Source: Nitrososphaerota archaeon
Lineage (GTDB): Archaea; Thermoproteota; Nitrososphaeria; Conexivisphaerales; DTJL01
Direction of reading: 5' to 3'
Assembly (NCBI GenBank): GCA_021324115.1
Contig: JAJPJS010000027.1
Location: forward strand, 124,001 to 188,000
Length of the DNA stretch: 64,000 nucleotides
Shown here: one piece after another, positions 1 through 64,000 of the stretch
Layout of the letters: each line of letters opens with the position of its first letter
Numbering within the stretch: the stretch's first letter is position 1
Program-made: the position numbers and the translations under genes
The notes under the pieces: generated by a model
Database searches by the model: none
What the model was told of the DNA's origin: nothing
The model's input: the letters and a program-made list of their open reading frames with translations, nothing else

Positions 1-329
1 TTGGCGTCGGATTTGTTCCGATTCGTAAGCCAGGGAAGCTACCCTGGAAGAAAAGGGCGATCACATATGAGCTGGAGTATGGCAAGGAATCCGTGGAGAT
101 TCATGAAGACGCGGTTTCAAAGGGCCAGAATGTACTTCTTGTAGACGACCTGCTTGCCACGGGTGGAACGGCAAGCGCTGCTGCTACGCTCCTCAAGGAG
201 CTGGGAGGCAAGGTTGCCGGTATTTCCTTCGTCGTTGAACTTTCTCACATAGGTGGCAGGTCGAAGCTTGGCGGATACGATGTGCATTCTCTTATCACCT
301 ACACAAAACAGGGTAACAGGCTGGTTTGA
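1..329 (+). CDS. apt: Adenine phosphoribosyltransferase, 5' end missing
   Basis: Purine salvage enzyme joining adenine and PRPP to AMP, cytoplasmic. The reading frame is open from base 3, so the gene begins before the window; the visible part starts with a GFVPIRKPGKLPW segment typical of APRT. The PRPP-binding motif VLLVDDLLATGGTA lies near base 140, followed by the usual C-terminal FVVELSHIGGR region. About 108 codons are visible against roughly 170-180 in the family, so the first third is missing. The first in-window ATG (base 93) is internal, not a start. The family is clear; a related purine PRTase is a small alternative. Confidence 0.9.
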   Translation, partial: GVGFVPIRKPGKLPWKKRAITYELEYGKESVEIHEDAVSKGQNVLLVDDLLATGGTASAAATLLKELGGKVAGISFVVELSHIGGRSKLGGYDVHSLITYTKQGNRLV

Positions 330-371
330 ATAGTATTTCGCCCGTTTTTGCCATCAGATGATAACGATTCA

Positions 372-1157
372 CTACGTATTCAGACGCCTGATCTTCACCA
401 CATCCCCCGTTTTGATCAAGGGTGAGGCGGGTCCCCGTCTGTTTGTCGACAGTTCCAAAAGACCGCTGCTCCCCACAACAAAGCCACGGTCAACTAACCC
501 GATGTAGGATTTAGAGAAGCCGGATTCGAATTTTATACCGCCCACCTGTACTTCAAAACGGAGCTGTCCTTTAGACCAATCGTAGAACTCCTCGTCGGTC
601 AGGTCCAGAATGGCGTTTCCGAAGTCATCGATGTGGAGGATGTGTGCTATTACGAGACCGGCTGCAATGTGTGGTCTGGGGAATCTGTAGCTGACCATGT
701 TCTTGATTGCTGGCCCCAATTTCGCAAAGGGATATCCTTCTGCCAGGTGTGCAGCGGTTGGCGCAAAGACATCTCTTCCGTCAAATGTGCCCCCCCTTTT
801 CAGCACCACCTCGTTCGACTTTATTTCGCGGACCTCGAAGTCGCCACAGGCACGAACCGCTTCAAACATCAAGCCGTTGTCGGGTCCGACAAAAAAGAGT
901 CCCTTTGCTCTTATGGCTATGCACCGTCTTCGAGAACCCACGCCAGGGTCCACCACCCCAACAACTATGGCAGATTCAGGAAGATATCTCACAGCCTGCT
1001 TGAGGACGAAGGCGCCGGTGTGAATATCAAATTTGGGAATGTTGTGCGTAATATCAATTATATCTGTGGAAGGCGAAATTCGTTTTATCACTGATTTCAT
1101 CTGAAAAACATACTGGTCCTTCAGGCCGAAGTCTGTCAAGAGGCAAATGGCGCCCAT
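372..1157 (-). CDS. SAM-hydroxide adenosyltransferase-like protein (DUF62), active-site His replaced by Asp
   Basis: DUF62 family, related to fluorinase and chlorinase; known members cleave S-adenosylmethionine with water to adenosine and methionine. The 261-residue length is normal. The N-terminal LLTDFGLKDQYV motif and the VDPGVGSRRR motif (D70, R77) are present. The family's TFHGRD motif reads TFDGRD at residues 124-129, so the third member of the known Asp-Arg-His triad is Asp here. The ATG start is preceded on this strand by a T-rich TATA-like element (about 1180-1190), suggesting a leaderless message. It is convergent with apt. Family call is firm; whether it has normal activity is open. 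Confidence 0.85.
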   Translation of the reverse strand: MGAICLLTDFGLKDQYVFQMKSVIKRISPSTDIIDITHNIPKFDIHTGAFVLKQAVRYLPESAIVVGVVDPGVGSRRRCIAIRAKGLFFVGPDNGLMFEAVRACGDFEVREIKSNEVVLKRGGTFDGRDVFAPTAAHLAEGYPFAKLGPAIKNMVSYRFPRPHIAAGLVIAHILHIDDFGNAILDLTDEEFYDWSKGQLRFEVQVGGIKFESGFSKSYIGLVDRGFVVGSSGLLELSTNRRGPASPLIKTGDVVKIRRLNT

Positions 1158-1270
1158 GGGCGAAGGTAAGCCGGGGGAAGCTAAAAAGGAGCCACTTTAA
1201 TCGAGTGTCTGAAAGGTTCTGAAGCGGGCGATAGATTTTCCAATGCTCAGCAATAAAATATAAGCAAGCA

Positions 1271-2464
1271 TTGCCTAATGATTCACGGTATGCCCTTCCC
1301 CATTTCGCCCTGCCCAGCTTCAGGGGGCAGTTCAGGGATTTTAGCCCACAGGATGGCGTTGCAACTGTGAATGTGACTCCAGAGGAAAGTGCTGACGTGA
1401 TTGTGGTAGGGGCAGGAGTGATAGGGTTGATGGTTGCATATCGTCTCTCGACACAGGGGTTACGAGTGCATGTCCTGGAGCAGAGAGAGGGACCGGGGCT
1501 GGGTGTTACTTCGGGTCAGGCTGGCGTCATCCACGTCGTGCAGCTTCCCTTCGGCTCGATGAAAAGCAAGCTCGCCAGACTCGGGAACAGGAAATATGAA
1601 AACATTCGACAGGAACTCGGTGTAAAGCTGGTTAGAATGCCTGCGCTGCTCATCGTGGAGAGCCTGGTGCGTATTCCGCTGCTATTCTTCGCATACCTGT
1701 ATCTTTATGCGAACCTCCGAAGGGATTTCGGCGTCAGCTTGAGAAGAGGCTCCGGATTGAGGAAGCTCGAGCCTTCCCTTTCAGATTCTGTGAAGGCCGG
1801 GATCGTGGTAGAGGGATACGGAACGATTGACTCAAACGCGCTTGTGAACGGACTTGAGAAAAACCTGATTGGCAGGGGCTCCCACATCACCTACGAAACC
1901 GGCACCCTCAAGGTCGAAGCCCGTAAACCTTGGGTACTAGGAACCGATAAAGTGAAGGTCACGGGAAGGTGGGTGGTCAATGCTGCGGGATTGAACTCCG
2001 ATGAAGTGGCAAGACTGCTGGGCAAGGACTTCGGGACCTTGGAGCCTGGGCTGGGTGTGATGGTTGTGTATACGGGGATGAAGCTGAATGCAATTATTTC
2101 GCCACTGAGTATCGAACCAGGCTCCAGGACGAAGGGGGGTGCAATAATCCCTGCTACAGATGGTTCGGTTGTCGTCGGGCCTAACCTGAGGCAGGTTGAG
2201 TCCAAGGATGACATGCGCTACACAGACGACGACCTTGAGCAGTTGAGGAGGAAGTTCCAGCATCTGCTAAAAAGTTGGGGGACGCTCGACCGGGTTTATA
2301 CCGGCCTCAGACCACTGTCTCCTACAGGCGATTTTATAATCGATATAGACCATGCGCAAAGGCTGGTCAACCTGGTTGGTATCGAATCGCCCGGTTTGAC
2401 CGCGGCTCCTGAAATTGCGGAGATGGTTGCAAATGGGATCAGGGCGGAGATGAACAGGCTCTAA
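1271..2464 (+). CDS. FAD-dependent oxidoreductase, DAO / GlpA-LhgO-like
   Basis: Probably oxidises a hydroxyacid or glycerol phosphate with bound FAD. The Rossmann GxGxxG motif (VIVVGAGVIGL) sits near residues 43-53, the acidic end of the ADP-binding fold follows (HVLEQ), and the C-terminal half carries the GLRPLSPTGDF segment typical of DAO-superfamily dehydrogenases. The TTG at 1271 gives about 40 residues before the FAD fold; an in-frame GTG at 1367 gives a family-like N-terminus and may be the true start. A TATA-like stretch lies just before 1271. It leads a three-gene set with the FGGY kinase (25 bp downstream) and the FAD-linked oxidase, which points to glycerol, polyol or sugar-acid use. 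Substrate not determined. Confidence 0.75.
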   Translation: MPNDSRYALPHFALPSFRGQFRDFSPQDGVATVNVTPEESADVIVVGAGVIGLMVAYRLSTQGLRVHVLEQREGPGLGVTSGQAGVIHVVQLPFGSMKSKLARLGNRKYENIRQELGVKLVRMPALLIVESLVRIPLLFFAYLYLYANLRRDFGVSLRRGSGLRKLEPSLSDSVKAGIVVEGYGTIDSNALVNGLEKNLIGRGSHITYETGTLKVEARKPWVLGTDKVKVTGRWVVNAAGLNSDEVARLLGKDFGTLEPGLGVMVVYTGMKLNAIISPLSIEPGSRTKGGAIIPATDGSVVVGPNLRQVESKDDMRYTDDDLEQLRRKFQHLLKSWGTLDRVYTGLRPLSPTGDFIIDIDHAQRLVNLVGIESPGLTAAPEIAEMVANGIRAEMNRL

Positions 2465-2489
2465 GGCTAGGTGAATTGCTTCGAGCGAA

Positions 2490-3920
2490 TTGTTCGCATG
2501 TGTGGACGTGGGAACCACAAGAGTGAAGCTGAACGTGTATGACGAGGAACTGAACAAGCTTCACTTTGAGGCTGTCAAGGTTCCTGTCGTGAACGGTCTT
2601 CAGGATGCAGAGCAGCTGTATCAGGCAGTAAGGGGCCTCCTTGACCGGTCTATCCAGCTTGGTGCGAAGTCGGCAGGCTTGGCGACCTACAGGGCTTCCG
2701 TATTGGCCTGGAAGGATGATGGCAAGCCGCTAACACCCATCGTCACATGGATGGATACGTCGGCGGAAAGCGTATATCATAAAATTGCTCCATGGATAAG
2801 ACTCCTCGGAAGAATCCCGCCCCTTGACCTGATAATCTCCCCCTCTTCTCCACTCATGAGGTTTCTAAAGCTGAAAGAGCTGAACGGATCGATGCCGGAG
2901 AAGAGGATGGAGTGGTCGGTGGATGCATATCTGGCCTACAGGCTCACAGGAAGGTACATCAGCGATGCAACGAATGCGTGCATGACAGGTATCATCGACC
3001 CAAGGAACCTGCGTCCCATAGACATCGTCAGGTCACTTTTGAATCTCAGGTTCGAAATGCCTGATGTCGTGGAGAATTCTGAGTCGATAGGCACATACAA
3101 CGGTCTGGAACTGAACTGTATCATCGCAGACCAGCAAGCCGCGTCGGTTGGTGATGGTGCGGTGCTTCCAGGAGTGGCCAAGGTCACAAATGGAACAGGC
3201 ACGTTCGTGGACATACCGGTCGGTGGCTTCGTAAGGAGGGGAGGTCTTATTCCTGAGCTGCTTCTGAGGCATGCCGGAACCAGTTACTACGGAGTCGAGG
3301 GGTATCTTCCAACCACCGGATTGGCTGTGGATAGATTGTTGGAGATGGGAGTAATAAGGAAGTATGAGGACCTGGATACTGAACCTTACGGAGACGTGTT
3401 TTTCATGCCCGCTCTGGCCGGATTGGTGGTTCCGAAGGCCCCTCATGTCAGGGGGTCTATACATGGTCTGGAAATGAATTCCGACGCACGTTCAATCGTC
3501 ACTGGATTCATCGACTCGATCGCCTTCTTTGTCAGGATGGTTCTGGAACTTTCGGATGAACGTGTTGAACTTCTCCGAGTAAGCGGCGGTCTTTCACGCT
3601 CAGACCAGCTTTGCAGGAGAATATCAGAGTCTACGGGCATTACGCTCGAGAGAAAGAGAGACCTGGAGGCGACATCGAGAGGGGTTGCCCTTCTTCAGAT
3701 GCTTGCGAAGGGTAAGGTATCAAAGGACGACATTTTCAAACCGAAGGGAAATGTGCTGACAGGGAAAGGGGAAATGGAAAAAACCGGTATTGAAGCCGTG
3801 CGTTCAGGGGTAGACATTTTTAGCGGGGGACGAACACCGGCACTCGAGGAAAGGTATCAGAGTTGGTTGAAGGAGCTGGAGTGGTTGAAGAGCTCGAAAA
3901 GCTATTTCCGGGGAAGGTGA
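2490..3920 (+). CDS. FGGY-family carbohydrate kinase (glycerol kinase / xylulokinase-like)
   Basis: ATP-dependent sugar or polyol kinase. It starts with TTG at 2490, which places the phosphate-binding DVGTT motif at residues 6-10 as expected. The ADQQAA segment holding the likely catalytic Asp and the NGTGTF second phosphate loop are in the middle, and the C-terminal VSGGLSRSDQLCRRI stretch is the FGGY signature region. Length 476 is normal. It lies 25 bp after the FAD oxidoreductase, and its 3' end overlaps the start of the FAD-linked oxidase, so the three are probably co-transcribed. Glycerol is the likely substrate given the neighbours, but FGGY members vary widely and the sequence alone does not decide it. 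Confidence 0.85.
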   Translation: MFACVDVGTTRVKLNVYDEELNKLHFEAVKVPVVNGLQDAEQLYQAVRGLLDRSIQLGAKSAGLATYRASVLAWKDDGKPLTPIVTWMDTSAESVYHKIAPWIRLLGRIPPLDLIISPSSPLMRFLKLKELNGSMPEKRMEWSVDAYLAYRLTGRYISDATNACMTGIIDPRNLRPIDIVRSLLNLRFEMPDVVENSESIGTYNGLELNCIIADQQAASVGDGAVLPGVAKVTNGTGTFVDIPVGGFVRRGGLIPELLLRHAGTSYYGVEGYLPTTGLAVDRLLEMGVIRKYEDLDTEPYGDVFFMPALAGLVVPKAPHVRGSIHGLEMNSDARSIVTGFIDSIAFFVRMVLELSDERVELLRVSGGLSRSDQLCRRISESTGITLERKRDLEATSRGVALLQMLAKGKVSKDDIFKPKGNVLTGKGEMEKTGIEAVRSGVDIFSGGRTPALEERYQSWLKELEWLKSSKSYFRGR

Positions 3921-5230
3921 CCAGGAATGTTTCTTCCTACCTGGTGGACTGGTGGCCGATATTCTGGATCGACCCCGGCGCGAAAGGGGAAGCCTTGGCA
4001 GGGATAAAGCCTGCAAACATAGAGGATATTGTGAAGCTCGTCAGATTCTCGTCCTCGACCGGCATTCAAATCTGTGTAAGAGGTGGTGGAAGCTCGGTTA
4101 CCGGTGCTTCGGTTCCCACAGGGGGAGTCGTGCTTGATATGCGTGGGTTGAACCAGATTCTGGATCTGGATGAAGGTAATAGATCCGTCACCGTGCAGGT
4201 CGGCATCACACTCGAAGAGCTTGAGAATAAACTCAACGCCAAGGGTTTTACCCTCTCACAGGTTCCACAATCCTTCGATCAGGCAACCATCGGAGGGTTC
4301 ATATCAACATTCGGGTCGGGTCAGTTCAGCACTCTGTATGGTGGGGTGGAAGATTCTGTCCTGAGGCTAGAGGTGGTTCTCCCTTCTGGAGAGGTTACCT
4401 GGACGCGCAGGCGCGGTTCACCAAGGTCGTCGATGGGTCCCGAACTATCTAGGCTTTTCATTGGAGGGGAGGGTTCATTTGGAATAATAACAGCTGCCGA
4501 GCTAAAAATCAGGAGGTTACCAAGATACGTTTGGAAGATGGTGTACGGATTTTCGAGCTACGAAAATGCTATCAACGAGTGCAGGAATCTTCTTGAGTTT
4601 GATGTGAAGCCTGCTGCGTGCAGGGTTTACAACGAGACGGAAGCGCTTTTTCAGTTTGGAGAACAGAAATGTATTGCGCTGCTAGTCTATCATTTTGGCT
4701 CGAAAGAAGTCATGGACGTGATCACGGCACAAGTTGCTGCTGAGATGAGTCAGAAGGCGGAAACCATGGAACCGAGGCTGGTGGATGTCTGGCTTGGCCG
4801 ACGCTTCAACTACAGGGAAGAAATCGAGAATTTAAAGAAAACCGGCTACATGCCTGAAACAGTAGAGATTGGTGCGAAGTGGAGCCGATTGTACGAGCTA
4901 TATTTGGAAGTGATGAGGAGATTCAAGGACCGTGAAGGGGTGGCGGGTATAGGTGCACATGTCTCACACCTTTACGACCAGGGGGCATGCATGTACTTCA
5001 CATTCCTGATGAAGCCAGACGTAAACGTGTACCGAAACATCTGGAGTACGATGGCCGAGGTAGCCAGGTTACACGACGCCACGATATCCCATCACCATGG
5101 GGTCGGAGCTCTCAAGTATGAATACCTGCAGGAAGAGGTTCCTGTTTCGATCATTGAGAGTCTAAAGCGTGCTCTTGACCCAGAGCGAATTTTGCAGCAA
5201 CCAAGATCATTCAGATGGGCCAAGTCATGA
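3863..5230 (+). CDS. FAD-binding oxidase, GlcD / alkylglycerone-phosphate synthase-like
   Basis: Vanillyl-alcohol-oxidase-type flavoprotein. The N-terminal PCMH FAD-binding domain is clear: VRGGGSSVTGASVPTGGVVLD around residues 73-93, then a Gly-rich FGSGQFSTLYGG stretch and GGEGSFGIITAAELKI. The C-terminal half has a SHHHGVG histidine cluster near residues 411-417, a feature of the alkyl-DHAP synthase branch that also includes lactate and glycolate oxidases. Possible starts are TTG 3863 or GTG 3881, both inside the end of the kinase gene, indicating translational coupling. With the kinase and DAO-type enzyme it probably completes a polyol or hydroxyacid pathway. True ether-lipid synthesis of the bacterial or eukaryotic type is less likely in an archaeon. 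Confidence 0.8.
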   Translation: MVEGAGVVEELEKLFPGKVTRNVSSYLVDWWPIFWIDPGAKGEALAGIKPANIEDIVKLVRFSSSTGIQICVRGGGSSVTGASVPTGGVVLDMRGLNQILDLDEGNRSVTVQVGITLEELENKLNAKGFTLSQVPQSFDQATIGGFISTFGSGQFSTLYGGVEDSVLRLEVVLPSGEVTWTRRRGSPRSSMGPELSRLFIGGEGSFGIITAAELKIRRLPRYVWKMVYGFSSYENAINECRNLLEFDVKPAACRVYNETEALFQFGEQKCIALLVYHFGSKEVMDVITAQVAAEMSQKAETMEPRLVDVWLGRRFNYREEIENLKKTGYMPETVEIGAKWSRLYELYLEVMRRFKDREGVAGIGAHVSHLYDQGACMYFTFLMKPDVNVYRNIWSTMAEVARLHDATISHHHGVGALKYEYLQEEVPVSIIESLKRALDPERILQQPRSFRWAKS

Positions 5231-5400
5231 GGTAGGGGTAGTGCATAACAAATCAAGGCAACCGAATCAGACGCGGTATGCGATCTGAGGTCGATCGGGG
5301 CAATCCTTCATGAGTAACTTGTTGACCTAAGAAGTTTCAATTTCTTGCGGGAGTCCTATTCCGAAACCGTTAATTGGCATGCCAAGGGGAGACGATAGGC

Positions 5401-5925
5401 GTGGACATGTTCAGCTACTTTGGACCCTCCGAAAAACACTATACGCCACCCGGTGGATTCTGCATTTCCGTATTTGCATTCATAAGAAATGGTAATCGGA
5501 TACTTCTGGTCAGGCCTGCGAAACATGAGAAGTGGACGGAGTGGGCCCCAAACTGGAGAGGGTATTCTCAGGAAGCGCTGGACAGGGAAATGCGGAGCTG
5601 GCGTTTCCCGAGTTCCTATGTGAAGATCGGAGAGCATCCTGACATGACACTTGAGAGGGTGATGGGGGACCAGCTCGAAATTGAAGAATTCAGAGCAGGG
5701 GACTTCAGACTATTCAACTACTACACTCCAAGCAGGAGGTACCCCGGTGAGATGCACTGGGACTATTGTTTCATTTATGAAGTGCAGACCGACGCAACCC
5801 CCACGACAAAACCCTGGCTTGATGCAGTTGACTACATAGCGATTGAGCAACTGAAAGAGGAGGATTTCGGAAGCGGTCAGGGCGGGCTGCTCGAGATAGT
5901 TAAGGGAACAGCAGATCAGCGTTAG
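5401..5925 (+). CDS. Nudix-like protein with degenerate Nudix box
   Basis: The protein has a Nudix-like opening (ISVFAFIRNGNRILLVRPAKHEKW), but the expected GX5EX7REUXEEXGU box appears only as GEHPDMTLERVMGDQLEIEE, lacking the REUxEE metal-binding glutamates in their normal spacing. It may therefore be an inactive or divergent Nudix fold. The C-terminal half is rich in aromatic residues (YYTPSRRYPGEMHWDY). GTG 5401 is preferred because GGGGA (5386-5390) lies 10 bases ahead; TTG 5374 and ATG 5407 are in frame. It stands alone between the oxidation cluster and the next small gene. Function unknown. Confidence 0.6.
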   Translation: MDMFSYFGPSEKHYTPPGGFCISVFAFIRNGNRILLVRPAKHEKWTEWAPNWRGYSQEALDREMRSWRFPSSYVKIGEHPDMTLERVMGDQLEIEEFRAGDFRLFNYYTPSRRYPGEMHWDYCFIYEVQTDATPTTKPWLDAVDYIAIEQLKEEDFGSGQGGLLEIVKGTADQR

Positions 5926-6028
5926 AAATCGTTTCAATTTGAAGTATGCGTGCGGTTATCGGCATTCGTTTAGTTTTCCGAGAACAACCGGTAAACATAA
6001 ATGAGTCGTCGGCACTTTCTATGAAGAA

Positions 6029-6607
6029 ATGGCCAGAACCAATCTGTCTGTTGATGAAAGAGTTTTTGAGGAGTTCTCGTACCAGGCACAAAAGCAGAAC
6101 AAAACACTGTTTGCGTTTGGAAATGAATCACTTTCTGTAATATCGAAGATTTGTGCAGAGGGGGGAACCCCCGCCGAGATTGCCATGCTCTGGAAGGTAG
6201 CAATAGTCCTAAGACAAGTTGATGTGATGACGCTTCCCGCAGACTTCCTCGATTTATTGATCGAGAAGCTGTACAACACCGATAAGGCTTGGACTTTGAA
6301 GATGTTTGGACAGCTTGGTGCGTCAATGGTTGGATTCATGAAAATCGCGGTGGGAGAATTCGAACAGCTTGGAGAATTGGCTCGGGAATTCGAGTTGATC
6401 CTGCCCATAAAGAAGTTTGATATCGAGACAATCGATAAAAATACGATACGAGTGAATGTGATCGGTGCGGGGCGAAAGGTCTGTTCAACAGAATGCTCTC
6501 TGGAGTTCCTCAAAGAACTCCTGAATGGGTTTGGGTGGAATGTAACACAGCAGGAGTTCGGCGTGGGTACGATACAAATCACGGCTTCAAAACGTGGCTT
6601 GCCCTAA
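6029..6607 (+). CDS. Uncharacterised protein, possible ribbon-helix-helix N-terminus
   Basis: I do not recognise this 192-residue protein. The N-terminus (ARTNLSVDERVFEEF) resembles the short strand plus helix of ribbon-helix-helix DNA-binding proteins; the middle is helical, and the last about 60 residues form an alternating beta/alpha stretch with two cysteines close together (residues 151 and 155). It has no membrane segment or signal peptide. The ATG is preceded by an A/T-rich element (about 5993-6002) at a distance fitting a leaderless archaeal message. The antisense frame across it is open but looks like a shadow. A regulator is possible but unproven. Confidence 0.55.
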   Translation: MARTNLSVDERVFEEFSYQAQKQNKTLFAFGNESLSVISKICAEGGTPAEIAMLWKVAIVLRQVDVMTLPADFLDLLIEKLYNTDKAWTLKMFGQLGASMVGFMKIAVGEFEQLGELAREFELILPIKKFDIETIDKNTIRVNVIGAGRKVCSTECSLEFLKELLNGFGWNVTQQEFGVGTIQITASKRGLP

Positions 6608-6812
6608 ATTTCTCAGACACAACGACACGACCCGGACTGGCAGGTTTCTAATGTAGGGGCGAGGCTAAAGGGTACAAGCTCTGAATTTATTCTTTTTACT
6701 GATTCGCCTTAAATTTAGTTGAATCGTATCAGATGGATGTCTGGAGGTCGGTTATGCACGCAAATGCACGGATAGACACTTAACGAAAATAGGCGTTATA
6801 TAATTTAGGTGA

Positions 6813-6896
6813 ATGGAATCATGGAAGATCTGTGGTTTTTGTTTGATAGGCCCAATCATCCGCCTATGTTCGAGGTGTGGTTATTTTGAAGAGTGA
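6813..6896 (+). CDS. Possible 27-residue micro-ORF with two CxxC pairs
   Basis: An ATG-started frame of 27 codons contains CGFC and CSRC, two CxxC knuckles 9 residues apart, ending in GYFEE. It overlaps the first 20 bases of the next gene, which also carries a CxxC. A TATA-like TTATATAA (about 6796-6803) is nearby but only about 10 bases before this ATG, too close for normal archaeal spacing, so this may be a relic or chance. Low confidence. Confidence 0.2.
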   Translation: MESWKICGFCLIGPIIRLCSRCGYFEE

Positions 6897-7254
6897 AGTT
6901 GTCAGCTGTCCGATTTGTGGAAGCACGAACGTTCTCTCACAGGATCGCCCGGACAACCTTACTTCGGGAAGGTATGAAAGAGGCGTCCATTTCGTGTATT
7001 ACATGTGCATGATGTGCGGTGCTTCATGGCATGTTGAAGATAATAAAAGGGGGATTGATTCCGTGTCTTTGCTACGATTCGGTCGTATAGCAAGTCTGGT
7101 GGCTTGCGGGCTTCTAATACTGAATCTGTATTCGGTTCTGCGCTTCCTAGTTGGTAACATCTTTGTGACTGCGGGTTTCTTTGATCTTCTGATGCTTATC
7201 GTCAATTCTCACCCCGGACATAGGAACATTCAGGAAACTATGCATTACACGTAG
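6877..7254 (+). CDS. Small zinc-ribbon protein with membrane segments
   Basis: A 125-residue protein with an N-terminal CPIC ... CMMC zinc ribbon (about residues 11-14 and 44-47) followed by one or two hydrophobic segments (about residues 69-105). The GTG start at 6877 leaves the ribbon close to the N-terminus; TTG 6886 is also possible. It is probably a membrane-anchored protein with its zinc domain in the cytoplasm. Upstream lies TTATATAA at 6796-6803, which would give a leader of about 50 bases. No function can be assigned. Confidence 0.5.
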   Translation: MVILKSEVVSCPICGSTNVLSQDRPDNLTSGRYERGVHFVYYMCMMCGASWHVEDNKRGIDSVSLLRFGRIASLVACGLLILNLYSVLRFLVGNIFVTAGFFDLLMLIVNSHPGHRNIQETMHYT

Positions 7255-7441
7255 CCTTCGTTTTTCGAGCCGTGCGGCGGTTATCTCCTTTTCAGTTGTT
7301 CGGTGAAGTTGAGCCAGTCCAGGGTTTTAGGAGGATAAAAAGGGATGCGTTAAAATGAACGCGTCACTGCGAAGTTGCATCCAGTTCAACGGTCTGTCTT
7401 TTTACCTCGAGCCTTCTTTGATCGTGTTGGGATGACTGAGA

Positions 7442-8944
7442 TTGGAGAACCTTGGGCAAAAGATGAGTGCTCCGTCGACGTCTTCAGGATTGAAGAACCG
7501 TATATTTGATCCCAGATTCGTCTTCTGGTGGAGCATCGTATGGGGGATAGGCATCATGGCCCTGTCCCCCCTGGTGAACTACATTACTCCGTTGCTGAAT
7601 CCAGCATATGCGAATCAGTGGACCCCCGACATTTATTGGAGGCTGGTCATGTACTGGCACGGTGGAATATTCATACCATGGATTACTGCCCTTGCGGTGC
7701 TCGTTTACGTAGTATTCAAATTGGACTCGATAAAGGGAATCTCGGGTCGACTTCTAAAGGATTCGATTCTAATAGGCGGTTTCGTCGCAGTTCCGGTAGC
7801 AGGTGTCGCAGGATTATTCGATGTTTACGACAACTTCGCGCTCGGGGTACCTCTCTGGACCCAGATCTTTGCATTTCTCATAGGGGATGAAATGGCTGTT
7901 GCTCTAGTACTCGCAATGCTCAACAAACCCAGGCAGTCAGGGAAAGGCTTTAGAAGTGAAGGGCTTGCGTATTATACGGTAATCCTTGCGATCATATCGG
8001 CCATATTTGCTGCAGTGATGGGACACATCGGCGGATGGATATCCTGGTTCGGACCTTGGCCCTCGGTCGTCCCTCAATACATCAACTATACCCTCTATTC
8101 ATCTCTAGGATTTTACAATAGCACAGCTGTAGTCACATTCACCGAAAACGTGGTGGGCTCACATTCACACCTGATGGTTGCCTCCTTGATGGCAGGCGTC
8201 ATCGGTCTTGTCGCCTCATACTTTGGCTACGATAACAGGTGGAAGGGCACATCGAAGGGATTGTCTGCCATTGGGTTTGCCATCATGATAGTCGGTCTTC
8301 TTTCGGCACTCTGGGTTTACATAGTGTCGGGTGTGGGGAATTATGCGATACCCACACTCTTCGAATCCGGGCCGAACGGCATAGCCTTTGATGACATACT
8401 TACGGGTGTTGTGGGGTTTGGTGGACTGTTCGTGCTCGTCGGCCTTCTTCTTTATTCGAAGAACAATACCAACGGAGGGGAAAGGATACTGTTAAGGGAC
8501 CCACTTTTCATCTCGGCAATAGTGGCATGGCTGTTGATATACTTGGTAGTTCCCATCACGGGGTACTACATCGAGCTCAACGAATCCTACTTCAGTGCAG
8601 CAGGTCTGTCGTTTGACCAAGCTTTCACAAGGTTCCACCAAGACTTTGGCTTCTTTGTGTTACCGCCTCTTGTTACACTGGTTCTTGGATTGTTTACGTT
8701 CGGCCTAACCGGAAGGGCGAAGAGAACGGTCGCATATTTACTACTTTCAGGCGAAGTCATAGCTTTTGTGTTCGGAGAAATTTACAGCATGGTGGACCTC
8801 AACACAATCTTTCTGATCATCGCTATATTCGGAGGCCTGCTGATGGGTATAGGTGCGGTAGGGGGCGCGATTTCTGTGGCAGCGCGGCCGCAAAGAGTAG
8901 CGGTAACGATGGCAAGCCAGGTGACAAAATACGAGGGGGCCTGA
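7442..8944 (+). CDS. Polytopic membrane protein with five histidines, possible heme protein related to heme-copper oxidases
   Basis: About 12 predicted membrane helices in 500 residues. Histidines occur only in or near helices: H73 (YWHGG), H195 (GHIGG), H241 and H243 (SHSHLMVA) and H399 (RFHQDFG). This small set suggests heme or metal ligands. The canonical subunit I motif of heme-copper oxidases (HPEVY-type) is not visible, so it is not a standard oxidase subunit. Two genes downstream is heme O synthase, which supports a respiratory role. The TTG start at 7442 has a weak GGATGA element before it; ATG 7463 is in frame. The stop is 12 bp before the next gene. The exact family is not recognised. 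Confidence 0.6.
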   Translation: MENLGQKMSAPSTSSGLKNRIFDPRFVFWWSIVWGIGIMALSPLVNYITPLLNPAYANQWTPDIYWRLVMYWHGGIFIPWITALAVLVYVVFKLDSIKGISGRLLKDSILIGGFVAVPVAGVAGLFDVYDNFALGVPLWTQIFAFLIGDEMAVALVLAMLNKPRQSGKGFRSEGLAYYTVILAIISAIFAAVMGHIGGWISWFGPWPSVVPQYINYTLYSSLGFYNSTAVVTFTENVVGSHSHLMVASLMAGVIGLVASYFGYDNRWKGTSKGLSAIGFAIMIVGLLSALWVYIVSGVGNYAIPTLFESGPNGIAFDDILTGVVGFGGLFVLVGLLLYSKNNTNGGERILLRDPLFISAIVAWLLIYLVVPITGYYIELNESYFSAAGLSFDQAFTRFHQDFGFFVLPPLVTLVLGLFTFGLTGRAKRTVAYLLLSGEVIAFVFGEIYSMVDLNTIFLIIAIFGGLLMGIGAVGGAISVAARPQRVAVTMASQVTKYEGA

Positions 8945-8956
8945 GGTGATGTACAG

Positions 8957-9595
8957 TTGGTCAATTCATCGGTTGCCGGGATTCGAAAGTCAGAGATTGA
9001 ACGCCCGGTTAGGGAGGCTGAAAAACTGTCAGAAACGCTCGGTCTCCCCGAAAAAGTGAAGGATGACGCCAAAGTATTCATCAGCTTTGCCTTGAGTGAG
9101 CACAGGAATCTGCCAATTCTAGCGGTAGCTGCTGCTTCAGTATATGCAGCATGCAGGAAGAACGGAGTTCCAGTCACCATAGGGGAAATAGGCAGATCAA
9201 TGAATCCGAAGGTTGAGCCCAGCAGGATAGCACGTTACTACAAGAGGCTCTACAGCGAGGTCTTCCATGAACAAATGCCTCGGGTCGCGACTGCGGAAAA
9301 ATATGTAGCCAAAATAGCACGCACAGAACATTTGCTTCCTTCGGTCGTCAGCAGTGCTCTGCAATTGATAGCTGAGGCCAAGAAAGCAGGAAACGGATCT
9401 CTGGGAAGGCACCCTGCTGTGGTTGGAGCCGCCGCGTTGTATATCGCAGGTCGGCAGGCTGGTCTTCACATTACCCAGCGGATGGTTACAACAAGCGCCG
9501 GCCTCTCGGACGTAGGCCGTGTCAGGGAAGCGATCAGGTCTCTATGTACAACGGCGGTCGCAAAGCAGGAGGGGAATCCGACAGAAAAGGGGTAG
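8957..9595 (+). CDS. TFB-like transcription factor without zinc ribbon
   Basis: Two cyclin-like repeats of archaeal TFB (about residues 20-105 and 110-205) are clear: AAASVYAACRKNGVPVTIGEI and the second-repeat AAALYIAGRQAG. A full TFB is about 300 residues with an N-terminal zinc ribbon and B-finger/B-reader; here only about 20 residues precede the first repeat and no CxxC is present. It could bind TBP and BRE DNA but should not recruit RNA polymerase in the usual way. The TTG start is decided by a strong Shine-Dalgarno, GAGGTGAT at 8943-8950, six bases upstream. It sits between the membrane protein and heme O synthase in one apparent operon. Confidence 0.8.
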   Translation: MVNSSVAGIRKSEIERPVREAEKLSETLGLPEKVKDDAKVFISFALSEHRNLPILAVAAASVYAACRKNGVPVTIGEIGRSMNPKVEPSRIARYYKRLYSEVFHEQMPRVATAEKYVAKIARTEHLLPSVVSSALQLIAEAKKAGNGSLGRHPAVVGAAALYIAGRQAGLHITQRMVTTSAGLSDVGRVREAIRSLCTTAVAKQEGNPTEKG

Positions 9596-9603
9596 AGTGT
9601 GAA

Positions 9604-10482
9604 TTGCTCCAATCTGCGAAGAAGGTAGAGAACTATGTCGAGATGATAAAACCGAAAGTGGTTCTTCTTTTGTTAATGACAGGCATCGCAGGAATGCTTG
9701 TTGCCTACAGAAGCATCGGAGTAACTCCGTCCCCGACGTATCTTTTCATTGGAAGCATCGCTCTCTTCCTAGGGTCGTCCGGTGCTGAGGCTATTACAAA
9801 TTACCATGACAGGGACATAGACTCCATAATGGAGCGAACGAAGAAAAGACCCATACCGTCTGGAAGAGTTGGGGCAAAAGGGGCACTCTTGTTTGGAATC
9901 ATTGCCTCTGCAGTTTCGGTCATCATTTCACTCTGGTTCAACTGGCTGGCTGCGCTTTTTATGTCAATCGGACTATTTGATAATGTAGTAGTATACTCCT
10001 TCTGGCTCAAGAGAAGAAACTGGTCATCTGTCATTTTCGGGGGCATATCGGGAGGAATGCCAGTACTCGTGGGTTATTCGGCAATCGCAGGTACGATCTC
10101 CTGGGTTGCTGTTTTCATGGCTACCCTGGTGGTGGTATGGATTCCTATACACATCTGGAGCCTAGCAATAGCTGAAGCAGAAGATTACAAACTTGCTGGT
10201 ATACCCACACTGCCAGAAACCTTCGGACTTCAAGTCGCGTTCAAGTGCGTAGTTGCCTCCAGCATCATCCTTGTTTCATTTGGGGTTGCAGTGTTCTGGC
10301 TTGCAACCATGAGCCCGTATCTAATTGCCATTGGCTCTTTGGCCGGAGCCGCAGTGGCAGGATATGCGGTCAAGCTTGGTCTGGCCAAAAATAAGAGGGT
10401 GGCTCGGAACCTTTTCAAAATCTCAAGTCCATACCTTCTCCTGGTTTTTGTTCTTGTTCTGGTTGGTGTATGGTATGCTTGA
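9604..10482 (+). CDS. ctaB: Heme O synthase (protoheme IX farnesyltransferase)
   Basis: UbiA-superfamily membrane prenyltransferase that adds a farnesyl-type group to heme B, giving heme O for terminal oxidases. It has about 8-9 membrane helices. The first Asp-rich motif NxxDxxxD is at N66, D69 and D73 (NYHDRDID) with the typical KRPIPSG following, and the second motif reads EDYKLAGIPTLP. TTG 9604 gives a family-like N-terminus nine bases after the TFB stop; ATG 9544 would add 20 residues overlapping TFB. Its presence implies a heme O- or A-containing oxidase, most simply connected to the histidine-bearing membrane protein two genes upstream. Confidence 0.85.
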   Translation: MLQSAKKVENYVEMIKPKVVLLLLMTGIAGMLVAYRSIGVTPSPTYLFIGSIALFLGSSGAEAITNYHDRDIDSIMERTKKRPIPSGRVGAKGALLFGIIASAVSVIISLWFNWLAALFMSIGLFDNVVVYSFWLKRRNWSSVIFGGISGGMPVLVGYSAIAGTISWVAVFMATLVVVWIPIHIWSLAIAEAEDYKLAGIPTLPETFGLQVAFKCVVASSIILVSFGVAVFWLATMSPYLIAIGSLAGAAVAGYAVKLGLAKNKRVARNLFKISSPYLLLVFVLVLVGVWYA

Positions 10483-10752
10483 AGCCAGGGAAACTTGCTT
10501 TAATACAGCATACAACCGGGTGAAAAAATGTATCTGAGTAGGTGCCACAGTTTTTGCGGAGTTATCGGAATGAGGAAAGAAAAGGGCTTCCCTGGATTAT
10601 CTAATGTATCACAGAAAATCGCACCGTTTGTTCGATCCATTGCTTATTCATTGATATCGAGCTTTCTCAGGTGGAGACGGCCGGTTGTGACCTCCGGCCC
10701 AGCATTGGTACATCGTGAACCAACATGATTTCATTCATAGATGAAGGCTAAT
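10483..10752. other. Intergenic region, no supported gene
   Basis: This 270-base gap separates heme O synthase from the convergent MFS gene. A 66-codon frame (10528-10728) is present but has no family-like content, start signal or promoter at the right distance. No tRNA-like T-loop or CRISPR repeat was seen. Confidence 0.5.
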
Positions 10753-12036
10753 TTATTCTCTTTCTTTCAGGAGCAGGTAAAACACGCCGCCACCGATAAC
10801 CTGCAGCAATCCACCTATCTCCAGGGGAAGGTCCTGCATCACTTCAAGCAGATAACCTCCTATTGATGAAGAACCCAGCGCGATTCTGTTGGCCACGGCA
10901 GTCAGACTCGTAGCTGCGCCCATCTCCTCTGAGCCCACGCCCCCTATCGTAACGGCGGACCTATTCGGGGCACCAATGCCTGCAGAAAGACCCCTCAGTA
11001 CGTACAGCACGCTGGCGAACCCACCTCCTAAGGGAAGGGCCATCATGATGAGCAGAACACCATTCAAAGCGCGGGAGGCTGCGGCAAGGACGACCTGACT
11101 CCCAAACCTAGCAAATCTGTGCGCTTCCAGTGAGGCAAAGGCGGACACCGCAGACGAAGCTGTGTAAACAACCGAGATCGTGCTCGGCGTAAAGTGATAG
11201 GCCAATTCGAACCAAAGGGGAAGTAGCGGTACGGCCATTCCTATGCCCAATCCGCTTATGAAATTTGACATGGAAATTTTGGTGACGAATTTTCCGCTTT
11301 CCTTCGACAAAATTGCGCCTACCTTATGGTGCTTCGGCTCAGAAATGAAAAGTATGGAAACGAGACTGCAAACAGATATGGCCGAAGAGAGCGCGTACAG
11401 CACCCTGAATGCTCCAGCGTTACCATAATCCGCGACCAAAACACCGTGAAGGGCCAGCATGGCGCTTCCGGCAATTGAAAATATCCCTCCCACGAAGGTG
11501 AGTCTTCCGATACGGCGCACACGTTCGCTACTTTCCGGAAAAAGCCGGCCCACGAGAGCTGTTGACCCGGGTCCAAATCCACCTCTCAACCCTCCACCAC
11601 CCTGACCACCGAACCCACCAATCGTTGCTGCAAGGACGATTATTCCGAGACCATTGCCCAGAGCGAGCATCAGGGTGGAAATTGAAAAAAGAACGTCCAC
11701 GATGATGAGCACAACTTTGTAGCCCTTTCTGTCGCCGATTATGCCATACAGAATTAGCAGAAACACGGTCGCAAGCGTCATCGCGAGAAAGCTGAGCCCG
11801 ATTATAACAGGGCCATAACCTAGAGCGGACATAAAGAGCGGGAGTGCAAGGGTGGAAAATGCGACTGAAACGCTCCTGAACGCTCTGGAGGTTGCCAGAA
11901 ATAGAAAGCTCCTGTTGGAGGACTCCGGGGAGGAGGCTAACGAAGGTTCTCCGTTATTTTTCATCTTGACACTGTCCTCCTGCCGAATTGCCTCTGATCG
12001 AAGGATGTTCTCGATTGAGGCATATTTGCCAGCCAC
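10753..12036 (-). CDS. MFS transporter
   Basis: Major facilitator family protein, 427 residues with about 12 membrane helices and a central cytoplasmic loop. The loop-2 motif GDRKGYK (near residue 100) is the MFS motif A. A Gly-rich stretch (GGFGGQGGGGLRGGFGPGS) lies at about residues 140-158. GTG 12036 gives 24 residues before an ATG (MKNNGEP) which may be the true start, since the longer N-terminus is polar and unremarkable. It probably exports a small molecule; the substrate cannot be read from sequence. It is transcribed alone, convergent with ctaB. Confidence 0.8.
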   Translation of the reverse strand: MAGKYASIENILRSEAIRQEDSVKMKNNGEPSLASSPESSNRSFLFLATSRAFRSVSVAFSTLALPLFMSALGYGPVIIGLSFLAMTLATVFLLILYGIIGDRKGYKVVLIIVDVLFSISTLMLALGNGLGIIVLAATIGGFGGQGGGGLRGGFGPGSTALVGRLFPESSERVRRIGRLTFVGGIFSIAGSAMLALHGVLVADYGNAGAFRVLYALSSAISVCSLVSILFISEPKHHKVGAILSKESGKFVTKISMSNFISGLGIGMAVPLLPLWFELAYHFTPSTISVVYTASSAVSAFASLEAHRFARFGSQVVLAAASRALNGVLLIMMALPLGGGFASVLYVLRGLSAGIGAPNRSAVTIGGVGSEEMGAATSLTAVANRIALGSSSIGGYLLEVMQDLPLEIGGLLQVIGGGVFYLLLKERE

Positions 12037-12178
12037 TAGAGAACATCTCTATGAATGTTGCGAAACAAGCGGTGCCCGCGTGATGTTATAGATGCCATCT
12101 TGCTGAATCTAGATCGAGGCTATGCCTACTCAAGTCCTTCAGCACGATTTAAATTGAACCCAGCTTTGGGGCTTCGAC

Positions 12179-12661
12179 ATGATAAATAGAAAGGTGGCCG
12201 CCGCAGCGTTGCTAATTGTTGTGTTGGTAGCTGGGGTGTCATTATACAGCTACCATGAATCCATGAAGAATGCGGCTTCGGGCGGGTCTGCCGTCAGGAG
12301 CGGGAAATCCAAGGAAGTACCACTGGGAGACGGCAATCTACAGACCGATTTTGTGAATGTATCATCCAATCTTGTGATTACGAAGAACCAGAACGTGCTC
12401 GAGACCTCCGGCTTCCTCGTTACTGCAAATGGGACTCCCGTTTCAGGAGCAACCATTTACCTGACATGCCAGACCCAGTTCCTCACCTGCGGTAGCGGCA
12501 CTTCCATAACCGCATCAAATGGAAGCTTCGTTTCCGCGATCCCCGTACAGGCTGCATGCGGCGAAGAAGTGATGGTTCAGGTCGGTTACCAGGGCAACGC
12601 CATCTATGCGCCATATGGACAAAATTACGTCGCGCAGAGTCCGTGCCTGACGCCGGGCTAG
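12179..12661 (+). CDS. Membrane-anchored extracellular protein
   Basis: A 160-residue protein with an N-terminal hydrophobic segment (about residues 6-25), then an extracellular part containing a GTPVSGATIYL segment like the beta-sandwich repeats of carboxypeptidase-regulatory or Big-type domains. Four cysteines (CQTQFLTC, AACG, SPC) could form disulfides outside the cell. The ATG is about 28 bases after a TTTAAATT element, so the transcript is probably leaderless. Function unknown; possibly a surface adhesion or envelope protein. Confidence 0.6.
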   Translation: MINRKVAAAALLIVVLVAGVSLYSYHESMKNAASGGSAVRSGKSKEVPLGDGNLQTDFVNVSSNLVITKNQNVLETSGFLVTANGTPVSGATIYLTCQTQFLTCGSGTSITASNGSFVSAIPVQAACGEEVMVQVGYQGNAIYAPYGQNYVAQSPCLTPG

Positions 12662-12756
12662 CATACTTTCTTAACCGCCAAAAATATTTTAATTTGTCAT
12701 GTGTGATAAGCAATAGCTCCGTAAGGCGTAAATAACCTCGTTAGAGATAAAAACGC

Positions 12757-13005
12757 ATGCCAGGAGAAAAGGAAGGCGGAAGTGCGCAGAGAGGTTTGTT
12801 CGAGGGATTAATCGAGGCTCTTGCCGACAAGCATTCACAGGTGGATGTAAATTTCCAGTCTGTGAGCCTAAGGGTTCCAGGAATGCAGCTTGGGATTGAA
12901 CTGAACGGACTTGTGACGGTATCGGTACACATGCGAGACCTGACAGACGAGGAAAAGAAGTCTTCAGCTGCCAGAAATGTGTCCGTCATGTCAAAGGCGC
13001 AGTAG
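12757..13005 (+). CDS. Small hypothetical protein, 82 residues
   Basis: Not recognised. The predicted protein is soluble, with an N-terminal helix, a beta-rich middle (VDVNFQSVSLRVPGMQLGIEL) and a charged DLTDEEKK stretch. It has no cysteine or membrane segment. An A/T-rich TATA-like element lies at about 12678-12690, giving a leader of some tens of bases. The opposite strand is open over the same region, but its product is low-complexity and less protein-like. Coding is moderately likely. Confidence 0.45.
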   Translation: MPGEKEGGSAQRGLFEGLIEALADKHSQVDVNFQSVSLRVPGMQLGIELNGLVTVSVHMRDLTDEEKKSSAARNVSVMSKAQ

Positions 13006-13034
13006 AATACATATAATCAATCTCAAGTGTTTCA

Positions 13035-13418
13035 TTAACGAAACAGTTCCGCGAGGTTCTTTAGTCTACGCGGGTTCAGGCTGATGTAACCAGTGAGTCT
13101 GGACACTCCATATCCAAGGGAAGCGATGTTCTCACCCCGCTCGCTCAGGGTAAGTTTCCAACCAATGCCATGGAGGCCCTTTGCCGTCCTCTCTGCATCC
13201 AAAATTGAACCTGCTTCTTTTCTCAGCGAGTGTCCCCCCTCGAGGAGGGTAGACAAATTAACTCCTAGTTCTGTTAGGCTGGGTAGCTCAAGGTCTATCC
13301 TTCTCTCCGTTGCCTCTATGGCTAAGACAGAAGAACCATTTGCAGAAATGATTATACTTCCTGATTCCAAGAAGCCAAGCAGATTCAGTCCACGGACGAT
13401 GTCCCTTTGTTCCGGCAC
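13035..13418 (-). CDS. Hypothetical protein, 127 residues, start uncertain
   Basis: Not recognised. The protein has alternating beta/alpha character (LGFLESGSIIISANGSSVLAI, then a helix, then GYGVSRLTGYISLNPRRLKNLAELF). The annotated start is GTG 13418. The frame stays open and protein-like for about 20 codons upstream (RGIILDWKVQSAD) without ATG, GTG or TTG until a stop, so the real N-terminus may use a rare start or lie behind a frameshift. The plus-strand frame across it is rich in Ser, Pro and Arg and looks like a shadow. Confidence 0.45.
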   Translation of the reverse strand: MPEQRDIVRGLNLLGFLESGSIIISANGSSVLAIEATERRIDLELPSLTELGVNLSTLLEGGHSLRKEAGSILDAERTAKGLHGIGWKLTLSERGENIASLGYGVSRLTGYISLNPRRLKNLAELFR

Positions 13419-13618
13419 GTCTGCAGACTGGACCTTCCAGTCTAAAATGATTCCTCGACTTTCTTTGAAAATGAGTTAGACACGGCCAAACCTCGGGTAG
13501 CTCCATTGGACAAATGGGCTTCCTGAAAATAAATCATAATTTTCATAGCTGGAAGATGTATCTCGTAGTTCTGCTTTACGTCACGTTCTCCTAAATCGTA
13601 TGGAACGATAGAACCTAT

Positions 13619-13629
13619 GTTTATATAAG
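13619..13629 (+). promoter_or_regulatory. TATA box for surface protein gene
   Basis: TTTATATAAGC centred near 13624, about 31 bases before the TTG start at 13655. This fits an archaeal promoter making a leaderless transcript and supports the non-ATG start. Confidence 0.6.
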
Positions 13630-13654
13630 CGCATATTTCAGTCCGGCCTGTTCT

Positions 13655-15058
13655 TTGAATTTGCAAAAGAGCGTTCTTTTACTGGTGTTTGTAATTTTGT
13701 CTTCCGTCTTCAGCATCGGCTTTCCCTCACCACTGTATGTACATGGGCAAACCGGCACGGGCCAGACGCCCACCTGGATTGCTTCGGGCGCCTACATGAA
13801 TTACAGTGTAGGTTTCAATGCCCAGGCCAGCTTCACGCTCAGCAATGGGAGCAAAATTTCCTTTTCTGAATCTGTAACCGGCACGTACAAAGTCGTGATT
13901 GAGTCGGTTTCAAACGGATATGCGAATGTCACTACGATTCCGAATGTAAGAATAAAAGGTTCATTAACATCGATCAACGGCACAACCTCGAGTTCCCAGA
14001 GCGCAGCGACGCCGGCCAACGCAACATCGAGCAAGCTTGTTCCACTCGGCCAGCTGAGTTTGAATAATGTGACAGAGGGGCTCTTGAGCAGCGTAAATTC
14101 TTCGTTCCTCTTTTCACCTACTTTGAATGCTACAGAGACGACCTCCCCTGCATCATCCTACGTTTTTCAAGGTTCGACCATAACCGTGCTGGAACTCAAG
14201 TCCTCGATAAGAGCAACTGCTCCGGTGCCGTCCTCTGCGGGGGTAAGCGGTTCTTACACGGTAACCGGTAGCTCGGACATTGTGGTGAGTCTGGCGAATC
14301 AAGTTCCGCTAAAAGTTTCCATTCAGCTTCAGGGGAGCGCATCGATTCAGACGTTGCAACCAACCCAGGGCTCACCTTCGAGCGGCACAGGTGGTGGCTC
14401 TCTTCAGGTGAATATAGGTTTGCTCAGCACGAATGTTGACCTGTCGACCGGCAACAGTCAGCAGGCCACGATACCGGTCCCATCATACTCCGCATCTGTT
14501 TATGTTGTATCTAATTCTACGATTAAAAGTGCTTCAACAAACGGGAATGAACTTGTTGTCAACGTGACCGGTCCTACAGGCACCACCGGGGTGCTCGATG
14601 TAATAATCTCAATGGGCTTGATGCATAATGCGGGCATTACGAATCTCAACCAGATCGGGGTCAGCGTGGACGGTCAACCATACTCAAACTATACCATCAC
14701 CTCACTGGGAGGAAATGTTGTACTGATGGTATACTACCACCACAGCTCACATGCAATAACTGTGACGCTCGGAAGCGCAAACCTGGGTTCGAATCAAGGC
14801 ACACTCAGCTATGTAGTGGGGGGGCCAACCGGGACGGGAACAGGGGGAACAACGGGTACAACCCCCTCGCAGGGAAGCCCCTTCTCATGGCTGTTCGTCC
14901 TACCCATAGTCGCGGTACTGATCGTAGTTGTGCTATTGCTCATGGTAAGGAGTCGTTCGAAACAGGGGCGCCCTTCTGCTTCTCCCTCCGCCCCGGTTGC
15001 CGGTTCGGAAGGAGAAACTCAGAATCCTCCAAATCCAGCTTCGGCCATGCAGGCGTGA
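13655..15058 (+). CDS. Secreted Ser/Thr-rich surface protein with C-terminal membrane anchor
   Basis: 467 residues: an N-terminal signal sequence (about residues 6-28), a long extracellular region rich in Ser, Thr, Gly and Asn with many potential N-glycosylation sequons, a Gly/Thr-rich linker (about residues 395-410), one membrane helix (LFVLPIVAVLIVVVLLLMV) and a short basic-polar tail. The layout resembles archaeal surface glycoproteins, but I recognise no named domain. The TTG start is supported by the TATA box about 31 bases upstream. The ABC ATPase begins three bases after its stop, so the two are probably co-transcribed; the surface protein may be a partner of that transporter. Confidence 0.65.
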   Translation: MNLQKSVLLLVFVILSSVFSIGFPSPLYVHGQTGTGQTPTWIASGAYMNYSVGFNAQASFTLSNGSKISFSESVTGTYKVVIESVSNGYANVTTIPNVRIKGSLTSINGTTSSSQSAATPANATSSKLVPLGQLSLNNVTEGLLSSVNSSFLFSPTLNATETTSPASSYVFQGSTITVLELKSSIRATAPVPSSAGVSGSYTVTGSSDIVVSLANQVPLKVSIQLQGSASIQTLQPTQGSPSSGTGGGSLQVNIGLLSTNVDLSTGNSQQATIPVPSYSASVYVVSNSTIKSASTNGNELVVNVTGPTGTTGVLDVIISMGLMHNAGITNLNQIGVSVDGQPYSNYTITSLGGNVVLMVYYHHSSHAITVTLGSANLGSNQGTLSYVVGGPTGTGTGGTTGTTPSQGSPFSWLFVLPIVAVLIVVVLLLMVRSRSKQGRPSASPSAPVAGSEGETQNPPNPASAMQA

Positions 15059-15061
15059 AGG

Positions 15062-15742
15062 TTGAGCCAGAATACTCTGATCCTCAAACACATCAAGAAA
15101 CATTACAACAATGAAAATGAGATGCGGGAAGTACTCTGTGACATCAGCTCCGAATTTGAATCAGGCAGCCTGCATGCCATATTCGGCCATTCGGGTTCCG
15201 GGAAGACGACTCTGATCAACATCATCGCCGGACTGGACAGGCCTGATGGAGGAGAAGTATGGATGGGCGACAGAAGGCTGGACACTCTTGGACCCGCTGA
15301 ACTTGCGCTACTTCGAGCAAAATCCATGGGAATCATATTTCAGAGTCCAAGTCTTGTGGAACATCTGACTGTTCTGGAAAATGTTATTCTGCCGGTGCTC
15401 ATGTATCAGAGAAAGGCAGACAGGAATCTCGCGCTATCACTACTTGAGAGGTTGAACATGCGAGGAAAGGCCGACAGATTTCCTTCAAAGCTTTCGGAGG
15501 GTGAGAGAAGAAGAGTTTCCGTTGCCAGGGGCCTCATCTCCAGTCCTCAGCTGCTCCTGGCAGACGAGCCGACTGCAAATGTCGATGAGGCCACGGGTTC
15601 GATGATTATTGACCTTTTCAAAGACCAATCAAGAAGCGGGTCATGCATAGTGATGGCGACCCATGACCGGAATGTGCTGGAGGATGCCGACAGGGCGTTC
15701 TGGCTGGAATCTGGCAGACTCGATTCGCTTCATCCGGCTTGA
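15062..15742 (+). CDS. ABC transporter ATPase, LolD/MacB type
   Basis: Single nucleotide-binding domain, 226 residues. Walker A is GHSGSGKTT (about residues 41-49), signature LSEGERRRVSVA, Walker B LLLADEPTANVD, and the H-loop histidine is present (MATHD). This type usually partners an FtsX/MacB permease driving export or lipoprotein movement. A fitting permease lies tail to tail on the other strand (15825-17012). TTG 15062 follows the surface-protein stop (15056-15058) by three bases. Family certain, cargo unknown. Confidence 0.85.
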   Translation: MSQNTLILKHIKKHYNNENEMREVLCDISSEFESGSLHAIFGHSGSGKTTLINIIAGLDRPDGGEVWMGDRRLDTLGPAELALLRAKSMGIIFQSPSLVEHLTVLENVILPVLMYQRKADRNLALSLLERLNMRGKADRFPSKLSEGERRRVSVARGLISSPQLLLADEPTANVDEATGSMIIDLFKDQSRSGSCIVMATHDRNVLEDADRAFWLESGRLDSLHPA

Positions 15743-15824
15743 TAACCCCCATGATCGTGGTGTGATGGTATGTTGTTTCTGTGATATGGTCCGATGGAGC
15801 TCTTCTATGGCTGAGAATGGTAAA

Positions 15825-17012
15825 TCAGGGGGTGGAGTCCGAAAGAAGTTCCCTGCTTGTGCGCCTGAGCAGATAGGAGGCGGCCAGGAATGAGCCGAGT
15901 AACGCGGAAAGCAGGTCAGCAAGATACTGGTAGAGCGTGAAGTTCGACGCAAGCTCCTTAAATGAGTCCGCGACCACGCGAGTGATCGACAGCGCACTTC
16001 CCGCCAGCACGTTCAGGTACACGACGAATGAACTCAGGACTATAGATGCGATGAGAAGAGCCGGGACTATCGAAACCAGAAAGAGCAACAGGTTTTCAAG
16101 CAGAATTATGCGAACCGCCTTTGCGGGCCCGCCATACGTGGCCAACAGGCCGTACTCCCACCTTCTGCTGTTCACGGAATACATGCTGAGAACCGCGATT
16201 ATCGCAAATGTAAATGCTGCATCAACTATTACAATGGTACCCGAAATGCCGCCCACGATGTTTGTTAATGTCTTCAACACACTCGTCGAGGGTGTAAGGT
16301 TTAGTGTGGTAAGGGATGTAGCGGTAAGGTCGTCTATCCTTGTGGCCACGCTGCCAGGATCAGCATTTGGACCGAGTTCGGAAATGAAAAGCGATGAAAG
16401 CCCCTGCATGTTGAATATCTTCTGTGCCGTGGTGTAGCTTATTATAACGGAATATGCAAGACCCAAGTCCGCGCTTACTGCGACGCCCACGACATCAAAT
16501 GTCTGGTTCCCTATCAATATGGTGGAAGGAGGAACCTCCACGCTGTTGGGTTCCGTTACCACGGCCTCCAGAGTTCCTGGCTCTGGCCAGTGGCCCGTCT
16601 TCAAGCCCAAGTCAAGCTGCCAGAAATCTATATCGAGTCCTATCACAAGGTTCCTTTCCTGTGGCAGAGATGTACCTGTATCCTTAACGATAAGCGGGGT
16701 CACGCTCGTCACACCGGGCACGGCGGAAATGCTCTGGCCATAGCTCTGTGGGAGAGAACTATTTTCAGGAAGAAGACCGACGATGGGGGAGCCACTCTGA
16801 TAGGTAAGCAAAATGTTGGGTGAGGCGGCTGCTATGCCAGAGACCCAGACAGGCAGCTGCTCGATTGTTGAGCCAATGGAAAGGCTGGACGCAATTACCA
16901 CAGAAAGCAGGGTTACAGAAATTATCGTTCTTCTTCTGCGGCGTGCAACGGCGAGCCATGCGAGCCTTAAAATGAACAGTCTTTGTAGATTCTTTTCTGT
17001 CAAGGCTCCCAC
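15825..17012 (-). CDS. FtsX/MacB-type ABC permease
   Basis: 395 residues with the classic layout: a basic cytoplasmic N-terminus (LRLAWLAVARRRRRT), one membrane helix, a large extracellular domain (about residues 55-250) and three C-terminal helices with the FtsX core (AVLSMYSVNSRRWEYGLLATYGG). It is probably the partner of the ATPase at 15062-15742, with which it converges across an 82-base gap. The whole gene is on the opposite strand from its ATPase, unusual for this family, where the two are normally adjacent and co-directional. Confidence 0.8.
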   Translation of the reverse strand: MGALTEKNLQRLFILRLAWLAVARRRRRTIISVTLLSVVIASSLSIGSTIEQLPVWVSGIAAASPNILLTYQSGSPIVGLLPENSSLPQSYGQSISAVPGVTSVTPLIVKDTGTSLPQERNLVIGLDIDFWQLDLGLKTGHWPEPGTLEAVVTEPNSVEVPPSTILIGNQTFDVVGVAVSADLGLAYSVIISYTTAQKIFNMQGLSSLFISELGPNADPGSVATRIDDLTATSLTTLNLTPSTSVLKTLTNIVGGISGTIVIVDAAFTFAIIAVLSMYSVNSRRWEYGLLATYGGPAKAVRIILLENLLLFLVSIVPALLIASIVLSSFVVYLNVLAGSALSITRVVADSFKELASNFTLYQYLADLLSALLGSFLAASYLLRRTSRELLSDSTP

Positions 17013-17082
17013 ATGACGCCCCCATACGGGGTGTGGGCGGGCTTAATTCCTTTCCTTTTTGACTTATCGCATGGGTGATCGA

Positions 17083-18030
17083 TTACTTGGTCAGCAATCT
17101 CCAAGACATCACTATGCCGATGGTGGTGAACAGTATGGCGAATCCGGCAAGGTAGATGAAGTCAAAATTCAGACTGGCAAAGCCCGGGGCTCCCAGAAGA
17201 AGCTGTCTTCCCGCATCTGTGGCGTAGCTGATTGGGTTTATCTTGACGAAATCCTGAAGCCAGGTAGGCATGATCGAAGACGGGAAAAGTGCGTTGCTTC
17301 CGAACAGAAGCGGTAGATTGAGCAAATTCATTATTGCCATCTGAGACTGCCAGTCATTCGAGCGAAGTGCGAGCATGAGGAAAAGCGCGGAAAAGCCAAG
17401 GGTCATGAGGAAAAGGGCCACGAATGTTCCAAGTATACCGAGAACAGAGAAGTGTCCCACATCCATTCCGAGCGGAACCGCTATCACCAGTATGATAGCT
17501 GCCTGAGCGAGGGATCTTATCACGCTCGAAAGGATCTTCCCCATGACAATCGCGCCTCTGGATACTGGGGTGCTCAGGACCTTGTCAAGAAATCCGAACC
17601 TCCTGTCCCACACGATGGACATACCGCTGAACATCGCAGTGAACAGGGTTACGAATGAAAGCATCCCTACAGCAAGAAAGGAGAAGTAATCGGTAGTTCC
17701 AAATGTGCTCTGCATCAACTGGGCGGAAAGCTGGTCAAGCACATTCTTTGGGATGTTTAACCCGGGTATGTTGAATGAGCCATCGGTGAATATGGACCCT
17801 ATGTTGAATGCCTTGCCAAAGAGGCCGAGCCAGATCACAGGCTGAATCAGTGAAAGGAGTAAGAGGACAGGAACCTTGTACCACTTCTCGAGTTCCCTAT
17901 TCGTCAGAGCCCACAGCCCATGGAGTGGACTTCTGTCGATCCTCTCATTTCCCCATTTCTTCATGGGTTTCTGTACGAGCACAGCCTTCTGACCAGAGTC
18001 GGAGTCAGACGAATTTATGTTGTCACTCAT
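17083..18030 (-). CDS. ABC-2 type permease (DrrB-like)
   Basis: 315 residues with six predicted helices and the ABC-2 signature region (FLDKVLSTPVSRGAIVMGKI). Proteins of this type form the membrane channel for export of drugs, lipids or polysaccharides. It follows the ATPase gene by ten bases, in the order PadR regulator, ATPase, permease, a common arrangement for PadR-controlled efflux pumps. Substrate unknown. Confidence 0.85.
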   Translation of the reverse strand: MSDNINSSDSDSGQKAVLVQKPMKKWGNERIDRSPLHGLWALTNRELEKWYKVPVLLLLSLIQPVIWLGLFGKAFNIGSIFTDGSFNIPGLNIPKNVLDQLSAQLMQSTFGTTDYFSFLAVGMLSFVTLFTAMFSGMSIVWDRRFGFLDKVLSTPVSRGAIVMGKILSSVIRSLAQAAIILVIAVPLGMDVGHFSVLGILGTFVALFLMTLGFSALFLMLALRSNDWQSQMAIMNLLNLPLLFGSNALFPSSIMPTWLQDFVKINPISYATDAGRQLLLGAPGFASLNFDFIYLAGFAILFTTIGIVMSWRLLTK

Positions 18031-18040
18031 GCCAACTCAC

Positions 18041-19054
18041 CTAGTTTCTGGCCCTCCGGATGGTTATGCGCTGCCGCATCATCTCGGCCCTGTCCGCCTC
18101 CTCATCCCTTATTGACTTGCCAGTGTACTCGAGATAGACCTGATCCATGGTTGGTTTCGTGACCATTATCTTTGTTACATGATAACCCTTTGTCCGGATA
18201 AGGTCGATTATTGTGGGCGCAGCCTCTTCACCCATTGAAGCCTTGATTCTATATTCAGAATTCAATCGCCTAACGTCCTTGACTGAGGGACATTGCTGAA
18301 TCAGAGGGGTAAGGTCGTCTGTCTCCTCTCTCACTCCAACCTCGATGACATCTCCTCCAAGGCTGCTCTTGAGTTCGGACGGTGTTCCCAGCTTGACTAT
18401 CTTTCCATGGTCGATTATGGCAATCCTGTCGCATATACCATCTGCTTCTTCCAGGTAGTGCGTGGTCATGAACAGAGTCATCCCATAATCTTCCTTCAGC
18501 TTCTTGATGTATTCCCATACAGCTGTCCGGGTCTGCACGTCCAGTCCCAGGGTTGGTTCGTCGAGAAAGAGTAGACGCGGATGGTTGATCAGGCCGGATG
18601 CGATTTCCAGCCTCCTCCTCATTCCACCCGAATAAGTTTGAACCTTCCGGTTTGCGGCATCCGATAAACCAACTAGGTCCAGAAGTTCTTTCGCTCTTTC
18701 CTTCGATATGCTTCTAGGTACACCGTACAGATCGCCGCAGAACATCACATTCTCCAGGCCCGTCATATCCTCGTCCGAAGTATACTCCTGCGGAACTATG
18801 CCCACCGAGGCCCTGACATCGTTGGGGTGACTCCTTACATCGTATCCGCACACGGTGGCTGAACCAGAAGTCGGGCGCAAAAGTGTGGTCAGCATCTTGA
18901 TGGTTGTGGTCTTACCCGCTCCATTTGGGCCGAGGAACCCAAAGATCTCTCCTTCGTTGACTTCGAAGGAAACCCCGTCAACAGCTCGAAGGGAGCCATT
19001 GTATACCTTCGTAAGGTCCTTCACATCTATTATGAAATCGTTCCCGGATGTCAT
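18041..19054 (-). CDS. ABC-2 exporter ATPase (DrrA-like)
   Basis: 337 residues. Walker A GPNGAGKTTT (about residues 42-51), Q-loop VPQEYTSDEDMT, signature YSGGMRRRLEIA, Walker B LLFLDEPTLGLD and an H-loop histidine (TTHYLEEA). The C-terminal extension of about 90 residues is typical of DrrA-type exporters. Its ATG overlaps the PadR stop by four bases, so regulator and pump are co-translated. It pairs with the ABC-2 permease ten bases downstream. Confidence 0.9.
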   Translation of the reverse strand: MTSGNDFIIDVKDLTKVYNGSLRAVDGVSFEVNEGEIFGFLGPNGAGKTTTIKMLTTLLRPTSGSATVCGYDVRSHPNDVRASVGIVPQEYTSDEDMTGLENVMFCGDLYGVPRSISKERAKELLDLVGLSDAANRKVQTYSGGMRRRLEIASGLINHPRLLFLDEPTLGLDVQTRTAVWEYIKKLKEDYGMTLFMTTHYLEEADGICDRIAIIDHGKIVKLGTPSELKSSLGGDVIEVGVREETDDLTPLIQQCPSVKDVRRLNSEYRIKASMGEEAAPTIIDLIRTKGYHVTKIMVTKPTMDQVYLEYTGKSIRDEEADRAEMMRQRITIRRARN

Positions 19055-19626
19055 GCCGACCTCCTCCTCTGTGGTGATTTAAGGGCTGGAGCCCTGGAGT
19101 TCAGGAACGATATGGCCCAGTCCTGCTGCCTTTCGAGCGCAAGCAGATATTCACGCAACACCAGTTGTAACTCCTTATCAGGCAGGCCTATCCGGTTTGA
19201 CTCCGCCAGTTCCCTTACCGTCTCGAAGTTCTTCTTCGTTCCTTCGACGATATATTCCGATATTTCGGAGGGGTCAAGAAGGTCCAGGAATACCCACCTC
19301 ATTCTGCTGAACTTGCTGCTCATCATTTTGAACATCTCCTTTGACTGCCTTACCCTGTCGATTCCCTTCTCGGTTATTGTGTACCTTCTGTGGTCGATTT
19401 TCCTCCCGCCCGTCTGCTCCGAAGCGATGAAGCCCTCTCTTTCAAGCTTCTTTAGAAGAGGGTAAATCGAGCCGGCACCGGGTCTCCAGGCGCCTTCGGT
19501 TTTCTGCTCAAGCTCCGTCAGTATTTCATAGCCATATGTGGGGCTCTTCGATATTCTATGTAACATCCAGTGGATGAGTAGTCCTCGTGGAGCTCCCTGT
19601 GGTATGCTTTTAAGCGATTCGTTCAT
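19051..19626 (-). CDS. PadR-family transcriptional regulator
   Basis: 191 residues. The N-terminal winged helix (about residues 13-85) has PadR features: TYGYEILTEL, GSIYPLLKKLEREGFI and RRYTITEKG. The C-terminal part is helical, as in subfamily 2 members that dimerise and bind ligand. It is the first gene of a three-gene operon with the DrrAB-like pump and probably represses it. The ATG start lies about 27 bases after a TATA box on this strand, and a palindrome just upstream is a candidate operator. Confidence 0.85.
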   Translation of the reverse strand: MNESLKSIPQGAPRGLLIHWMLHRISKSPTYGYEILTELEQKTEGAWRPGAGSIYPLLKKLEREGFIASEQTGGRKIDHRRYTITEKGIDRVRQSKEMFKMMSSKFSRMRWVFLDLLDPSEISEYIVEGTKKNFETVRELAESNRIGLPDKELQLVLREYLLALERQQDWAISFLNSRAPALKSPQRRRSA

Positions 19627-19648
19627 GCCGTCGCCGCAAGGGTGGTAT

Positions 19649-19688
19649 GCATATAAATCTATCTAAATAACTATATTGATATCGATAT
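19649..19688 (-). promoter_or_regulatory. Promoter and candidate PadR operator
   Basis: On the minus strand ATTTATATGC (19649-19658) is a TATA box about 27 bases before the padR ATG. Twenty bases further upstream lies a perfect 10-base palindrome, ATATCGATAT (19679-19688), inside a very A/T-rich stretch. Its position suits binding by the PadR protein for autoregulation, but the operator role is inferred. Confidence 0.45.
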
Positions 19689-19804
19689 ATTCGAGGCGTG
19701 AACGATAGATTCCTCTCGTCAAGCCGCGAGGAAGACCTGGAGGCATCATTGGTTGGCGAAACACTCTGTATTGCTCTCCCAGTCAGGGCGTGCATTGACC
19801 AGGT

Positions 19805-20536
19805 TTGTATGGCATGAGCATCAAGAATCCGAAAATGTCTAATAAGATATCGAACTCCGAACCAGTGTTGGAAATAGTGGCCGCGCGTGGGGTTTGGAAG
19901 AGTCACATCGATGAGCAGTACGTTCTGAAAGGTGTGGACTTGACAATACATGAGGGTGAATTTGTCATGATACTTGGAAGGTCGGGCGCGGGAAAGACAA
20001 CCCTGCTGAAATTGATCGGACTACTTGAAAGGTTTAGCAGGGGAGAGCTTGTGGTGTTTGGTCGGAACGCCAAGGAGCTGGGGGAAGAGGACAGAGCCAA
20101 AATGAGGCTTGACAAGATGGGCTTTGTGTTTCAGGCACTGAATCTTGTCCCTCATCTCACGGCTCGCGAGAACATAGAGGTGCCTCTTTGGCTCAGGGGG
20201 GTGGAATCGTCTAAGAGAAGAGCGAAAGCTCTGGAACTTCTCAGCAGGTTCGAGCTTGGACACCTTCAGGGAAGGTTACCATCCCAGATGAGTCTGGGAG
20301 AACAGCAGAGGGTGGCGGTTCTAAGGGCCATTGCAAACGACCCGCAACTTCTACTTGCCGATGAACCGGCAGCCCATCTGGATGAAGATAATGCGTCTCA
20401 ACTGTTCAAGCTGATGAATGATTTGAACAGGGAGATGGGAATGTGTATCATATCCACAACTACGAGCGCAGATGAGGCTGAAGTCGCAAACCTCAGGTAT
20501 TCCCTTTCACATGGTATCCTCAAACGTCTCCAATGA
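19805..20536 (+). CDS. ABC transporter ATPase, LolD-like, with altered H-loop
   Basis: 243 residues. Walker A GRSGAGKTT and Walker B LLLADEPAAHLD are intact. The signature reads MSLGEQQRVA, and the switch histidine position holds Thr (ISTTTSADEAE), so ATP hydrolysis may be altered. TTG 19805 or ATG 19814 could be the start. Its 3' end overlaps the 3' end of the FtsX permease on the opposite strand by 30 bases. The partner is probably that permease plus the shorter one next to it. Cargo unknown. Confidence 0.8.
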   Translation: MYGMSIKNPKMSNKISNSEPVLEIVAARGVWKSHIDEQYVLKGVDLTIHEGEFVMILGRSGAGKTTLLKLIGLLERFSRGELVVFGRNAKELGEEDRAKMRLDKMGFVFQALNLVPHLTARENIEVPLWLRGVESSKRRAKALELLSRFELGHLQGRLPSQMSLGEQQRVAVLRAIANDPQLLLADEPAAHLDEDNASQLFKLMNDLNREMGMCIISTTTSADEAEVANLRYSLSHGILKRLQ

Positions 20537-21733
20537 ATCAAAGTTCTGCTTCGCGATGTTACCCTCCTTCAAATTGAAGGTGCCCGACCTGAACAGGCTA
20601 ACCGTCAGAAGCAGGGCCACGGATCCGACCGAGAGAGCGAAAACTTGGGGACTGTTAGGAATCATGATCGAATGAAAGAGAATCGAGATTCCAAGTTGAG
20701 CAGCAAGCGCCCTGCTGACCAGCAGGGCAAGAAGGTATCCTGCGGATGTTGCAATTAATTCCAGCATCAACGTGAGCAAGAGGAGGCGAAGCAGTATACC
20801 CCTTCGTGCCATACCCATTGAGTTCAGCAGCTGGATGACTCCGGAGTTTTCCTCTAGCATCCAGGAAACGCTGTAATAAATGCTGAGAACGGAGCAGATC
20901 GAGACTATCGCCACAAGGGCCCAAAGCACGTTTTGCGACAGACCGATAGCCCTTGACAGTACCTGCCCAACCGCCTCGGATGGGTTTCCTGCGAGATAGC
21001 TTCCGATACCAACGAGACCCGATGTTATGATGCTGTTCTGGATGTACCCAGTCCTCTTACCAGTCTGGGAGCCGCTTGCATTCAAAAGGTTGACCAGAGA
21101 AGATGCGTTGAATGATGAGGGGGTTATGGTTGCACTAACAAGCGAAGCCTGGTCGCTCCCCAGCCCCCTCATCAGCTGCCCAGTTTGAATTTCTGATACA
21201 ATTTCATCATCCAGAACAGTGCCTGTTCTGAATATACCGCCAACCGTCATCGTTACGTTGTGGTTGGACATCAAGCCGATGATTGAAATCGGTGAACCTG
21301 CTCGAAGAAGAAGCTGCATTGCGACTGTCGCTCCGAGAAACACAGTATAGTTGGCAGCGTTCCCCAGACCTCCGGACAAGAACAGGGGATGGTATATCTC
21401 GGCAAAAGCGGTCAGGTTCATCCCCCTGAGAATAAGCACCTGGTTATCCACGAGGACCGGTGCGAGCGCTTCCGGGGTTGCCTCTTTAACGCCAGGCAAT
21501 CTGCCCACCTCCATTGAGAGGGATATCGGAATGATGCTTGTAAGCGGAAGCTTTGAAGAATATGAGTAAATTGTGATCGTGCCCGGTAGGCTGCCACTTG
21601 ATGCGGCAACGGTGTAGGACGCACCGGTAAGAAGTAGGCCAGTCGTTGAGGCGGTTACAGAGACGACGATCATAACCACCATCAGGGGTATGAGTGTGCG
21701 TTTCCGAATGAGCCTGATGAAGAAGCCGATCAG
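20507..21733 (-). CDS. FtsX/MacB-type permease, probable CTG start
   Basis: About 408 residues: an N-terminal helix, an extracellular domain and three C-terminal helices with the FtsX core (SWMLEENSGVIQLLNSMGMARRG). The first ATG (21682) would begin inside the first helix. Seventeen codons upstream is CTG (21733), nine bases after a perfect Shine-Dalgarno AGGAGGT (21743-21749), and the added segment (GFFIRLIRKRTLI) is the basic amphipathic N-terminus expected of FtsX permeases. A TAA closes the frame just above. CTG is therefore my preferred start; ATG is the fallback. It overlaps the stop of the gene before it and converges with the ATPase. Confidence 0.7.
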   Translation of the reverse strand: MIGFFIRLIRKRTLIPLMVVMIVVSVTASTTGLLLTGASYTVAASSGSLPGTITIYSYSSKLPLTSIIPISLSMEVGRLPGVKEATPEALAPVLVDNQVLILRGMNLTAFAEIYHPLFLSGGLGNAANYTVFLGATVAMQLLLRAGSPISIIGLMSNHNVTMTVGGIFRTGTVLDDEIVSEIQTGQLMRGLGSDQASLVSATITPSSFNASSLVNLLNASGSQTGKRTGYIQNSIITSGLVGIGSYLAGNPSEAVGQVLSRAIGLSQNVLWALVAIVSICSVLSIYYSVSWMLEENSGVIQLLNSMGMARRGILLRLLLLTLMLELIATSAGYLLALLVSRALAAQLGISILFHSIMIPNSPQVFALSVGSVALLLTVSLFRSGTFNLKEGNIAKQNFDSLETFEDTM

Positions 21734-22320
21734 AGAGAAACGACCTCCTCTTCTTTAATGATGCTTCCAGTTTTCAGGAACAGCACCGAATTACCCGCGA
21801 ATATTGAGCCGAAGGTCATCAGGGCGAGCACCAATATGTCAAGGGGGCTCAGAAAAGGAATCAGGTAAGGAGAAGCGGTGGCTATGGCCACGAAGCGAAA
21901 GGCGAGCTGGGAAACAATCAGCCCACCCACCCATCCGAAAAGCCAACTGGTCAGTGAAAGGAGAAGGAGGCGTATGGTCATCAGCTGACGCACCCTGCCT
22001 GCGGGTGAGCCCGCATACCTGAGTATTGTGTGCGTCCTAGATGTGAGCTGCCCAGACCTGAGGCCAAGTATGAACGAAGAGAATATGAGCAGAAAGGTCA
22101 CGGGAAGAACCCACGCGAAAAGTAACCCCGTGAGTTCGGATGAAAGTGAGTTTACCAGAGGCGCATAGTTAGAATTCGTGCCCACGTTAAGAAATGATGT
22201 CGATAGATTTGTGACCGAGAGCCCCCCAGCTATCAGGGCAACGATGGACCCTAGAGTGATGGACTGGTTCAGGAATTCTTCCCCCTTCCCTATCGACAAT
22301 TTGAACATCATTGAAGACAA
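21730..22320 (-). CDS. Short FtsX-like permease half
   Basis: 196 residues, four hydrophobic segments, and a core (ILGLRSGQLTSRTHTILRYAGSPAGRVRQLM) resembling the cytoplasmic loop of FtsX permeases. The large extracellular domain of normal FtsX proteins is absent. TTG 22320 is used, preceded by GGAG; ATG 22311 also fits. It lies five bases after the GT-C gene and overlaps the start of the longer permease, so the three appear to form one operon. It may be a second subunit of an asymmetric transporter. Confidence 0.6.
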   Translation of the reverse strand: MSSMMFKLSIGKGEEFLNQSITLGSIVALIAGGLSVTNLSTSFLNVGTNSNYAPLVNSLSSELTGLLFAWVLPVTFLLIFSSFILGLRSGQLTSRTHTILRYAGSPAGRVRQLMTIRLLLLSLTSWLFGWVGGLIVSQLAFRFVAIATASPYLIPFLSPLDILVLALMTFGSIFAGNSVLFLKTGSIIKEEEVVSL

Positions 22321-22324
22321 ACTC

Positions 22325-23938
22325 TCAGCTCCAGATCATGTCGTTACCGTTGTTGTAAACAAGTGAAAGATTGTTCAGAAGAAGGCTGAACCAGTTCGAA
22401 GGGAGAGGTTGACCGAAGTTGTTCAGGTCGTATCCATCCACACCCATCAGGCTGTACGTGGTAAGAGGATAGGTGAGATTCCTGTTTATTCCGGTTAGGA
22501 ATTCAAACCCAGCTGAAGAGTGAACGGGGATGCCGTCGAATCCGGAATAGAGATATGATACCCTTGCATCTCCTGAAAGTGATCCATTCAGTACTACGTG
22601 ACTCTGCGTCCAGGCTGCGGACTGTATGTCTGAAGGATAGTATGCCCACTGCCCTCCAAGCAGGTTGGAATGCAGCACTACAGAATCATAACTCTGAAGG
22701 GAAGAGGCAAGAACCACAGCAACGACGACAACGGTGGCCAGAGGTCCCTTCCATCTTCTTAGTCTTGACCATGGCCCGGCTAAAGCCACGGCTGCGAGTA
22801 CAGAGGCCGGTGCGTAGATGAATGTGAGTATCCTGTATATTATTCCGATGCCTTCAGGGGTCGAGAATAAGGCGAATCCGCCGAGTGCAAGCGGCACCGA
22901 AAGCCACCCTGTCATGAACACAGAGCGTCCTGACCGAGGGAAGATTCTGAAACCGGACATGGCGAGGATCGTCACGATGATGTATGGTACCGAAAGGATT
23001 GCAATGCCGGGGGTCAACGTCGGAGCGAACGGTGCAAACGTAAACCTCGTACTAATGCCGAGAACGATGACAACAAGCAGAAGGAACATGAGGTCCAGGC
23101 TTTTCGCATGCTTTGTCATCATTACATATGAGAGTATGCCCGAGGACAAGATCAGGTAGCCAGCCATGGATACGACCTGGGATGTGGTGAGGGTCACTAC
23201 AAGCACGCTGGGGTAGGCGTAGAGAAGATAGTAGGTAATCCCCATCAAACCGAGGGCAGCTGGAAGTAAGAGCCGCTTCAATCCATCGTCTCCGGGAAGT
23301 AACCCCACCACCAAACCCGTGGTCGGCACGGCCAGGGCCACCAGGAAAAGCACAAAGGCAAGAGCATAGTGTGAAAGCAGAACCCCGAAGGAAAGAAGCG
23401 TGAATGCGGACAGATTTTTCAGGTTGAACCTCCTCATAAGAGGAAGCAGCGAGGCGGCGAAGATTGGATAGGCGAAAGTTTCCTTTGTCACCGAGGCGGT
23501 GAATATTGAATCAAATGAAGATGCTGCGAAGATCAGAGATGAAGCAGAGGCCACGAAGATGTTCCCCGTAAGCCTGTATGCCATCACGAAAATGACAAAT
23601 GTGGTGAGCGAAGCCACAAATGGTATCAGAAGAGGCATCAGAGTAAGTGGCGAAGCGCCCGTCAGGACTGATGCTGCGGCGCCAAAGAGGCTAACGCCTG
23701 GCCAGTAAATGTTGTAGTCATCAAATGCTGGATTGCCTCCAAGCCTGGTTGGCGAGTACGTAAGAATCGATATGGTGTTGTGGAAAAGAGGCCATCCGTC
23801 CGTCCCCCATGGTGCACGGTATAGAAGGTATGGGTAGGTTCTCAGGAACACAGAGAGGAGAAGGGGAAGGGTAAGTAGCAGAACATCTCTCCTGCCCCAG
23901 ACCCTTTCCATGACATTCGTATACATGCCGACATTCAA
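22325..23938 (-). CDS. GT-C-fold-like polytopic membrane protein, possible glycosyltransferase
   Basis: 537 residues with about 12 membrane helices and an extracellular C-terminal tail of about 110 residues. The first large loop contains an acidic TDGWP element (D47) and FDDYNIYWPG, in the place where GT-C enzymes such as oligosaccharyl- or mannosyltransferases keep catalytic acidic residues. TTG 23938 or ATG 23926 may be the start. It heads a tight cluster with two FtsX-like genes and is divergent from a polysaccharide flippase. Surface glycan assembly is the best guess; no specific family member is recognised. Confidence 0.6.
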   Translation of the reverse strand: MNVGMYTNVMERVWGRRDVLLLTLPLLLSVFLRTYPYLLYRAPWGTDGWPLFHNTISILTYSPTRLGGNPAFDDYNIYWPGVSLFGAAASVLTGASPLTLMPLLIPFVASLTTFVIFVMAYRLTGNIFVASASSLIFAASSFDSIFTASVTKETFAYPIFAASLLPLMRRFNLKNLSAFTLLSFGVLLSHYALAFVLFLVALAVPTTGLVVGLLPGDDGLKRLLLPAALGLMGITYYLLYAYPSVLVVTLTTSQVVSMAGYLILSSGILSYVMMTKHAKSLDLMFLLLVVIVLGISTRFTFAPFAPTLTPGIAILSVPYIIVTILAMSGFRIFPRSGRSVFMTGWLSVPLALGGFALFSTPEGIGIIYRILTFIYAPASVLAAVALAGPWSRLRRWKGPLATVVVVAVVLASSLQSYDSVVLHSNLLGGQWAYYPSDIQSAAWTQSHVVLNGSLSGDARVSYLYSGFDGIPVHSSAGFEFLTGINRNLTYPLTTYSLMGVDGYDLNNFGQPLPSNWFSLLLNNLSLVYNNGNDMIWS

Positions 23939-24042
23939 ATCATTTCCTGAGAGAGGATGAATGAACTATGGAATGCGAAAACCTACAACCATATCTCCGT
24001 CAATCCCACCTGTTTATTTAATTCATAACCGGAGGATGGGTC

Positions 24043-25641
24043 ATGGGCGACCACGCCCGGGACACGGTGCCAACCGTTTCCAAGCGAATGTACTATCTGT
24101 TCATGGGCAACGTCGCATCCACACTGATTCTCGCAGTTACGGCCATAGCGGTTGGAAGGCTGCTCGGTCCGGGAGGATACGGCCTTTACACACTCGCTCT
24201 CGTAATGCCGGGCTATGTATCGAGTGTAGGGCTGCTTGGTCTCCCTTTCGCTGCGACCCGTTTTCCGGCAAAGTACAGTGCAGAAGGTGACAGAAAGAGG
24301 GCCGTTTCCTACATACATTCGCTTACATTTGCCGAAGGGCTGATAGGTGTTGTGGGTTCTCTCGCCCTGCTTCCATTCGTCGGATTCCTTGCCGTACGCG
24401 TGTTTGACAGACCATCGATGGCCTACCTGATACCGGTGGCGCTTCTTTCCGTCCTGGGACAGCTGCTTTACCAGACGGCTACCGCAGGATTTCAGGGACT
24501 CAACAGGATGGACAGGTCAGCTCAGCTCCAGGTCGCGCAGGCGGTGGTCAAACTATCTGTTTCGCTGGGATTGGTTGCCGTGGGGTTTGGGGTGACAGGG
24601 GCCGTGGTCGGTTATACTGCGGCATTCCTGGTATCCGGGGTGGTCGCGGCCGGTATGATTGTAGTAATGAGTGGGAGGCTGCTTCCAAGAGGCCTGAGGG
24701 GAGATATTGGAGGTGCGCTCCGTTATTCGACACCTGTTTTTCTTTCCAACCTGCTAGGTGGTGTGGTTCCCGCATATCTTGTGACCCTGCTCGCGAGGTT
24801 CTCCACGGATATTCAGATAGGCGGGTATGGCGCTTCTCAGAATCTTGTCGCGCTATTGTCCTTGTTCATATATCCGATTTCAACAGTTCTTTTCCCGCAT
24901 TTCAGTGGAATTGCCACCGATAAGAGGAACCTGAAGAATGCATACGAGACATCTGTGAAGTATTCGACGATATTCATAGTCCCGGTTGCTATGGTTATGA
25001 TATCCCTGGCCACCCCTCTTGCTTCGGCTGTTTACGGAAGGGCTTACACTTTTGCAGGCAGCTTCCTTCTGATACTCGTCATACCCTACCTTTTCGCCGG
25101 TATCGGAAGTCTTGCACAGATCGCCTTTCTAAACGGGGTAGGAGAAACGAGGAAAACGCTTGTCGTGGGGCTGGCTGGTTCGATGGTGACATTCATCTTT
25201 GGTGCGATCCTCGCACCAATATTCTCTGTGTACGGGGTGCTGGCAGCTTCTGTTGTGGGGAATGCGGTTTCATATCTTGTTGGTGCAAAGATGGTAAATG
25301 GAATTCTTGGTAAGACAGGTATGACGAGCAGGACATGGAGGGTTTACATCGTGTCCGCCGTTGCAGCATTGCTTACATACCCGGTTGTCTACCTGCCTTT
25401 ACACCCGATCGTAATCCTCGTTATCGGGGCGGTGGTTTACTTTGCCCTCCTCGTGCCCCTGTTATCTGCATCTGGCGCAGTGAACAACGCCGACGTAGAG
25501 GAGATCGAGGGCTTCTTCAGTGAAATGGGGGCGGCTTCGAAGCTCTTTCATTTCGTTGTGATGTATTATGGATTGTTCAGGCGGAACAGGCATAAAGGAA
25601 GTCCAGTCGATCGGGATGAGCAGGCGGAGAAAGGAGACTGA
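24043..25641 (+). CDS. Polysaccharide flippase, Wzx/MATE-like
   Basis: 532 residues, about 14 membrane helices. The N-terminus (ASTLILAVTAIAVGRLLGPGGYGLYTLA) and the SAQLQVAQAVVKLSVSLGLV region are typical of Wzx/RfbX polysaccharide exporters of the MOP superfamily, which flip lipid-linked oligosaccharides across the membrane. The ATG at 24043 follows GGAGGATG and a TTTATTTAA element about 28 bases upstream. It is divergent from the GT-C-like gene, pointing to a shared role in S-layer glycosylation or exopolysaccharide. Confidence 0.85.
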   Translation: MGDHARDTVPTVSKRMYYLFMGNVASTLILAVTAIAVGRLLGPGGYGLYTLALVMPGYVSSVGLLGLPFAATRFPAKYSAEGDRKRAVSYIHSLTFAEGLIGVVGSLALLPFVGFLAVRVFDRPSMAYLIPVALLSVLGQLLYQTATAGFQGLNRMDRSAQLQVAQAVVKLSVSLGLVAVGFGVTGAVVGYTAAFLVSGVVAAGMIVVMSGRLLPRGLRGDIGGALRYSTPVFLSNLLGGVVPAYLVTLLARFSTDIQIGGYGASQNLVALLSLFIYPISTVLFPHFSGIATDKRNLKNAYETSVKYSTIFIVPVAMVMISLATPLASAVYGRAYTFAGSFLLILVIPYLFAGIGSLAQIAFLNGVGETRKTLVVGLAGSMVTFIFGAILAPIFSVYGVLAASVVGNAVSYLVGAKMVNGILGKTGMTSRTWRVYIVSAVAALLTYPVVYLPLHPIVILVIGAVVYFALLVPLLSASGAVNNADVEEIEGFFSEMGAASKLFHFVVMYYGLFRRNRHKGSPVDRDEQAEKGD

Positions 25642-25732
25642 ATGATGGATTGGCAGATCAGGGGAATCGCAACATGTGACGACAAAACGCATTTAGCGAA
25701 GATAATTATCCACACCTGACGCAGATTAAGGG

Positions 25733-26320
25733 TTGAGCGGCTTAAGGGATCCAGAAATGATTCTGAGAAGGATTGAGACAGAGGCCAAAGAAGAACACCT
25801 TCCAATCATAGGTCCGATCAGAGGGCTTCTGCTTGACGAAGTGGTCAGAAAGTACAAGCCTAGAAACGCCTTGGAAGTGGGTACGCTAGTTGGATACAGC
25901 GCCATCAGAATCGCGAGGCTGATGCCATCGTATGGAAGACTCACCTGTATAGATGTGGATGGTCACATCGTTGAAAGGGCAAAACGGAACATCCGGTTGG
26001 CCGGGTTGGAGGAGAGAGTTGAAGTATTAACTGGAGATGCAAGAAAAATTCTTCCAAGCCTTCACCTCAATTTGGATATGCTGTTCCTGGATGCGGAGAA
26101 AACCCAGTACATGGAATACCTGAAAGCATCGGAAAATATGTTGCATAAGGGCAGCGTGGTTGTAGCGGACAATGTTAAGACCTACGCAAGCAGGATGGTT
26201 GATTATCTTAACTACGTAAGAAAATCAGAAAACTACAGGAGCAACACAAAGCAGGCCCCAGATGGTATAACACCAGACCCTAGTGGGGACGCGGTCGAGA
26301 TAAGCGAGAAGATAAAATGA
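25733..26320 (+). CDS. SAM-dependent O-methyltransferase
   Basis: 195 residues. The SAM-binding motif I ALEVGTLVGYSAI (about residues 45-57) and the acidic CIDVDG strand end are clear, followed by GDARKILPSL and FLDAEKTQYMEYL, as in the catechol/caffeoyl-CoA O-methyltransferase family (methyltransf_3). A metal-binding Asp is plausible in FLDAE. The TTG start is 91 bases after the flippase stop. Substrate unknown; the neighbouring surface-glycan genes do not decide it. Confidence 0.8.
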   Translation: MSGLRDPEMILRRIETEAKEEHLPIIGPIRGLLLDEVVRKYKPRNALEVGTLVGYSAIRIARLMPSYGRLTCIDVDGHIVERAKRNIRLAGLEERVEVLTGDARKILPSLHLNLDMLFLDAEKTQYMEYLKASENMLHKGSVVVADNVKTYASRMVDYLNYVRKSENYRSNTKQAPDGITPDPSGDAVEISEKIK

Positions 26321-26463
26321 GCTAAAACGGTTGGGCGAATATTTGTTTCAATTTCAACACTCGCTGGTCCCATCCAATTTATCTGATATTTGACCCTGAC
26401 GACTTGGTCAAAAGACTGGGAGTCAGGCGAACGGGAGTGAGGTGTAAAAGTTCCCTCGAAGAA

Positions 26464-26850
26464 CTAGCCGACTATCTGGTTTATTTCCCGTACTATCTGA
26501 TTTTCTACATGAGTCGTCCAGAGCATCTCAGGAACGTCCACCGCCAGGAAAAGCACTGAGAGCAGCAACACCTCCGCTGCTGCTACAGCAAGGTTCTGCA
26601 CCCATTTGCCTATTCCAATGTGAATGGAGAAATCATTGGGCTGCCCTGTGATCATTATCGTAAATGCCCTGTCAGCAGTTATGATGTCCCTTAATATGCC
26701 CGCTTTTTTGGCCTGTATCACTATTCCGAGTGGCGGATTGCCTGTCTGAACCTGATAACCTTCGCTCTGAAGTTGTGAAGCCACCTGCTGAGCAAGTTGC
26801 TGCAGGTCCCTATTCTTTCCCGTATAATGAAGAACCTTTTCTGATACCAT
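26464..26850 (-). CDS. Small membrane protein of unknown function
   Basis: 128 residues. An N-terminal soluble domain (about residues 1-80, LAQQVASQLQSEGYQVQ and GIVIQAKKAGILRDIITADRAFTI) is followed by one strong membrane helix (about residues 87-104) and a short tail. The soluble part looks like a small alpha/beta fold seen in conserved archaeal proteins of unknown role. The ATG lies about 26 bases after a TTTAACTA element on this strand (near 26876), so the message is probably leaderless. No function assigned. Confidence 0.6.
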   Translation of the reverse strand: MVSEKVLHYTGKNRDLQQLAQQVASQLQSEGYQVQTGNPPLGIVIQAKKAGILRDIITADRAFTIMITGQPNDFSIHIGIGKWVQNLAVAAAEVLLLSVLFLAVDVPEMLWTTHVENQIVREINQIVG

Positions 26851-27025
26851 GACAGATAGGTCTTTGCGTACCTAGTTAAATGGTGCGACACTTTCTCACT
26901 GTGGTTGGATTCTGAAAAAATTGTAGGATTATGTTCGAAAGACAAACCCGCTACCAAGGAAGGGGTATCTCAGGATGCCAAAAGTCATAGACAGACTTAT
27001 GAGTTTGTTTCTTGCATTTTGACTC

Positions 27026-27337
27026 ATGCCAAAGGTTACGAATAAGGTTGTGGCGGAGTTCAGCATACATCCGATAGGTGCAGGCACGAGCGTTGGGAGA
27101 TACGTGAGGGCGGCTGTGAATGTCCTTGCTGGAGCACCAGGAGTCCGAATCCAAGTGAATCCCATGGCAACTGTGCTTGAGGCCGACAATGTTGAACAGA
27201 TTTTCAGGGCCGTTTCTTCGGCCCATGAAGAGGTGTTTAGGCTTGGAGCGCAAAGGGTCGATTTTATACTAAGAGTGGACGACAGGCGTGACAAACCCAG
27301 GACGATGGAAGACAAGGTGAAGGCTGTTACCAAATAA
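27026..27337 (+). CDS. Thiamine-binding protein, MTH1187/YqgV family
   Basis: 103 residues, a ferredoxin-like fold of the UPF0045 family whose members bind thiamine. Recognisable segments are EFSIHPIGAGTSVGRYV at the N-terminus, QVNPMATVLEAD in the centre and RVDFILRVDDRRDK near the end. Length and motifs match the family. The gene stands alone; no thiamine biosynthesis gene is nearby. The long minus-strand frame over it is a shadow. Confidence 0.85.
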   Translation: MPKVTNKVVAEFSIHPIGAGTSVGRYVRAAVNVLAGAPGVRIQVNPMATVLEADNVEQIFRAVSSAHEEVFRLGAQRVDFILRVDDRRDKPRTMEDKVKAVTK

Positions 27338-27550
27338 CCGATACCTGTGTCGTACAAACACGTGTTTGAAGTTACAAGACGTTTCTTATAACATTTGGAT
27401 TCTGATAAAATATCAGAGCGGAAAGAAAAGATGACGGAATGCTCAGTGATATGAAGTCGGTATGGCTTCTGGCCGATAGGTAACAACTCTGTACGGGATA
27501 CGTAAAAAGAATGTATATCGACCAGCACTGCACAAGCCATAGAAAAAAAG

Positions 27551-27560
27551 GTTATATCTA
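27551..27560 (+). promoter_or_regulatory. TATA box for S53 peptidase gene
   Basis: GTTATATCTA centred about 28 bases before ATG 27583. The spacing indicates a leaderless transcript and favours this ATG over the upstream TTG 27565. Confidence 0.55.
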
Positions 27561-27582
27561 ACGTTTGATAATCTGCCGCACA

Positions 27583-28941
27583 ATGCAACGCATATACTCA
27601 ATAGTTTTTCTTCTTCTGGTCATCGTCTCCCTGACGGCGTACATTCCCTCGATCACCCTGGCAGATTCGAATACAAATATTGTGTACGAGGCCAATCCGC
27701 TCAGAATGTTCGTCTCCACTAGTGTGCCTTCCATAAGATCAAACATATGCATAGCTGGAACGATAGAACTTCATTGCTACACCCCTCAGGTAATTCAGAA
27801 GGCTTACAACTTCTTAGGAGCGTACAAGCTCGTGGGTGGATACTCGAAAGCGGGTGCGGGCCAGACAATAGTGATCATAGATGCATACGGCAGCCCAACG
27901 ATAAGGCAGGACCTGCAGACATTCGACCAGGCCTTTGGCCTTCCAAGCGCGACACTTAACATAATCTGCCCCCAAGGATGCCCTACATTCAACCCCAAAT
28001 CCTCAAATGAGGTAGGCTGGTCATTCGAAACCACGCTCGACGTTGAGTACAGCCACGCAATGGCCCCGGCTGCGACGATAGACCTGGTGGTGGCTTCAAG
28101 CAACTTCGGGAATGATATCAACAATGCTGAAGGGTATGCACTGAGCAGCCATCTGGGCTCCATTTGGTCGCAGAGCTTTGGAGCAGCAGAGTGTTTCTTC
28201 CAGGGAGACAACTCCCAATTCGTGCAATCACAGCAGATCCAACAGGAAGCGGTCAACCAGGGCGTCACATTGATAGCATCCGCTGGAGATTCCGGAGCAC
28301 AGGAAGGCTGCCCCAACCCCACTCCGATCTATCCCTCCTCAAACCCCAACGACCTGGCGGTCGGCGGGACCCGTTTGTTGGTGAACAATGACGGTAGCTA
28401 CAAATCAGAGACCACATGGAATGATTACGAAAATACATTCCTCACCAGCCAGAACATATTCTTCGGAGTCACGGGAGGCGCTCCGAGCATATTCTTCAGT
28501 CAACCGAGCTGGCAGAACAATATTCAGGTCACACCTTACAGTTGCACAGGAAGCACGCCCTCTTCATGCTCTTCATCTGTGTCCTTCTCTCCATCCACTC
28601 GCATCACCTCTGACGTTTCCTATGACGCAGGAGTAGACGGAGGGGTCCTCGCCTACTGGGGTGCAATACCCGCAGACGCAGGCTTCTACATCTTCGGTGG
28701 AACCAGCGCTGGTTCACCACAGTGGGCAGCCGTTATAGCCATCGCCGACCAGCTACACCACACATCTTTTGGTCTTGTAGCACCTTACCTCTATGCACTT
28801 GTGGGAACCAACAGCTTTCATGATATAACTGTCGGTTCCAATTCTAACGAACCAGGCACAGGTTTCCTTTCCACTACTGGTTACGATCCTCCAACAGGTC
28901 TGGGCTCTCCAGACGTAGGTGTACTCGTGCAGCAGATCTGA
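27583..28941 (+). CDS. Secreted S53 (sedolisin/kumamolisin-like) acid peptidase, short pro-region
   Basis: Serine-carboxyl peptidase active at low pH, secreted. The ATG at 27583 gives a clean signal peptide (residues 1-28). Catalytic residues are visible: E149 and D153 (SFETTLD), oxyanion Asp D236 (SAGDSGA) and nucleophile S375 (GGTSAGSP). The C-terminal DITVGSN and GYDPPTGLGSPD segments fit the calcium site. Only about 40 residues separate the signal peptide from the mature-start-like YTPQVIQKAYN, so the roughly 170-200 residue pro-domain of kumamolisins is missing. Six cysteines may form disulfides. It is expressed from its own TATA box and ends in a T-run. Confidence 0.9.
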   Translation: MQRIYSIVFLLLVIVSLTAYIPSITLADSNTNIVYEANPLRMFVSTSVPSIRSNICIAGTIELHCYTPQVIQKAYNFLGAYKLVGGYSKAGAGQTIVIIDAYGSPTIRQDLQTFDQAFGLPSATLNIICPQGCPTFNPKSSNEVGWSFETTLDVEYSHAMAPAATIDLVVASSNFGNDINNAEGYALSSHLGSIWSQSFGAAECFFQGDNSQFVQSQQIQQEAVNQGVTLIASAGDSGAQEGCPNPTPIYPSSNPNDLAVGGTRLLVNNDGSYKSETTWNDYENTFLTSQNIFFGVTGGAPSIFFSQPSWQNNIQVTPYSCTGSTPSSCSSSVSFSPSTRITSDVSYDAGVDGGVLAYWGAIPADAGFYIFGGTSAGSPQWAAVIAIADQLHHTSFGLVAPYLYALVGTNSFHDITVGSNSNEPGTGFLSTTGYDPPTGLGSPDVGVLVQQI

Positions 28942-28948
28942 TATACGG

Positions 28949-28954
28949 TTTTTT
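28949..28954 (+). terminator. T-run terminator after S53 gene
   Basis: Six T residues begin seven bases after the peptidase stop, followed by a further A/T-rich stretch. Archaeal RNA polymerase commonly terminates at such oligo-T tracts without a hairpin. Confidence 0.45.
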
Positions 28955-29143
28955 ATATTATAACTTTGCCTTGGTTAGGATAGTTTATTCTACACGGTTT
29001 CCTGGGAACAGAAAGCTGTCGAAGCCAATCTTTCGACTGGTCGCATTTCTAAGCTGACAGTCCTTCAAAAATCCATCTTTTCGGAAATCAAACAACAGGA
29101 GAGTACGGTAACATCTTTTTATCACTTACAATGAGGGGGCCAC

Positions 29144-29647
29144 ATGGCTGTGTTAATCGGCATATCTCTTCTCGATGCTATTGTCCTCTGGATTCATCTG
29201 TTCAGCGCGGTCATATTCGTGGGTGGTTCCTTCTTCATGTGGATGGTGGTGATGCCAGCTACCAGACTGGTGGCAAAGGATGAAGCGGAGAGGACACTTC
29301 TTGTCGGAAAAATCGCGAAGCAATTCGGCAGGCTCGTGACGCCACTGCTTGTCGTTATCGTGCTGACCGGAATATACAACGCAACTTGGTACCTGCCTTC
29401 ATTCGGCTCCATACTTTACACTTACGGCGGTCTGTTGCTTTTCACAAAGTCTGTCCTCACGATCGTTTTGATTGTATTGATTTACGTCCATAATGTGTAC
29501 TTCGGAAGGAAAATAGTAAAGCTGGCACGGGAGCACGATGTCGACGGGCTGAAATCCATAAGAAGGAGAAGCAGGGTCATCTCCATGACGAATCTTGTTC
29601 TGATGGCCCTGATTCTGCTGTTCGCGGTTCTTATGCAGTCTCCCTGA
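29144..29647 (+). CDS. CopD-like four-helix membrane protein
   Basis: 167 residues with four membrane helices. The N-terminal WIHLFSAVIFVGGSFFMWMVVMPA resembles the CopD/YcnJ copper-resistance or DUF420-like fold, in which the histidine may bind heme or copper. The ATG is about 27 bases after a TTTTTATCA element (29113-29122), suggesting a leaderless transcript, though GAGGGGG also lies ahead. It converges with the radical SAM gene across 26 bases. Role uncertain; copper uptake or a respiratory accessory role is possible. Confidence 0.6.
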   Translation: MAVLIGISLLDAIVLWIHLFSAVIFVGGSFFMWMVVMPATRLVAKDEAERTLLVGKIAKQFGRLVTPLLVVIVLTGIYNATWYLPSFGSILYTYGGLLLFTKSVLTIVLIVLIYVHNVYFGRKIVKLAREHDVDGLKSIRRRSRVISMTNLVLMALILLFAVLMQSP

Positions 29648-29673
29648 AGTTATCTTGCATGACTTGACTTGAC

Positions 29674-30774
29674 CTAGGACGAAAGGTTGGACACCATGAT
29701 GCATGCGGGGTCCGAGGCGAGAGGGTCGCCAAAGTATGAATAAGCGCGTGCCCTGCTACCGCCACAAACCGAACTGAATTCGCACGAACCGCAAAGTCCA
29801 TGCAACTGTCTCGCCCTGATTTCTTTCAGGAGTTTGTCTTGCCTGTAGATATCAACCAGCCTGTCGTTGCGGATGTCCCCTAGGGGAAGTGGAAGTAGAC
29901 CGCCAGGGTTCACCGTACCATCATATGCCACGAAAACAACGCCGTCTCCGTCTAGCGTGCCCGACAGCGAGATGCTTGGATGGAACTCCGGCTCGCCACA
30001 CAGTTCGGTCAGCCTCGAGCGCATTCTGATGTAAGCCCCATCCCCCCAGTAGTCGATGAATTTCATCCTGAGCCTGACCACACGCCTTATGAAAGGAGCT
30101 TCGACACATCTTACCAGGATGCCATATCTTGAAGCGTCGTAAAGGAAATTGCAAACGCTTTCATACTGATCCGGGTCGAGGTCTTCAACACCTGACCCCC
30201 TACCAACCTGAACAAGGAAGAAAAGCTCCCAAGTTTCCACGCCAAGATCTTTGATGAGTGCGAAGATGTCAGGAAGCTCTTCAAAGTTTCTCTTCATAAC
30301 CGCCGTGTTGACCTGTACTTTCAGTCCCAGCTTGAGGGCATTCGAAATGGCTTCTAGAGTCATTTTGAATGAGCCATCTCTCCTCCTAATTGAGTCATGA
30401 GTGAGGGCCTTTGCACCATCCAGGCTGATAGAGATGGCTGATGCGCCAGTTTCCTTTATCCTGCCGAGCGAGTCCATATTCAGATTTTCGGAAACGGCAG
30501 GAGATACCGCAAACTTCACTCCGCGTTCCGAAGCGTAGTTGAGTATTTCGAAGAGGTCTTTCCTCTTGAGCGGGTCTCCTCCGGTAAAGATGATTGTTGG
30601 GGTCGGCTTGTCAAACGATGCAACCTGGTCAATAAGTTCGAATCCCTCCTTGGTGGTCAATTCCCCCGGAAGTGGTTCGCTGACTGCCGATGCCCTGCAA
30701 TGGAGACAGAAGAGGGGGCATGCCCTGGTCATCTCCCAGAAAACGAGCACCGGTCTATCTTCAAATCTACCCAT
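29674..30774 (-). CDS. Radical SAM/SPASM enzyme
   Basis: 366 residues. The radical SAM cluster motif CPLFCLHC (C19, C23, C26) follows VFWEMTRA, and the C-terminal SPASM-like region holds further cluster cysteines (LCGSCEFSSVCGG ... DPAC). The overall pattern resembles the TIGR04053 group and the AhbC/AhbD heme-pathway enzymes. With heme O synthase elsewhere in the window an Ahb role is conceivable, but peptide-modifying or other SPASM functions fit equally. It appears monocistronic. Chemistry class is firm, substrate unknown. Confidence 0.8.
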   Translation of the reverse strand: MGRFEDRPVLVFWEMTRACPLFCLHCRASAVSEPLPGELTTKEGFELIDQVASFDKPTPTIIFTGGDPLKRKDLFEILNYASERGVKFAVSPAVSENLNMDSLGRIKETGASAISISLDGAKALTHDSIRRRDGSFKMTLEAISNALKLGLKVQVNTAVMKRNFEELPDIFALIKDLGVETWELFFLVQVGRGSGVEDLDPDQYESVCNFLYDASRYGILVRCVEAPFIRRVVRLRMKFIDYWGDGAYIRMRSRLTELCGEPEFHPSISLSGTLDGDGVVFVAYDGTVNPGGLLPLPLGDIRNDRLVDIYRQDKLLKEIRARQLHGLCGSCEFSSVCGGSRARAYSYFGDPLASDPACIMVSNLSS

Positions 30775-30927
30775 GCAACAGTCCGCCCGACCGTCAGATA
30801 TTGGTCCTCAATAATCATTTTGGCACTCGCCGATGGACGGTCGACCCATTGCTGATGTGTAATAAATTGCAGGAAGATAGATAGACAAATTCTTGGAAGA
30901 TCAATTCCGCGAAAATTCTGCCTTGCG

Positions 30928-32505
30928 TCAGGCGGAGGAGCCACCCGCCTTTTTGATCTCAAGAGCGTCCGGGTCAAGGCTCACGTATCTGACGACGAAA
31001 CCCAGTCTTGCCAGTACGGGGTGGGGTTCGTCTATGCCATAATCCTCCATTATAGCGATTGCTTCAGATAGTCTCGTGCATTTGGTAAGTTGCTCGTTCA
31101 GTCCGCTCAGCACTTCATGTGAAATTAGCATGTCACCGACGAGATCGAAACCCTGAAGATTTCTGGAAGCCAGCGCCCTTCTTACCGTTTCCACCGAAAC
31201 CCTGCTATTTTTGGCCACATCGATGAGTTTGATGACCGGCATTGAATCGTCTACAACTATCCTTAATGAATTCGCTTCGGCCTTCAGTATACGTTCGTCA
31301 TACTTCTTCAGGTGAGCCAGGATTGGACCGATGGGAACGACCTTCCTGAAGTATATCACATCACCACGTGCCTTCGATAATTTTGAGCAGGCAAGGGATT
31401 CATCCGCAGCGATGATGATGTCATAATTGTTTGAAAGCTGCTTCAGTTTTGCTACCTTCCTGTTCAGGTACTCTTCTGTCCAGAATCCTATTATCTCCAG
31501 GTAAACCCTGTAACCTGCCTTTTCGAATGAAAAATCAGGTATCATTACATGGGTGCCTGCTTTCAGAGGTTCGGGCTCCCTCCTGAGCATCCAGCCGGTG
31601 TTCATCGATTCGAAGTTCCTCGCTAATCTTTCCTCGAGCGAGCTATCATACACGTCCGAAGCCTGCTCAACACCAGTAACATCGCTCAGGGAATCTGATG
31701 CTTCCTCACTTGTGAGCTGAAATGTGTATATCCGCCCTTTGCTTCTCGCGAGTATATCGGCTTCAAGGCTCCAAGGTGGTGCAGATATTACATGAGGGAC
31801 AAGCTTCGCCATGGAAGTTCCGTACCTGTCCGTCATTCGGAGGAGCGAGAGTGGCCCGTCCACTGTTACGAGGTAAGACTGGCCATCGCCTCCGACGTGT
31901 ATATCGACAGAATACATGAGCCCCTGTTTCTTGATCTCTCGAAATATGTTCTTCCAGTTTCCTGAGGCTGTAAATTCGAATTTCAGAGCCTTGAAGAGCA
32001 GCGTCTGTAGAATGGACAGGTTGTAGTACTTCAAAAGTACTTCAGGCGAGATTGGATCTGACGAGGCGAGAATGCGCTCAGATTCAAGGTCCGCAAACAA
32101 AGATTTTTCTAGCTTTTCTTGTTCAACCCGGAGTTCTCCTGAAGCCTCTCGCAACACCCTTTCCCTCTCCTGACTGCTTACTGGCAGAGACCTGCTGGCA
32201 ATCTCAAAAGTAATCATGCGGGCTTTCGGCGGATCCACTTCTGATATGGTCTGGAAATCGCATCTTCTCACAAGGAGGGTCGAAAGCCCCCTCACGAGTT
32301 TGTAATCGAACCGCTCCTCAAGCCGGTCTATCTTTTCCGAGATTTCGCCGTACCTCATGCCTGTTGAAGTGGTGTAAATTTCAATGAGTTCTCTGGCGAC
32401 ATCCAGGTCCGAGGCCAGATCTGCGAAGACAGGTCTTACGATCCCCTGCCTGCTTCTTACCCTCAACAGATTCGATGGTAGCATCGCGTAAGAACCCCTT
32501 TTCAC
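30928..32505 (-). CDS. bax1: Bax1 nuclease (DUF790), XPB partner
   Basis: 525 residues. Archaeal Bax1 is a structure-specific endonuclease acting with XPB helicase in DNA repair, in the manner of nucleotide-excision repair. A nuclease core of the PD-(D/E)xK type is visible around IPDFSFEKAGYRVYLEIIGFW (about residues 330-350), and the N-terminal domain starting RVRSRQGIVRP is typical. The ATG overlaps the end of xpb by four bases, the conserved archaeal pairing. A C-terminal helix-turn-helix-like segment (DVAKNSRVSVETVRRALASR) is also seen. Confidence 0.88.
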   Translation of the reverse strand: MKRGSYAMLPSNLLRVRSRQGIVRPVFADLASDLDVARELIEIYTTSTGMRYGEISEKIDRLEERFDYKLVRGLSTLLVRRCDFQTISEVDPPKARMITFEIASRSLPVSSQERERVLREASGELRVEQEKLEKSLFADLESERILASSDPISPEVLLKYYNLSILQTLLFKALKFEFTASGNWKNIFREIKKQGLMYSVDIHVGGDGQSYLVTVDGPLSLLRMTDRYGTSMAKLVPHVISAPPWSLEADILARSKGRIYTFQLTSEEASDSLSDVTGVEQASDVYDSSLEERLARNFESMNTGWMLRREPEPLKAGTHVMIPDFSFEKAGYRVYLEIIGFWTEEYLNRKVAKLKQLSNNYDIIIAADESLACSKLSKARGDVIYFRKVVPIGPILAHLKKYDERILKAEANSLRIVVDDSMPVIKLIDVAKNSRVSVETVRRALASRNLQGFDLVGDMLISHEVLSGLNEQLTKCTRLSEAIAIMEDYGIDEPHPVLARLGFVVRYVSLDPDALEIKKAGGSSA

Positions 32506-33938
32506 CCAGTGCCCGATAGCCCCGTATCGGAAACTTCGGGCGTATCTCGCGTGTACGATCGAGCATTACTTGGCTTTCTGTCCTCCTGCGCAGCCTTCTT
32601 TCTTCGATAGCTTGTCCTGCCCTCGGAAGTATTTTGGGAAATAATCTCTATGAGCTTTGCTACGCCCTTTCCCTCCCTTTTTCTTAAGAGCCTCCCGAGT
32701 CTCTGAATGAACTCTCTTGAACTGCCTGTCCCGCTGACGATCACCCCGAGTGATGCCTCTGGCACATCTATCCCTTCGTCAAGGACCTTTGATGTGACCA
32801 CAGCCCTGAACCTGCCGTCTCTGAACCGAGAAAGTATCTCCTTCCTTTCTTCTGGGTTGGATGTGTGGGTGATGAATGGGATGAGGAACCTTCTGGATAT
32901 CCTGTAAACCAACTCGTTGTGCTGCGTAAATATGATTATTCTCTCGTCGGGGTGGGACCTTATGATTTCGCCAAGGGCTTCGATCTTCGATTGAGAGTTG
33001 AATGCGGTGCTTATTGCCCTGTTTCTCGCCAAAAGAGCTCTTCTTGCCTCACGGTCAAAGGCGCTCCTCATTATGAATCTCTGGAAGTCGAGCGGCGTTA
33101 CGAGTCTCACCCGCCTGCTCGTTACGTAATTTCTGAAGATGGAGTAGTTCGACTCGTACTCCATCTTTTCCTCCTCGCTGAGCTGAACATTGATCCTTTC
33201 CAGGCTGTAGTTTGAGAGATAGTTGCCCGCAAGGTCCTCCGGTCCGAGCCTGAACACCACGCCCCCGACCAGCCTTGGCAGCTCCTCATGCTGCATGTCT
33301 TCCCTCTCGAACGTTGCGGTCAGACCCAGTCGACAAGTGGCCGTGAACATTTCAGCAATCTGCCTGTAGCCTTGGGCTGCCAGATGATGAACTTCGTCAA
33401 AAATCAAAAGGCTGAATCTGTTTCCCAGCTCTGAGGCCTTAAGGTAGGCGGAATCATAGGTGGAAACAGTCAGTGCCTTGACAATACTTTCGCCTCCACC
33501 GATCGTACCGACATCCACGCGGAATTCGTCCTCAAGACGATGCTTCCACTGGTCCATAAGGTCCAGGGTGGGAACCACGATGAGGGTGGGGCCGTTTACA
33601 GATTCTATCGCTTTCATGCCAACAATTGTCTTGCCTGCTCCGGTAGGAAGGACCACCACTCCCTTCCTTCCAGCCCTACTCCAGGCTTCAACCGCCTCAC
33701 GCTGATAACCTCTAAGCCTTGTCCTGGATATGAGCGGAGGACATGGAACGAGATCCTGAACTTCATCCCTGGAGTAAAGGCTGCTTCTATTGAGGTAGTT
33801 CAAAATGTCGGGGTAGGTCATCGCTTGTGCCCTGTATGCTTTCACCCTTTCATCCCACGCGGCGCCGGGCACTCGTACCTCCCCGCGAATGAGCACCGTA
33901 CCTTTGTCAAATGTTAGGGTGATGGGATGGTGCGTCAT
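32502..33938 (-). CDS. xpb: DNA repair helicase XPB
   Basis: 478 residues, superfamily 2 helicase. An N-terminal damage-recognition domain precedes the motor. Walker A VVLPTGAGKT, the DEVH box (LLIFDEVHHL), motif III GLTATF and C-terminal motif VI (QRLGRLLRKR) are all present, and a YRR-type basic C-terminus follows. Length is typical for archaeal XPB. It is the first gene of the xpb-bax1 operon. It probably opens damaged DNA for Bax1 cutting. No unusual features. Confidence 0.92.
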   Translation of the reverse strand: MTHHPITLTFDKGTVLIRGEVRVPGAAWDERVKAYRAQAMTYPDILNYLNRSSLYSRDEVQDLVPCPPLISRTRLRGYQREAVEAWSRAGRKGVVVLPTGAGKTIVGMKAIESVNGPTLIVVPTLDLMDQWKHRLEDEFRVDVGTIGGGESIVKALTVSTYDSAYLKASELGNRFSLLIFDEVHHLAAQGYRQIAEMFTATCRLGLTATFEREDMQHEELPRLVGGVVFRLGPEDLAGNYLSNYSLERINVQLSEEEKMEYESNYSIFRNYVTSRRVRLVTPLDFQRFIMRSAFDREARRALLARNRAISTAFNSQSKIEALGEIIRSHPDERIIIFTQHNELVYRISRRFLIPFITHTSNPEERKEILSRFRDGRFRAVVTSKVLDEGIDVPEASLGVIVSGTGSSREFIQRLGRLLRKREGKGVAKLIEIISQNTSEGRTSYRRKKAAQEDRKPSNARSYTRDTPEVSDTGLSGTG

Positions 33939-34034
33939 GTTCGATGGTCGAATCCCAGGTGTTGCAGATATATTAACTGGGCTTGGAATACATGTTTCAG
34001 TAAATTCTCAGGTGACCTGCACTCAACGTGGAAC

Positions 34035-34044
34035 CATTTAAAAA
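34035..34044 (+). promoter_or_regulatory. TATA box for ACT-V4R gene
   Basis: CATTTAAAAA centred about 29 bases before GTG 34069, consistent with a leaderless message and supporting the GTG start. Confidence 0.5.
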
Positions 34045-34068
34045 TCATAAATCGGGTTTGTTTAACAC

Positions 34069-34842
34069 GTGATAGAGAAGTACGTTATAATCCACCAGTA
34101 CAACCCCCAGAAATCTTTCTTTGAAATAGCAGTGAAAATGAGAAATACAAAGGGGGTACTTGCTTCTGTTTTGACGCGACTATCATCCCTGGGTGTCAAC
34201 ATCCTCTCGGGCTACACGGCTGCAAACGAGGGACAGGAGACAGGAATCTGGTGTTCCTTCATTGAAAACAACGGAGTGGAAGAATCACGATTGAAGTCAG
34301 CACTGTTGGAAGTACAGGGCGTGGTCGAAGTGGACGTTCTTTCGGACGTCGATGGTTTGATTATGGACATGCTTTCGTTCCCTCTGATATGGAATACGGG
34401 AGAAAGAGCGGTTCTCTTGGGACAGGAACGTTTCTCCAAAATGCTTGACAGGCTGAGGGACTCATTCGGAATGGCGGGAAATGTTATGGTGTATCAGGAG
34501 GGACTGTCCGTTGGGGATGGTCTCGCAAGGTTCTTTGTGGGGAAGATGGGTGACAGGTTCGTGAAGAACCACCTTCCACAGATATTTGGTGTGTTTTCGG
34601 CCGCAGGAGTGGGTCAGGTTGAGATAGCACACTATGAGCTGGACCAGCTAAAAGTGGATTTGATACTCAAAAACAGCATGGAATGTAGCGGGCATCAGTC
34701 CAAGAAGCACCATAGCGAGTTTCTGAGAGGTGTGATTGCAGGGATGATAGAAGTTGTGGTGGGTGGGCGAGTGAAGTGTGAAGAAATACGGTGCATTGCC
34801 ATAGGTGATGATTACTGCGAATTCATCATTACTTCAAGATGA
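34069..34842 (+). CDS. ACT domain plus V4R domain protein
   Basis: 257 residues. An ACT-like ligand-binding domain (about residues 15-90, FEIAVKMRNTKGVLASVLTRLSSLGVNI) is followed by a V4R small-molecule-binding domain (about residues 100-257) with the typical ending C(x4)C(x7-8)C (CEEIRCIAIGDDYCEF). ACT domains often sense amino acids, and V4R domains bind hydrophobic or metal-linked ligands in archaeal regulators. There is no DNA-binding motif, so it may act through a partner; a DNA-binding Lrp-like regulator lies close by. GTG start, leaderless. Confidence 0.75.
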   Translation: MIEKYVIIHQYNPQKSFFEIAVKMRNTKGVLASVLTRLSSLGVNILSGYTAANEGQETGIWCSFIENNGVEESRLKSALLEVQGVVEVDVLSDVDGLIMDMLSFPLIWNTGERAVLLGQERFSKMLDRLRDSFGMAGNVMVYQEGLSVGDGLARFFVGKMGDRFVKNHLPQIFGVFSAAGVGQVEIAHYELDQLKVDLILKNSMECSGHQSKKHHSEFLRGVIAGMIEVVVGGRVKCEEIRCIAIGDDYCEFIITSR

Positions 34843-34964
34843 AAGACAGTGAAATCAATTGGCCCGTTTAACAATGATCTTGACTCGGGCTCGCTCAAAT
34901 GCTTCGAAGGTGATTGTCTATTCACTGTAGCAAAGAAGACCACCACGAAGATTTGAGTACGCTG

Positions 34965-34974
34965 TTTATTAATG
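34965..34974 (+). promoter_or_regulatory. TATA box for small zinc-finger gene
   Basis: TTTATTAATG centred 26 bases before ATG 34995, the canonical archaeal spacing for a leaderless message. This supports the reality of the tiny gene downstream. Confidence 0.55.
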
Positions 34975-34994
34975 ACCCCAAGTATTGATCTGAT

Positions 34995-35117
34995 ATGAAA
35001 GCCAAGTTCAAGACCGTGTGCTCGGAATGCAAGAGCGAGATCAACATCGGTCAGGAAATCGTAAGATACAAGGAGAGATGGGTGCACAAAGGATGCGCAC
35101 CTTCCGAGGAGCTTTAG
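34995..35117 (+). CDS. 40-residue zinc-finger protein
   Basis: A very short gene easily missed by length filters. The protein has C9 and C12 (CSEC) and, after a 18-residue span rich in Ile, Arg and Lys, H31 and C34 (WVHKGC), a CxxC...HxxC zinc knuckle of half-LIM or treble-clef type. A well-placed TATA box 26 bases upstream and a clean ATG support expression. It lies between the ACT-V4R and Lrp-like regulators and could be a nucleic-acid or protein adaptor. Not assigned to a named family. Confidence 0.6.
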   Translation: MKAKFKTVCSECKSEINIGQEIVRYKERWVHKGCAPSEEL

Positions 35118-35275
35118 ACAAGTAGATCTCCGGGTGGACCACCATAAGTCTGGTCGACCACTGACTGGTTGTAAACGCGAAGTTTGGGTATTTTCAAAGA
35201 ATTTTTGCGACAAAACTCGTGAGATACAGGCTCTCATCTGCTTGAATGCATGAGTGGTCAACGGATCGTAACCCG

Positions 35276-35297
35276 ATGAGATACGATCTTATCTCGT
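35276..35297. other. Inverted repeat (hairpin-capable)
   Basis: GAGATA (35278-35283) and TATCTC (35290-35295) form a perfect 6-base stem with a 6-base spacer, extended by a G-T wobble and an A-T pair on the outside. It lies in the 229-base gap after the zinc-finger gene. There is no following T-run, so a protein-binding site is as likely as a terminator. Confidence 0.35.
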
Positions 35298-35346
35298 AGT
35301 CCGGCAGATTAATCTGACTCGAGCAATGTGCGAATACACATAATAA

Positions 35347-35538
35347 ATGAGTTTTGATTGGTCAAACGCAAAGTTTAACGGGAAGGTCTGCGGGGTCAGG
35401 TTGACGTTCATGAATCCAAACATGAAGTTTAGACTCGCTGCAGTAGGGATACTCCTGGCCATACATGTAGCATTCATCGTCGCCGGCGTTTCCGTACTCC
35501 CCATGGGAGACCCTATTGGCGGCGGAGTCCCAACATAA
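35347..35538 (+). CDS. Possible small membrane or secreted peptide
   Basis: A 63-codon frame with one hydrophobic segment (RLAAVGILLAIHVAFIVAGVSV) near the C-terminus. ATG 35410, preceded by a GGGGTCAGG stretch, would give a 42-residue peptide with the hydrophobic part near its N-terminus, more like a genuine membrane peptide. A CATAATAAAT element lies directly before 35347, which fits a transcript starting near 35368 and so favours 35410. No homologue recognised. Confidence 0.35.
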   Translation: MSFDWSNAKFNGKVCGVRLTFMNPNMKFRLAAVGILLAIHVAFIVAGVSVLPMGDPIGGGVPT

Positions 35539-35565
35539 AGGTAGGAGCCTCGGCTCACGGCTCAA

Positions 35566-36672
35566 TCAATCAAACATTTTTTCTTCAATCGTGCGAGGTT
35601 CGAAAACCCAGCCGTTATCCTTCGTGTACATCTGGTAGGGGGTCGTGTAGTTCTCTGTTCCTCCGTTCCTTTCGAAAAATCCGACCTGAAGGTCGAGGGA
35701 ACCGAGCTGTCTTCTCATCCAGCTGAATGTCGATGTCGCTTCTTCGACAGGTATACACAGCACAGCCGAGTAGTCGCCGTTCCGAAGGATGTATTCGGAC
35801 CAGGTGAACGGTATCCGAGATATGGTTTCGCTGACTTTGAGGGCATCCTTGTTCCCGAGCCCCTTGACAGTCAACCAGGTGAGAAGTATTGAATGCTGAC
35901 GTGTACTGTCAATGTCCCCCATCCACCTCACCGAATAGTTCGATATCAAACCCAGGTCTGAAACATGCTTCTGCATGTGCCATCTAAGCATCGGTGAAGG
36001 TAGTTTCAGTTTTGACCCGATTTCGGCCACCCTCTGCATCGCATCCTTTTGAAGTTCCTTAACGATAAGGAGGTCTTGAATGTCGAGGCGAACCGGGTCG
36101 ACCCTTCCAAGCATCTTCTCGGATGTCTGGGTCTCGTTTGAAAGCCTTTCCCATTCGACCGCCCAGCCCCCCTTTAAAAAGTCGTAGTAAGACGGATTCA
36201 TGGATAGATACCTGCTGGCCACCACCTCGCTGATCGAGTAGTCCCTGAGCAGATGTGCGCTTTTTAGCTGTGACAGAACCTCGTTATAATCAGCGTTGAC
36301 CGGCAGGGTGAACTGGGCCAGGTAGTAGCCATTCGGCACGACCCTCCCGAAGTAGGTGAGGTAGCCGATTTCGTTGAGCCTGCGTAGAATCGAAACCGAA
36401 AGCTCATCCGAACATCCATTTTCAAAGCTCAGCTTCGCCCAATGAGGAATGAGTCCCAGCTTCCAAAGGTTGGGTTCTGCATGTATACGAAAACCGAATC
36501 TTCCAAGCTGCTGCTTGATCTTGTACCTTACGGTTTCGACCGGTATACCCGTCATTCTTGAAAGAAGACGAACGTTCCGTGGCCCGGCTTCTTGGATCGC
36601 CCTTACTATCTTCGCCTCAGGTCCTTCTGCCCTGCGCCTCTCTATCAGCTGTTGTTTTGCCAACATTATCAT
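35566..36672 (-). CDS. Large Lrp/AsnC-like regulator with two winged-helix units
   Basis: 368 residues. An N-terminal helix-turn-helix (about residues 19-55, IVRAIQEAGPRNVRLLSRMTGIPVETVRYKI) and a second unit at about residues 198-235 (DLLIVKELQKDAMQRVAEIGSKLKLPS), each followed by a beta-rich region that may be RAM-like. The duplication makes it about twice the size of ordinary Lrp proteins. Two in-frame starts exist: ATG 36672 and ATG 36666; a TATA box (36685-36695, minus strand) centred 24 bases from the latter favours 36666. It is divergent from the V4R gene and may control it. Confidence 0.7.
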   Translation of the reverse strand: MIMLAKQQLIERRRAEGPEAKIVRAIQEAGPRNVRLLSRMTGIPVETVRYKIKQQLGRFGFRIHAEPNLWKLGLIPHWAKLSFENGCSDELSVSILRRLNEIGYLTYFGRVVPNGYYLAQFTLPVNADYNEVLSQLKSAHLLRDYSISEVVASRYLSMNPSYYDFLKGGWAVEWERLSNETQTSEKMLGRVDPVRLDIQDLLIVKELQKDAMQRVAEIGSKLKLPSPMLRWHMQKHVSDLGLISNYSVRWMGDIDSTRQHSILLTWLTVKGLGNKDALKVSETISRIPFTWSEYILRNGDYSAVLCIPVEEATSTFSWMRRQLGSLDLQVGFFERNGGTENYTTPYQMYTKDNGWVFEPRTIEEKMFD

Positions 36673-36684
36673 GCTTCAATCACG

Positions 36685-36695
36685 TATTTATTAAG
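36685..36695 (-). promoter_or_regulatory. TATA box for Lrp-like regulator gene
   Basis: CTTAATAAATA on the minus strand, centred 24 bases from ATG 36666 and 18 from ATG 36672. It sits in a divergent intergenic region shared with the V4R gene. Confidence 0.45.
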
Positions 36696-36833
36696 CGTTG
36701 TCTGAATGTATTTCGATTCGACGGTTTTACCATCGAACAGTAAACGGCCGCTCAGCATGAATCTGTTCTTTGCGTTTAGGTCAGTAGACTTAATAATCAT
36801 CATGCAAACGTTCAGAATAATGGTGTGGCCTGA

Positions 36834-37352
36834 TTGAGTGAACCGAGCAACGCAGAGGATCCGCCACCCGGTAGCACGGAAATTGAAGTGCCAGCTGTGG
36901 TCCGTGGCCAGCTGCTCCCCGGAAGAAGGGTATGGTCCATCGCGAGACATGGGTTCAGGCAGATGCTGGGAACGGCGGCCTCGGATGTGATCATGTATCA
37001 GTTCTGGCGGATGTATGGTCAGGCGATGATCAAGGAACTTTACCCCAGACGTGCGCAGTATGCGGAGGGCAGCCTGACAGAGCTGCGAAGCCTTCTGTTC
37101 AGAATTACTGAGGCGAACAACTGGGGAAAGGTTGGTCTCGAGATCAAGGAAGCGTTGAATGAAGTATCAGTGGATTTCGACAACTGTTCATTCTGTGAGG
37201 CGTCCACATCAGATAGACAGGTCTGTTTTGAGATGGCCGGACTACTCTCGGGTTTTTCAGAGACTCTGGTTGGGCGCGCCTGCACGGTGAGCGAAATCAA
37301 GTGCAGAGCGAAAGGAGACGATTCATGCAGATTCCTGATCAAATTCCGTTGA
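36834..37352 (+). CDS. V4R-domain protein
   Basis: 172 residues, essentially a single V4R ligand-binding domain after an approximately 40-residue polar N-terminus. The C-terminal cysteine cluster characteristic of the family is visible: CSFCEAS, then VCFE, ACTVSEIKC and GDDSC. These may bind a metal or heme-like ligand. The start codon is TTG, with a CTTAATAATC element about 40 bases upstream. It is divergent from the Lrp-like regulator and is the second V4R protein within 3 kb, suggesting a linked sensory set. Confidence 0.75.
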   Translation: MSEPSNAEDPPPGSTEIEVPAVVRGQLLPGRRVWSIARHGFRQMLGTAASDVIMYQFWRMYGQAMIKELYPRRAQYAEGSLTELRSLLFRITEANNWGKVGLEIKEALNEVSVDFDNCSFCEASTSDRQVCFEMAGLLSGFSETLVGRACTVSEIKCRAKGDDSCRFLIKFR

Positions 37353-37400
37353 GCCAGTTACGTTTATTAGTCGGCATCACAAGCGTGCATCGGAGTTCAT

Positions 37401-38240
37401 ATGCATACACCAGTGAACAGAATCAGTTTCGCTATTCTACTTGGGTCCATGTTCATCATCGCAGCGGTTTCTGGGTTCGCTTTCGCACCGGTGCACACCG
37501 CCTCTGCGGCCCGACTCTCGATTGATGGTTCCCACGGATCCGGGGGAGGGCATAAGGGAGGCGGTGGGGGCTTTTCCTGTCCTGTGATATCTGGAGCAGA
37601 TTCGTCTGTATGCAGCACTAACTGGTCCGGATATGCTGATACTGGTTCAACAGGTTCTGTAACCTATGTATCTGGGTCCTGGACGGTTCCTTCTCTTACA
37701 TGCTCAAGCAGTGGAACTCAGTACGTTGCCATATGGGTTGGTATTGATGGATACAGCAGCAGCACCGTAGAACAGACAGGAATAATGGGTGAATGCAGCA
37801 ATGGTGCCGCGAGCTACTTCGCCTGGTATGAGTTCTATCCCAATCCGTCTGTGACCATAAGTGGATTCACGGTAAAGGGAGGGGACTCGATAACAGCATC
37901 TGTGTCTTACAGTGGTGGCGTGTTCACAACCACAATAACTGATGGTTCTGAAAGTTACTCGGCTACCGGTACGGTCACCAACGCCGCGAGGAATTCCGCA
38001 GAATGGATTGTCGAAAGACCCGCATTATGTATTGGCGCTCATTGCACACTTACCACACTGGCCAATTTCGGGTCAGCGACCTTCACCTCGGCATCGGCCA
38101 CCGTGGGTGGAACAGACGGATCCATAAGCAGCTTCAAAGACGTGGCGATTACGATGGTAGCAAGCAGCTCCGGACCGATACTTGCGCAACCAACAAGCCT
38201 TTCTACGGATGGTTCAAGCTTCACGGACAACTATGGATGA
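37401..38240 (+). CDS. Secreted G1 (eqolisin / scytalidoglutamic-like) acid peptidase
   Basis: 279 residues. A signal peptide (residues 1-37, cleavage near ASAA) and a Gly/His-rich linker are followed by the G1 fold: NWSGYAD, WTVPSL, IWVGIDGY, the catalytic Gln in VEQTG (Q125) and catalytic Glu in AEWIVERP (E205). These are the Gln-Glu dyad of eqolisins, which work at about pH 2. No long pro-domain is present. The ATG follows a TTTATTAGT element about 32 bases upstream. Eqolisins are best known from fungi but occur in acidophilic prokaryotes. Together with the S53 enzyme it implies acid proteolysis outside the cell. Confidence 0.88.
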   Translation: MHTPVNRISFAILLGSMFIIAAVSGFAFAPVHTASAARLSIDGSHGSGGGHKGGGGGFSCPVISGADSSVCSTNWSGYADTGSTGSVTYVSGSWTVPSLTCSSSGTQYVAIWVGIDGYSSSTVEQTGIMGECSNGAASYFAWYEFYPNPSVTISGFTVKGGDSITASVSYSGGVFTTTITDGSESYSATGTVTNAARNSAEWIVERPALCIGAHCTLTTLANFGSATFTSASATVGGTDGSISSFKDVAITMVASSSGPILAQPTSLSTDGSSFTDNYG

Positions 38241-38757
38241 TCTGTAATAGATAATTTCCAGTAAGCTTTTTTGTCGTATGAGGACGTTTGGCTAGCTTAT
38301 CTTGTTTTGTATGACCCCTAAAGTTAGGATGAAGGATGATGAATGAAGGTTTCCCAACCGTTTTCATGAAAAGCGTGATGTATTTTAAACTGAAACGCCT
38401 AACAAGGAATTTTCCACAGCGTGTCTGGCCGATCGATCTGAGTCGATTCATCTGGAAGTGAGAACTGCGGATGTGACGCTCGACCCGACAGAATTGGAGT
38501 TGCCTGCCGAAAAAGAATGCAATCGAAAAGGGAAAACCGAAGATGAGCCTCTGTTTCGGTAAGACAAGTATCATTCGAAATTGCAGAAGCGAGTTGAATC
38601 ATGGTCAAAACAAATGCCCATGAATATAGTCGATATTCTGATACGTTTGGTGGCTCTCAAGCCACGAGATCACGATGGATGAAAAGGAGCCATTACTAGG
38701 GTCGAGAAGATTTCGATTGATGACTGACGATGGTTGGAGAGTATTTCCCTATGGGCT
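38241..38757. other. Intergenic region after G1 peptidase
   Basis: About 517 bases without a supported gene. A T-run (TTTTTTG near 38264) just after the peptidase stop probably ends transcription. Minus-strand frames here have no family-like content. A 6-base perfect hairpin (GTGGCT/AGCCAC, 38650-38665) lies close to the end of the convergent epimerase gene. No tRNA or repeat array was seen. Confidence 0.45.
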
Positions 38758-39696
38758 TCAGGTGACAGACTCGAGAGTCCACCTCGCGGTTCTGGTGATC
38801 GCCTCATCCGCTGTGTACTTTGGCTTCCATCCGAAGGATTTGAGCCTTGAAATATCAAGGTGTACAACGGGGTTGTCTCCAATCCATCCGCGTTCGCCGC
38901 CGGTATACTTTCTTTTTACCTCCTGTAGCTTCATTTCTTTTATCACTATATCGGCGACTTCGTCCACAGTTCTGTTTTCCTCCACCGCCAAGTTGAATAT
39001 GTTCACCCTCTGCTTGCTTTTTGAGTAGCCAGTCATTATTCCATCCACGCAGTCAGCGACGTAAATGTACTCCTTCGACTGCTTCCCGTTGCCCAGAATC
39101 TCCAGCTCATTCGGATTCCTCCACAGCTTGTGGATAAAATCCCATATGACGCCTCTCCTGCATCTCTCGCCCACTACATTTGAGAATCTGTAGGCCCAGA
39201 AGCTGATATCGCTGAACTGTGTGTATGCTTCAGTGTAAGCTTCTGCCGCAAGTTTTGAGGCACCGTATAGAGATGTCTGAAGGGGTGCATAAGTCTCCGG
39301 CGTTGGTTTAATTGTAGCATCTCCATAAAGGGCGGATGTAGAAGCAAATACAAGGTCCCTTACTTCATTTTTGATCATCGCTTCAAGTAGGTTCAGATGA
39401 CCCACAAGGTTGTTTTCTAGGTCGCCGAAGTGATCCATGATGCTCTTTCTGATGTTAGCCTGGGCTGCTAGGTGGAAGACAACGTCCTGTCCCTTGAGAA
39501 GTTCGACAAGCTGGTCCAGATTTTTGACATCCCCCTGAACGAATCTGAAGTTCGGGTTGCCCGCCAGGTGCGAAATGTTGGCCATCTTCCCCTCTGAGAG
39601 ATTGTCAAATGCCGTAACCTTGTAACCGTCGGCGATTAACCTGTCGACAAGATGGCTGCCGATGAAACCCGCTCCTCCTGTGACAAATGCTTGCAT
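38758..39696 (-). CDS. NAD-dependent sugar-nucleotide epimerase (GalE-like)
   Basis: Extended short-chain dehydrogenase, about 312 residues from ATG 39696. The NAD-binding GGAGFIGSH motif is at residues 8-16 from this start. The catalytic Ser/Tyr/Lys triad is plausible: STSALYG and SLYGASKLAAE (YxxxK), and RFSNVVG follows. The longer frame to 39780 adds 28 non-family residues. A TTTAACAAT element (about 39716-39727, minus strand) is at the right distance for a leaderless start at 39696. Probably makes UDP-galactose or a similar sugar for surface glycans. Confidence 0.85.
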   Translation of the reverse strand: MQAFVTGGAGFIGSHLVDRLIADGYKVTAFDNLSEGKMANISHLAGNPNFRFVQGDVKNLDQLVELLKGQDVVFHLAAQANIRKSIMDHFGDLENNLVGHLNLLEAMIKNEVRDLVFASTSALYGDATIKPTPETYAPLQTSLYGASKLAAEAYTEAYTQFSDISFWAYRFSNVVGERCRRGVIWDFIHKLWRNPNELEILGNGKQSKEYIYVADCVDGIMTGYSKSKQRVNIFNLAVEENRTVDEVADIVIKEMKLQEVKRKYTGGERGWIGDNPVVHLDISRLKSFGWKPKYTADEAITRTARWTLESVT

Positions 39697-39769
39697 CACA
39701 AGGGATTTCTTTTGCATATTGTTAAACATTAACGGTCTGATGCATTTGCACGCGGGCAAAGAAAGAGTA

Positions 39770-41752
39770 ATGAGTGACACTTACACTAGAACTGGCATGG
39801 CGCTCGGAAACAAGTTCGCCGTATTTGTTCTGTCCGGTGTGGGCACGGTGGTTGGCTTCTACATTTCAGGCGTGATCGACCTCGTCGGTTCCACCACCCA
39901 GATTCCCTATGTGATAGCCGGCATCATCACAGGTGCTGTCATCTTTGGTTTTCTGTCGGTTTCCATTGCAGCGAAGATGTCGCATCCCATCGCGACATCA
40001 TCGGTTGTCGGCGCGGTACTTCTTTTCGCTGATGCCACGTATGTTTCCACCAGGCCGGAAGCCGGCAGCATCGCGCTGCTGCTGTCTGCAACCCTTGTGT
40101 GTTCTCCCCTCACGCCTGTTGCCTCTGTCGGATTCCACAAGGTGAAGCCGAGCTATGGAATCTTTCTTACGGCAGGGTCGATCGTCTTTCTTATGGTTTC
40201 GGCCACAGCTTATATCGAAAGTGGGTACAGCGGCCTGGGCGCGATAACCCTTGTGAATTTGGCTGTCGGGTTCTTGGTGATTCTTGCCATAGTATACTTT
40301 CAGAAGATGAGATACAGGAGTGGCAAAATGCTTGCGGCAAGGAAGGCGGCTGTCGCAGGGATGCTCTTTATTGTGCTCCTCTCGGCGCTTGAGGCACCTG
40401 TCGCTCTGGGGTCGAGTTCAGTGACCCCCATCAGGCACGTGGTGGAGATAATGATGGAGAATCACAGCTTTGACAATATATTCGGAGTGTACCCGGGACC
40501 GACAAACCCGCTCGGGTTGCAGACTCCACAGAATCTTTTGGATGTAGCAGGTATCCCCCAGATGCACCCGGTTCCGAATGGAACCTTCAGTACGGCCGAT
40601 CCGGTTGAAGGGTACGTTGCATACCATGAAGACTGGAACGGTGGGATGATGAATGGCTTTCTGCAGGGTTCCGGGCCTCAGTCCCTCCTATACTACACAG
40701 CTTCACAGTACGGAGAGGAATGGGCCCTCGCGGAGCAGTATTCACTGGGGGACATGTACTTTGCGAGCCAGCTCACCGAGACGTCTCCTAACAGGCTGTA
40801 CAGTCTTGCCGGGTATTCTCCTGTGATCAATGATTACGGCCCTCCACCCTACATCCCGGTGGGACAGTCGATATTTTCTGAGCTGAACCATTACGGTGTG
40901 AGCTGGGGATACTATGTTGAAAATCCATCTGCCGGAGCAGGAACGCTGGACTACTTTGCCGGGATTGGCCAGTATTCGAGCAGCATCAGGAGCTGGAATG
41001 ATTTCTTCCAGGAATTATCCAACGATAGTCTACCTTCCGTGGCATGGATGATGCCTGTGGACGGCGGTGCGGTGGATTACAGCCAGGGGCCGCCTTCGAA
41101 CGTTCTGAAGGGAGAACTGTGGCTAATGTACGTCGTCAACGCAATCGAAAGAAGCCCAGAATGGAACTCAACCGCGATATTCATCACGTATGATGAAGGC
41201 GGTGGTTTTTATGATCAGGTGCCACCACCATCAATTTCGGGGGTGCAGCTCGGCGTCAGGGTGCCACTGATCGTTGTTTCCCCCTATGCCAAGGAGAACT
41301 ATGTATCGAACACGGTCATGACCCACACATCGATCCTTGCCTTTATTGATTATAACTGGGGGCTGCCACCGTTGAACAAAATCGTGTGGGAGTCGACTCT
41401 GCCTTTGGACATGTTCAATTTCAATTCAACTTACAGCTGGGGCAGTGTTATCAGACCGCCAATAGCCTTCACGAATTTCCCCATGCCATCTTCCCCAATA
41501 TTTTCGCTTTCCAAATTCAGTAATGTAACTTCTCTCTCGTACCTCTTTCCGATGAATCTCCAGGTCCCGCTTAATCAGCTGCCGTATTCGAGGGAGGGAA
41601 GCTCTCACTTTTCCCTCGGAAGGTCGGATGGTTACTATGTGAATAGCAACTTCCCATTCATACCTTTTTATGAGACAATATACTTCGTTGGCGCGGCTTA
41701 CCTTATTCTGCTAGCGATTACGGTGGTAGCACTGGGTCGGAAGCCGGAGTGA
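39770..41752 (+). CDS. Membrane-fused phosphoesterase (phospholipase C / acid phosphatase family)
   Basis: 661 residues from ATG 39770. The N-terminal 215 residues hold about seven membrane helices; the C-terminal catalytic domain (about residues 218-620) begins VVEIMMENHSFDNIFG, the metal-binding signature of the phosphoesterase family (phospholipase C, AcpA, alkaline phosphatase superfamily), with TYDEGGGFYD and VPLIVVSPYAKE further on. A final membrane helix (about residues 635-655) anchors the end. The catalytic domain is probably outside the cell. Upstream in-frame starts (39662, 39740) exist but are less likely. Fusion to a polytopic membrane domain is unusual; most members are soluble or tail-anchored. 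Confidence 0.78.
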   Translation: MSDTYTRTGMALGNKFAVFVLSGVGTVVGFYISGVIDLVGSTTQIPYVIAGIITGAVIFGFLSVSIAAKMSHPIATSSVVGAVLLFADATYVSTRPEAGSIALLLSATLVCSPLTPVASVGFHKVKPSYGIFLTAGSIVFLMVSATAYIESGYSGLGAITLVNLAVGFLVILAIVYFQKMRYRSGKMLAARKAAVAGMLFIVLLSALEAPVALGSSSVTPIRHVVEIMMENHSFDNIFGVYPGPTNPLGLQTPQNLLDVAGIPQMHPVPNGTFSTADPVEGYVAYHEDWNGGMMNGFLQGSGPQSLLYYTASQYGEEWALAEQYSLGDMYFASQLTETSPNRLYSLAGYSPVINDYGPPPYIPVGQSIFSELNHYGVSWGYYVENPSAGAGTLDYFAGIGQYSSSIRSWNDFFQELSNDSLPSVAWMMPVDGGAVDYSQGPPSNVLKGELWLMYVVNAIERSPEWNSTAIFITYDEGGGFYDQVPPPSISGVQLGVRVPLIVVSPYAKENYVSNTVMTHTSILAFIDYNWGLPPLNKIVWESTLPLDMFNFNSTYSWGSVIRPPIAFTNFPMPSSPIFSLSKFSNVTSLSYLFPMNLQVPLNQLPYSREGSSHFSLGRSDGYYVNSNFPFIPFYETIYFVGAAYLILLAITVVALGRKPE

Positions 41753-41803
41753 GACGCCGAAGATCACTAATTCTAAGCAGCAATTTCTTTTCTGGACCAG
41801 CCA

Positions 41804-42361
41804 CTACTGTAGGTATTCGAGTATCTCCTTGTTGTCAAGAACGGGAAACATGAGCTTCATATTTTCCAGCGACCTCTCATGTGCGACCTTATCACGTGAT
41901 GAAACAGCCTCCCTCGCTATCACGGGCAGATAGCCAAGACACTGAGCATGCCTGGCCGAGGTTTCAACCCCGATGTTCGTAGAAATTCCGGTGAATATAA
42001 GACAGTTTATTCCTGCATTTTTGGTAATGAGCTCGAAGTTGGTTCCAACAAAGAAGCTTGCGGTGTTTTTTGGTATAACTACATCATCAGGCTGGGGGGC
42101 TACTTCCTTGATTATTTCGCCCGGCGAAAAGGTACCCCTCCTGAGCGCAAGCATGGTTTTGTTCTGGTACCTTTCGGGTAGTAGTGTTATCTTGCTGTAT
42201 ATTATTGGAATCCCGCGAGCCCTGGCGCCGCTCACGATCTCTACCAGTTTGGAGACGAACTCTTCTCTGTTGAATATCAAGGAAACAAGAGCCTCCTGCA
42301 CATCCCAGACGATAAGGGCGCTGTTCTTCGAATTTATCAGAGGTTTCAGGTCGACGCTCAT
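41804..42361 (-). CDS. Isochorismatase-like hydrolase with Gly in the nucleophile position
   Basis: 185 residues from ATG 42361. The family core is present: D20 (IVWDVQ), K98 (IPKNTASFF) and the segment FTGISTNIGVETSARHAQCLGY. In cysteine hydrolases of the family (nicotinamidase, N-carbamoylsarcosine amidase) the residue before V is Cys; here it is Gly131, as in true isochorismatases such as EntB or PhzD, so a vinyl-ether hydrolase or a noncatalytic role is more likely than an amidase. ATG 42361 lies about 29 bases from a minus-strand TATA box (42385-42396). Confidence 0.75.
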   Translation of the reverse strand: MSVDLKPLINSKNSALIVWDVQEALVSLIFNREEFVSKLVEIVSGARARGIPIIYSKITLLPERYQNKTMLALRRGTFSPGEIIKEVAPQPDDVVIPKNTASFFVGTNFELITKNAGINCLIFTGISTNIGVETSARHAQCLGYLPVIAREAVSSRDKVAHERSLENMKLMFPVLDNKEILEYLQ

Positions 42362-42384
42362 AGCGTAAGAAGCATGTAGCATGG

Positions 42385-42396
42385 TACTTATTTTTT
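42385..42396 (-). promoter_or_regulatory. TATA box for isochorismatase-like gene
   Basis: AAAAAATAAGTA on the minus strand, centred about 29 bases before ATG 42361. This supports the shorter N-terminus starting MSVDLK. Confidence 0.5.
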
Positions 42397-42652
42397 GCCG
42401 GAGTTCTTGATTTGGAATTGGGACTGCCGTTTTGGTTGCACCTCAGACCGAGCGGCTTGGCGTTGATCCATGCCCGATGTGAGGGGTGAAGAGATGAGGA
42501 ACACGTAGGAGAAAGGGCTCGATGCTGGTTTCGGCTTGTTCCCTCTTTCCATGTTGATTGATGTTATGATATCGAATGATTCCCATCCATGTCATCTGTA
42601 GAACCGGATATGTCCGAGGGGGGGGTACTAGGTAATCCGATCACGGCACCGG

Positions 42653-42662
42653 AAATACTTAT
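42653..42662 (+). promoter_or_regulatory. TATA box for BMP gene
   Basis: AAATACTTAT centred about 31 bases before ATG 42689 but only about 10 bases before GTG 42668, favouring the ATG start. Confidence 0.45.
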
Positions 42663-42688
42663 TACCTGTGAACAGGTTTGGTTATTCG

Positions 42689-43759
42689 ATGAAAGGAAAT
42701 CGCTTAGCTGTAAGTATGCTAACCACAGTCATCATCGTCGTATTACTCGTCGCACTGGTAGCAGGAGTCGGATACTACTATTACTCCACCCAAAACGGTT
42801 CAGGTCATGTGCAATCTCAGTACAAAGTTGCAGCTATATTTTCCGGTCCCGTCAACGACGGCAATTACAACCAGTTGGGGTATGAGGCGCTGCAGGCGCT
42901 GAATGCGAGTGGTGTGCCGACTGCCTACACCGAAAACGTACCGAGCCCGACTGCCACCTTCCTCACAGATGTTCAACAGTACATCAACGAGGGATTCAAC
43001 ATAATCTGGGCGCACGGTGGACAGTTCGCAACAGCGATAGGTGTGGGCTCCAACAGCAGCACGGCTCTCGCAGTTGAATATCCGAATGTGATATTCATAG
43101 CTGAGGCCGATAATCCGGCTCCGATTACGGTACCGAAGAATGTATGGGTCATCGACAGGAACTTCGCGCCGGGCTTTTACGTTGAAGGTGCCCTGGCTGC
43201 GATGACGAGCAGGAGCGGAACAATAGGTTACATTGTAGGTCAGCAGCTGCCATTTGCAAATGCAGAGGCCAACGCCGTGATAGCCGGAGCAAGGTCAGTC
43301 AATCCCTCAATCAAGATTTATCGCACGTTTACAGGAGACTTCAACGACCCTGTCAAGGCAAGAACTGCTGTTCAGTCCATGCTTGGTCTCGGCGCTGATG
43401 TGATAATATCCGCGTTGAACCTGGCCGATTCGGGCATTTATCCTGCAATTCAGGGTACCCCTACTCTTTATGAATCCGTCTACACGAACCAATACAGCTC
43501 TGTACCCAACAACTACCTCACCTCTTATCTATACAATTTCACTCCGCCGCTTATGCATGTCTTCACTGAAATCAAATCAGGTGTGACTTCGGGATACTAC
43601 AAGATTCCATTTTCGCCTTCCGGTGGGGTCTACATGCAAACACCTATTTCGAACGTGAACTCGACCGTTCAAAGTAGAATACAGAACATAATAAACGAGG
43701 TCGTCAACGGCCAGATAACTGTAGCATTCAATTCGACCGCTCCCGGACCCGGGCCTTAG
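42689..43759 (+). CDS. BMP-family substrate-binding protein (nucleoside ABC importer)
   Basis: About 356 residues, membrane-anchored by an N-terminal helix (about residues 9-27). The BMP fold is indicated by VAAIFSGPVNDGNYNQLGYEAL at the start and FNIIWAHGGQF, VIFIAEAD and GTIGYIVGQ further on. BMP proteins bind nucleosides or related ligands outside the cell for a cognate ABC transporter; that transporter is encoded on the opposite strand just downstream (43865-47410), convergent rather than co-directional. A TATA box favours ATG 42689 over GTG 42668. The last 15 residues are Pro/Gly-rich. Confidence 0.85.
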   Translation: MKGNRLAVSMLTTVIIVVLLVALVAGVGYYYYSTQNGSGHVQSQYKVAAIFSGPVNDGNYNQLGYEALQALNASGVPTAYTENVPSPTATFLTDVQQYINEGFNIIWAHGGQFATAIGVGSNSSTALAVEYPNVIFIAEADNPAPITVPKNVWVIDRNFAPGFYVEGALAAMTSRSGTIGYIVGQQLPFANAEANAVIAGARSVNPSIKIYRTFTGDFNDPVKARTAVQSMLGLGADVIISALNLADSGIYPAIQGTPTLYESVYTNQYSSVPNNYLTSYLYNFTPPLMHVFTEIKSGVTSGYYKIPFSPSGGVYMQTPISNVNSTVQSRIQNIINEVVNGQITVAFNSTAPGPGP

Positions 43760-43864
43760 AAGCTACCTTTTCTTCAGGTTTCAAAAGTATCCAATTTATT
43801 TTATCATCTCGTATTACCCAGTCATGAAAATGATGTCGGAATGACCAACCCCCTTCCAGACACT

Positions 43865-44800
43865 TCAGTCTATCTTTGATTCCCTGTCATAATTTCTGCC
43901 TAGACCCTGCGGGAGTTCTGCGTTACGGTAGACCTGAATCAGTATCAACAAGGTAGCTATGAAAGGAACCATCAGGAGGAAGTCGGAGCTGACGGGGAGA
44001 CCGAGAAGTTGACCGTAGACCGAAAACACTTCGAAGCCGGCAAAGACCAAACCGGAAGCTACAACGTTCAGTGGCTTCCAGCCTCCAAGGAGCGTCACGG
44101 CTATAGAAATCCACCCTCTTCCACTCACCAATGATTCTGTATAAGAGCCAGTCAGGAAGAAGGGGATGTATGCACCGGCAATACCGATAAGTGCAGAACC
44201 CAGAAAGGTGTACACATATCTTGTCAGGTGTACGTTCAGGCCCTGGGTGTCGGCCACTCTTGGGTTTTCTCCGATGGCCCTCACGTTCAATCCGTATGGC
44301 GTTCTGTAAAGAACGTACCAGATCAGGATCGAAGCGAATATTGACGCATAAAAGACAGGATTCTGTTGAAACAGTATTGGACCGATGTATGGAATCGAGG
44401 ATACATACGGAATCTGAAAGCCGTGCAGTGTGGGCACCGAGGGTGGACTGAAGGTTTCACCTATAGCTGCCTTGTACATGAAGTTCCCTGCACCCTCCGC
44501 TAGAATGAGCAAAGAAAGACCCACCACGAATTGGTTCTGTTTCAGGCTGACGCTCAGGAAGCTCATCAGAACACCGAAAAGACCGCCCGCTATCGCTCCG
44601 GCTGCAAACCCGATCAGCAGATTACCATTGTTGAGGTATGCTGCAAGGAAACCAGCAGAAGCACTTGCCTGCATAACACCCTCGTTGTAAACCAAGAACA
44701 CGCCGGTGCGTCCCGCAAGAGTCATTCCTTGCGCAGCCAGTATGTATATCACACTCACCCCAAGCGCAAATGCGAAGAAATCAGCAATAGTGCTAGTCAT
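43865..44800 (-). CDS. BMP-type ABC importer permease 2
   Basis: 311 residues, about 9 membrane helices, of the BPD_transp_2 fold. The region ALVSGRGWISIAVTLLGGWKP and the permease loop GENPRVADTQGLNV identify the nucleoside/simple-sugar permease family (NupQ/YufQ-like). The ATG overlaps the end of permease 1 by four bases (44797-44800), implying translational coupling. It forms the inner-membrane channel with permease 1 for the ATPase upstream. Confidence 0.88.
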   Translation of the reverse strand: MTSTIADFFAFALGVSVIYILAAQGMTLAGRTGVFLVYNEGVMQASASAGFLAAYLNNGNLLIGFAAGAIAGGLFGVLMSFLSVSLKQNQFVVGLSLLILAEGAGNFMYKAAIGETFSPPSVPTLHGFQIPYVSSIPYIGPILFQQNPVFYASIFASILIWYVLYRTPYGLNVRAIGENPRVADTQGLNVHLTRYVYTFLGSALIGIAGAYIPFFLTGSYTESLVSGRGWISIAVTLLGGWKPLNVVASGLVFAGFEVFSVYGQLLGLPVSSDFLLMVPFIATLLILIQVYRNAELPQGLGRNYDRESKID

Positions 44801-45825
44801 CGGTTGCTACCTCCGTAACCCTTTGCCAACAGTATAAGCAGTAGCAGAAGGGACTCGATCAGCAGCCCAATTTCGTAAGGAACGCCCAACACACCCTGAA
44901 GGGCACTGGTGCCGGTGTCTATCACGGCTATGAAAAATGAAATTAGGCCGACACCAATCAGACTTGAAGCTGAGATGAGGGCCGGGACGAGACTCAGCAG
45001 CCCGTAGTTTCCCTGCATGCCGTACTGAAGGCTGAAAAGCAGCCCTGCCACCTGAATCGCACCGGCCAGACCGGCTATTGCTGCTCCCTGCACGATGGAC
45101 ATCGCCGAGACGAAATTGGATTTTATACCATAAACGAGTGAAGCACGAGGATTCGCGCCAACCGCTCTTAGCTCAAAACCGGCCGGCGTCTTTGAGATGT
45201 AAAAGTATACGATTGCTGCGGCCAGAACCGTAATGATGAGACCGGTACCTATCTGAGGCGTCCTTACCAGTGAAGGGAGTATGTAATTCGACCCTATCTG
45301 GTTGGTTTGGGGGTACCCCACAAGCGGATTATGCCAGGGGCCAGTGGTCACGAACAGAACGAGGTAATAAGCAATGAAATTCATGGAGATTGTTGAGACT
45401 ATTTCATTGACGCGAAATCTGTAAAGGAGAAAGGCAGGAACGACGGCCCAAAGGGAGCCGAATGCCATTCCAGCAACGAGAAGGAGTGGGATACCTATAA
45501 CAGATGGGAGGTTAGGTAAAACGAAGCTTACAGTGACTGCGCCAACGGCGCCGAGCAGAAACTGCCCCTCGTTGCCTACATTGTATTTACCTGCCCTGAG
45601 CGGAACCACAAAGGCAAGCGCCATTAGGAAGAGTGGAACGAAATCCAGCAGAGTGAGGCTCAAGGAACCCGGGCTTCCTAGCGAAGAGGAAAGCAGTATT
45701 CTGTAACCTTCAAACGGATTCTTCCCTATCAGAGCAAGGAGGATGCCGACGGACGCAACGACTCCCAAGAATGACAGAATGTATGGTAAGAGCTTCGAAA
45801 TGACAAGACTCTGCTGGGCCTTCAC
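44797..45825 (-). CDS. BMP-type ABC importer permease 1
   Basis: 342 residues with about 9-10 membrane helices, family NupP/YufP. The cytoplasmic coupling loop (GFELRAVGANPRASLVYGI) is recognisable. It follows the ATPase stop with a one-base gap and overlaps the next permease by four bases, so the ATPase and both permeases form one operon. Together they probably import nucleosides delivered by the BMP protein at 42689. Confidence 0.88.
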   Translation of the reverse strand: MKAQQSLVISKLLPYILSFLGVVASVGILLALIGKNPFEGYRILLSSSLGSPGSLSLTLLDFVPLFLMALAFVVPLRAGKYNVGNEGQFLLGAVGAVTVSFVLPNLPSVIGIPLLLVAGMAFGSLWAVVPAFLLYRFRVNEIVSTISMNFIAYYLVLFVTTGPWHNPLVGYPQTNQIGSNYILPSLVRTPQIGTGLIITVLAAAIVYFYISKTPAGFELRAVGANPRASLVYGIKSNFVSAMSIVQGAAIAGLAGAIQVAGLLFSLQYGMQGNYGLLSLVPALISASSLIGVGLISFFIAVIDTGTSALQGVLGVPYEIGLLIESLLLLLILLAKGYGGSNR

Positions 45826-45826
45826 C

Positions 45827-47410
45827 CTACGCGGTCGCGCCCCCTGCCATCATGGCACCAATCCTGTACCTGTCCATCTGCTGCCGATCCAGCACGCCGA
45901 CCACCTCACCCCTGAACATGACTGCTATCCTGTCACAGACTGAAATGAGTTCATCAAGGTCCTCGGAAAGCAGAAGCACACCGGCGCCATTCTCCCTGCT
46001 TTGGGCTACAAGGTTCCTCAGAACCAGGTCTGTGGTTCTTGTGTCCAATCCCCTTGTGGGGTTGTGAGCCAGGATCACCTTCGGCCTTGACAGCAGGGCT
46101 CTGCCAACCAAAAGCTTCTGAATGTTCCCGCCTGAAAGCACCCCTACCCTGGCCTCGCTCTGTGGAGGGTATATTCTGTAACGTTCAATTGCGTCACGAG
46201 TGGTTTCAATCATTGCATCCCTGTCCATGATCCACCTTTTGCTAAACGGCTCGATGTCATGGGATCCAAGAACCATGTTTTCATAGAGTGTCATGCTCGG
46301 GAGGATACCGTCGTCCAGCCTGTCCTCGGGTATGTAACTCACCCCAAGTTCGATTATCTCCTTCGTGCTGAGTCGCATGGGGTCGACCCCCAGCAGGCGG
46401 ACTGACCCATGGGTCGGTTTACGGAGCATCATTATCGCCTCGACGAGCTCCTTCTGACCGTTTCCCGAGACACCGGCGATGCCCAGAATTTCCCCAGGAT
46501 TAAGAGTCAGATTGATGTCTTTCAATGTAATTCTTCCCTTGGAGGACCCCGTCCTAACGTCGGAGAGTGTCAGCAGGGGTTCGGCGGAAGGTGGGGAAGT
46601 GTGGCTGCTGGACTCAAGATTGGAGGAAGGTTTGGCTCCCATCATCATTTCAACAAGGCTGTCTGCAGTAACCTCGGAGGATGAGAACTTCCCCATTACA
46701 TGTCCGTTTCTGAGAATCGTGATCCTTTTCGCCACTGCCAGCGCTTCCCTTACCTTATGTGTGATGAATATCACGGCGTATCCCTTCTCGGCCAACTTTC
46801 TGATGGTGGATAACATAGAATCCACCTCCTGCGGCGTGAGATTGCTTGTGGGTTCGTCCAGTATCAGTATTTTGGGATTCCTGTAAAGGGCCTTCAGTAT
46901 TTCGACCTTCTGTTGTACCCCGACCGGCAGCCCCTTTACCCTGGCGTCAAGGTCCAATGTAATATTATTTTCAGCCGCCAGTTTCTCAACCTCTTTTCGC
47001 ACTGATTTTTCCTTCCCTTTTTCGTTCGATCCTGTTCCGATTATGATGTTTTCAAGTACGGTGAAGTTCTGAATGAGTTCAAAATGCTGGTGAACCATTA
47101 TGATTCCGCGGACGATTGCATCACGGGGCGACCTTACGACGATCGGTTTTCCTTCGAAAAGAATCTCGCCCTCATCCGCCCTGTAGAGTCCCGAAAGAAT
47201 GTTCATCAGTGTCGATTTCCCGGCTCCATTCTCGCCGAGGAGTGCAAGCACCTCGCCAAGCATTATTTCTATGTCCACGTGATCGAGGGCAAGGATGGAC
47301 CCGAACCGTTTCACCACTGAGCGCATACTCACAAGCGGATTATTCGCGGTGCGGTCGGATTCTTCAATTCCTTCGTTAGCCTCAACGGAGCCCCCGGCAT
47401 CTTGAACCAT
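45827..47410 (-). CDS. Nucleoside ABC importer ATPase, two tandem NBDs
   Basis: About 527 residues with two nucleotide-binding domains, as in sugar and nucleoside importers (NupO/RbsA type). Domain 1: Walker A GENGAGKST, GVQQKVEILKAL signature, Walker B LILDEPTSNLT, H-loop ITHK. Domain 2: degenerate Walker A GVSGNGQKEL, signature LSGGNIQKLLVGRAL, and AHNPTRGLD in the Walker B place. Such asymmetry is normal for the family. ATG 47410 is 28 bases from a minus-strand TATA box (CTTTATTGA, 47434-47442); TTG 47437 would add nine residues. First gene of the operon. Confidence 0.88.
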   Translation of the reverse strand: MVQDAGGSVEANEGIEESDRTANNPLVSMRSVVKRFGSILALDHVDIEIMLGEVLALLGENGAGKSTLMNILSGLYRADEGEILFEGKPIVVRSPRDAIVRGIIMVHQHFELIQNFTVLENIIIGTGSNEKGKEKSVRKEVEKLAAENNITLDLDARVKGLPVGVQQKVEILKALYRNPKILILDEPTSNLTPQEVDSMLSTIRKLAEKGYAVIFITHKVREALAVAKRITILRNGHVMGKFSSSEVTADSLVEMMMGAKPSSNLESSSHTSPPSAEPLLTLSDVRTGSSKGRITLKDINLTLNPGEILGIAGVSGNGQKELVEAIMMLRKPTHGSVRLLGVDPMRLSTKEIIELGVSYIPEDRLDDGILPSMTLYENMVLGSHDIEPFSKRWIMDRDAMIETTRDAIERYRIYPPQSEARVGVLSGGNIQKLLVGRALLSRPKVILAHNPTRGLDTRTTDLVLRNLVAQSRENGAGVLLLSEDLDELISVCDRIAVMFRGEVVGVLDRQQMDRYRIGAMMAGGATA

Positions 47411-47433
47411 CGACCCATCCGCGAGACAGAGCG

Positions 47434-47442
47434 TCAATAAAG
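47434..47442 (-). promoter_or_regulatory. TATA box for ABC importer operon
   Basis: CTTTATTGA on the minus strand, centred 28 bases from ATG 47410. It fixes the operon start and supports the ATG over TTG 47437. Confidence 0.45.
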
Positions 47443-48048
47443 TTATCGTTGTCCAGACATAGCTTCATGTATTGATACCACTTTGAAAGCTTCATTTCTT
47501 CATATGATTGGACGCCCCATTTGATCTGATCTGGTTTTACCTAGACGTACATATACCAAGTTACCGTTGTGGCGACAATATCTCACGTCCTTCTATAATC
47601 AAGGACTATCCGTTACTTGACAATATGCAGCCCCGCACCAATCCGACCGAGCTGCAGGCCGAACTGGGACGAAGAATTTTATCATTGTGCATTACGTGGA
47701 TGAAACTGACGTAAGACTAGAGGGGAATAGTTTCCGGAAATCCAGGACACTTCTGAGGATGTACTTTTGATGATGCGAATGGATCATCAACTTCAAAGTG
47801 TTGACTCGAACCAAGACACTATTTGAAACGCTCCCATTTTTGCTGTGTGTTTCTTCATCTTTCGAATAGAACCCTCCATAACTTCACCAAACAGGTGGAA
47901 CGCCTACCCGCTTTTGAGCTGGTCCTTTGAAGATTCTTTGTTATGAGAAGCGAAGGGATAGAGCCCAGAAGAGATGCAATGCGGATGTCGGTGATTGCTT
48001 GTCGTTGATGCTTTACATGTGGAAAATCTGGTTCTTGCATGCCATACC
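47443..48048. other. Intergenic region with an inverted repeat
   Basis: About 600 bases without a supported gene. A perfect 8-base inverted repeat, TTGATGAT (47767-47774) and ATCATCAA (47783-47790), is flanked by ACTTT and AAAGT which could extend the stem across a bulge. Short frames on both strands show no family-like content. No tRNA, CRISPR or transposon ends were seen. It may hold a regulatory RNA or the terminators of flanking genes. Confidence 0.4.
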
Positions 48049-48921
48049 TCAGGAGGTACGCGCAGATCGCTCTGCATCGAGTATTCTTTCAGCCATCCTG
48101 ACATGGACAAGGTCTATCATCCTATCATCGAGACGGAAGGCGCCTCTTCCCTCTTTGCCGTGCTCTTCCCAAGCCTCCACGATCCGTCTTGCCCAGTTGA
48201 TTTCGCGTTCACTTGGGGAAAAGGCTCTGTTTACGACATCTATCTGGTCCGGATGAATCACCAGCTTACCTACGAACCCCAAATTCTTTGCGCTGAGAGC
48301 CGAAAGCCTGAGGCCTTCTGTATTCCTGAGGTCAAGAAAAACCTGGTCTATGGGGTCTATGCCAAAGGCGTGAGCTGCAGCAGCGATCCGAGACTTGGCA
48401 TACAGCAAGGTTGTTTCTGGACGATCGATGTCAAAGATCCCCATGCTAAGAGCGAAATCCTCGGCACCGAATTCGACTGCGGTTATGAGACTGCTCGAGG
48501 CAAGAATCTGATCCACAAAGGTCACTCCTTTCGCCGTTTCTATCATAACTAGTAATTTGGGAGATGGCAACTGTTTTCCCCTGGTAAGTTCATTCAGAGT
48601 CCTTTCGACGAGCCTGACTTCTTCCGGGCCTTCGACCTTGGGTACCGCAATGAGTTCAAAGCCAGATGCCACCGCGACCCTCAAATCTTCATCAAAGTAT
48701 GGTGTATCCGGGGCATTGACTCTGACACCCACCTCTCTGCTGCTCCAGGTATGTGTGGTCAGTGCACTTCTCAGACTTTCACGCGCTTTCTCTTTTTCGC
48801 CTTCGGGAACCGAATCTTCACAGTCGATCAGAACTACATCAGGCCGTAGTCTGCTTGCCTTTTCCACCATCTTTTGATTGTTTCCAGGCACAAACAGAAC
48901 CGACCTGCGCAGTCGATACAT
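48049..48921 (-). CDS. CitE/HpcH-like acyl-CoA lyase
   Basis: 290 residues from ATG 48921. TIM-barrel lyase of the HpcH/HpaI family, CitE branch, which splits beta-hydroxyacyl-CoA thioesters such as citramalyl-CoA, malyl-CoA or HMG-CoA. The core residues are visible: R67 (VRVNAPD), E128 (MIETAKG) and D155 (FGAEDF), the last two binding magnesium. The frame extends to 48978, but the extra 19 residues are not family-like, and a TATA-like CAAAAATAGG (48949-48958) about 32 bases upstream supports ATG 48921. Neighbours are acyl-CoA dehydrogenase, MaoC and CaiB genes, so it probably cleaves their product. Confidence 0.85.
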   Translation of the reverse strand: MYRLRRSVLFVPGNNQKMVEKASRLRPDVVLIDCEDSVPEGEKEKARESLRSALTTHTWSSREVGVRVNAPDTPYFDEDLRVAVASGFELIAVPKVEGPEEVRLVERTLNELTRGKQLPSPKLLVMIETAKGVTFVDQILASSSLITAVEFGAEDFALSMGIFDIDRPETTLLYAKSRIAAAAHAFGIDPIDQVFLDLRNTEGLRLSALSAKNLGFVGKLVIHPDQIDVVNRAFSPSEREINWARRIVEAWEEHGKEGRGAFRLDDRMIDLVHVRMAERILDAERSARTS

Positions 48922-48948
48922 GTGTATCAAACACCTGTACGACCTGTT

Positions 48949-48958
48949 CCTATTTTTG
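48949..48958 (-). promoter_or_regulatory. TATA-like element for CitE-like gene
   Basis: CAAAAATAGG on the minus strand about 32 bases before ATG 48921, suggesting the lyase can be expressed independently of the dehydrogenase upstream. Confidence 0.35.
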
Positions 48959-49168
48959 CTTAGTGCCAAACAGTTCAATCAGCTGCGAAGGTGAGTTAGG
49001 CATCATTCTCCTCATCTCTTCCCTCCCCAGGCGCGTTGAAACTCTTTGATAACAAATTGATCGCCGCATCTCCTCACGCGGAGAAGCTGATCAAAGGATA
49101 TTCGAGGCCACTGAGCCACATAAAACCGGGTCAGGACATAAATTCTGAATTCGATGCATGGAACAATC

Positions 49169-50377
49169 TTAGTAAGACTTCGGCAATCCAAGCACGCTGT
49201 GGGCTAGGTAGCCTAGCACCAGATTCTGTGAAATAGGGGCTACCCTGTAAAGCCTGTTTTCAATCATCTTTCTTGCCACGTCCGTATCCCGAGTCATGCT
49301 GTAACCACCAAAGATATCCATGGCAACGTTTGCGGCTTTGGAGGAACATTCGGCTGCAAGGTACTTGGAAATGTTAGCATAGGCACCCATCAGCTTCTCG
49401 TCTATTCTGCCCTTCCGGGAATATTCGTCATAGTAGCCCGCGGCCTGCCAGGAAAGCGCTTCTGCCGCCACGAGTTCGGAATACACAGATGCGATCGGAA
49501 ACTGCACCCCCTGGTTGACGCCGATCGGCCTCTGGAACACGACTCTGCTGTTTGCATAATTTACACACTTATTCACGAACCATTTAGCATCACCGATGCA
49601 TTCTGCGGATATCAGGATTCTTTCTGGATTGAGCACGTCCAGCAGATACCTGAATCCCCGGCCTTCCTCACCAACCATATTCTCCTCTGGAATCATGAGA
49701 CTTCTGATGTATAGTTCATACGTCTGGCTGTTGAATATTGTTCGAATCTGCTTCGCTTCGATCTGTCCTTTTGAGATGGCGTCCCTCAGGTCCACAAGGA
49801 AGAGGCTTATCCCTTCTGTCTTCTTGTTCACCTCTTCATAAGGCGTCGTCCTTGCGGCGATAAGCATGAGGTCGCTTTGCATCACCCTTGAAATGAATAT
49901 CTTGTGACCATTGATTTCATATTCACCCCCCTTCTTCTTTGCTGAGGTGCTTATCCTGGTGGTGTCGGAGCCCGCGTCAGGTTCTGTGAGCGCAAAGGAC
50001 TGAAGTCTCATCTCCCCTCTTGCAAGCCTTGTCAGATATTTCTCCTTCAGAGTCGGCGACGCGAACTTTGTCAGATTGAACAGGAGGTAGTACTGTCCAT
50101 GGAGAGGCTGCGAGTTCCCACCATTCAGGTTGATGTTTTCAAGCACCAGATACGCTTCCCTCAAGCCAAGTGAGGGGCCGCCATATTCCTCCGGTACAGG
50201 AAGTGCTGCGAGGCCAAGCCTTTCGATGGATTTCAGGAACTCTTCTGGGTACGACCCTTTAGAATCGAGTTCCCTCCAGTACCTGTCGTCGAACTTGGAA
50301 CAAAGCTCTTCCACGCTTTCCACGATCAGCCGCTGCTGTTCACTGAGTTGCTTGGTTTCTGCCAGACCACTTTTCAT
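49169..50377 (-). CDS. Acyl-CoA dehydrogenase with helix-G catalytic Glu
   Basis: 402 residues, FAD-dependent alpha,beta-dehydrogenase of an acyl-CoA. Family features: ALTEPDAGSDTT (about residues 129-140), FAD-contact region, RPIGVNQGVQFPIA and the C-terminal DIFGGYSM. The usual C-terminal catalytic Glu (YEGTSQIQ in MCAD) is missing; the region reads VAPISQN. Instead E252 in LNPERIL occupies the place used by isovaleryl-CoA and long-chain dehydrogenases. This suggests a branched substrate, possibly isovaleryl-CoA or methylsuccinyl-CoA. It overlaps the MaoC gene by 38 bases and is co-transcribed with it. Confidence 0.85.
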   Translation of the reverse strand: MKSGLAETKQLSEQQRLIVESVEELCSKFDDRYWRELDSKGSYPEEFLKSIERLGLAALPVPEEYGGPSLGLREAYLVLENINLNGGNSQPLHGQYYLLFNLTKFASPTLKEKYLTRLARGEMRLQSFALTEPDAGSDTTRISTSAKKKGGEYEINGHKIFISRVMQSDLMLIAARTTPYEEVNKKTEGISLFLVDLRDAISKGQIEAKQIRTIFNSQTYELYIRSLMIPEENMVGEEGRGFRYLLDVLNPERILISAECIGDAKWFVNKCVNYANSRVVFQRPIGVNQGVQFPIASVYSELVAAEALSWQAAGYYDEYSRKGRIDEKLMGAYANISKYLAAECSSKAANVAMDIFGGYSMTRDTDVARKMIENRLYRVAPISQNLVLGYLAHSVLGLPKSY

Positions 50378-50849
50378 TTCTCTTTCTCACCATGAATGAC
50401 CTGTAGAATTCGACAAGCTTTTCTCTGTTCTGATTGTATCCCCTCGTAAGTATCTTGATTATACCCATCTCGGGCCGGCTTTTCGATTCCCTGGCTTCCA
50501 CGACTTCACACTCGGCGTATATCGTGTCTCCGGAGAATACCGGCTTGAAGAACCTGAGTTCATCAAGGCCCAGCATGAACCCGTTCATGCTGGTGTATTC
50601 AACGAGCAGCCCAACCACCGTTGCCAGCGTGAAAAATCCGTTAACCACCATCCTTCCCGAAAAGGGTTCTCCAGGGAAATATTTCCTCGCGTAGTCACTG
50701 TTGAAGTGGATCTGGTTGCTGTTGTTTGTGATCAGTGTGAACCAGATGTTATCCGCGTCCGTAACCGTTCTACCCACTCTTCCCTTGAGCTGCATGCCAA
50801 CACGGAAATCTTCGTAGAAGGGACCGCCCTCCATACCTTCGTTCGTCAT
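50340..50849 (-). CDS. MaoC-like hydratase, single hotdog
   Basis: 169 residues, one hotdog fold with the hydratase motif region NNSNQIHFNSDYARKYFPG (about residues 47-66), where Asn and His activate water, and FFKPVFSGDTIYAECEV afterwards. It adds water to an enoyl-CoA, fitting itaconyl-, mesaconyl- or similar CoA thioesters. The ATG is served by GGTGATG (50854-50860), four bases before it, so this gene is translated by Shine-Dalgarno, with a TTTATTTAC element further upstream. It leads the operon with the acyl-CoA dehydrogenase. Confidence 0.8.
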   Translation of the reverse strand: MTNEGMEGGPFYEDFRVGMQLKGRVGRTVTDADNIWFTLITNNSNQIHFNSDYARKYFPGEPFSGRMVVNGFFTLATVVGLLVEYTSMNGFMLGLDELRFFKPVFSGDTIYAECEVVEARESKSRPEMGIIKILTRGYNQNREKLVEFYRSFMVRKRNEKWSGRNQATQ

Positions 50850-50959
50850 TCAACATCACCATCCCTTATGTGATGACGGTGGACGTAAATAAATCGGATT
50901 ACTTTTGTTGGATGAAGATAATGATTTTTAGCCCTGCTTAACCTACCGAAAACACGAAT

Positions 50960-52114
50960 ATGATAAAGTCGTTTGCGCCTCTCAAAGGTTTGAAGGTGGT
51001 CGAACTGGGCACCTACGTTGCGGCTCCGAGTCTGGGTTTCATGCTATCCCTTCTCGGCGCAGAAGTGATAAAGGTGGAACCCGTCGGAGGAGACATTACA
51101 AGAGAAGTGACGCCGTGGAGCTGGTTGAACTACAACTCATCAAAAGAAAGCCTTTGCCTGGACCTTAAGAGCAGACAGGGTGTGGATGTATTCAAGAGGC
51201 TGGCGAAGAGCGTCGATGTGGTTGTGGACGGCCTGGGACCGGGCGTTACAGACAGGCTTGGTGTGGGATTCATGAAATTGAGTCGCCTCAACACAGGGCT
51301 GATCTACTGTAGCATCAAGGGATTCTCTTCGAAGGGACCCGATGCAAAACGGGCTGCATTTGATTCAATCGCACAGGCAGAAGCGGGACTGATGTACGTA
51401 ACGATGTCTGGAGGGGAGTCCAGGCCGACCAGGGTGGGGAATCCATGCGTCGACCTCTCGGCGGCAGCATTTGGCGTGATCGGAATACTTTCGGCTCTCC
51501 TGGACGGGAAAAAGCACGCCAGTTACATCGAAGTGCCCCTCTTCGACTTCGTCGCCTTCTGGAACAGCTACTGGCTGCCATACATTCAAATCAGCGGAAA
51601 ACAGCCATCAAATCTCGGTACGGAACATCCAGGATACTCCCCCTACGGTGTATACAGATGCTCTGATGGGTTCGTGTTCATCGGTGTTCTCAACGATAAG
51701 CACTGGGAAAGGCTGGTAGAAAGGCTGGGACTGCAGAAGGAGTTGTCACCTAAAACAAAGACACACGAAAGAATAGCCGCACGAAGCACTATAGACTCGA
51801 TAATAGAGAGGGCAGTGGAAAGAATTCCCCGACGAAGTGTGATAGCAGCCCTTGGTGACGCGGTCCCCTGCGCAGAAGTGAGGGACCTCGAATCTCTTCT
51901 CCAATCTGAGGAGCTGAAGGGAAACGAAAGGTTCGTAAACGTCATGAGCGATGGAGCAGGTAAAGTGAATGTGTTCCTGCCCCCAATCGGCGTCACCGCC
52001 TCGAAGAACATGAGAGTTCCCCGGCAGGGTGAACACACAGAAAAAATTCTGAAAAGATTAGGTTATTCTGGCAAGGATATACATATTATGTTAGAAAACA
52101 GGGTTGTATCCTGA
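50960..52114 (+). CDS. CaiB/BaiF family (class III) CoA transferase
   Basis: 384 residues. Moves CoA between acids through an aspartyl-CoA intermediate; the catalytic Asp is D165 (GNPCVDLSAAAFGVIG). The N-terminal region LKVVELGTYVAAPSLGFMLSLLGAEVIKVEPV and GLGPGVTDRLG are diagnostic. It is divergent from the MaoC gene, sharing a 110-base promoter region, and its ATG lies about 32 bases from an ATTTTTAG element. It would activate the acid whose CoA ester is then oxidised, hydrated and cleaved by the neighbours. Confidence 0.88.
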   Translation: MIKSFAPLKGLKVVELGTYVAAPSLGFMLSLLGAEVIKVEPVGGDITREVTPWSWLNYNSSKESLCLDLKSRQGVDVFKRLAKSVDVVVDGLGPGVTDRLGVGFMKLSRLNTGLIYCSIKGFSSKGPDAKRAAFDSIAQAEAGLMYVTMSGGESRPTRVGNPCVDLSAAAFGVIGILSALLDGKKHASYIEVPLFDFVAFWNSYWLPYIQISGKQPSNLGTEHPGYSPYGVYRCSDGFVFIGVLNDKHWERLVERLGLQKELSPKTKTHERIAARSTIDSIIERAVERIPRRSVIAALGDAVPCAEVRDLESLLQSEELKGNERFVNVMSDGAGKVNVFLPPIGVTASKNMRVPRQGEHTEKILKRLGYSGKDIHIMLENRVVS

Positions 52115-52165
52115 AATATTTGTTGGGGACACTAAAGCGTATATACCTTTTAAGGCTAACCTGAA

Positions 52166-53581
52166 GTGATGAATAGGTCAACAAGACGCGCTATAAGCAC
52201 CATGGCTGTCGTCGGGATCGTCATCGTTCTGATTATCGTCGTCGTTGCAGGAATTTACATTGCAACACTGAAACCAAAGAGTACGCCAACAGGTCCAAGC
52301 GTTATCACAATAGGAATGACCATGCCACTGTCGGGAACATTTGCATCCGACGGGCAGATGAGCCTAAATGGAATCAAATTGTGGGCACAGGATGTAAATG
52401 CATCGGGTGGAATACCCGTTAAGAGCCTTGGAAAGAGTCTGCCTGTGAAGCTGATCTATTATGATGACGGCTCCAGCGCATCGACCGTTGCCACGGACTA
52501 TCAGACTCTCGTCACGCAGAATGTGAGTTTCCTGATCGCCCCATATTCTAGCCCGCTCACGCTTGCCGCCGCTCCGATTGCAGAAGCGAATCACCTCCTC
52601 CTTCTCAGCCACGGCGGCGCCTCCGACAGCATCTGGGCCAAGGGGTACAAGTATGTGGTTGGTGTGCTCAGCCCTGCAAGTCAGTACATGATTCCGGTGA
52701 TTGACATGCTGGCGAACATGAATCCGAAGCCCACGAATCTGGCATTCTTCTTCGGCCAGGATCCCTTCTCCCTTTCCGTCATGAGCTCTGTTGAACCGTA
52801 CGCCCTCTCGAAAGGATTCAAGATCGTTTTCAACCAGACCTACCAGGAGACCGCCACCGACTTCACTTCCCAGCTTGCGCAGCTTCAGGCTTCTGGAGCT
52901 CAGGTCCTGATAGGCGGAGCGCACTTTACAGATGGTGAGACCATAATGAAGAATCTGCAGAGTCTCGGAATTCATCTGAATCTTGTGTCTCTGCTCGTTG
53001 CACCCGATGATCCACACTTTCTATCCGACCTGGGTAGTCTTGCGAACGGGGTAACTGTGCCGTCGCAGTGGGAACCAAACCTTAACTTCAGCCAGTTCAG
53101 TCCCTACTTCGGCAACATAACCAGTGGCCAGCAGTTCTACAACAGGTTCATGACAGCATACGGAATAGCACCGAACTACGAAGCCGCAGAAGCGTACGCG
53201 ACAGGACTTGTGCTTGAAAAGGGCATCATAGACAGCGGTTCACTGAACTCCACCGTCGTAAGGCAGCAGCTGGCAACCGAGAACTTCTACACGTTTTACG
53301 GACACTTCCAGATAGACTCCACCGGTAAACAGATAGGTCACACGATGGTTGTCGCACAATGGCAGAGTGGGGTGAAGCAGACGATATGGCCATCCTCTGT
53401 GGCCACCGCAACTCCGCTCTACCCCGCAAGCCTTCAGATGCAGCAGCCGTCCACGCTCTCCTACAGCGGACAGGGAACAACAAGTCTATACGTTGGAGGC
53501 GTTGCATCAGAATCATACATGCTGAGCCAGTCGACACACGCCATGCTTGCCGTAACCCCCACCTCCCCGGACAGAGAGTAA
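52166..53581 (+). CDS. livK: Branched-chain amino acid-type ABC binding protein
   Basis: 471 residues. Membrane-anchored by an N-terminal helix (about residues 13-33) and followed by a two-lobed type I periplasmic-binding fold: ITIGMTMPLSGTFASDGQMSLNGIKLWAQDVNASGG is the classic LivK opening. It delivers an amino acid, amide or related acid to the LivHMGF complex just downstream. GTG 52166 or ATG 52169 may be the start; CTTTTAAGG lies about 20 bases ahead. The T-run after its stop and the TATA box for livH show that the binding protein can be made separately and in excess. Confidence 0.87.
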   Translation: MMNRSTRRAISTMAVVGIVIVLIIVVVAGIYIATLKPKSTPTGPSVITIGMTMPLSGTFASDGQMSLNGIKLWAQDVNASGGIPVKSLGKSLPVKLIYYDDGSSASTVATDYQTLVTQNVSFLIAPYSSPLTLAAAPIAEANHLLLLSHGGASDSIWAKGYKYVVGVLSPASQYMIPVIDMLANMNPKPTNLAFFFGQDPFSLSVMSSVEPYALSKGFKIVFNQTYQETATDFTSQLAQLQASGAQVLIGGAHFTDGETIMKNLQSLGIHLNLVSLLVAPDDPHFLSDLGSLANGVTVPSQWEPNLNFSQFSPYFGNITSGQQFYNRFMTAYGIAPNYEAAEAYATGLVLEKGIIDSGSLNSTVVRQQLATENFYTFYGHFQIDSTGKQIGHTMVVAQWQSGVKQTIWPSSVATATPLYPASLQMQQPSTLSYSGQGTTSLYVGGVASESYMLSQSTHAMLAVTPTSPDRE

Positions 53582-53600
53582 AGCTCGCACGGTTAACTCA

Positions 53601-53614
53601 TTTTTTTATATACT
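53601..53614 (+). promoter_or_regulatory. T-run terminator overlapping TATA box of livH
   Basis: Seven T residues (53601-53607) after the livK stop form a probable terminator and run into TTTATATACT (53605-53614), a TATA box about 21 bases before the livH ATG. The pair lets livHMGF be transcribed apart from livK. Confidence 0.5.
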
Positions 53615-53629
53615 TGTCTGTCATGGTAC

Positions 53630-54505
53630 ATGCCGAGTGTATTGCCTGGGGCACTTGTGGCCGAACTTTTCATACTCGGACTGATGTACGGGCTCCTTTA
53701 CGGCGTTCTGGCAATGGGCCTTACGATAGTGTTCGGGGTGATGAAGGTCGTAAACGTAGCCCATGGAGATTTTGTGATAATTGGTTCCTATCTGAGCTAC
53801 TGGGCGTTTGTGCTTGCAGGCATCAACCCGATTCTGTCTCTGCTGCTCACGATACCCTTCGGATTCCTACTTGGAGCCCTGACTTACCTGGGGCTCATCA
53901 GAAGGGTACAGAATTCTCCTGAACTGATGTCCCTCTTTCTCACATTCGGAATCTCGACTCTGATAGGCGGACTGCTCCTCTTCTTTTACTCGCCCACCCA
54001 GAGGGCGGTTCCGGTGGCGCTGGGCAGTATAGAGTATGGGTCGCTCTCCATTCCGGTGAACATATCCATCGCCGCCGCTTACGCCATAGCGGTCGCCATC
54101 GCATTGAGGTTCTTCTTTTACAGGACGTACTGGGGAAAGGCTGTCAGGGCGGTCATCGACAACCGAACTTCGGCCATACTCGTAGGAATAAACCCGGACA
54201 TGGTGAGTCTGAAGTCGTTCGGGATAGGTATAGCGATCGCCTCATCCGTCGGCTCCATCGTGATGCTCCTGCAGTCGATTTCCCCCCTTTCAGGCCCTGA
54301 CTTTACATTGATCTCATTCGTCATTGTCGTGCTGGGAGGTCTTGGGAATCCACCTGGAGCTCTTGTAGGGGGTGTGGTACTCGGTGTCGTGGAGAGTCTT
54401 TCTTCCCTTTATGTCAATGCAGCGATGACGCCCGCCATCGGCTTCATCATAATGGTGATCGTACTCATACTGAGGCCCCAGGGGATAATGGGGAGCAGGG
54501 GATGA
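53630..54505 (+). CDS. livH: Branched-chain-type ABC permease LivH
   Basis: 291 residues, about 8 membrane helices. Family features: GLMYGLLYGVLAMGLTIVFGVMKVVNVAHGDFV near the start, and the coupling loop KAVRAVIDNRTSAILVGINPD. It forms the channel with LivM. The ATG is close to the predicted transcription start, suggesting a leaderless message. Second gene of the liv cluster and first of the transcript containing the permeases and ATPases. Confidence 0.9.
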   Translation: MPSVLPGALVAELFILGLMYGLLYGVLAMGLTIVFGVMKVVNVAHGDFVIIGSYLSYWAFVLAGINPILSLLLTIPFGFLLGALTYLGLIRRVQNSPELMSLFLTFGISTLIGGLLLFFYSPTQRAVPVALGSIEYGSLSIPVNISIAAAYAIAVAIALRFFFYRTYWGKAVRAVIDNRTSAILVGINPDMVSLKSFGIGIAIASSVGSIVMLLQSISPLSGPDFTLISFVIVVLGGLGNPPGALVGGVVLGVVESLSSLYVNAAMTPAIGFIIMVIVLILRPQGIMGSRG

Positions 54506-54537
54506 ATGTGCAGGATGAATAGGGGAGGGACTCTGCC

Positions 54538-55509
54538 ATGCTGAAGGGGTACCTTCTCGTACATAAGAAGAATTTTGTGAGGGACGTTGTTCCCTGGGTC
54601 GGCGCTCTTGTTGTTCTTGCCTTTGCGCCGTACTTTGTATCAGCTTCCCTCAGGTCATTTCTCCTTTTCCTTCTTATGTGGATTGCACTCAGCCAGAGCT
54701 TCAACATATTCACAGGGCTTACAGGGTACGTCAACTTCGGCTTCGTGGCCTTTTACGGACTTGGAGGCTACGGGATGACCATGACTCTGCTGAGCCTGAA
54801 TATACCGATCTACGCTGCGATGGTCATTGGAGGTGTGATCTCGTCCCTTTTTGCATTCGCCATAAGCTGGCCCACACTCAGGCTAAGAGGGGCGTACTTC
54901 GCGATAGCCATGCTGAGTCTAGCCCAGGCACTCTTCGTTATATTCGACAACTGGAACTTCGTTAACTCCGCGACAGGATACACGATACCCGTCAAGTATT
55001 ATGATCCTGTACTTCAGTACTACTACATGCTGGCAGTGGCTGCCGTGACCGTCCTCTGCCTCTATGTAATCATGAACTCAAGGCTGGGGCTTGCACTGAA
55101 GGCGATCAAGCAGAATGAAGAAACTGCGGTGTCCATTGGAATAAACGCAACATTCTACAAGGCAGTCGCATTCGGAATAAGCGCCTTTTTTGCGGGGCTG
55201 GCAGGCGGCGCAGCCACCTGGACGATTACGATCATTGACCCTCCAAGCGCGTTCGATACCACGATAACGCTTACAGCGATATCGATGTCCATGCTTGGAG
55301 GGCTTGGAACCATAGCCGGTCCGATAATAGGGGCCGTGATACTCTACAGCATCGAACACTATTTTGGACTGACGCTTCCGTACCTTCATCTGATCGTGTT
55401 CGGAATTATAATAATCGTGGTTGTCCTTCTTATTCCACAGGGTATAATGGGTGAAATAATATCCAGGATGAAAAAAAGCCGCAGGCAGGAGGTAGGGGAG
55501 GAGGGATGA
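54538..55509 (+). CDS. livM: Branched-chain-type ABC permease LivM
   Basis: 323 residues, about 9-10 membrane helices; SQSFNIFTGLTGYVNFGFVAFYGLGGYG and ALKAIKQNEETAVSIGIN are LivM hallmarks. A strong Shine-Dalgarno-like GGGGAGGGA precedes the ATG. Its stop overlaps the livG start (ATGA, 55506-55509). It pairs with LivH to form the membrane pore. Confidence 0.9.
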   Translation: MLKGYLLVHKKNFVRDVVPWVGALVVLAFAPYFVSASLRSFLLFLLMWIALSQSFNIFTGLTGYVNFGFVAFYGLGGYGMTMTLLSLNIPIYAAMVIGGVISSLFAFAISWPTLRLRGAYFAIAMLSLAQALFVIFDNWNFVNSATGYTIPVKYYDPVLQYYYMLAVAAVTVLCLYVIMNSRLGLALKAIKQNEETAVSIGINATFYKAVAFGISAFFAGLAGGAATWTITIIDPPSAFDTTITLTAISMSMLGGLGTIAGPIIGAVILYSIEHYFGLTLPYLHLIVFGIIIIVVVLLIPQGIMGEIISRMKKSRRQEVGEEG

Positions 55510-56258
55510 CGGGTGTGGTTGCAGATAACGCCCAGCGGGATACGGTACTCGATGTTTCTCTTGTGAGAAAAAATTTCGCTGGCTTAGTTGCGCTCGACGG
55601 CGTATCCCTGCAGCTTGGAAGGAAGGAGATACTCGGATTGATTGGACCAAACGGGGCAGGGAAGTCCACACTCTTCAACATAATAGCAGGAACCCTGAAG
55701 CCTACATCCGGAACCGTAACTTTTCGCGGAAGAAACATAACCGGTTTACCCCCGAATCGTGTCTGCAGGCTGGGAATCGCAAGGACCTATCAGATTCCGA
55801 AGCCCTTCCTTGACATGACGGTGCTGGAGAACGTGTACATCGCGGAATCCTTTGGCAGTGGCAGGGATTCGAAGGTGGGAACCCCGGCCGAAATATGCGA
55901 CCTTGTTGGATTGAAGGACAAGATGCATCTTGAGGCTGGCATGCTCAATGTATCGGGGAAGAAGAGGCTCGAAGTGGCGAGGGCGCTGGCCACCTCTCCA
56001 GACGTTCTTCTGCTCGACGAAATTGCGGCCGGAATGTCACCCACCGAGGGTGAGTGGGCCGTACGATTCATGGAAAAGATGTCCCAGTCTTATGACCTGT
56101 CTATAATCTGGGTGGAGCATGTTATGAGACTCCTTATGAAGGGTGTGCACAGGGTGGTGGTTCTCGACCACGGGGTCAAAATAGCCGAGGGCAGGCCGGA
56201 GGAGGTAGTCAATGATGAAAAGGTGCAGCAGGCGTACCTGGGTGGTAAACTGAGTTGA
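55506..56258 (+). CDS. livG: Branched-chain-type ABC ATPase LivG
   Basis: 250 residues. Walker A GPNGAGKST (about residues 45-53), NITGLPPNRVCRLGIARTYQ typical of LivG, Walker B LLLDEIAAGMS and H-loop WVEHV. The signature is NVSGKKRLEVA, a variant of LSGGQ. It overlaps livM at the start and livF at the end, so all four genes are translationally coupled. Confidence 0.9.
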   Translation: MTGVVADNAQRDTVLDVSLVRKNFAGLVALDGVSLQLGRKEILGLIGPNGAGKSTLFNIIAGTLKPTSGTVTFRGRNITGLPPNRVCRLGIARTYQIPKPFLDMTVLENVYIAESFGSGRDSKVGTPAEICDLVGLKDKMHLEAGMLNVSGKKRLEVARALATSPDVLLLDEIAAGMSPTEGEWAVRFMEKMSQSYDLSIIWVEHVMRLLMKGVHRVVVLDHGVKIAEGRPEEVVNDEKVQQAYLGGKLS

Positions 56259-56986
56259 CATCGCCAGAATCCCAGGCTTCTCTCTTGTCGGTTCAGGGGA
56301 TTGATGTCTACTACGGGGAAACCAAGGTGCTGCACGACCTTTCGCTGAAGGTGGAGAATGCGGAGCTAGTTGCACTTCTCGGGTCTAACGGAGCGGGGAA
56401 AACGACCACCCTCAGGACCCTGTCAGGGCTGCTCAGGCCGGCAAAGGGGGAGATCAAATTCGATTCCCACTCGATTTCTGAATTGAGTGCGAACAGGATT
56501 GCCGGACTGGGCATTTCCATGGTCCCGGAAGGAAGGGGGCTGTTCACCACGATGACGGTAAGGGAAAATCTTGAGATGGGCGCGTTCGCAAAAAGGGCAA
56601 GGAGGGAAATGAAAAAAACACTGGATGAGGTGTATTCACTTTTTCCAATTCTTAAGGATAGACAAAATCAGCTTGCGGGCTCCCTGAGTGGGGGTGAACA
56701 GCAGATGCTGGCGATCGGCAGGGCCCTTATGTCCAAGCCGAAGCTGATAATGCTCGACGAACCATCCTTGGGACTCGCACCCATAGTCATATCGAAGGTG
56801 TTCGACGCGCTCAAGGCCCTCAAGGAGAACAAGATGACAATAGTGCTCGTGGAGCAGAACATCGATGGTGCTCTCAGAATAGCGGACAGGGGGTACCTCC
56901 TCGAAAATGGCAGACTTGCTCTGGAAGGCAACCCGACAGAGATCAGAAACAATGAAATGGTAAGACAATTCTACCTTGGGCTCTAG
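56255..56986 (+). CDS. livF: Branched-chain-type ABC ATPase LivF
   Basis: 243 residues. Walker A GSNGAGKTT, signature LSGGEQQMLAIGRAL, Walker B IMLDEPSLGLA, VEQN in place of the H-loop, as normal for LivF. The TTG start overlaps the livG stop (TTGA). The SMVPEGRGLFTTMTVREN segment is diagnostic. Completes a Liv-type importer. Confidence 0.9.
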   Translation: MTSPESQASLLSVQGIDVYYGETKVLHDLSLKVENAELVALLGSNGAGKTTTLRTLSGLLRPAKGEIKFDSHSISELSANRIAGLGISMVPEGRGLFTTMTVRENLEMGAFAKRARREMKKTLDEVYSLFPILKDRQNQLAGSLSGGEQQMLAIGRALMSKPKLIMLDEPSLGLAPIVISKVFDALKALKENKMTIVLVEQNIDGALRIADRGYLLENGRLALEGNPTEIRNNEMVRQFYLGL

Positions 56987-57008
56987 ACCAGAATGACCCT
57001 GACCAGAA

Positions 57009-58238
57009 ATGAATGACTCGGCAAGGATAGCATCCCTCTTCGCGTACAACTCCTGCCTGGCTATTTTTCTGACGTATGGGGTGTTCTTCAACAAAGTGGC
57101 AGCCGAGTTCGGGGAACATGCGCTCTCGACTTCGTCGGTTTTCGCCACATTTGCGCTGACCTACAGTCTCTCGTCACTCCTGATGGGGGCGCTGATGGTA
57201 CGCCTTGGGGCAAAAAAGACGATCTTCTTTGGTGGTGCGCTTATGGCGCTTGGCCTTGGTGTATCGAGCCTTGCCCCTTCCATCCCATTTCTGATACTCA
57301 GTTATGGGGTCATCGCTGGCGGCGGTTCAGGCTCGATGTGGCTTCCCACATCATATGCGGTCTTCAGCACATTCACGCCATCCAGAATCAGGAGCGTGAC
57401 GGGGGTGGTTAGCGCAGGCACCGCCTTCGGGAGTCTGTTTTTTGCGCCGTTTGAAGCGCTCATGATAACGCTCCTGGGGTGGAGACCAACCTTTGTGGTG
57501 CTGGGCATTCTGGTCCTGGCACTGGCTTCGGCGGCCGCGTTGGGTTCTGAAGTAGCAGAACGTGGTAATGTTGCCCCGCAGGAAGAGCTATCGTCAAATG
57601 AAGACAAAAAGCCTACGACTGAAAATGGAGAAATGAAGCCCAATTTCGGAAAGTCTATTGGAAAGGCCGTAGTCAGGAAGGATTTCTGGTCTCTCTATGT
57701 CTACTATATGCTGGGCAATGCATTTGCAAGGACCATCGTAATGATTTTCATAGTACCGATGCTGGAAGCCAAGGGGTTCGGCCTTCTGGCAAGCTCAATT
57801 GCACCCGCGCTGATCGGGTCCGGCAGCATGCTTGGAAGGATTCTGACGTACGTGCGCGGCCTCTCGGAAGAAACAATATCCGCTTTGAGCTTTATTCTGC
57901 AGGGCGCGTCGTCATTGGCAATGCTGTATACGGGGGACCTTTACTTGATTTACGTTCTCTCGTTCATATTCGGAGTCGGCTACGGGGGTTACATACCACA
58001 GTTTGCCTTGATCGTCAGGAAGCGCTTTGGCATGAATTATTATTCAGGTGTGTTCGGACTTCTCCTGACAAGCTTCGGGATCGGAGCGTCAACGGGCCCG
58101 CTCTTTGGCGGGTACGAACTGACGGTAACAGGAGGATATTCGGCCATGTTCTACATAGCCTCATTCGTGAGCATTCTCATTGGAGCCCATCAGATCATTA
58201 CAAAGAATAGGAGGACACGACTTGTGGAAGAAATATGA
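57009..58238 (+). CDS. MFS transporter, OxlT / monocarboxylate-like
   Basis: 409 residues, 12 predicted helices with a charged central loop (about residues 185-215). The start (SLFAYNSCLAIFLTYGVFFNKVAAEFGEHALS) and VRLGAKKTIFFGGALMALGLG resemble oxalate/formate and monocarboxylate carriers. It is 22 bases after livF and may be co-transcribed. A carboxylate substrate would fit the CoA transferase pathway next to the Liv system, but this is inferred. Confidence 0.8.
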   Translation: MNDSARIASLFAYNSCLAIFLTYGVFFNKVAAEFGEHALSTSSVFATFALTYSLSSLLMGALMVRLGAKKTIFFGGALMALGLGVSSLAPSIPFLILSYGVIAGGGSGSMWLPTSYAVFSTFTPSRIRSVTGVVSAGTAFGSLFFAPFEALMITLLGWRPTFVVLGILVLALASAAALGSEVAERGNVAPQEELSSNEDKKPTTENGEMKPNFGKSIGKAVVRKDFWSLYVYYMLGNAFARTIVMIFIVPMLEAKGFGLLASSIAPALIGSGSMLGRILTYVRGLSEETISALSFILQGASSLAMLYTGDLYLIYVLSFIFGVGYGGYIPQFALIVRKRFGMNYYSGVFGLLLTSFGIGASTGPLFGGYELTVTGGYSAMFYIASFVSILIGAHQIITKNRRTRLVEEI

Positions 58239-58550
58239 CGTAATTGAAGAGGCCTGGCAGGCGATGGACGGTAAGGCAAACCTAGTATGTTGACAGATGG
58301 ATCATTAGGTTTGACATGCTGGTGAACGTAGTAATCAAATTACACATGTTCGGCTTCCCAGGTATTCCTGAAGATATGTCCGGGTATACATTTTGCTACA
58401 AATTGACCTGGATTGCTGCATGTTGACATTCTCAGTATCGAGTGCGAAGGGACTGGTGAACGGGATGGTCACAGTCTTCAAAAATATGATATGATGTCAT
58501 TTTGGTTTGCGAGACTGCAAATAGTCAGTGCATAACGACACGAATGAGAA
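58239..58550. other. Intergenic region before the dipeptidase gene
   Basis: About 310 bases. A 36-codon frame (58316-58426) is present but unconvincing. ATGTTGACA occurs twice about 134 bases apart. No tRNA or repeat array seen. The dipeptidase promoter is at the right end. Confidence 0.4.
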
Positions 58551-58560
58551 TTATTTATAA
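58551..58560 (+). promoter_or_regulatory. TATA box for dipeptidase operon
   Basis: TTATTTATAA centred about 28 bases before ATG 58584, but overlapping the upstream in-frame ATG 58560; this makes 58584 the likely leaderless start. Confidence 0.55.
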
Positions 58561-58583
58561 TGTCCTGGGGGAGTGTGCTTCGC

Positions 58584-59777
58584 ATGGGTTCGAATAAAAA
58601 ATATGCCGGTTACAAATCATTTGAATACTTAGAGGGAGACCTCAAGCAGTTTAAGCTTGCCAAGGAAATCAGGAGGGTAAATTCAAGTGTGGTTAAACTC
58701 AACAGGACAGAGGAGGAAAAGGTTGATGATGTACTTTCCAAGAATATTGCAATTTCTATCCATGACCATCCATCCTTATTCCCTGATGATATTGAAGAGG
58801 TACACGAATACATAAGGTATGGAAGAGAGTTCATGGGGTATGAAGGTCTGAGCGTGTCCGGACTCGACGCCGTATTCGATGGTCTGGGAGACGGGACGAA
58901 CACCATATTTTCACGATACCCCTGGAAGTGGGAAAGTGTTGTCTACGAAATCGGCATGAGGCTAGCCGATATCGCCCATCAGGATTTCGTGATCAGAGGG
59001 GAAAAGGTGGACGATATAATCAAAGCACACAGGGAGGGCAAGGTGGCGCTTGTGCTTCACATCGAAGGAGCTATGCCCATTGAGAATGAGCTGGACAGGG
59101 TCGACGTTCTGTACGGGCTTGGCGTCAGGTGCATGGGACTGGTGTACAGTGAAGCCAATGCAATCGGTGCGGGGCTGAGGGAGAAGTCGGATGGAGGTCT
59201 GACCAATTTTGGTTACCAGGTGGTCGAAAGAATGAACAAAATCGGCATGGCGGTCGACCTTGCGCATGTCGGTGACAAGACCTCACTCGATGCTATAGCC
59301 GCGTCCAGTCTTCCTGTATTCATTACTCATGCCGGTGCCAGGAGTCTTTGGAATACATCTAGGATGAAACCTGATAATGTCCTTGAAGCCCTTGCGGACA
59401 AGAAGGGGGTCATCGGAATAGAGGCGGCACCGCACACGACACTTACAAAAAAACACATACATCACAGCCTAGATAGTGTGATGGAGCACTTCCAGTACAT
59501 AGAGAAGTTGATCGGAATAGACCATGTTACGTTTGGTCCGGACACACTGTTCGGAGACCATGTAGGTCTTCACCATCTGTTTGCACGAGAGCTTTCCATA
59601 AAGGAAACGCATGCAGGGGCGAAATTCGAAGAGGTGCCGTTTGTGGACGGACTCGAGAATCCTTCTGAATTCAGGAACATCGTAAGGTGGCTTGTGAAGA
59701 ATGGTTATTCTGATGGCGAAATTGCCAAGGTGATAGGCGGAAACACATTGAGAGTGCTCAGAAAGGTTTGGAAATGA
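58584..59777 (+). CDS. M19 membrane (renal-type) dipeptidase
   Basis: 397 residues. Zinc dipeptidase of the amidohydrolase-like M19 family, which cleaves dipeptides and often accepts D-residues at the C-terminal side. Metal ligands are visible: HDH (ISIHDHPS), E in LHIEGAM, H in DLAHVGD, H in FITHAGAR and D in FGPDTLFGDH. ATG 58584 fits the TATA box; 58560 is in frame but too close. The TGA overlaps the ATG of the racemase gene. It begins a gene string leading to a peptide ABC transporter. Confidence 0.88.
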   Translation: MGSNKKYAGYKSFEYLEGDLKQFKLAKEIRRVNSSVVKLNRTEEEKVDDVLSKNIAISIHDHPSLFPDDIEEVHEYIRYGREFMGYEGLSVSGLDAVFDGLGDGTNTIFSRYPWKWESVVYEIGMRLADIAHQDFVIRGEKVDDIIKAHREGKVALVLHIEGAMPIENELDRVDVLYGLGVRCMGLVYSEANAIGAGLREKSDGGLTNFGYQVVERMNKIGMAVDLAHVGDKTSLDAIAASSLPVFITHAGARSLWNTSRMKPDNVLEALADKKGVIGIEAAPHTTLTKKHIHHSLDSVMEHFQYIEKLIGIDHVTFGPDTLFGDHVGLHHLFARELSIKETHAGAKFEEVPFVDGLENPSEFRNIVRWLVKNGYSDGEIAKVIGGNTLRVLRKVWK

Positions 59778-60508
59778 AAATGAATGAAAGAGTCTTCAAG
59801 TTACTTTATGCAGTACCCGGCGTGGGACTCGATAAAGCAGAGCTGAAAAGAAGAGAAAGAATTCTGAATTCGATCGCCTCGGAAGGAACAAATGTGGAGG
59901 TTCGTGCCGTCACCGAGGGGCCAGAATCCATAGAGTCTGTTTACGATGAATTTATGTGCGTTCCGCCGACCACGAAGCTGATACAGGAAGCGGAAAGGTC
60001 ATTTGACGGTGTCATAATCGGATGTTACGGGGACCCCGGAATCGAGGCCATCAGGGAAACTGTTCGGATACCGGTTGTCGGACCCGGGGAGTCCAGCATG
60101 CTGTTCGCATCTCTTGTAGGTCGTCGTTTCTCTGTGGTCACCATAGCTAAAAGTGTATTCCCAATGATAGAGGGAGTGGCTGAAAGGGTGGGTGTGGCAA
60201 GCAAATTAATCTCAATAAGGGAAACCGAAATGCGAGTGCTTGATGTGGGCGTAGATGTGGAAAGAAGCAAAAGAAAGATTGAGGATGCTTCTGTCAAGGC
60301 CATAAGGGAGGACGGTGCGGATACCATCATACTAGGCTGTATGTCTGAAGCGTTTCTGGGGTTTGATAAGGAACTCTCAAAGTCTTTAGGTGTCCCAGTC
60401 ATCAACCCGGTTGCTACTGCGGTGAAGGTGGCCGAAGGTCTTATGAGTTCAGGACTCACGCACAGCAAATTGGCTTATCCATCCAGGGGAGAATTGGTCA
60501 GAAATTAA
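59774..60508 (+). CDS. Asp/Glu/hydantoin racemase family protein
   Basis: About 244 residues. Two-cysteine racemase fold: the catalytic Cys of each half are in VIIGCYGDPG and IILGCMSEAF. GPGESSMLFASLVGRRFSVVT is typical of hydantoin or aspartate racemases. The start ATG 59774 overlaps the dipeptidase stop (ATGA); TTG 59768 and ATG 59780 also exist. Coupled to the dipeptidase, it may interconvert D- and L-amino acids or hydantoins released from peptides. Confidence 0.83.
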   Translation: MKMNERVFKLLYAVPGVGLDKAELKRRERILNSIASEGTNVEVRAVTEGPESIESVYDEFMCVPPTTKLIQEAERSFDGVIIGCYGDPGIEAIRETVRIPVVGPGESSMLFASLVGRRFSVVTIAKSVFPMIEGVAERVGVASKLISIRETEMRVLDVGVDVERSKRKIEDASVKAIREDGADTIILGCMSEAFLGFDKELSKSLGVPVINPVATAVKVAEGLMSSGLTHSKLAYPSRGELVRN

Positions 60509-60534
60509 TTCTGTGCGGGGTAGCTCGATTTTAG

Positions 60535-61158
60535 TTGGAACTCTCCCAGGCGATGGTCACACTTATCAGCGTAAGAAGATTCAGAGATCAAGCCGTCAAC
60601 ACGAGTACGCTTGAAGAATTGATGATGGCTGCAACGAGTGCCCCCTCGCCGGCCAATTCTCAACCTTGGGAGTTCGTCCTGGTGAAGAGCCCCGAAAAGA
60701 AGGGCAGCTTGGCAAAGATAAACCTGGAATGCGCCAGTACATATATTCGGAACAGGAAGGTGAAGATGGATGAACAAAGGATCAGGTACCTGCAGAAGAG
60801 CCTGCGCCGCATGGCGGAGGCTCCTGCGATGCTCGTGCTCTGTGTGAACTGGAAGAGAGCCGGGTTCATGAATAAGACGGGCGGGCTGGCGAAAATCAAC
60901 AAAAGGCTCGAACAGGTAGCAACGTACGGTGCGGTATTCCCGGCCATGCAGAACCTGCTACTTTCCGCCAGGAGTATGGGGCTAGGCTGCTGGATTTCCA
61001 TGTACCATTACTATAATATGACGGAATTCCGGTCTGTCCTCAATCTGCCAGCATATGTGGAGCCTGTAGCAACGATCTGTATCGGATACCCAACGGGCAG
61101 GTTCAAGCCGGTACGCAGGGAAAGCTTCAGGAAACGCCTGCATGTCGACGGCTGGTAA
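60535..61158 (+). CDS. Nitroreductase-family flavoprotein
   Basis: 207 residues. FMN-dependent NAD(P)H oxidoreductase fold: VRRFRDQAVNTSTLEELMMAATSAPSPANSQPWEFVLV is the FMN-binding start and SARSMGLGCWIS the later core. Real substrates are seldom nitro compounds; quinones, flavins or dehalogenation are common. The TTG start follows the racemase by 26 bases; ATG 60553 is an alternative. Its place between amino-acid and transport genes is unexplained. Confidence 0.82.
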   Translation: MELSQAMVTLISVRRFRDQAVNTSTLEELMMAATSAPSPANSQPWEFVLVKSPEKKGSLAKINLECASTYIRNRKVKMDEQRIRYLQKSLRRMAEAPAMLVLCVNWKRAGFMNKTGGLAKINKRLEQVATYGAVFPAMQNLLLSARSMGLGCWISMYHYYNMTEFRSVLNLPAYVEPVATICIGYPTGRFKPVRRESFRKRLHVDGW

Positions 61159-61164
61159 AATGAA

Positions 61165-62136
61165 ATGGGATTCCTGACATATCTCGCCAGAAGGCTCCTG
61201 TTTTCGCTCTCGGTTGTCCTTCTTGTGGCCCTGCTTTCCTTCTTCCTCATCAAACTGGCTCCTGGCGACCCAGCCGTTCTTCTCGGGGGGGAAGGGGCCA
61301 CCCCCCAGTACCTCGAGGTGATTAGGCAGGAGTATGGTCTTAACCTTCCCATAACCCAGCAGCTGGTGATTTACTTCGAGCACCTGCTTACCGGAAATCT
61401 GGGATTTTCGATCACGTACAGTCAGCCAGTGATCACAGTAATAATGGAAAGGTTGCCAAACACGCTACTTCTAGTGGGCACAGCGTTTGTGCTCTCCCTC
61501 TTCTTGGGTGTGATCCTTGGAATAGCATCAGCAAGTAAGCCGTATTCGCTCCGTGACAGGTTGATATCCACATTTTCGCTGCTGCTTTACTCCACTCCGG
61601 TTTTCGTCACCGGTTTGCTCCTCATATACATTTTCGTGATAAAGATACATGCCTTCCCGCCGGGAGGGATGTTCGCAATCGGTTCGCAGACCAGCCTCGT
61701 CACCCTGATACCAAGCGTGGCATACCATATGGTCTTGCCTGTACTGGCACTTTCAACCTTCTTTCTGGCGACATACACCCTTCTGACCAGGGCCGGCCTG
61801 ATCGAGGCCATGGGTATGAACTACATTACGATGGCCAGGGCCAAGGGGGTGCCCGAGGGCAGGGTGATCAGGGTGCATGCCCTCAGGAATGCGCTGCTTC
61901 CCATTGTGACTGTTGCGGGGGTACAGCTCGGGCTCATTGTCACAGGCGCTGTTTTAACAGAAAATATATTCTCATGGCCAGGGATAGGCACACTCCTCAT
62001 ACAGGCGGTGGAGTACAGAGATTTCGCGTTGGTTACAGGGATATTCATAATCACCGCAATATCTGTGGCTGCGGCAAATCTTGCTGCCGATATAATCTAC
62101 GGACTAGTGGACCCCAGAATAAGGAGTGGAGGATGA
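61165..62136 (+). CDS. dppB: Peptide/nickel ABC permease DppB
   Basis: 323 residues, six membrane helices. Typical N-terminus YLARRLLFSLSVVLLVALLSFFLIKLAPGDPA and EAA-type loop AMGMNYITMARAKGVPEGRV. It forms the membrane pore with DppC, whose ATG follows its stop directly. No peptide-binding protein gene is present in the window for this system, so it must lie elsewhere. It is six bases after the nitroreductase gene. Confidence 0.9.
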   Translation: MGFLTYLARRLLFSLSVVLLVALLSFFLIKLAPGDPAVLLGGEGATPQYLEVIRQEYGLNLPITQQLVIYFEHLLTGNLGFSITYSQPVITVIMERLPNTLLLVGTAFVLSLFLGVILGIASASKPYSLRDRLISTFSLLLYSTPVFVTGLLLIYIFVIKIHAFPPGGMFAIGSQTSLVTLIPSVAYHMVLPVLALSTFFLATYTLLTRAGLIEAMGMNYITMARAKGVPEGRVIRVHALRNALLPIVTVAGVQLGLIVTGAVLTENIFSWPGIGTLLIQAVEYRDFALVTGIFIITAISVAAANLAADIIYGLVDPRIRSGG

Positions 62137-62967
62137 ATGTCCTTCGTTTCCAGAGCAGCAAGGCAGAGGGGATTCGTGGCAGGTGTCCTACTTCTTGCGC
62201 CAGTCATAATTGCAGCAGTTTTCGCGAATTTTATCGCCCCGTATAACCCGCTTCTTTACACAGCAGGCAGTCCATTGTCTCCCCCCAACCCCGCACACAT
62301 CATGGGCACAGACCAGACGGGGGGAGATATTTTCAGCCAGGTAATCTACGGGTCACGCGTTGCTCTATACGTTGGTTTGGGCTCCGTGCTGCTGGCTCTG
62401 GTCATAGCGATAGCGGTAGGACTGCCCGCAGGGTACTATGGTGGTGCTGTAGGTGAAATTCTGATGAGACTGACTGACCTCGTCATTTCTGTGCCATCGT
62501 TCGTGCTCATCATAATGGTGGTGGTGCTGTTCGGAAGCAAGGTGAACACCATACTTCTGATAATCGCCCTCGTATCCTGGCCCATACTTGCCAGGATAAT
62601 AAGAGCCGAGGTGCTCAGCCTGAAGGAGCGGGAGTTCGTACTCGCTGCCAGGGCCATGGGGGGAGGATCGCTCGACCTCATGTTCGATGAAATTCTTCCG
62701 AACATATGGTTCAGGCTGATGCCGGCGATAACACTTCAGGCAGGACTTGCCATTATAATAGAGGCCGGGATAAGCTTCCTGGGTCTTGGAGACCCCAACA
62801 GCAGCAGCTGGGGGAGGATACTCATGTTTGCGTATCAGGCGGTCTATTCGGGGGCATGGTGGGGCCTGCTTTTTCCAACTGTGGCCATAATCATTACTGT
62901 CATAGGATTTAACCTCCTTGGGGATGGTCTTGCCAAGGCGTTCAATCCAAAGACATCCGGCTCGTGA
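62137..62967 (+). CDS. dppC: Peptide/nickel ABC permease DppC
   Basis: 276 residues. Six-helix permease with the typical opening, IMGTDQTGGDIFSQVIYGSRVAL, and the EAA loop VLAARAMGGGSLDLMFDEILPN. The stop at 62965-62967 abuts the stop of the ATPase gene on the other strand (62968), a zero-gap convergent pair. Partner of DppB. Confidence 0.9.
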   Translation: MSFVSRAARQRGFVAGVLLLAPVIIAAVFANFIAPYNPLLYTAGSPLSPPNPAHIMGTDQTGGDIFSQVIYGSRVALYVGLGSVLLALVIAIAVGLPAGYYGGAVGEILMRLTDLVISVPSFVLIIMVVVLFGSKVNTILLIIALVSWPILARIIRAEVLSLKEREFVLAARAMGGGSLDLMFDEILPNIWFRLMPAITLQAGLAIIIEAGISFLGLGDPNSSSWGRILMFAYQAVYSGAWWGLLFPTVAIIITVIGFNLLGDGLAKAFNPKTSGS

Positions 62968-64000
62968 TCAGTTGGCTGGCACCGACTTCTTTTCCCACAT
63001 CACGGGGCATGCTGCAAGGTGTCCCCGTCCGAAATCAAGAAGGTCGGGCTCAACACTCCTGCATGACTCGACTGCATAGGGACACCTGGGGTGAAATCTG
63101 CAGCCTGAAGGAATGTCTATGGCAGAGGGTACGTCCCCGGTTAACGGAGGATCGTCTATCCAGTTTCTTTCTTCCGGGGTTCCAGCCGGAAACGAGGCAA
63201 GAAGCGAGGATGTGTATGGGTGAGCAGGGCTGTTCATAATATCCTCCACTCTGCCATATTCCACCACCTTTCCCAGGTAGACAACGATTGCCTCCTGACA
63301 CAGGGACCGGACTACAGAAAGGTCGTGTGATATCAAAACATACGTAACGTTGAACTTCGTCTGAAGTGAAGTCATTAGATTGATCACCTGAACCTGAAGT
63401 GTTGGATCCAGACCTGTGAAAGGTTCATCTGCCACTATAATCCTTGGCCTCAGCGCAAGCGCGCGGGCAATGGCTACCCTTTGCCTTTGCCCACCGCTGA
63501 GCTCGTGAGGGTACCTGTCCAGGAAATCGTGCCCAGGTGTAAGGCCCACCTCCTCTAGCAGTCCGGCGAGAACCTCGGGTGCGTGCGGCATACCATGAAT
63601 CTCTAGAGGCTTGGAGATTATCCGCCTCACCTTCTTCTGAGGATTCAGCGAGGAGTATGGATCCTGAAACACGGGTTGAACCACCTTGGCCAATTCGCGC
63701 CTTTCCAACTTGCCCAGTTCCTTACCTTCGATTTCGATACTCCCTTCCGATGGCTCGATGATTCCTGCCAGTATGCGACCCAGTGTGGTCTTGCCGCATC
63801 CACTCTCACCGACGATCGCCAGATTCCTGTTCCTGCGGACTGTTATATCCACACCGTCGAGGGCCTTCGAGACGAGACTCGGTCCAAAACGTCTAGTCTT
63901 GACAGGGAAGTACTTTCTGAGGCCCTTTCCTACGAGAAGTGGAGCTCCTTCTTCTGGGTCTCGACCAGCTTCATCGCCTGTTTCTGTGTTTATGAACTGT
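62968..64000 (-). CDS. Peptide ABC transporter ATPase (OppF/DppF type), 5' end outside window
   Basis: Cytoplasmic ATPase of an oligopeptide importer, with Walker A GESGCGKTT, Q-loop VFQDPYSSLNPQKK, signature LSGGQRQRVAIARAL and Walker B IVADEPFTGLD, and an H-loop ISHD. The C-terminal CRFHPRCPYAVESC motif is the oligopeptide-family extension. The frame is open to the last base, with VGKGLRKYFPVKTRRFGPS as its N-terminal part, so the gene begins beyond 64000; the ATA/GTG-like codon near 63852 is internal. An OppD-type ATPase probably lies upstream of it outside the window. Confidence 0.88.
   Translation of the reverse strand, partial: QFINTETGDEAGRDPEEGAPLLVGKGLRKYFPVKTRRFGPSLVSKALDGVDITVRRNRNLAIVGESGCGKTTLGRILAGIIEPSEGSIEIEGKELGKLERRELAKVVQPVFQDPYSSLNPQKKVRRIISKPLEIHGMPHAPEVLAGLLEEVGLTPGHDFLDRYPHELSGGQRQRVAIARALALRPRIIVADEPFTGLDPTLQVQVINLMTSLQTKFNVTYVLISHDLSVVRSLCQEAIVVYLGKVVEYGRVEDIMNSPAHPYTSSLLASFPAGTPEERNWIDDPPLTGDVPSAIDIPSGCRFHPRCPYAVESCRSVEPDLLDFGRGHLAACPVMWEKKSVPAN

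Follow-up and report, generated by a model that had tools for sequence, protein, structure and literature searches.

Why would a piece of a general transcription factor be encoded between a membrane protein and heme O synthase? The first-pass annotation of this archaeal DNA described a TFB with both cyclin repeats, no zinc ribbon and a strong Shine-Dalgarno sequence inside a putative respiratory operon. It proposed that the protein could compete with full TFB at promoters and tune respiratory genes. The question for this locus is whether such a TFB core is a genuine and maintained gene, and which function is compatible with its sequence and its neighbours. The window, the whole stretch of 64,000 nucleotides that was analysed, corresponds to positions 124001-188000 of contig C27 in genome G000 (2.14 Mb, 95% complete). 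The features concerned are the following:

6029..6607, + strand: protein of 192 aa without Pfam match, 65% identical to its syntenic counterpart in G001, a genome of another genus in the window's family
6877..7254, + strand: protein of 125 aa with N-terminal Cys pairs and a hydrophobic C-terminal stretch, syntenic in G001
7442..8944, + strand: 12-helix membrane protein of 500 aa with five His, predicted to adopt the fold of heme-copper oxidase/NO reductase subunit I
8942..8944, + strand: TGA, the sole stop between the membrane-protein and TFB frames, which are in the same frame; likewise in G001
8943..8950, + strand: Shine-Dalgarno sequence GAGGTGAT, read from the sequence, overlapping the TGA of the upstream gene and ending 6 nt before the TTG start
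8957..9595, + strand: TFB core protein of 212 aa with TTG start, assigned from two PF00382 matches, a single-sequence AF2 model and an ortholog in G001
9544..10482, + strand: heme O synthase (CtaB/CyoE), whose gene either overlaps or directly adjoins the TFB gene; its start could be TTG 9604

The frame at 8957-9595 encodes two cyclin repeats. Pfam TFIIB (PF00382) matches it in two stretches with E 1.5e-17, and the G001 protein is matched twice as well. Among solved proteins, the P. woesei TFB cores 1ais and 1d3u are closest in sequence. The single-sequence AlphaFold (AF2) model has eleven helices at a pLDDT of 74.6, and Foldseek returns 1d3u and 1ais as top matches, followed by TFIIB; the repeats match, the whole-chain rmsd is high, and the mutual placing of the repeats is not to be trusted. 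Zinc ribbon and B-reader are absent. The frame spans just 216 codons from stop to stop, and over 1.5 kb upstream no CxxC...CxxC pattern is found in any forward frame. This is caused by the membrane-protein gene, which occupies that stretch. Because the preceding DNA encodes a membrane protein, a frameshift cannot restore the ribbon, a danger that the first-pass annotation had itself raised. We rejected a hidden frameshift for G001 also, where the one chance pattern contains a stop. We also rejected a TFB divided over two genes, with the ribbon supplied by the 125-aa gene upstream, whose Cys pairs are not kept in G001. The ribbon-less TFB core inside a putative respiratory gene set is real, and it is unusual. 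The strong Shine-Dalgarno sequence is likewise confirmed.

A search for full-length TFBs elsewhere in the genome, which had been proposed as a check, yields two (324- and 331-aa frames). The zinc-ribbon match of one exceeds the Pfam cut-off and that of the other falls just short of it, and the TFB core shares 28-30% identity with the two in the core region. With two full TFBs and a single TBP gene in the genome, the TFB core is an extra copy on which basal transcription is unlikely to depend. Loss of the ribbon is, by itself, no unique feature. Six other short TFB loci were inspected, three of which end at a contig edge and one of which enters N. The remaining two, L094:1319-2074 and L096:3676-4617 in genomes G086 and G050 of another family of the class, are mid-contig TFB frames with a missing or degenerate zinc ribbon.

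The arrangement is retained in a second genus. G001 has the same order of 192-aa protein, 125-aa protein, membrane protein and TFB core. Its TFB frame (204 codons, two TFIIB stretches) begins right after the TGA of a membrane protein that is 60% identical to that of the window. A core directly behind an equivalent membrane protein in another genus argues that the pairing is more than chance. As the related genus keeps both genes, the window TFB core is probably a dedicated regulator instead of a broken gene. The pair is conserved within one family, in two genera. A two-row profile run against 400 genomes of the class gave 398 and 369 bits for G000 and G001 and 93 bits for the next match listed, a 352-aa frame; it was built from these two cores themselves, so that its informative value lies solely in the gap to all other matches. 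Among the matches listed, these 400 genomes hold no further ortholog, and low-scoring short TFBs may be hidden there. In a search of 101 relatives, again among the matches listed, the TFB core is carried by G000 and G001 only.

Synteny in relatives, proposed as a check by the first-pass annotation, holds for the membrane protein and TFB core in the second genus and fails elsewhere. We examined 16 distinct loci that encode the membrane protein, one of them in the window (L048 and L054 represent one contig and were counted once). The TFB core stands beside two of them, both in the window's family, and is absent from the other 14. Two further genomes of this family, G002 and G003, have no match to the membrane protein itself. 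Heme O synthase had been named correctly as downstream neighbour, as it passes the NCBIfam equivalog cut-offs (NF003349, 258 bits with a cut-off of 246; TIGR01473, 253.9 with a cut-off of 210.3). As a conserved partner it was rejected, since in G001 the membrane protein and TFB core are followed by a HycI-like gene (PF01750, slightly below cut-off) and complex I genes. The respiratory context is supported by the predicted oxidase fold and by the complex I genes in G001. In G014, G016 and G019, which belong to one genus, heme O synthase follows a remote oxidase-like homologue without a TFB. The window genome contains three heme O synthase genes over cut-off (on C12, C26 and C27), and the window copy is 35-38% identical to the other two.

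The two short TFBs form one clade with a support of 98/97. Unlike at least 90% of 40 full TFBs, they both have an extra PK pair, an extra G and a deletion of two residues. Their position within the TFB tree is not to be trusted owing to long branches. Their identity between G000 and G001 is 33%, compared to 85% for a full TFB. The corresponding tree distances are 3.8 and 0.17 changes per site, a tempo some 20-fold faster, with branch lengths of 1.69 and 2.08 for the short TFBs versus 0.08 and 0.09 for the full TFB pair of the same genomes. Such fast evolution, together with a G001 copy that has no standard start codon, would be expected of a paralogue decaying into a pseudogene. We consider this very improbable, as frames of 204 and 216 codons are uninterrupted in two genera at this low identity and the window gene has a strong Shine-Dalgarno sequence. 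In addition, the first and second codon positions show fewer differences than the third (0.50/0.40/0.69 over 184 codons), and codon usage prefers the TFB frame to the other five. Compared to the membrane protein (0.35/0.20/0.66 between the same genomes), the differences by codon position indicate that the TFB core gene is constrained, yet more loosely than its neighbour.

For the residue count, the reference set consisted of 42 candidates minus two without zinc-ribbon pattern (the G001 short TFB, which was aligned as query, and one in G050), giving 40 full TFBs. At least 90% of these agree at 35 core positions, of which the window protein keeps 18 and the G001 protein 17. Near-invariant residues kept in both include A59, Y63, A65, C66, P108, G150, P153, A158, Y162 and Q174. 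Altered in both are S53, T184, T188 and N191, and R190 or R192 is altered in one of the two. The BRE-recognition helix reads T-E-V-T-x-R-x-R in the 40 full TFBs; the window protein keeps V186 and R190 and the G001 protein R192, in a region of uncertain alignment. Residues matching G153/R154 in the human BREd loop are also changed, as aligned by eye; contact of this loop of human TFIIB with BREd is described in a part of PMC4529316. With half of the conserved core residues lost and both recognition helix and BREd loop changed, binding to ordinary promoters cannot be assumed. These changes suggest a changed promoter preference or reliance on the TBP contact alone, and the target of the TFB core is uncertain. 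The net charge of the core, +9 and +10 in the two short TFBs, falls within the range of 4-17 in the 40 full TFBs and is compatible with DNA binding.

The loss of DNA-contact residues leaves room for a different role, in which promoter function has been left behind and the cyclin scaffold binds another protein, for example in assembly or regulation of an oxidase-like complex. The long branches point in this direction, as do the loss of half of the conserved TFB residues, recognition-helix positions included, and a conserved partner that is a membrane protein gene. The retained basic net charge and the near-invariant core residues kept in both short TFBs argue against it. We regard such an exapted scaffold as a possibility worth keeping in mind, albeit an unlikely one.

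The membrane protein contains exactly five His (73, 195, 241, 243 and 399), as the first-pass annotation had counted. An alignment of 11 sequences shows no variation at any of the five, and an alignment of 14 keeps four of them invariant. Pfam and NCBIfam give no match of note to the 500-aa protein. Its predicted model, built on a five-row alignment, has 12 long helices at a pLDDT of 68.3. In Foldseek, the first 16 rows are all heme-copper oxidases or NO reductases by title, with E 7e-3 or worse. In VIA, the best 50 rows all belong to that superfamily by title, with a top Z of 21.3 at an rmsd of 4.3 over 389 aligned residues. According to the tool's own warning, helical bundles without clear relative typically reach Z 14, so that a Z of 21 over 389 residues stands above the bundle background. 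Sequence profiles are silent. The COX1 profile PF00115 does not match the membrane protein up to E 10, and hhalign of the oxidase-like family against COX1 from genomes of the window's family gives nothing (probability 0.8%). The family profile likewise finds nothing meaningful among PDB sequences. The relation to oxidases is thus visible in the predicted fold only.

Heme-copper oxidase subunit I has six canonical His ligands for two hemes and CuB. The membrane protein shares its 12 helices and, by predicted model, its subunit I fold. In contrast, it has no match to the sequence family and only five His in all, and the helix matching TM10 by count carries one His, not two. We infer that the membrane protein is a respiratory protein which binds heme and perhaps copper, and that its active site is altered. 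The relatives are consistent with the class Nitrososphaeria and the order Conexivisphaerales. COX1 is present in all four genomes of the window's family and in none of 16 from other families of this order. This pattern agrees with the part of a survey (PMC10833072) that sets family DTJL01 against the rest of the order and counts the other families as lacking coxAB. Beyond the window's family, seven genomes of the order carry the oxidase-like family (G004, G010, G012, G013, G014, G016 and G019), and none of the seven shows a match to COX1 (PF00115). Oxidase-like loci besides the window include L051, L052, L053, L054, L055, L056 and L057. The neighbour is interesting by itself, as its predicted fold is missed by profile annotation and occurs in genomes of the order without COX1 match.

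The closest parallel to the TFB core is an engineered protein. TFBc, also called TFBcore, consists of the two folds cut from TFB. As described in parts of PMC8448881 and PMC10516927, it binds TBP on promoters, brings no polymerase and outcompetes full TFB in vitro. The window TFB core likewise consists of the two C-terminal cyclin folds only, without zinc ribbon and B-reader. It differs in being natural, in its much diverged DNA-contact regions and in its apparent operon with an oxidase-like gene. Canonical archaeal TFB and TFIIB share its two cyclin repeats; what it lacks compared to them is the N-terminal end. Sulfolobus TFB3 is also a truncated TFB paralogue besides two full TFBs. Following the relevant passages of PMC2246294, TFB3 keeps the zinc ribbon and is devoid of B-finger and HTH, while the window TFB core shows the reverse. 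With respect to the architecture given in those passages and in parts of PMC7289017, the window TFB core is the mirror image of TFB3. In these parts of the cited papers, the natural partial TFB (TFB3) retains the polymerase-binding end, and a core without that end appears only as laboratory inhibitor. We found no natural ribbon-less TFB beside an oxidase gene in the literature covered; subscription papers and preprints were outside its scope, and absence is not proven.

A partial TFB could also act in trans with full TFB, as a co-activator without any competition. Parts of PMC7289017 report activation by a partial TFB paralogue together with full TFB, and the architecture of TFB3 is outlined in PMC2246294. 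The TFB core is the complementary piece to TFB3 and has no polymerase-binding ribbon, which makes this role improbable here. Given the TFBc-like architecture and a basic charge within the usual range, we consider the TFB core most likely to be a natural counterpart of TFBc, either a competitor or a promoter-selective brake, with a probability of roughly 45%. The competition suggested by the first-pass annotation is therefore plausible in view of the in vitro behaviour of TFBc, tempered by a core in which only about half of the conserved residues are kept. We counted against it the 33% identity between orthologs, the lost DNA-contact residues, the missing start in G001 and the occurrence in two genomes only. 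As a competitor or brake, the TFB core would have its translation coupled to that of the oxidase-like protein and would be unable to recruit RNA polymerase. It would then act via TBP and/or promoter DNA, and could exert feedback on the operon that encodes it, or on a group of respiratory genes, while the oxidase-like protein is being made. If the native TFB core competes at promoters, archaea would use a fragment of a general factor as local brake on respiratory genes, and the pair of membrane protein and TFB core represents a small system for testing promoter competition.

The junction of the two genes bears on how the TFB core is made. The window Shine-Dalgarno sequence lies across the upstream stop and points to coupled translation. 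In G001 the junction spans L050:10102-10126, and no ATG, GTG or TTG precedes the homology in the TFB frame. A CTG at L050:10126 is a possible start; either this CTG or read-through of the TGA would explain the absence of a standard start. Read-through would extend part of the oxidase-like protein into the TFB frame and yield an anchored transcription factor. In both genomes the TFB frame is in register after the TGA with no other stop, which together with the G001 start would fit. A shared frame has, however, a one-in-three chance if inherited once, and the window gene has a strong Shine-Dalgarno sequence with a TTG start. No tRNA-Sec is found at the Rfam cut-off in the window genome (best 34.3 versus 47 bits), and the stretches from stop to core are dissimilar between the window and G001. 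We give such a membrane-tethered TFB hardly any weight. For the TFB core as competitor, a further step is conceivable, yet doubtful: co-translated with, or via TGA read-through fused to, a new divergent oxidase-like protein, it may compete with full TFB and so tie transcription initiation to a respiratory complex, either to its synthesis or to its state.

Some minor observations concern the surroundings. An exact TTTAWA scan found no TATA-like site before the window genes and is uninformative. In G206, a distant genome of the phylum, a full TFB (L067:4354-5298) lies about 3.2 kb upstream of an oxidase-like gene with three genes between, which we take as chance. Genes for copper-type P-type ATPases are located just upstream of the oxidase-like gene at three loci (L046:727-2823, L052:5489-7621 and L054:10899-13112). 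Of 61 genomes, 13 carry the 192-aa family. G000, G001 and G003 each hold four copies, G002 holds three, and the remaining carriers have one or two. In both genera, one of these copies lies in synteny with the TFB core.

Follow-up and report, generated by a model that had tools for sequence, protein, structure and literature searches.

Bacteria degrade itaconate and methylsuccinate by two convergent versions of a pathway, which use different enzymes, and RipA of the Yersinia pestis ripABC set is a class I CoA transferase. The enzyme types CitE, MaoC and acyl-CoA dehydrogenase (ACAD) are likewise present in Mycobacterium tuberculosis. The Y. pestis and Pseudomonas aeruginosa pathways use different CoA transferases, PA0879 of P. 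aeruginosa was assayed as (RS)-methylsuccinyl-C4-CoA dehydrogenase, and class I fumarases convert mesaconate to citramalate (PMC12290011). Rv2498c of M. tuberculosis is a lyase of (R)-HMG-CoA as well as of (S)-citramalyl-CoA, and the roles of its residues in Mg and substrate binding have been described (PMC6689899), while the haloarchaeal enzymes Mct, Mch and Mcl act on C5 dicarboxylates (PMC5592240). For archaea, no itaconate or methylsuccinate degradation pathway was found in the open-access literature, a coverage outside which most subscription journals lie, in agreement with an earlier note on this DNA that had called the route undescribed.

The window analysed here is a stretch of 64,000 nucleotides from a Nitrososphaerota genome of 2.14 Mb (95% complete), on a contig (C27) of 222,589 bases. 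As the earlier note had described for positions 48049-52114, genes for CitE, ACAD, a single-hotdog MaoC hydratase and a class III CoA transferase (CaiB) stand together there as intact ORFs, with Pfam matches all above the curated cut-offs. The unit is larger than had been proposed and runs to 58238, comprising ten genes in two divergent strings, MaoC-ACAD-CitE on the minus strand and CaiB-LivKHMGF-MFS on the plus strand (Table 1). The Liv importer reported beside the cluster lies directly downstream of CaiB, and the spacing from CaiB through the Liv genes to the MFS gene ranges from -4 to 51 nt. The predicted "OxlT-like" carrier was found as an MFS gene, but its label is loose, the best curated model being that of a lactate MFS (145 bits, cut-off 320) and the oxalate/formate subfamily reaching 69 bits. 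MaoC is a protein of 169 aa with one hotdog domain, whose gene overlaps that of ACAD by 38 nt. The listed start of CitE is a TTG; the in-frame ATG at 48921 is a better fit to the homologues and is probably the true start.

Table 1. Features of the ten-gene unit, with positions in the window and the basis of each assignment.
Feature	Position	Strand	Basis
CitE-like CoA-ester lyase, proposed citramalyl-CoA lyase	48049..48978	-	PF03328 165 bits, 1.5e-48
ACAD, proposed methylsuccinyl-C4-CoA dehydrogenase, Mcd-like	49169..50377	-	all three ACAD domains; 49.9% identity to PA0879
MaoC hydratase, single-hotdog, RipB-like; proposed mesaconyl-C4-CoA / itaconyl-CoA hydratase	50340..50849	-	NF038241, NNSNQIHF motif
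Intergenic region, 110 bp, between the divergent strings; probable divergent promoter region	50850..50959	.	coordinates; promoter function predicted
CaiB/Frc class III CoA transferase, divergent; proposed CoA activation of dicarboxylate	50960..52114	+	PF02515 271 bits, 2e-80
LivK, importer substrate-binding protein	52166..53581	+	PF13458 2e-54; 84% identity in G001
LivH permease	53630..54505	+	ORF; 77% homologue, same place in G001
LivM permease	54538..55509	+	ORF; 68% homologue, same place in G001
LivG ATPase	55506..56258	+	ORF; 67% homologue, same place in G001
LivF ATPase	56255..56986	+	ORF; 67% homologue, same place in G001
MFS carrier, monocarboxylate/oxalate type	57009..58238	+	PF07690; best NCBIfam SfMCT 145 bits, under cut-off

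In the reading that we prefer, with a probability of roughly 60%, the gene set would serve the catabolism of a branched C5 dicarboxylate. Methylsuccinate is the most likely substrate, and itaconate and mesaconate are probably used as well. The acid, a putative ligand of the importer, would be taken up through LivKHMGF and/or the MFS carrier, and CaiB would move CoA onto its C4 carboxylate. Methylsuccinyl-C4-CoA would be oxidised by ACAD to mesaconyl-C4-CoA, with the electrons passing to ETF; hydration of mesaconyl-C4-CoA (or itaconyl-CoA) by MaoC would give (S)-citramalyl-CoA, which CitE would cleave to acetyl-CoA and pyruvate. We infer every reaction, its stereochemistry and the importer ligand. 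The observed basis is the identity of the genes, the conservation of the unit, the family membership of ACAD, the conserved active site of CitE and the ETF genes present in the genome, some of them on the same contig as the cluster.

The window ACAD aligned with PA0879 over 391 residues (49.9% identity), and the two proteins fell in one 59-row clade (support 99/95), outside which stood both the generic ACADs and a leucine-type ACAD from a haloarchaeal plasmid (locus L059). They also have in common a GGNS....HGQ.Y stretch and, at the C-terminus, the motif VAPIS. The PA0879 reference comes from a P. aeruginosa record in which the PA0878-PA0883 genes stand in their full order (hydratase, ACAD, VOC, MmgE, CaiB, CitE and TRAP genes). 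The CitE of this record is identical to the solved structure 8khl at 266 of 267 positions; the PA0878-PA0883 naming is based on that arrangement of genes and on what PMC12290011 describes. ACAD is the one cluster protein whose clade includes an enzyme of the proposed pathway that has been characterised, and its membership of the PA0879 family is the firmest functional anchor of the assignment. The earlier note had listed itaconate, mesaconate, methylsuccinate or a leucine intermediate as substrate; within this list the ACAD family points to methylsuccinate, and the leucine intermediate is disfavoured, there being no carboxylase in the cluster.

The ACAD tree bears in particular on an R-specific breakdown of leucine as proposed for M. 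tuberculosis, in which ACAD, a methylglutaconyl-CoA hydratase (MaoC) and an (R)-HMG-CoA lyase (CitE) would take part. The enzyme types are those of M. tuberculosis, where one lyase, Rv2498c, accepts both CoA esters named above, a Liv importer is adjacent, and the L059 plasmid carries a CitE-MaoC-carboxylase-ACAD set. However, the window ACAD stands apart from that of L059 and the window CitE apart from Rv2498c, and neither the window ORFs surrounding the cluster nor its recurrent neighbours include an acyl-CoA carboxylase. With the carboxylase missing and the ACAD tree against it, the leucine route was disfavoured, and we regard it as very unlikely; judged by its sequence, the methylsuccinate signal of ACAD fits the P. 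aeruginosa cluster better than the M. tuberculosis leucine cluster.

The hydratase is RipB-like and not Ich-like. It scored 128.7 bits against NF038241 (RipB_Ich, cut-off 340), and BLAST of the window MaoC (169 aa) against PA0878 (275 aa) gave no match. RipB members above the cut-off were not found in the 13 genomes searched, the best hit being a truncated 246-bit fragment. The NNSNQIHF motif is common to the cluster MaoCs, nearly all of which carry an N.N[QP]IHF-type motif at the position of the classical R-hydratase motif GD.NP.H; mesaconyl-type hydratases in the PDB have QNTA..HF at the same place, in their second domains. Because none of the four proteins reached the cut-off of its NCBIfam equivalog model, these models alone decide none of them.

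A module of the methylaspartate or ethylmalonyl-CoA type would agree with the best Pfam match of MaoC, the mesaconyl-CoA hydratase model, and with the best PDB match of CitE, a malyl-CoA/beta-methylmalyl-CoA lyase. Nevertheless, MaoC reached only 63 bits against NF041625 (2-methylfumaryl-CoA hydratase, 358 positions, cut-off 560) and has 169 aa compared to the about 350 aa of mesaconyl-C1-CoA hydratase, while CitE scored 51 of 500 bits with the haloarchaeal Mcl model, falls outside the Mcl clade and has Val, not Pro, at the methyl-contact position. The ACAD, moreover, groups with a C4-specific enzyme. Such a module was disfavoured by the model scores and the CitE tree and seems distinctly unlikely to us.

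Returning to the proposed citramalyl-CoA lyase, CitE keeps most of the citramalyl-CoA-binding residues of Rv2498c, those that bind Mg, the Arg and the Val contact included: D55, R86, E147, D174 and V213 align with D37, R64, E112, D138 and V181, and the contact Met133 is Glu169 in the window protein. Val at the Val181 position is common to the window CitE, Rv2498c, CLYBL and PA0883, and malyl-CoA lyases have Pro, but the residue is not a strict marker because RipC has Pro there as well. In the tree, CitE fell in an archaeal clade of 11 rows (99/86), formed by lyases that mostly adjoin MaoC and distinct from PA0883 (32% identity), Rv2498c, RipC, the malyl-CoA lyases and citrate-lyase CitE; the exact placement of the references is unsure, because several of their branches are long. 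It grouped neither with citrate lyase nor with HMG-CoA-only lyases, two groups against which the earlier note had set its proposal. Against the RipC equivalog model CitE scored 164 bits (cut-off 375), and it is the sole HpcH/HpaI protein in the genome above the family cut-off. If CitE were a citrate lyase subunit, its place in this cluster would be incidental; its top NCBIfam match is indeed TIGR01588 citE, but the 205 bits are below the cut-off of 443, no PF04223 match (CitF) was found in the 95% complete genome, and the neighbours are conserved across archaea. This reading was rejected on the absence of CitF and on the score, and is hardly credible.

For CaiB, the CoA-transferase role is put forward as a prediction because the protein, despite an Asp165 that aligns with the catalytic Asp, forms a clade of its own with those of G001, a genome of a second genus, and the Thaumarchaeota locus L063 (SH-aLRT 99). 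It is 30% identical to the itaconate CoA transferase PA0882 (Ict) and lies outside the clade of 47 rows (SH-aLRT 100) that unites PA0882 with most of the bacterial cluster CaiBs, a placement of the bacterial proteins that links the complete four-gene set to itaconate/methylsuccinate. The CaiB family also includes racemases and isomerases. The divergence of the window CaiB would be in keeping with the same chemistry acting on a different 1,4-dicarboxylate, either an alkylsuccinate with a longer chain or a product derived from cyclic compounds, and several bacterial four-gene clusters also carry a luciferase-like monooxygenase, DUF6282, a class I CoA transferase and F420-related genes. None of those extra genes, however, belongs to the set that G000, G001 and G003 (a third genome) conserve along with the cluster, and the closest assayed ACAD acts on methylsuccinyl-CoA, so that we consider another dicarboxylate unlikely.

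The set proposed for methylsuccinate is kept together, in whole or in part, in related genomes. G001 has MaoC, CaiB, LivKHMGF and MFS in the same order (54-84% identity), with homologues of CitE (37%) and ACAD (57%) adjacent and divergent on another contig; G003 has MaoC, ACAD, LivKHMGF and MFS together, without CaiB or an adjacent CitE; and L063 holds all ten gene types in one stretch, its Liv proteins being only 33-49% identical. When loci were recruited by MaoC alone, CitE lay within 5 kb in 9 of 19 archaeal loci and ACAD in 7, several of the remaining archaeal loci being short contigs, and in 60 bacterial loci ACAD, CitE and CaiB lay within that distance in 42, 36 and 47, all three in 25, counts which describe that sample because the loci were picked by MaoC similarity. 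The grouping of the cluster genes exceeds chance, because their order is kept in G001, part of them in G003, all ten in L063 and the bacterial set in 25/60 loci. In a class-level search, close MaoC relatives (E <= 1e-30) occurred in 7 of 250 genomes, and the trait is therefore patchy. When the neighbourhoods were clustered, several ORF families that recurred looked like antisense ORFs of the core genes and were excluded on visual inspection.

In the neighbourhood comparison suggested by the earlier note, related Nitrososphaeria kept parts or all of the unit, and the ACAD-CitE-MaoC-CaiB set recurred in many bacteria. That note had also regarded homologous clusters lacking MaoC and CaiB as evidence against its proposal; MaoC was retained, and CaiB is missing or replaced in several archaeal clusters, so that for CaiB half of the objection holds. 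In some other archaea that have MaoC-CitE-ACAD, the gene beside CitE codes for a class I CoA transferase, a swap of class that resembles the difference between Y. pestis and P. aeruginosa.

The importer and the MFS carrier accompany MaoC in G001, G003 and L063, and Liv-type importers also adjoin related clusters in Thermus and at locus L067. In the PDB comparison the nearest solved relatives of LivK were amino-acid binders of low similarity, and these weak matches therefore allow no ligand to be read from them. Two MmgE/PrpD genes lie on other contigs, one of them 27% identical to PA0881, and none lies in the cluster. Several observations count against the methylsuccinate reading: CitE and CaiB fall in separate clades, MaoC lacks a PA0878 match and the RipB/RipC scores are low; in G003 the MaoC-ACAD-Liv-MFS group stands without CaiB and with no CitE beside it; the Val of the window CitE is Pro in RipC, Met133 is replaced by Glu169, and the LivK relatives bind amino acids.

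The archaeal route of itaconate or branched acyl-CoA type that had been proposed thus survives in part: a branched C5 dicarboxyl-CoA route and the tie of the importer to the cluster were retained, and the expected grouping of the enzymes was lost, since CitE, MaoC and CaiB all stand apart from the citramalyl-CoA lyases, itaconyl-CoA hydratases and itaconate CoA transferases that have been characterised.

Compared to the P. aeruginosa / Cupriavidus necator cluster (ich-mcd-mmgE-ict-ccl, PA0878-PA0883), the archaeal unit has the same enzyme roles, an ACAD of the same clade and an adjacent transporter, whereas its hydratase is single-hotdog and RipB-like instead of Ich, its CitE and CaiB belong to other clades, MmgE isomerase is absent from the cluster and Liv/MFS replaces TRAP transport. 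With Y. pestis ripABC it shares the RipB-type hydratase family, which is the best curated match, and a CitE-type lyase; on the other hand, its MaoC and CitE score far below the RipB/RipC equivalog cut-offs, its CoA transferase is of class III (PF02515) with no transferase of another class in the cluster, and it has an ACAD. Plasmids of Thermus thermophilus (pAA2-2c) and Deinococcus sp. QL22 hold ACAD, CaiB, CitE and MaoC together, with MaoC 54% and 46% identical, respectively; the Thermus cluster includes Liv genes and a class I fumarase pair, that of Deinococcus adds MmgE, and their CaiBs are in the Ict clade, unlike the archaeal one. The haloarchaeal methylaspartate cycle module (Mct, Mch, Mcl) likewise combines a class III CoA transferase, a MaoC-type hydratase and a CitE-type lyase, but it turns C1-CoA esters into propionyl-CoA and glyoxylate, and all its models are below cut-off in the window proteins. 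The CitE, MaoC and ACAD types of M. tuberculosis Rv2498c-Rv2500c are alike, with mostly conserved CitE active-site residues, while the archaeal set lacks the carboxylase partners and its CitE is outside the Rv2498c branch.

We give about even odds to the idea that Nitrososphaeria, with their Thermoplasmata/Thermoprotei relatives, possess the methylsuccinate/itaconate pathway in a third assembly, made of a bacterial Mcd-family ACAD, a hydratase of RipB-like type, a CitE clade confined to archaea, exchangeable CoA transferases and a dedicated Liv importer. The CoA transferases would then be a new class III clade in Nitrososphaeria and class I enzymes in some Thermoplasmata and other archaea. If so, archaea would for the first time be shown to have such a pathway, methylsuccinate would be a carbon source for the heterotrophic, poorly known Nitrososphaerota, and a third, archaeal combination would show that the pathway is built repeatedly from interchangeable parts. 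The cluster offers testable enzymes in its Mcd-like ACAD, RipB-like hydratase and archaeal CitE. In function the cluster most likely resembles the P. aeruginosa methylsuccinate/itaconate pathway, although some of its enzymes are of other kinds. It is placed outside both the P. aeruginosa and the Y. pestis types because its hydratase, lyase and CoA transferase do not qualify as members of those types, and on this sequence evidence we class it as a new archaeal variant that is orthologous to neither of the known bacterial clusters.

In bacterial versions of the cluster (L085, L095, L103, L109, L113, L119 and L139), genes for a luciferase-like monooxygenase, DUF6282 and a class I CoA transferase, together with F420-related genes, were found in varying combinations, suggesting a wider, uncharacterised pathway surrounding the four core genes (ACAD, CitE, MaoC and CaiB). 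Four types of gene from the window have homologues (43-49%) in the Marsarchaeota locus L081, where they are grouped within about 10 kb of CitE-MaoC. The features are collected below, with the genes that flank the cluster.

Positions of the features discussed
Sequence	Coordinates	Feature
Window	1271-5230; 39662-41752	FAD oxidoreductase, FGGY-kinase-like, GlcD-like, phosphoesterase-like genes
L081	456-6517	Homologues of these genes
Window	41804-47437	BmpA/NupOPQ-like (nucleoside-type) ABC importer, adjoining isochorismatase-type hydrolase
Window	58560-62967	Immediately 3' of cluster: M19 dipeptidase, Asp/Glu/hydantoin racemase, nitroreductase-like protein, Dpp-like permeases
L047 (G002)	2779-7856	Additional CitE with adjoining lipoate and 2-oxoacid dehydrogenase genes
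L049 (G003)		Additional CitE
L170 (NZ_CP131792.1)	711067-724212	P. aeruginosa itaconate/methylsuccinate locus

Two family relatives, G002 and G003, carry an additional CitE, to which the f7-genome CitE is the sister group in the CitE tree (support 98/87). With ORFs judged by eye, the G002 copy adjoins lipoate and 2-oxoacid dehydrogenase genes, and lipA- and ETF-like genes lie near that of G003.

MaoC and its neighbouring genes were near-identical between small contigs of different genera, L044 (G001:C14) and L045 (G002:C18), which reflects either a recent transfer or a binning mix-up.

The P. aeruginosa locus that supplied the reference proteins was located on a plasmid record, whereas its PAO1 counterpart is chromosomal.
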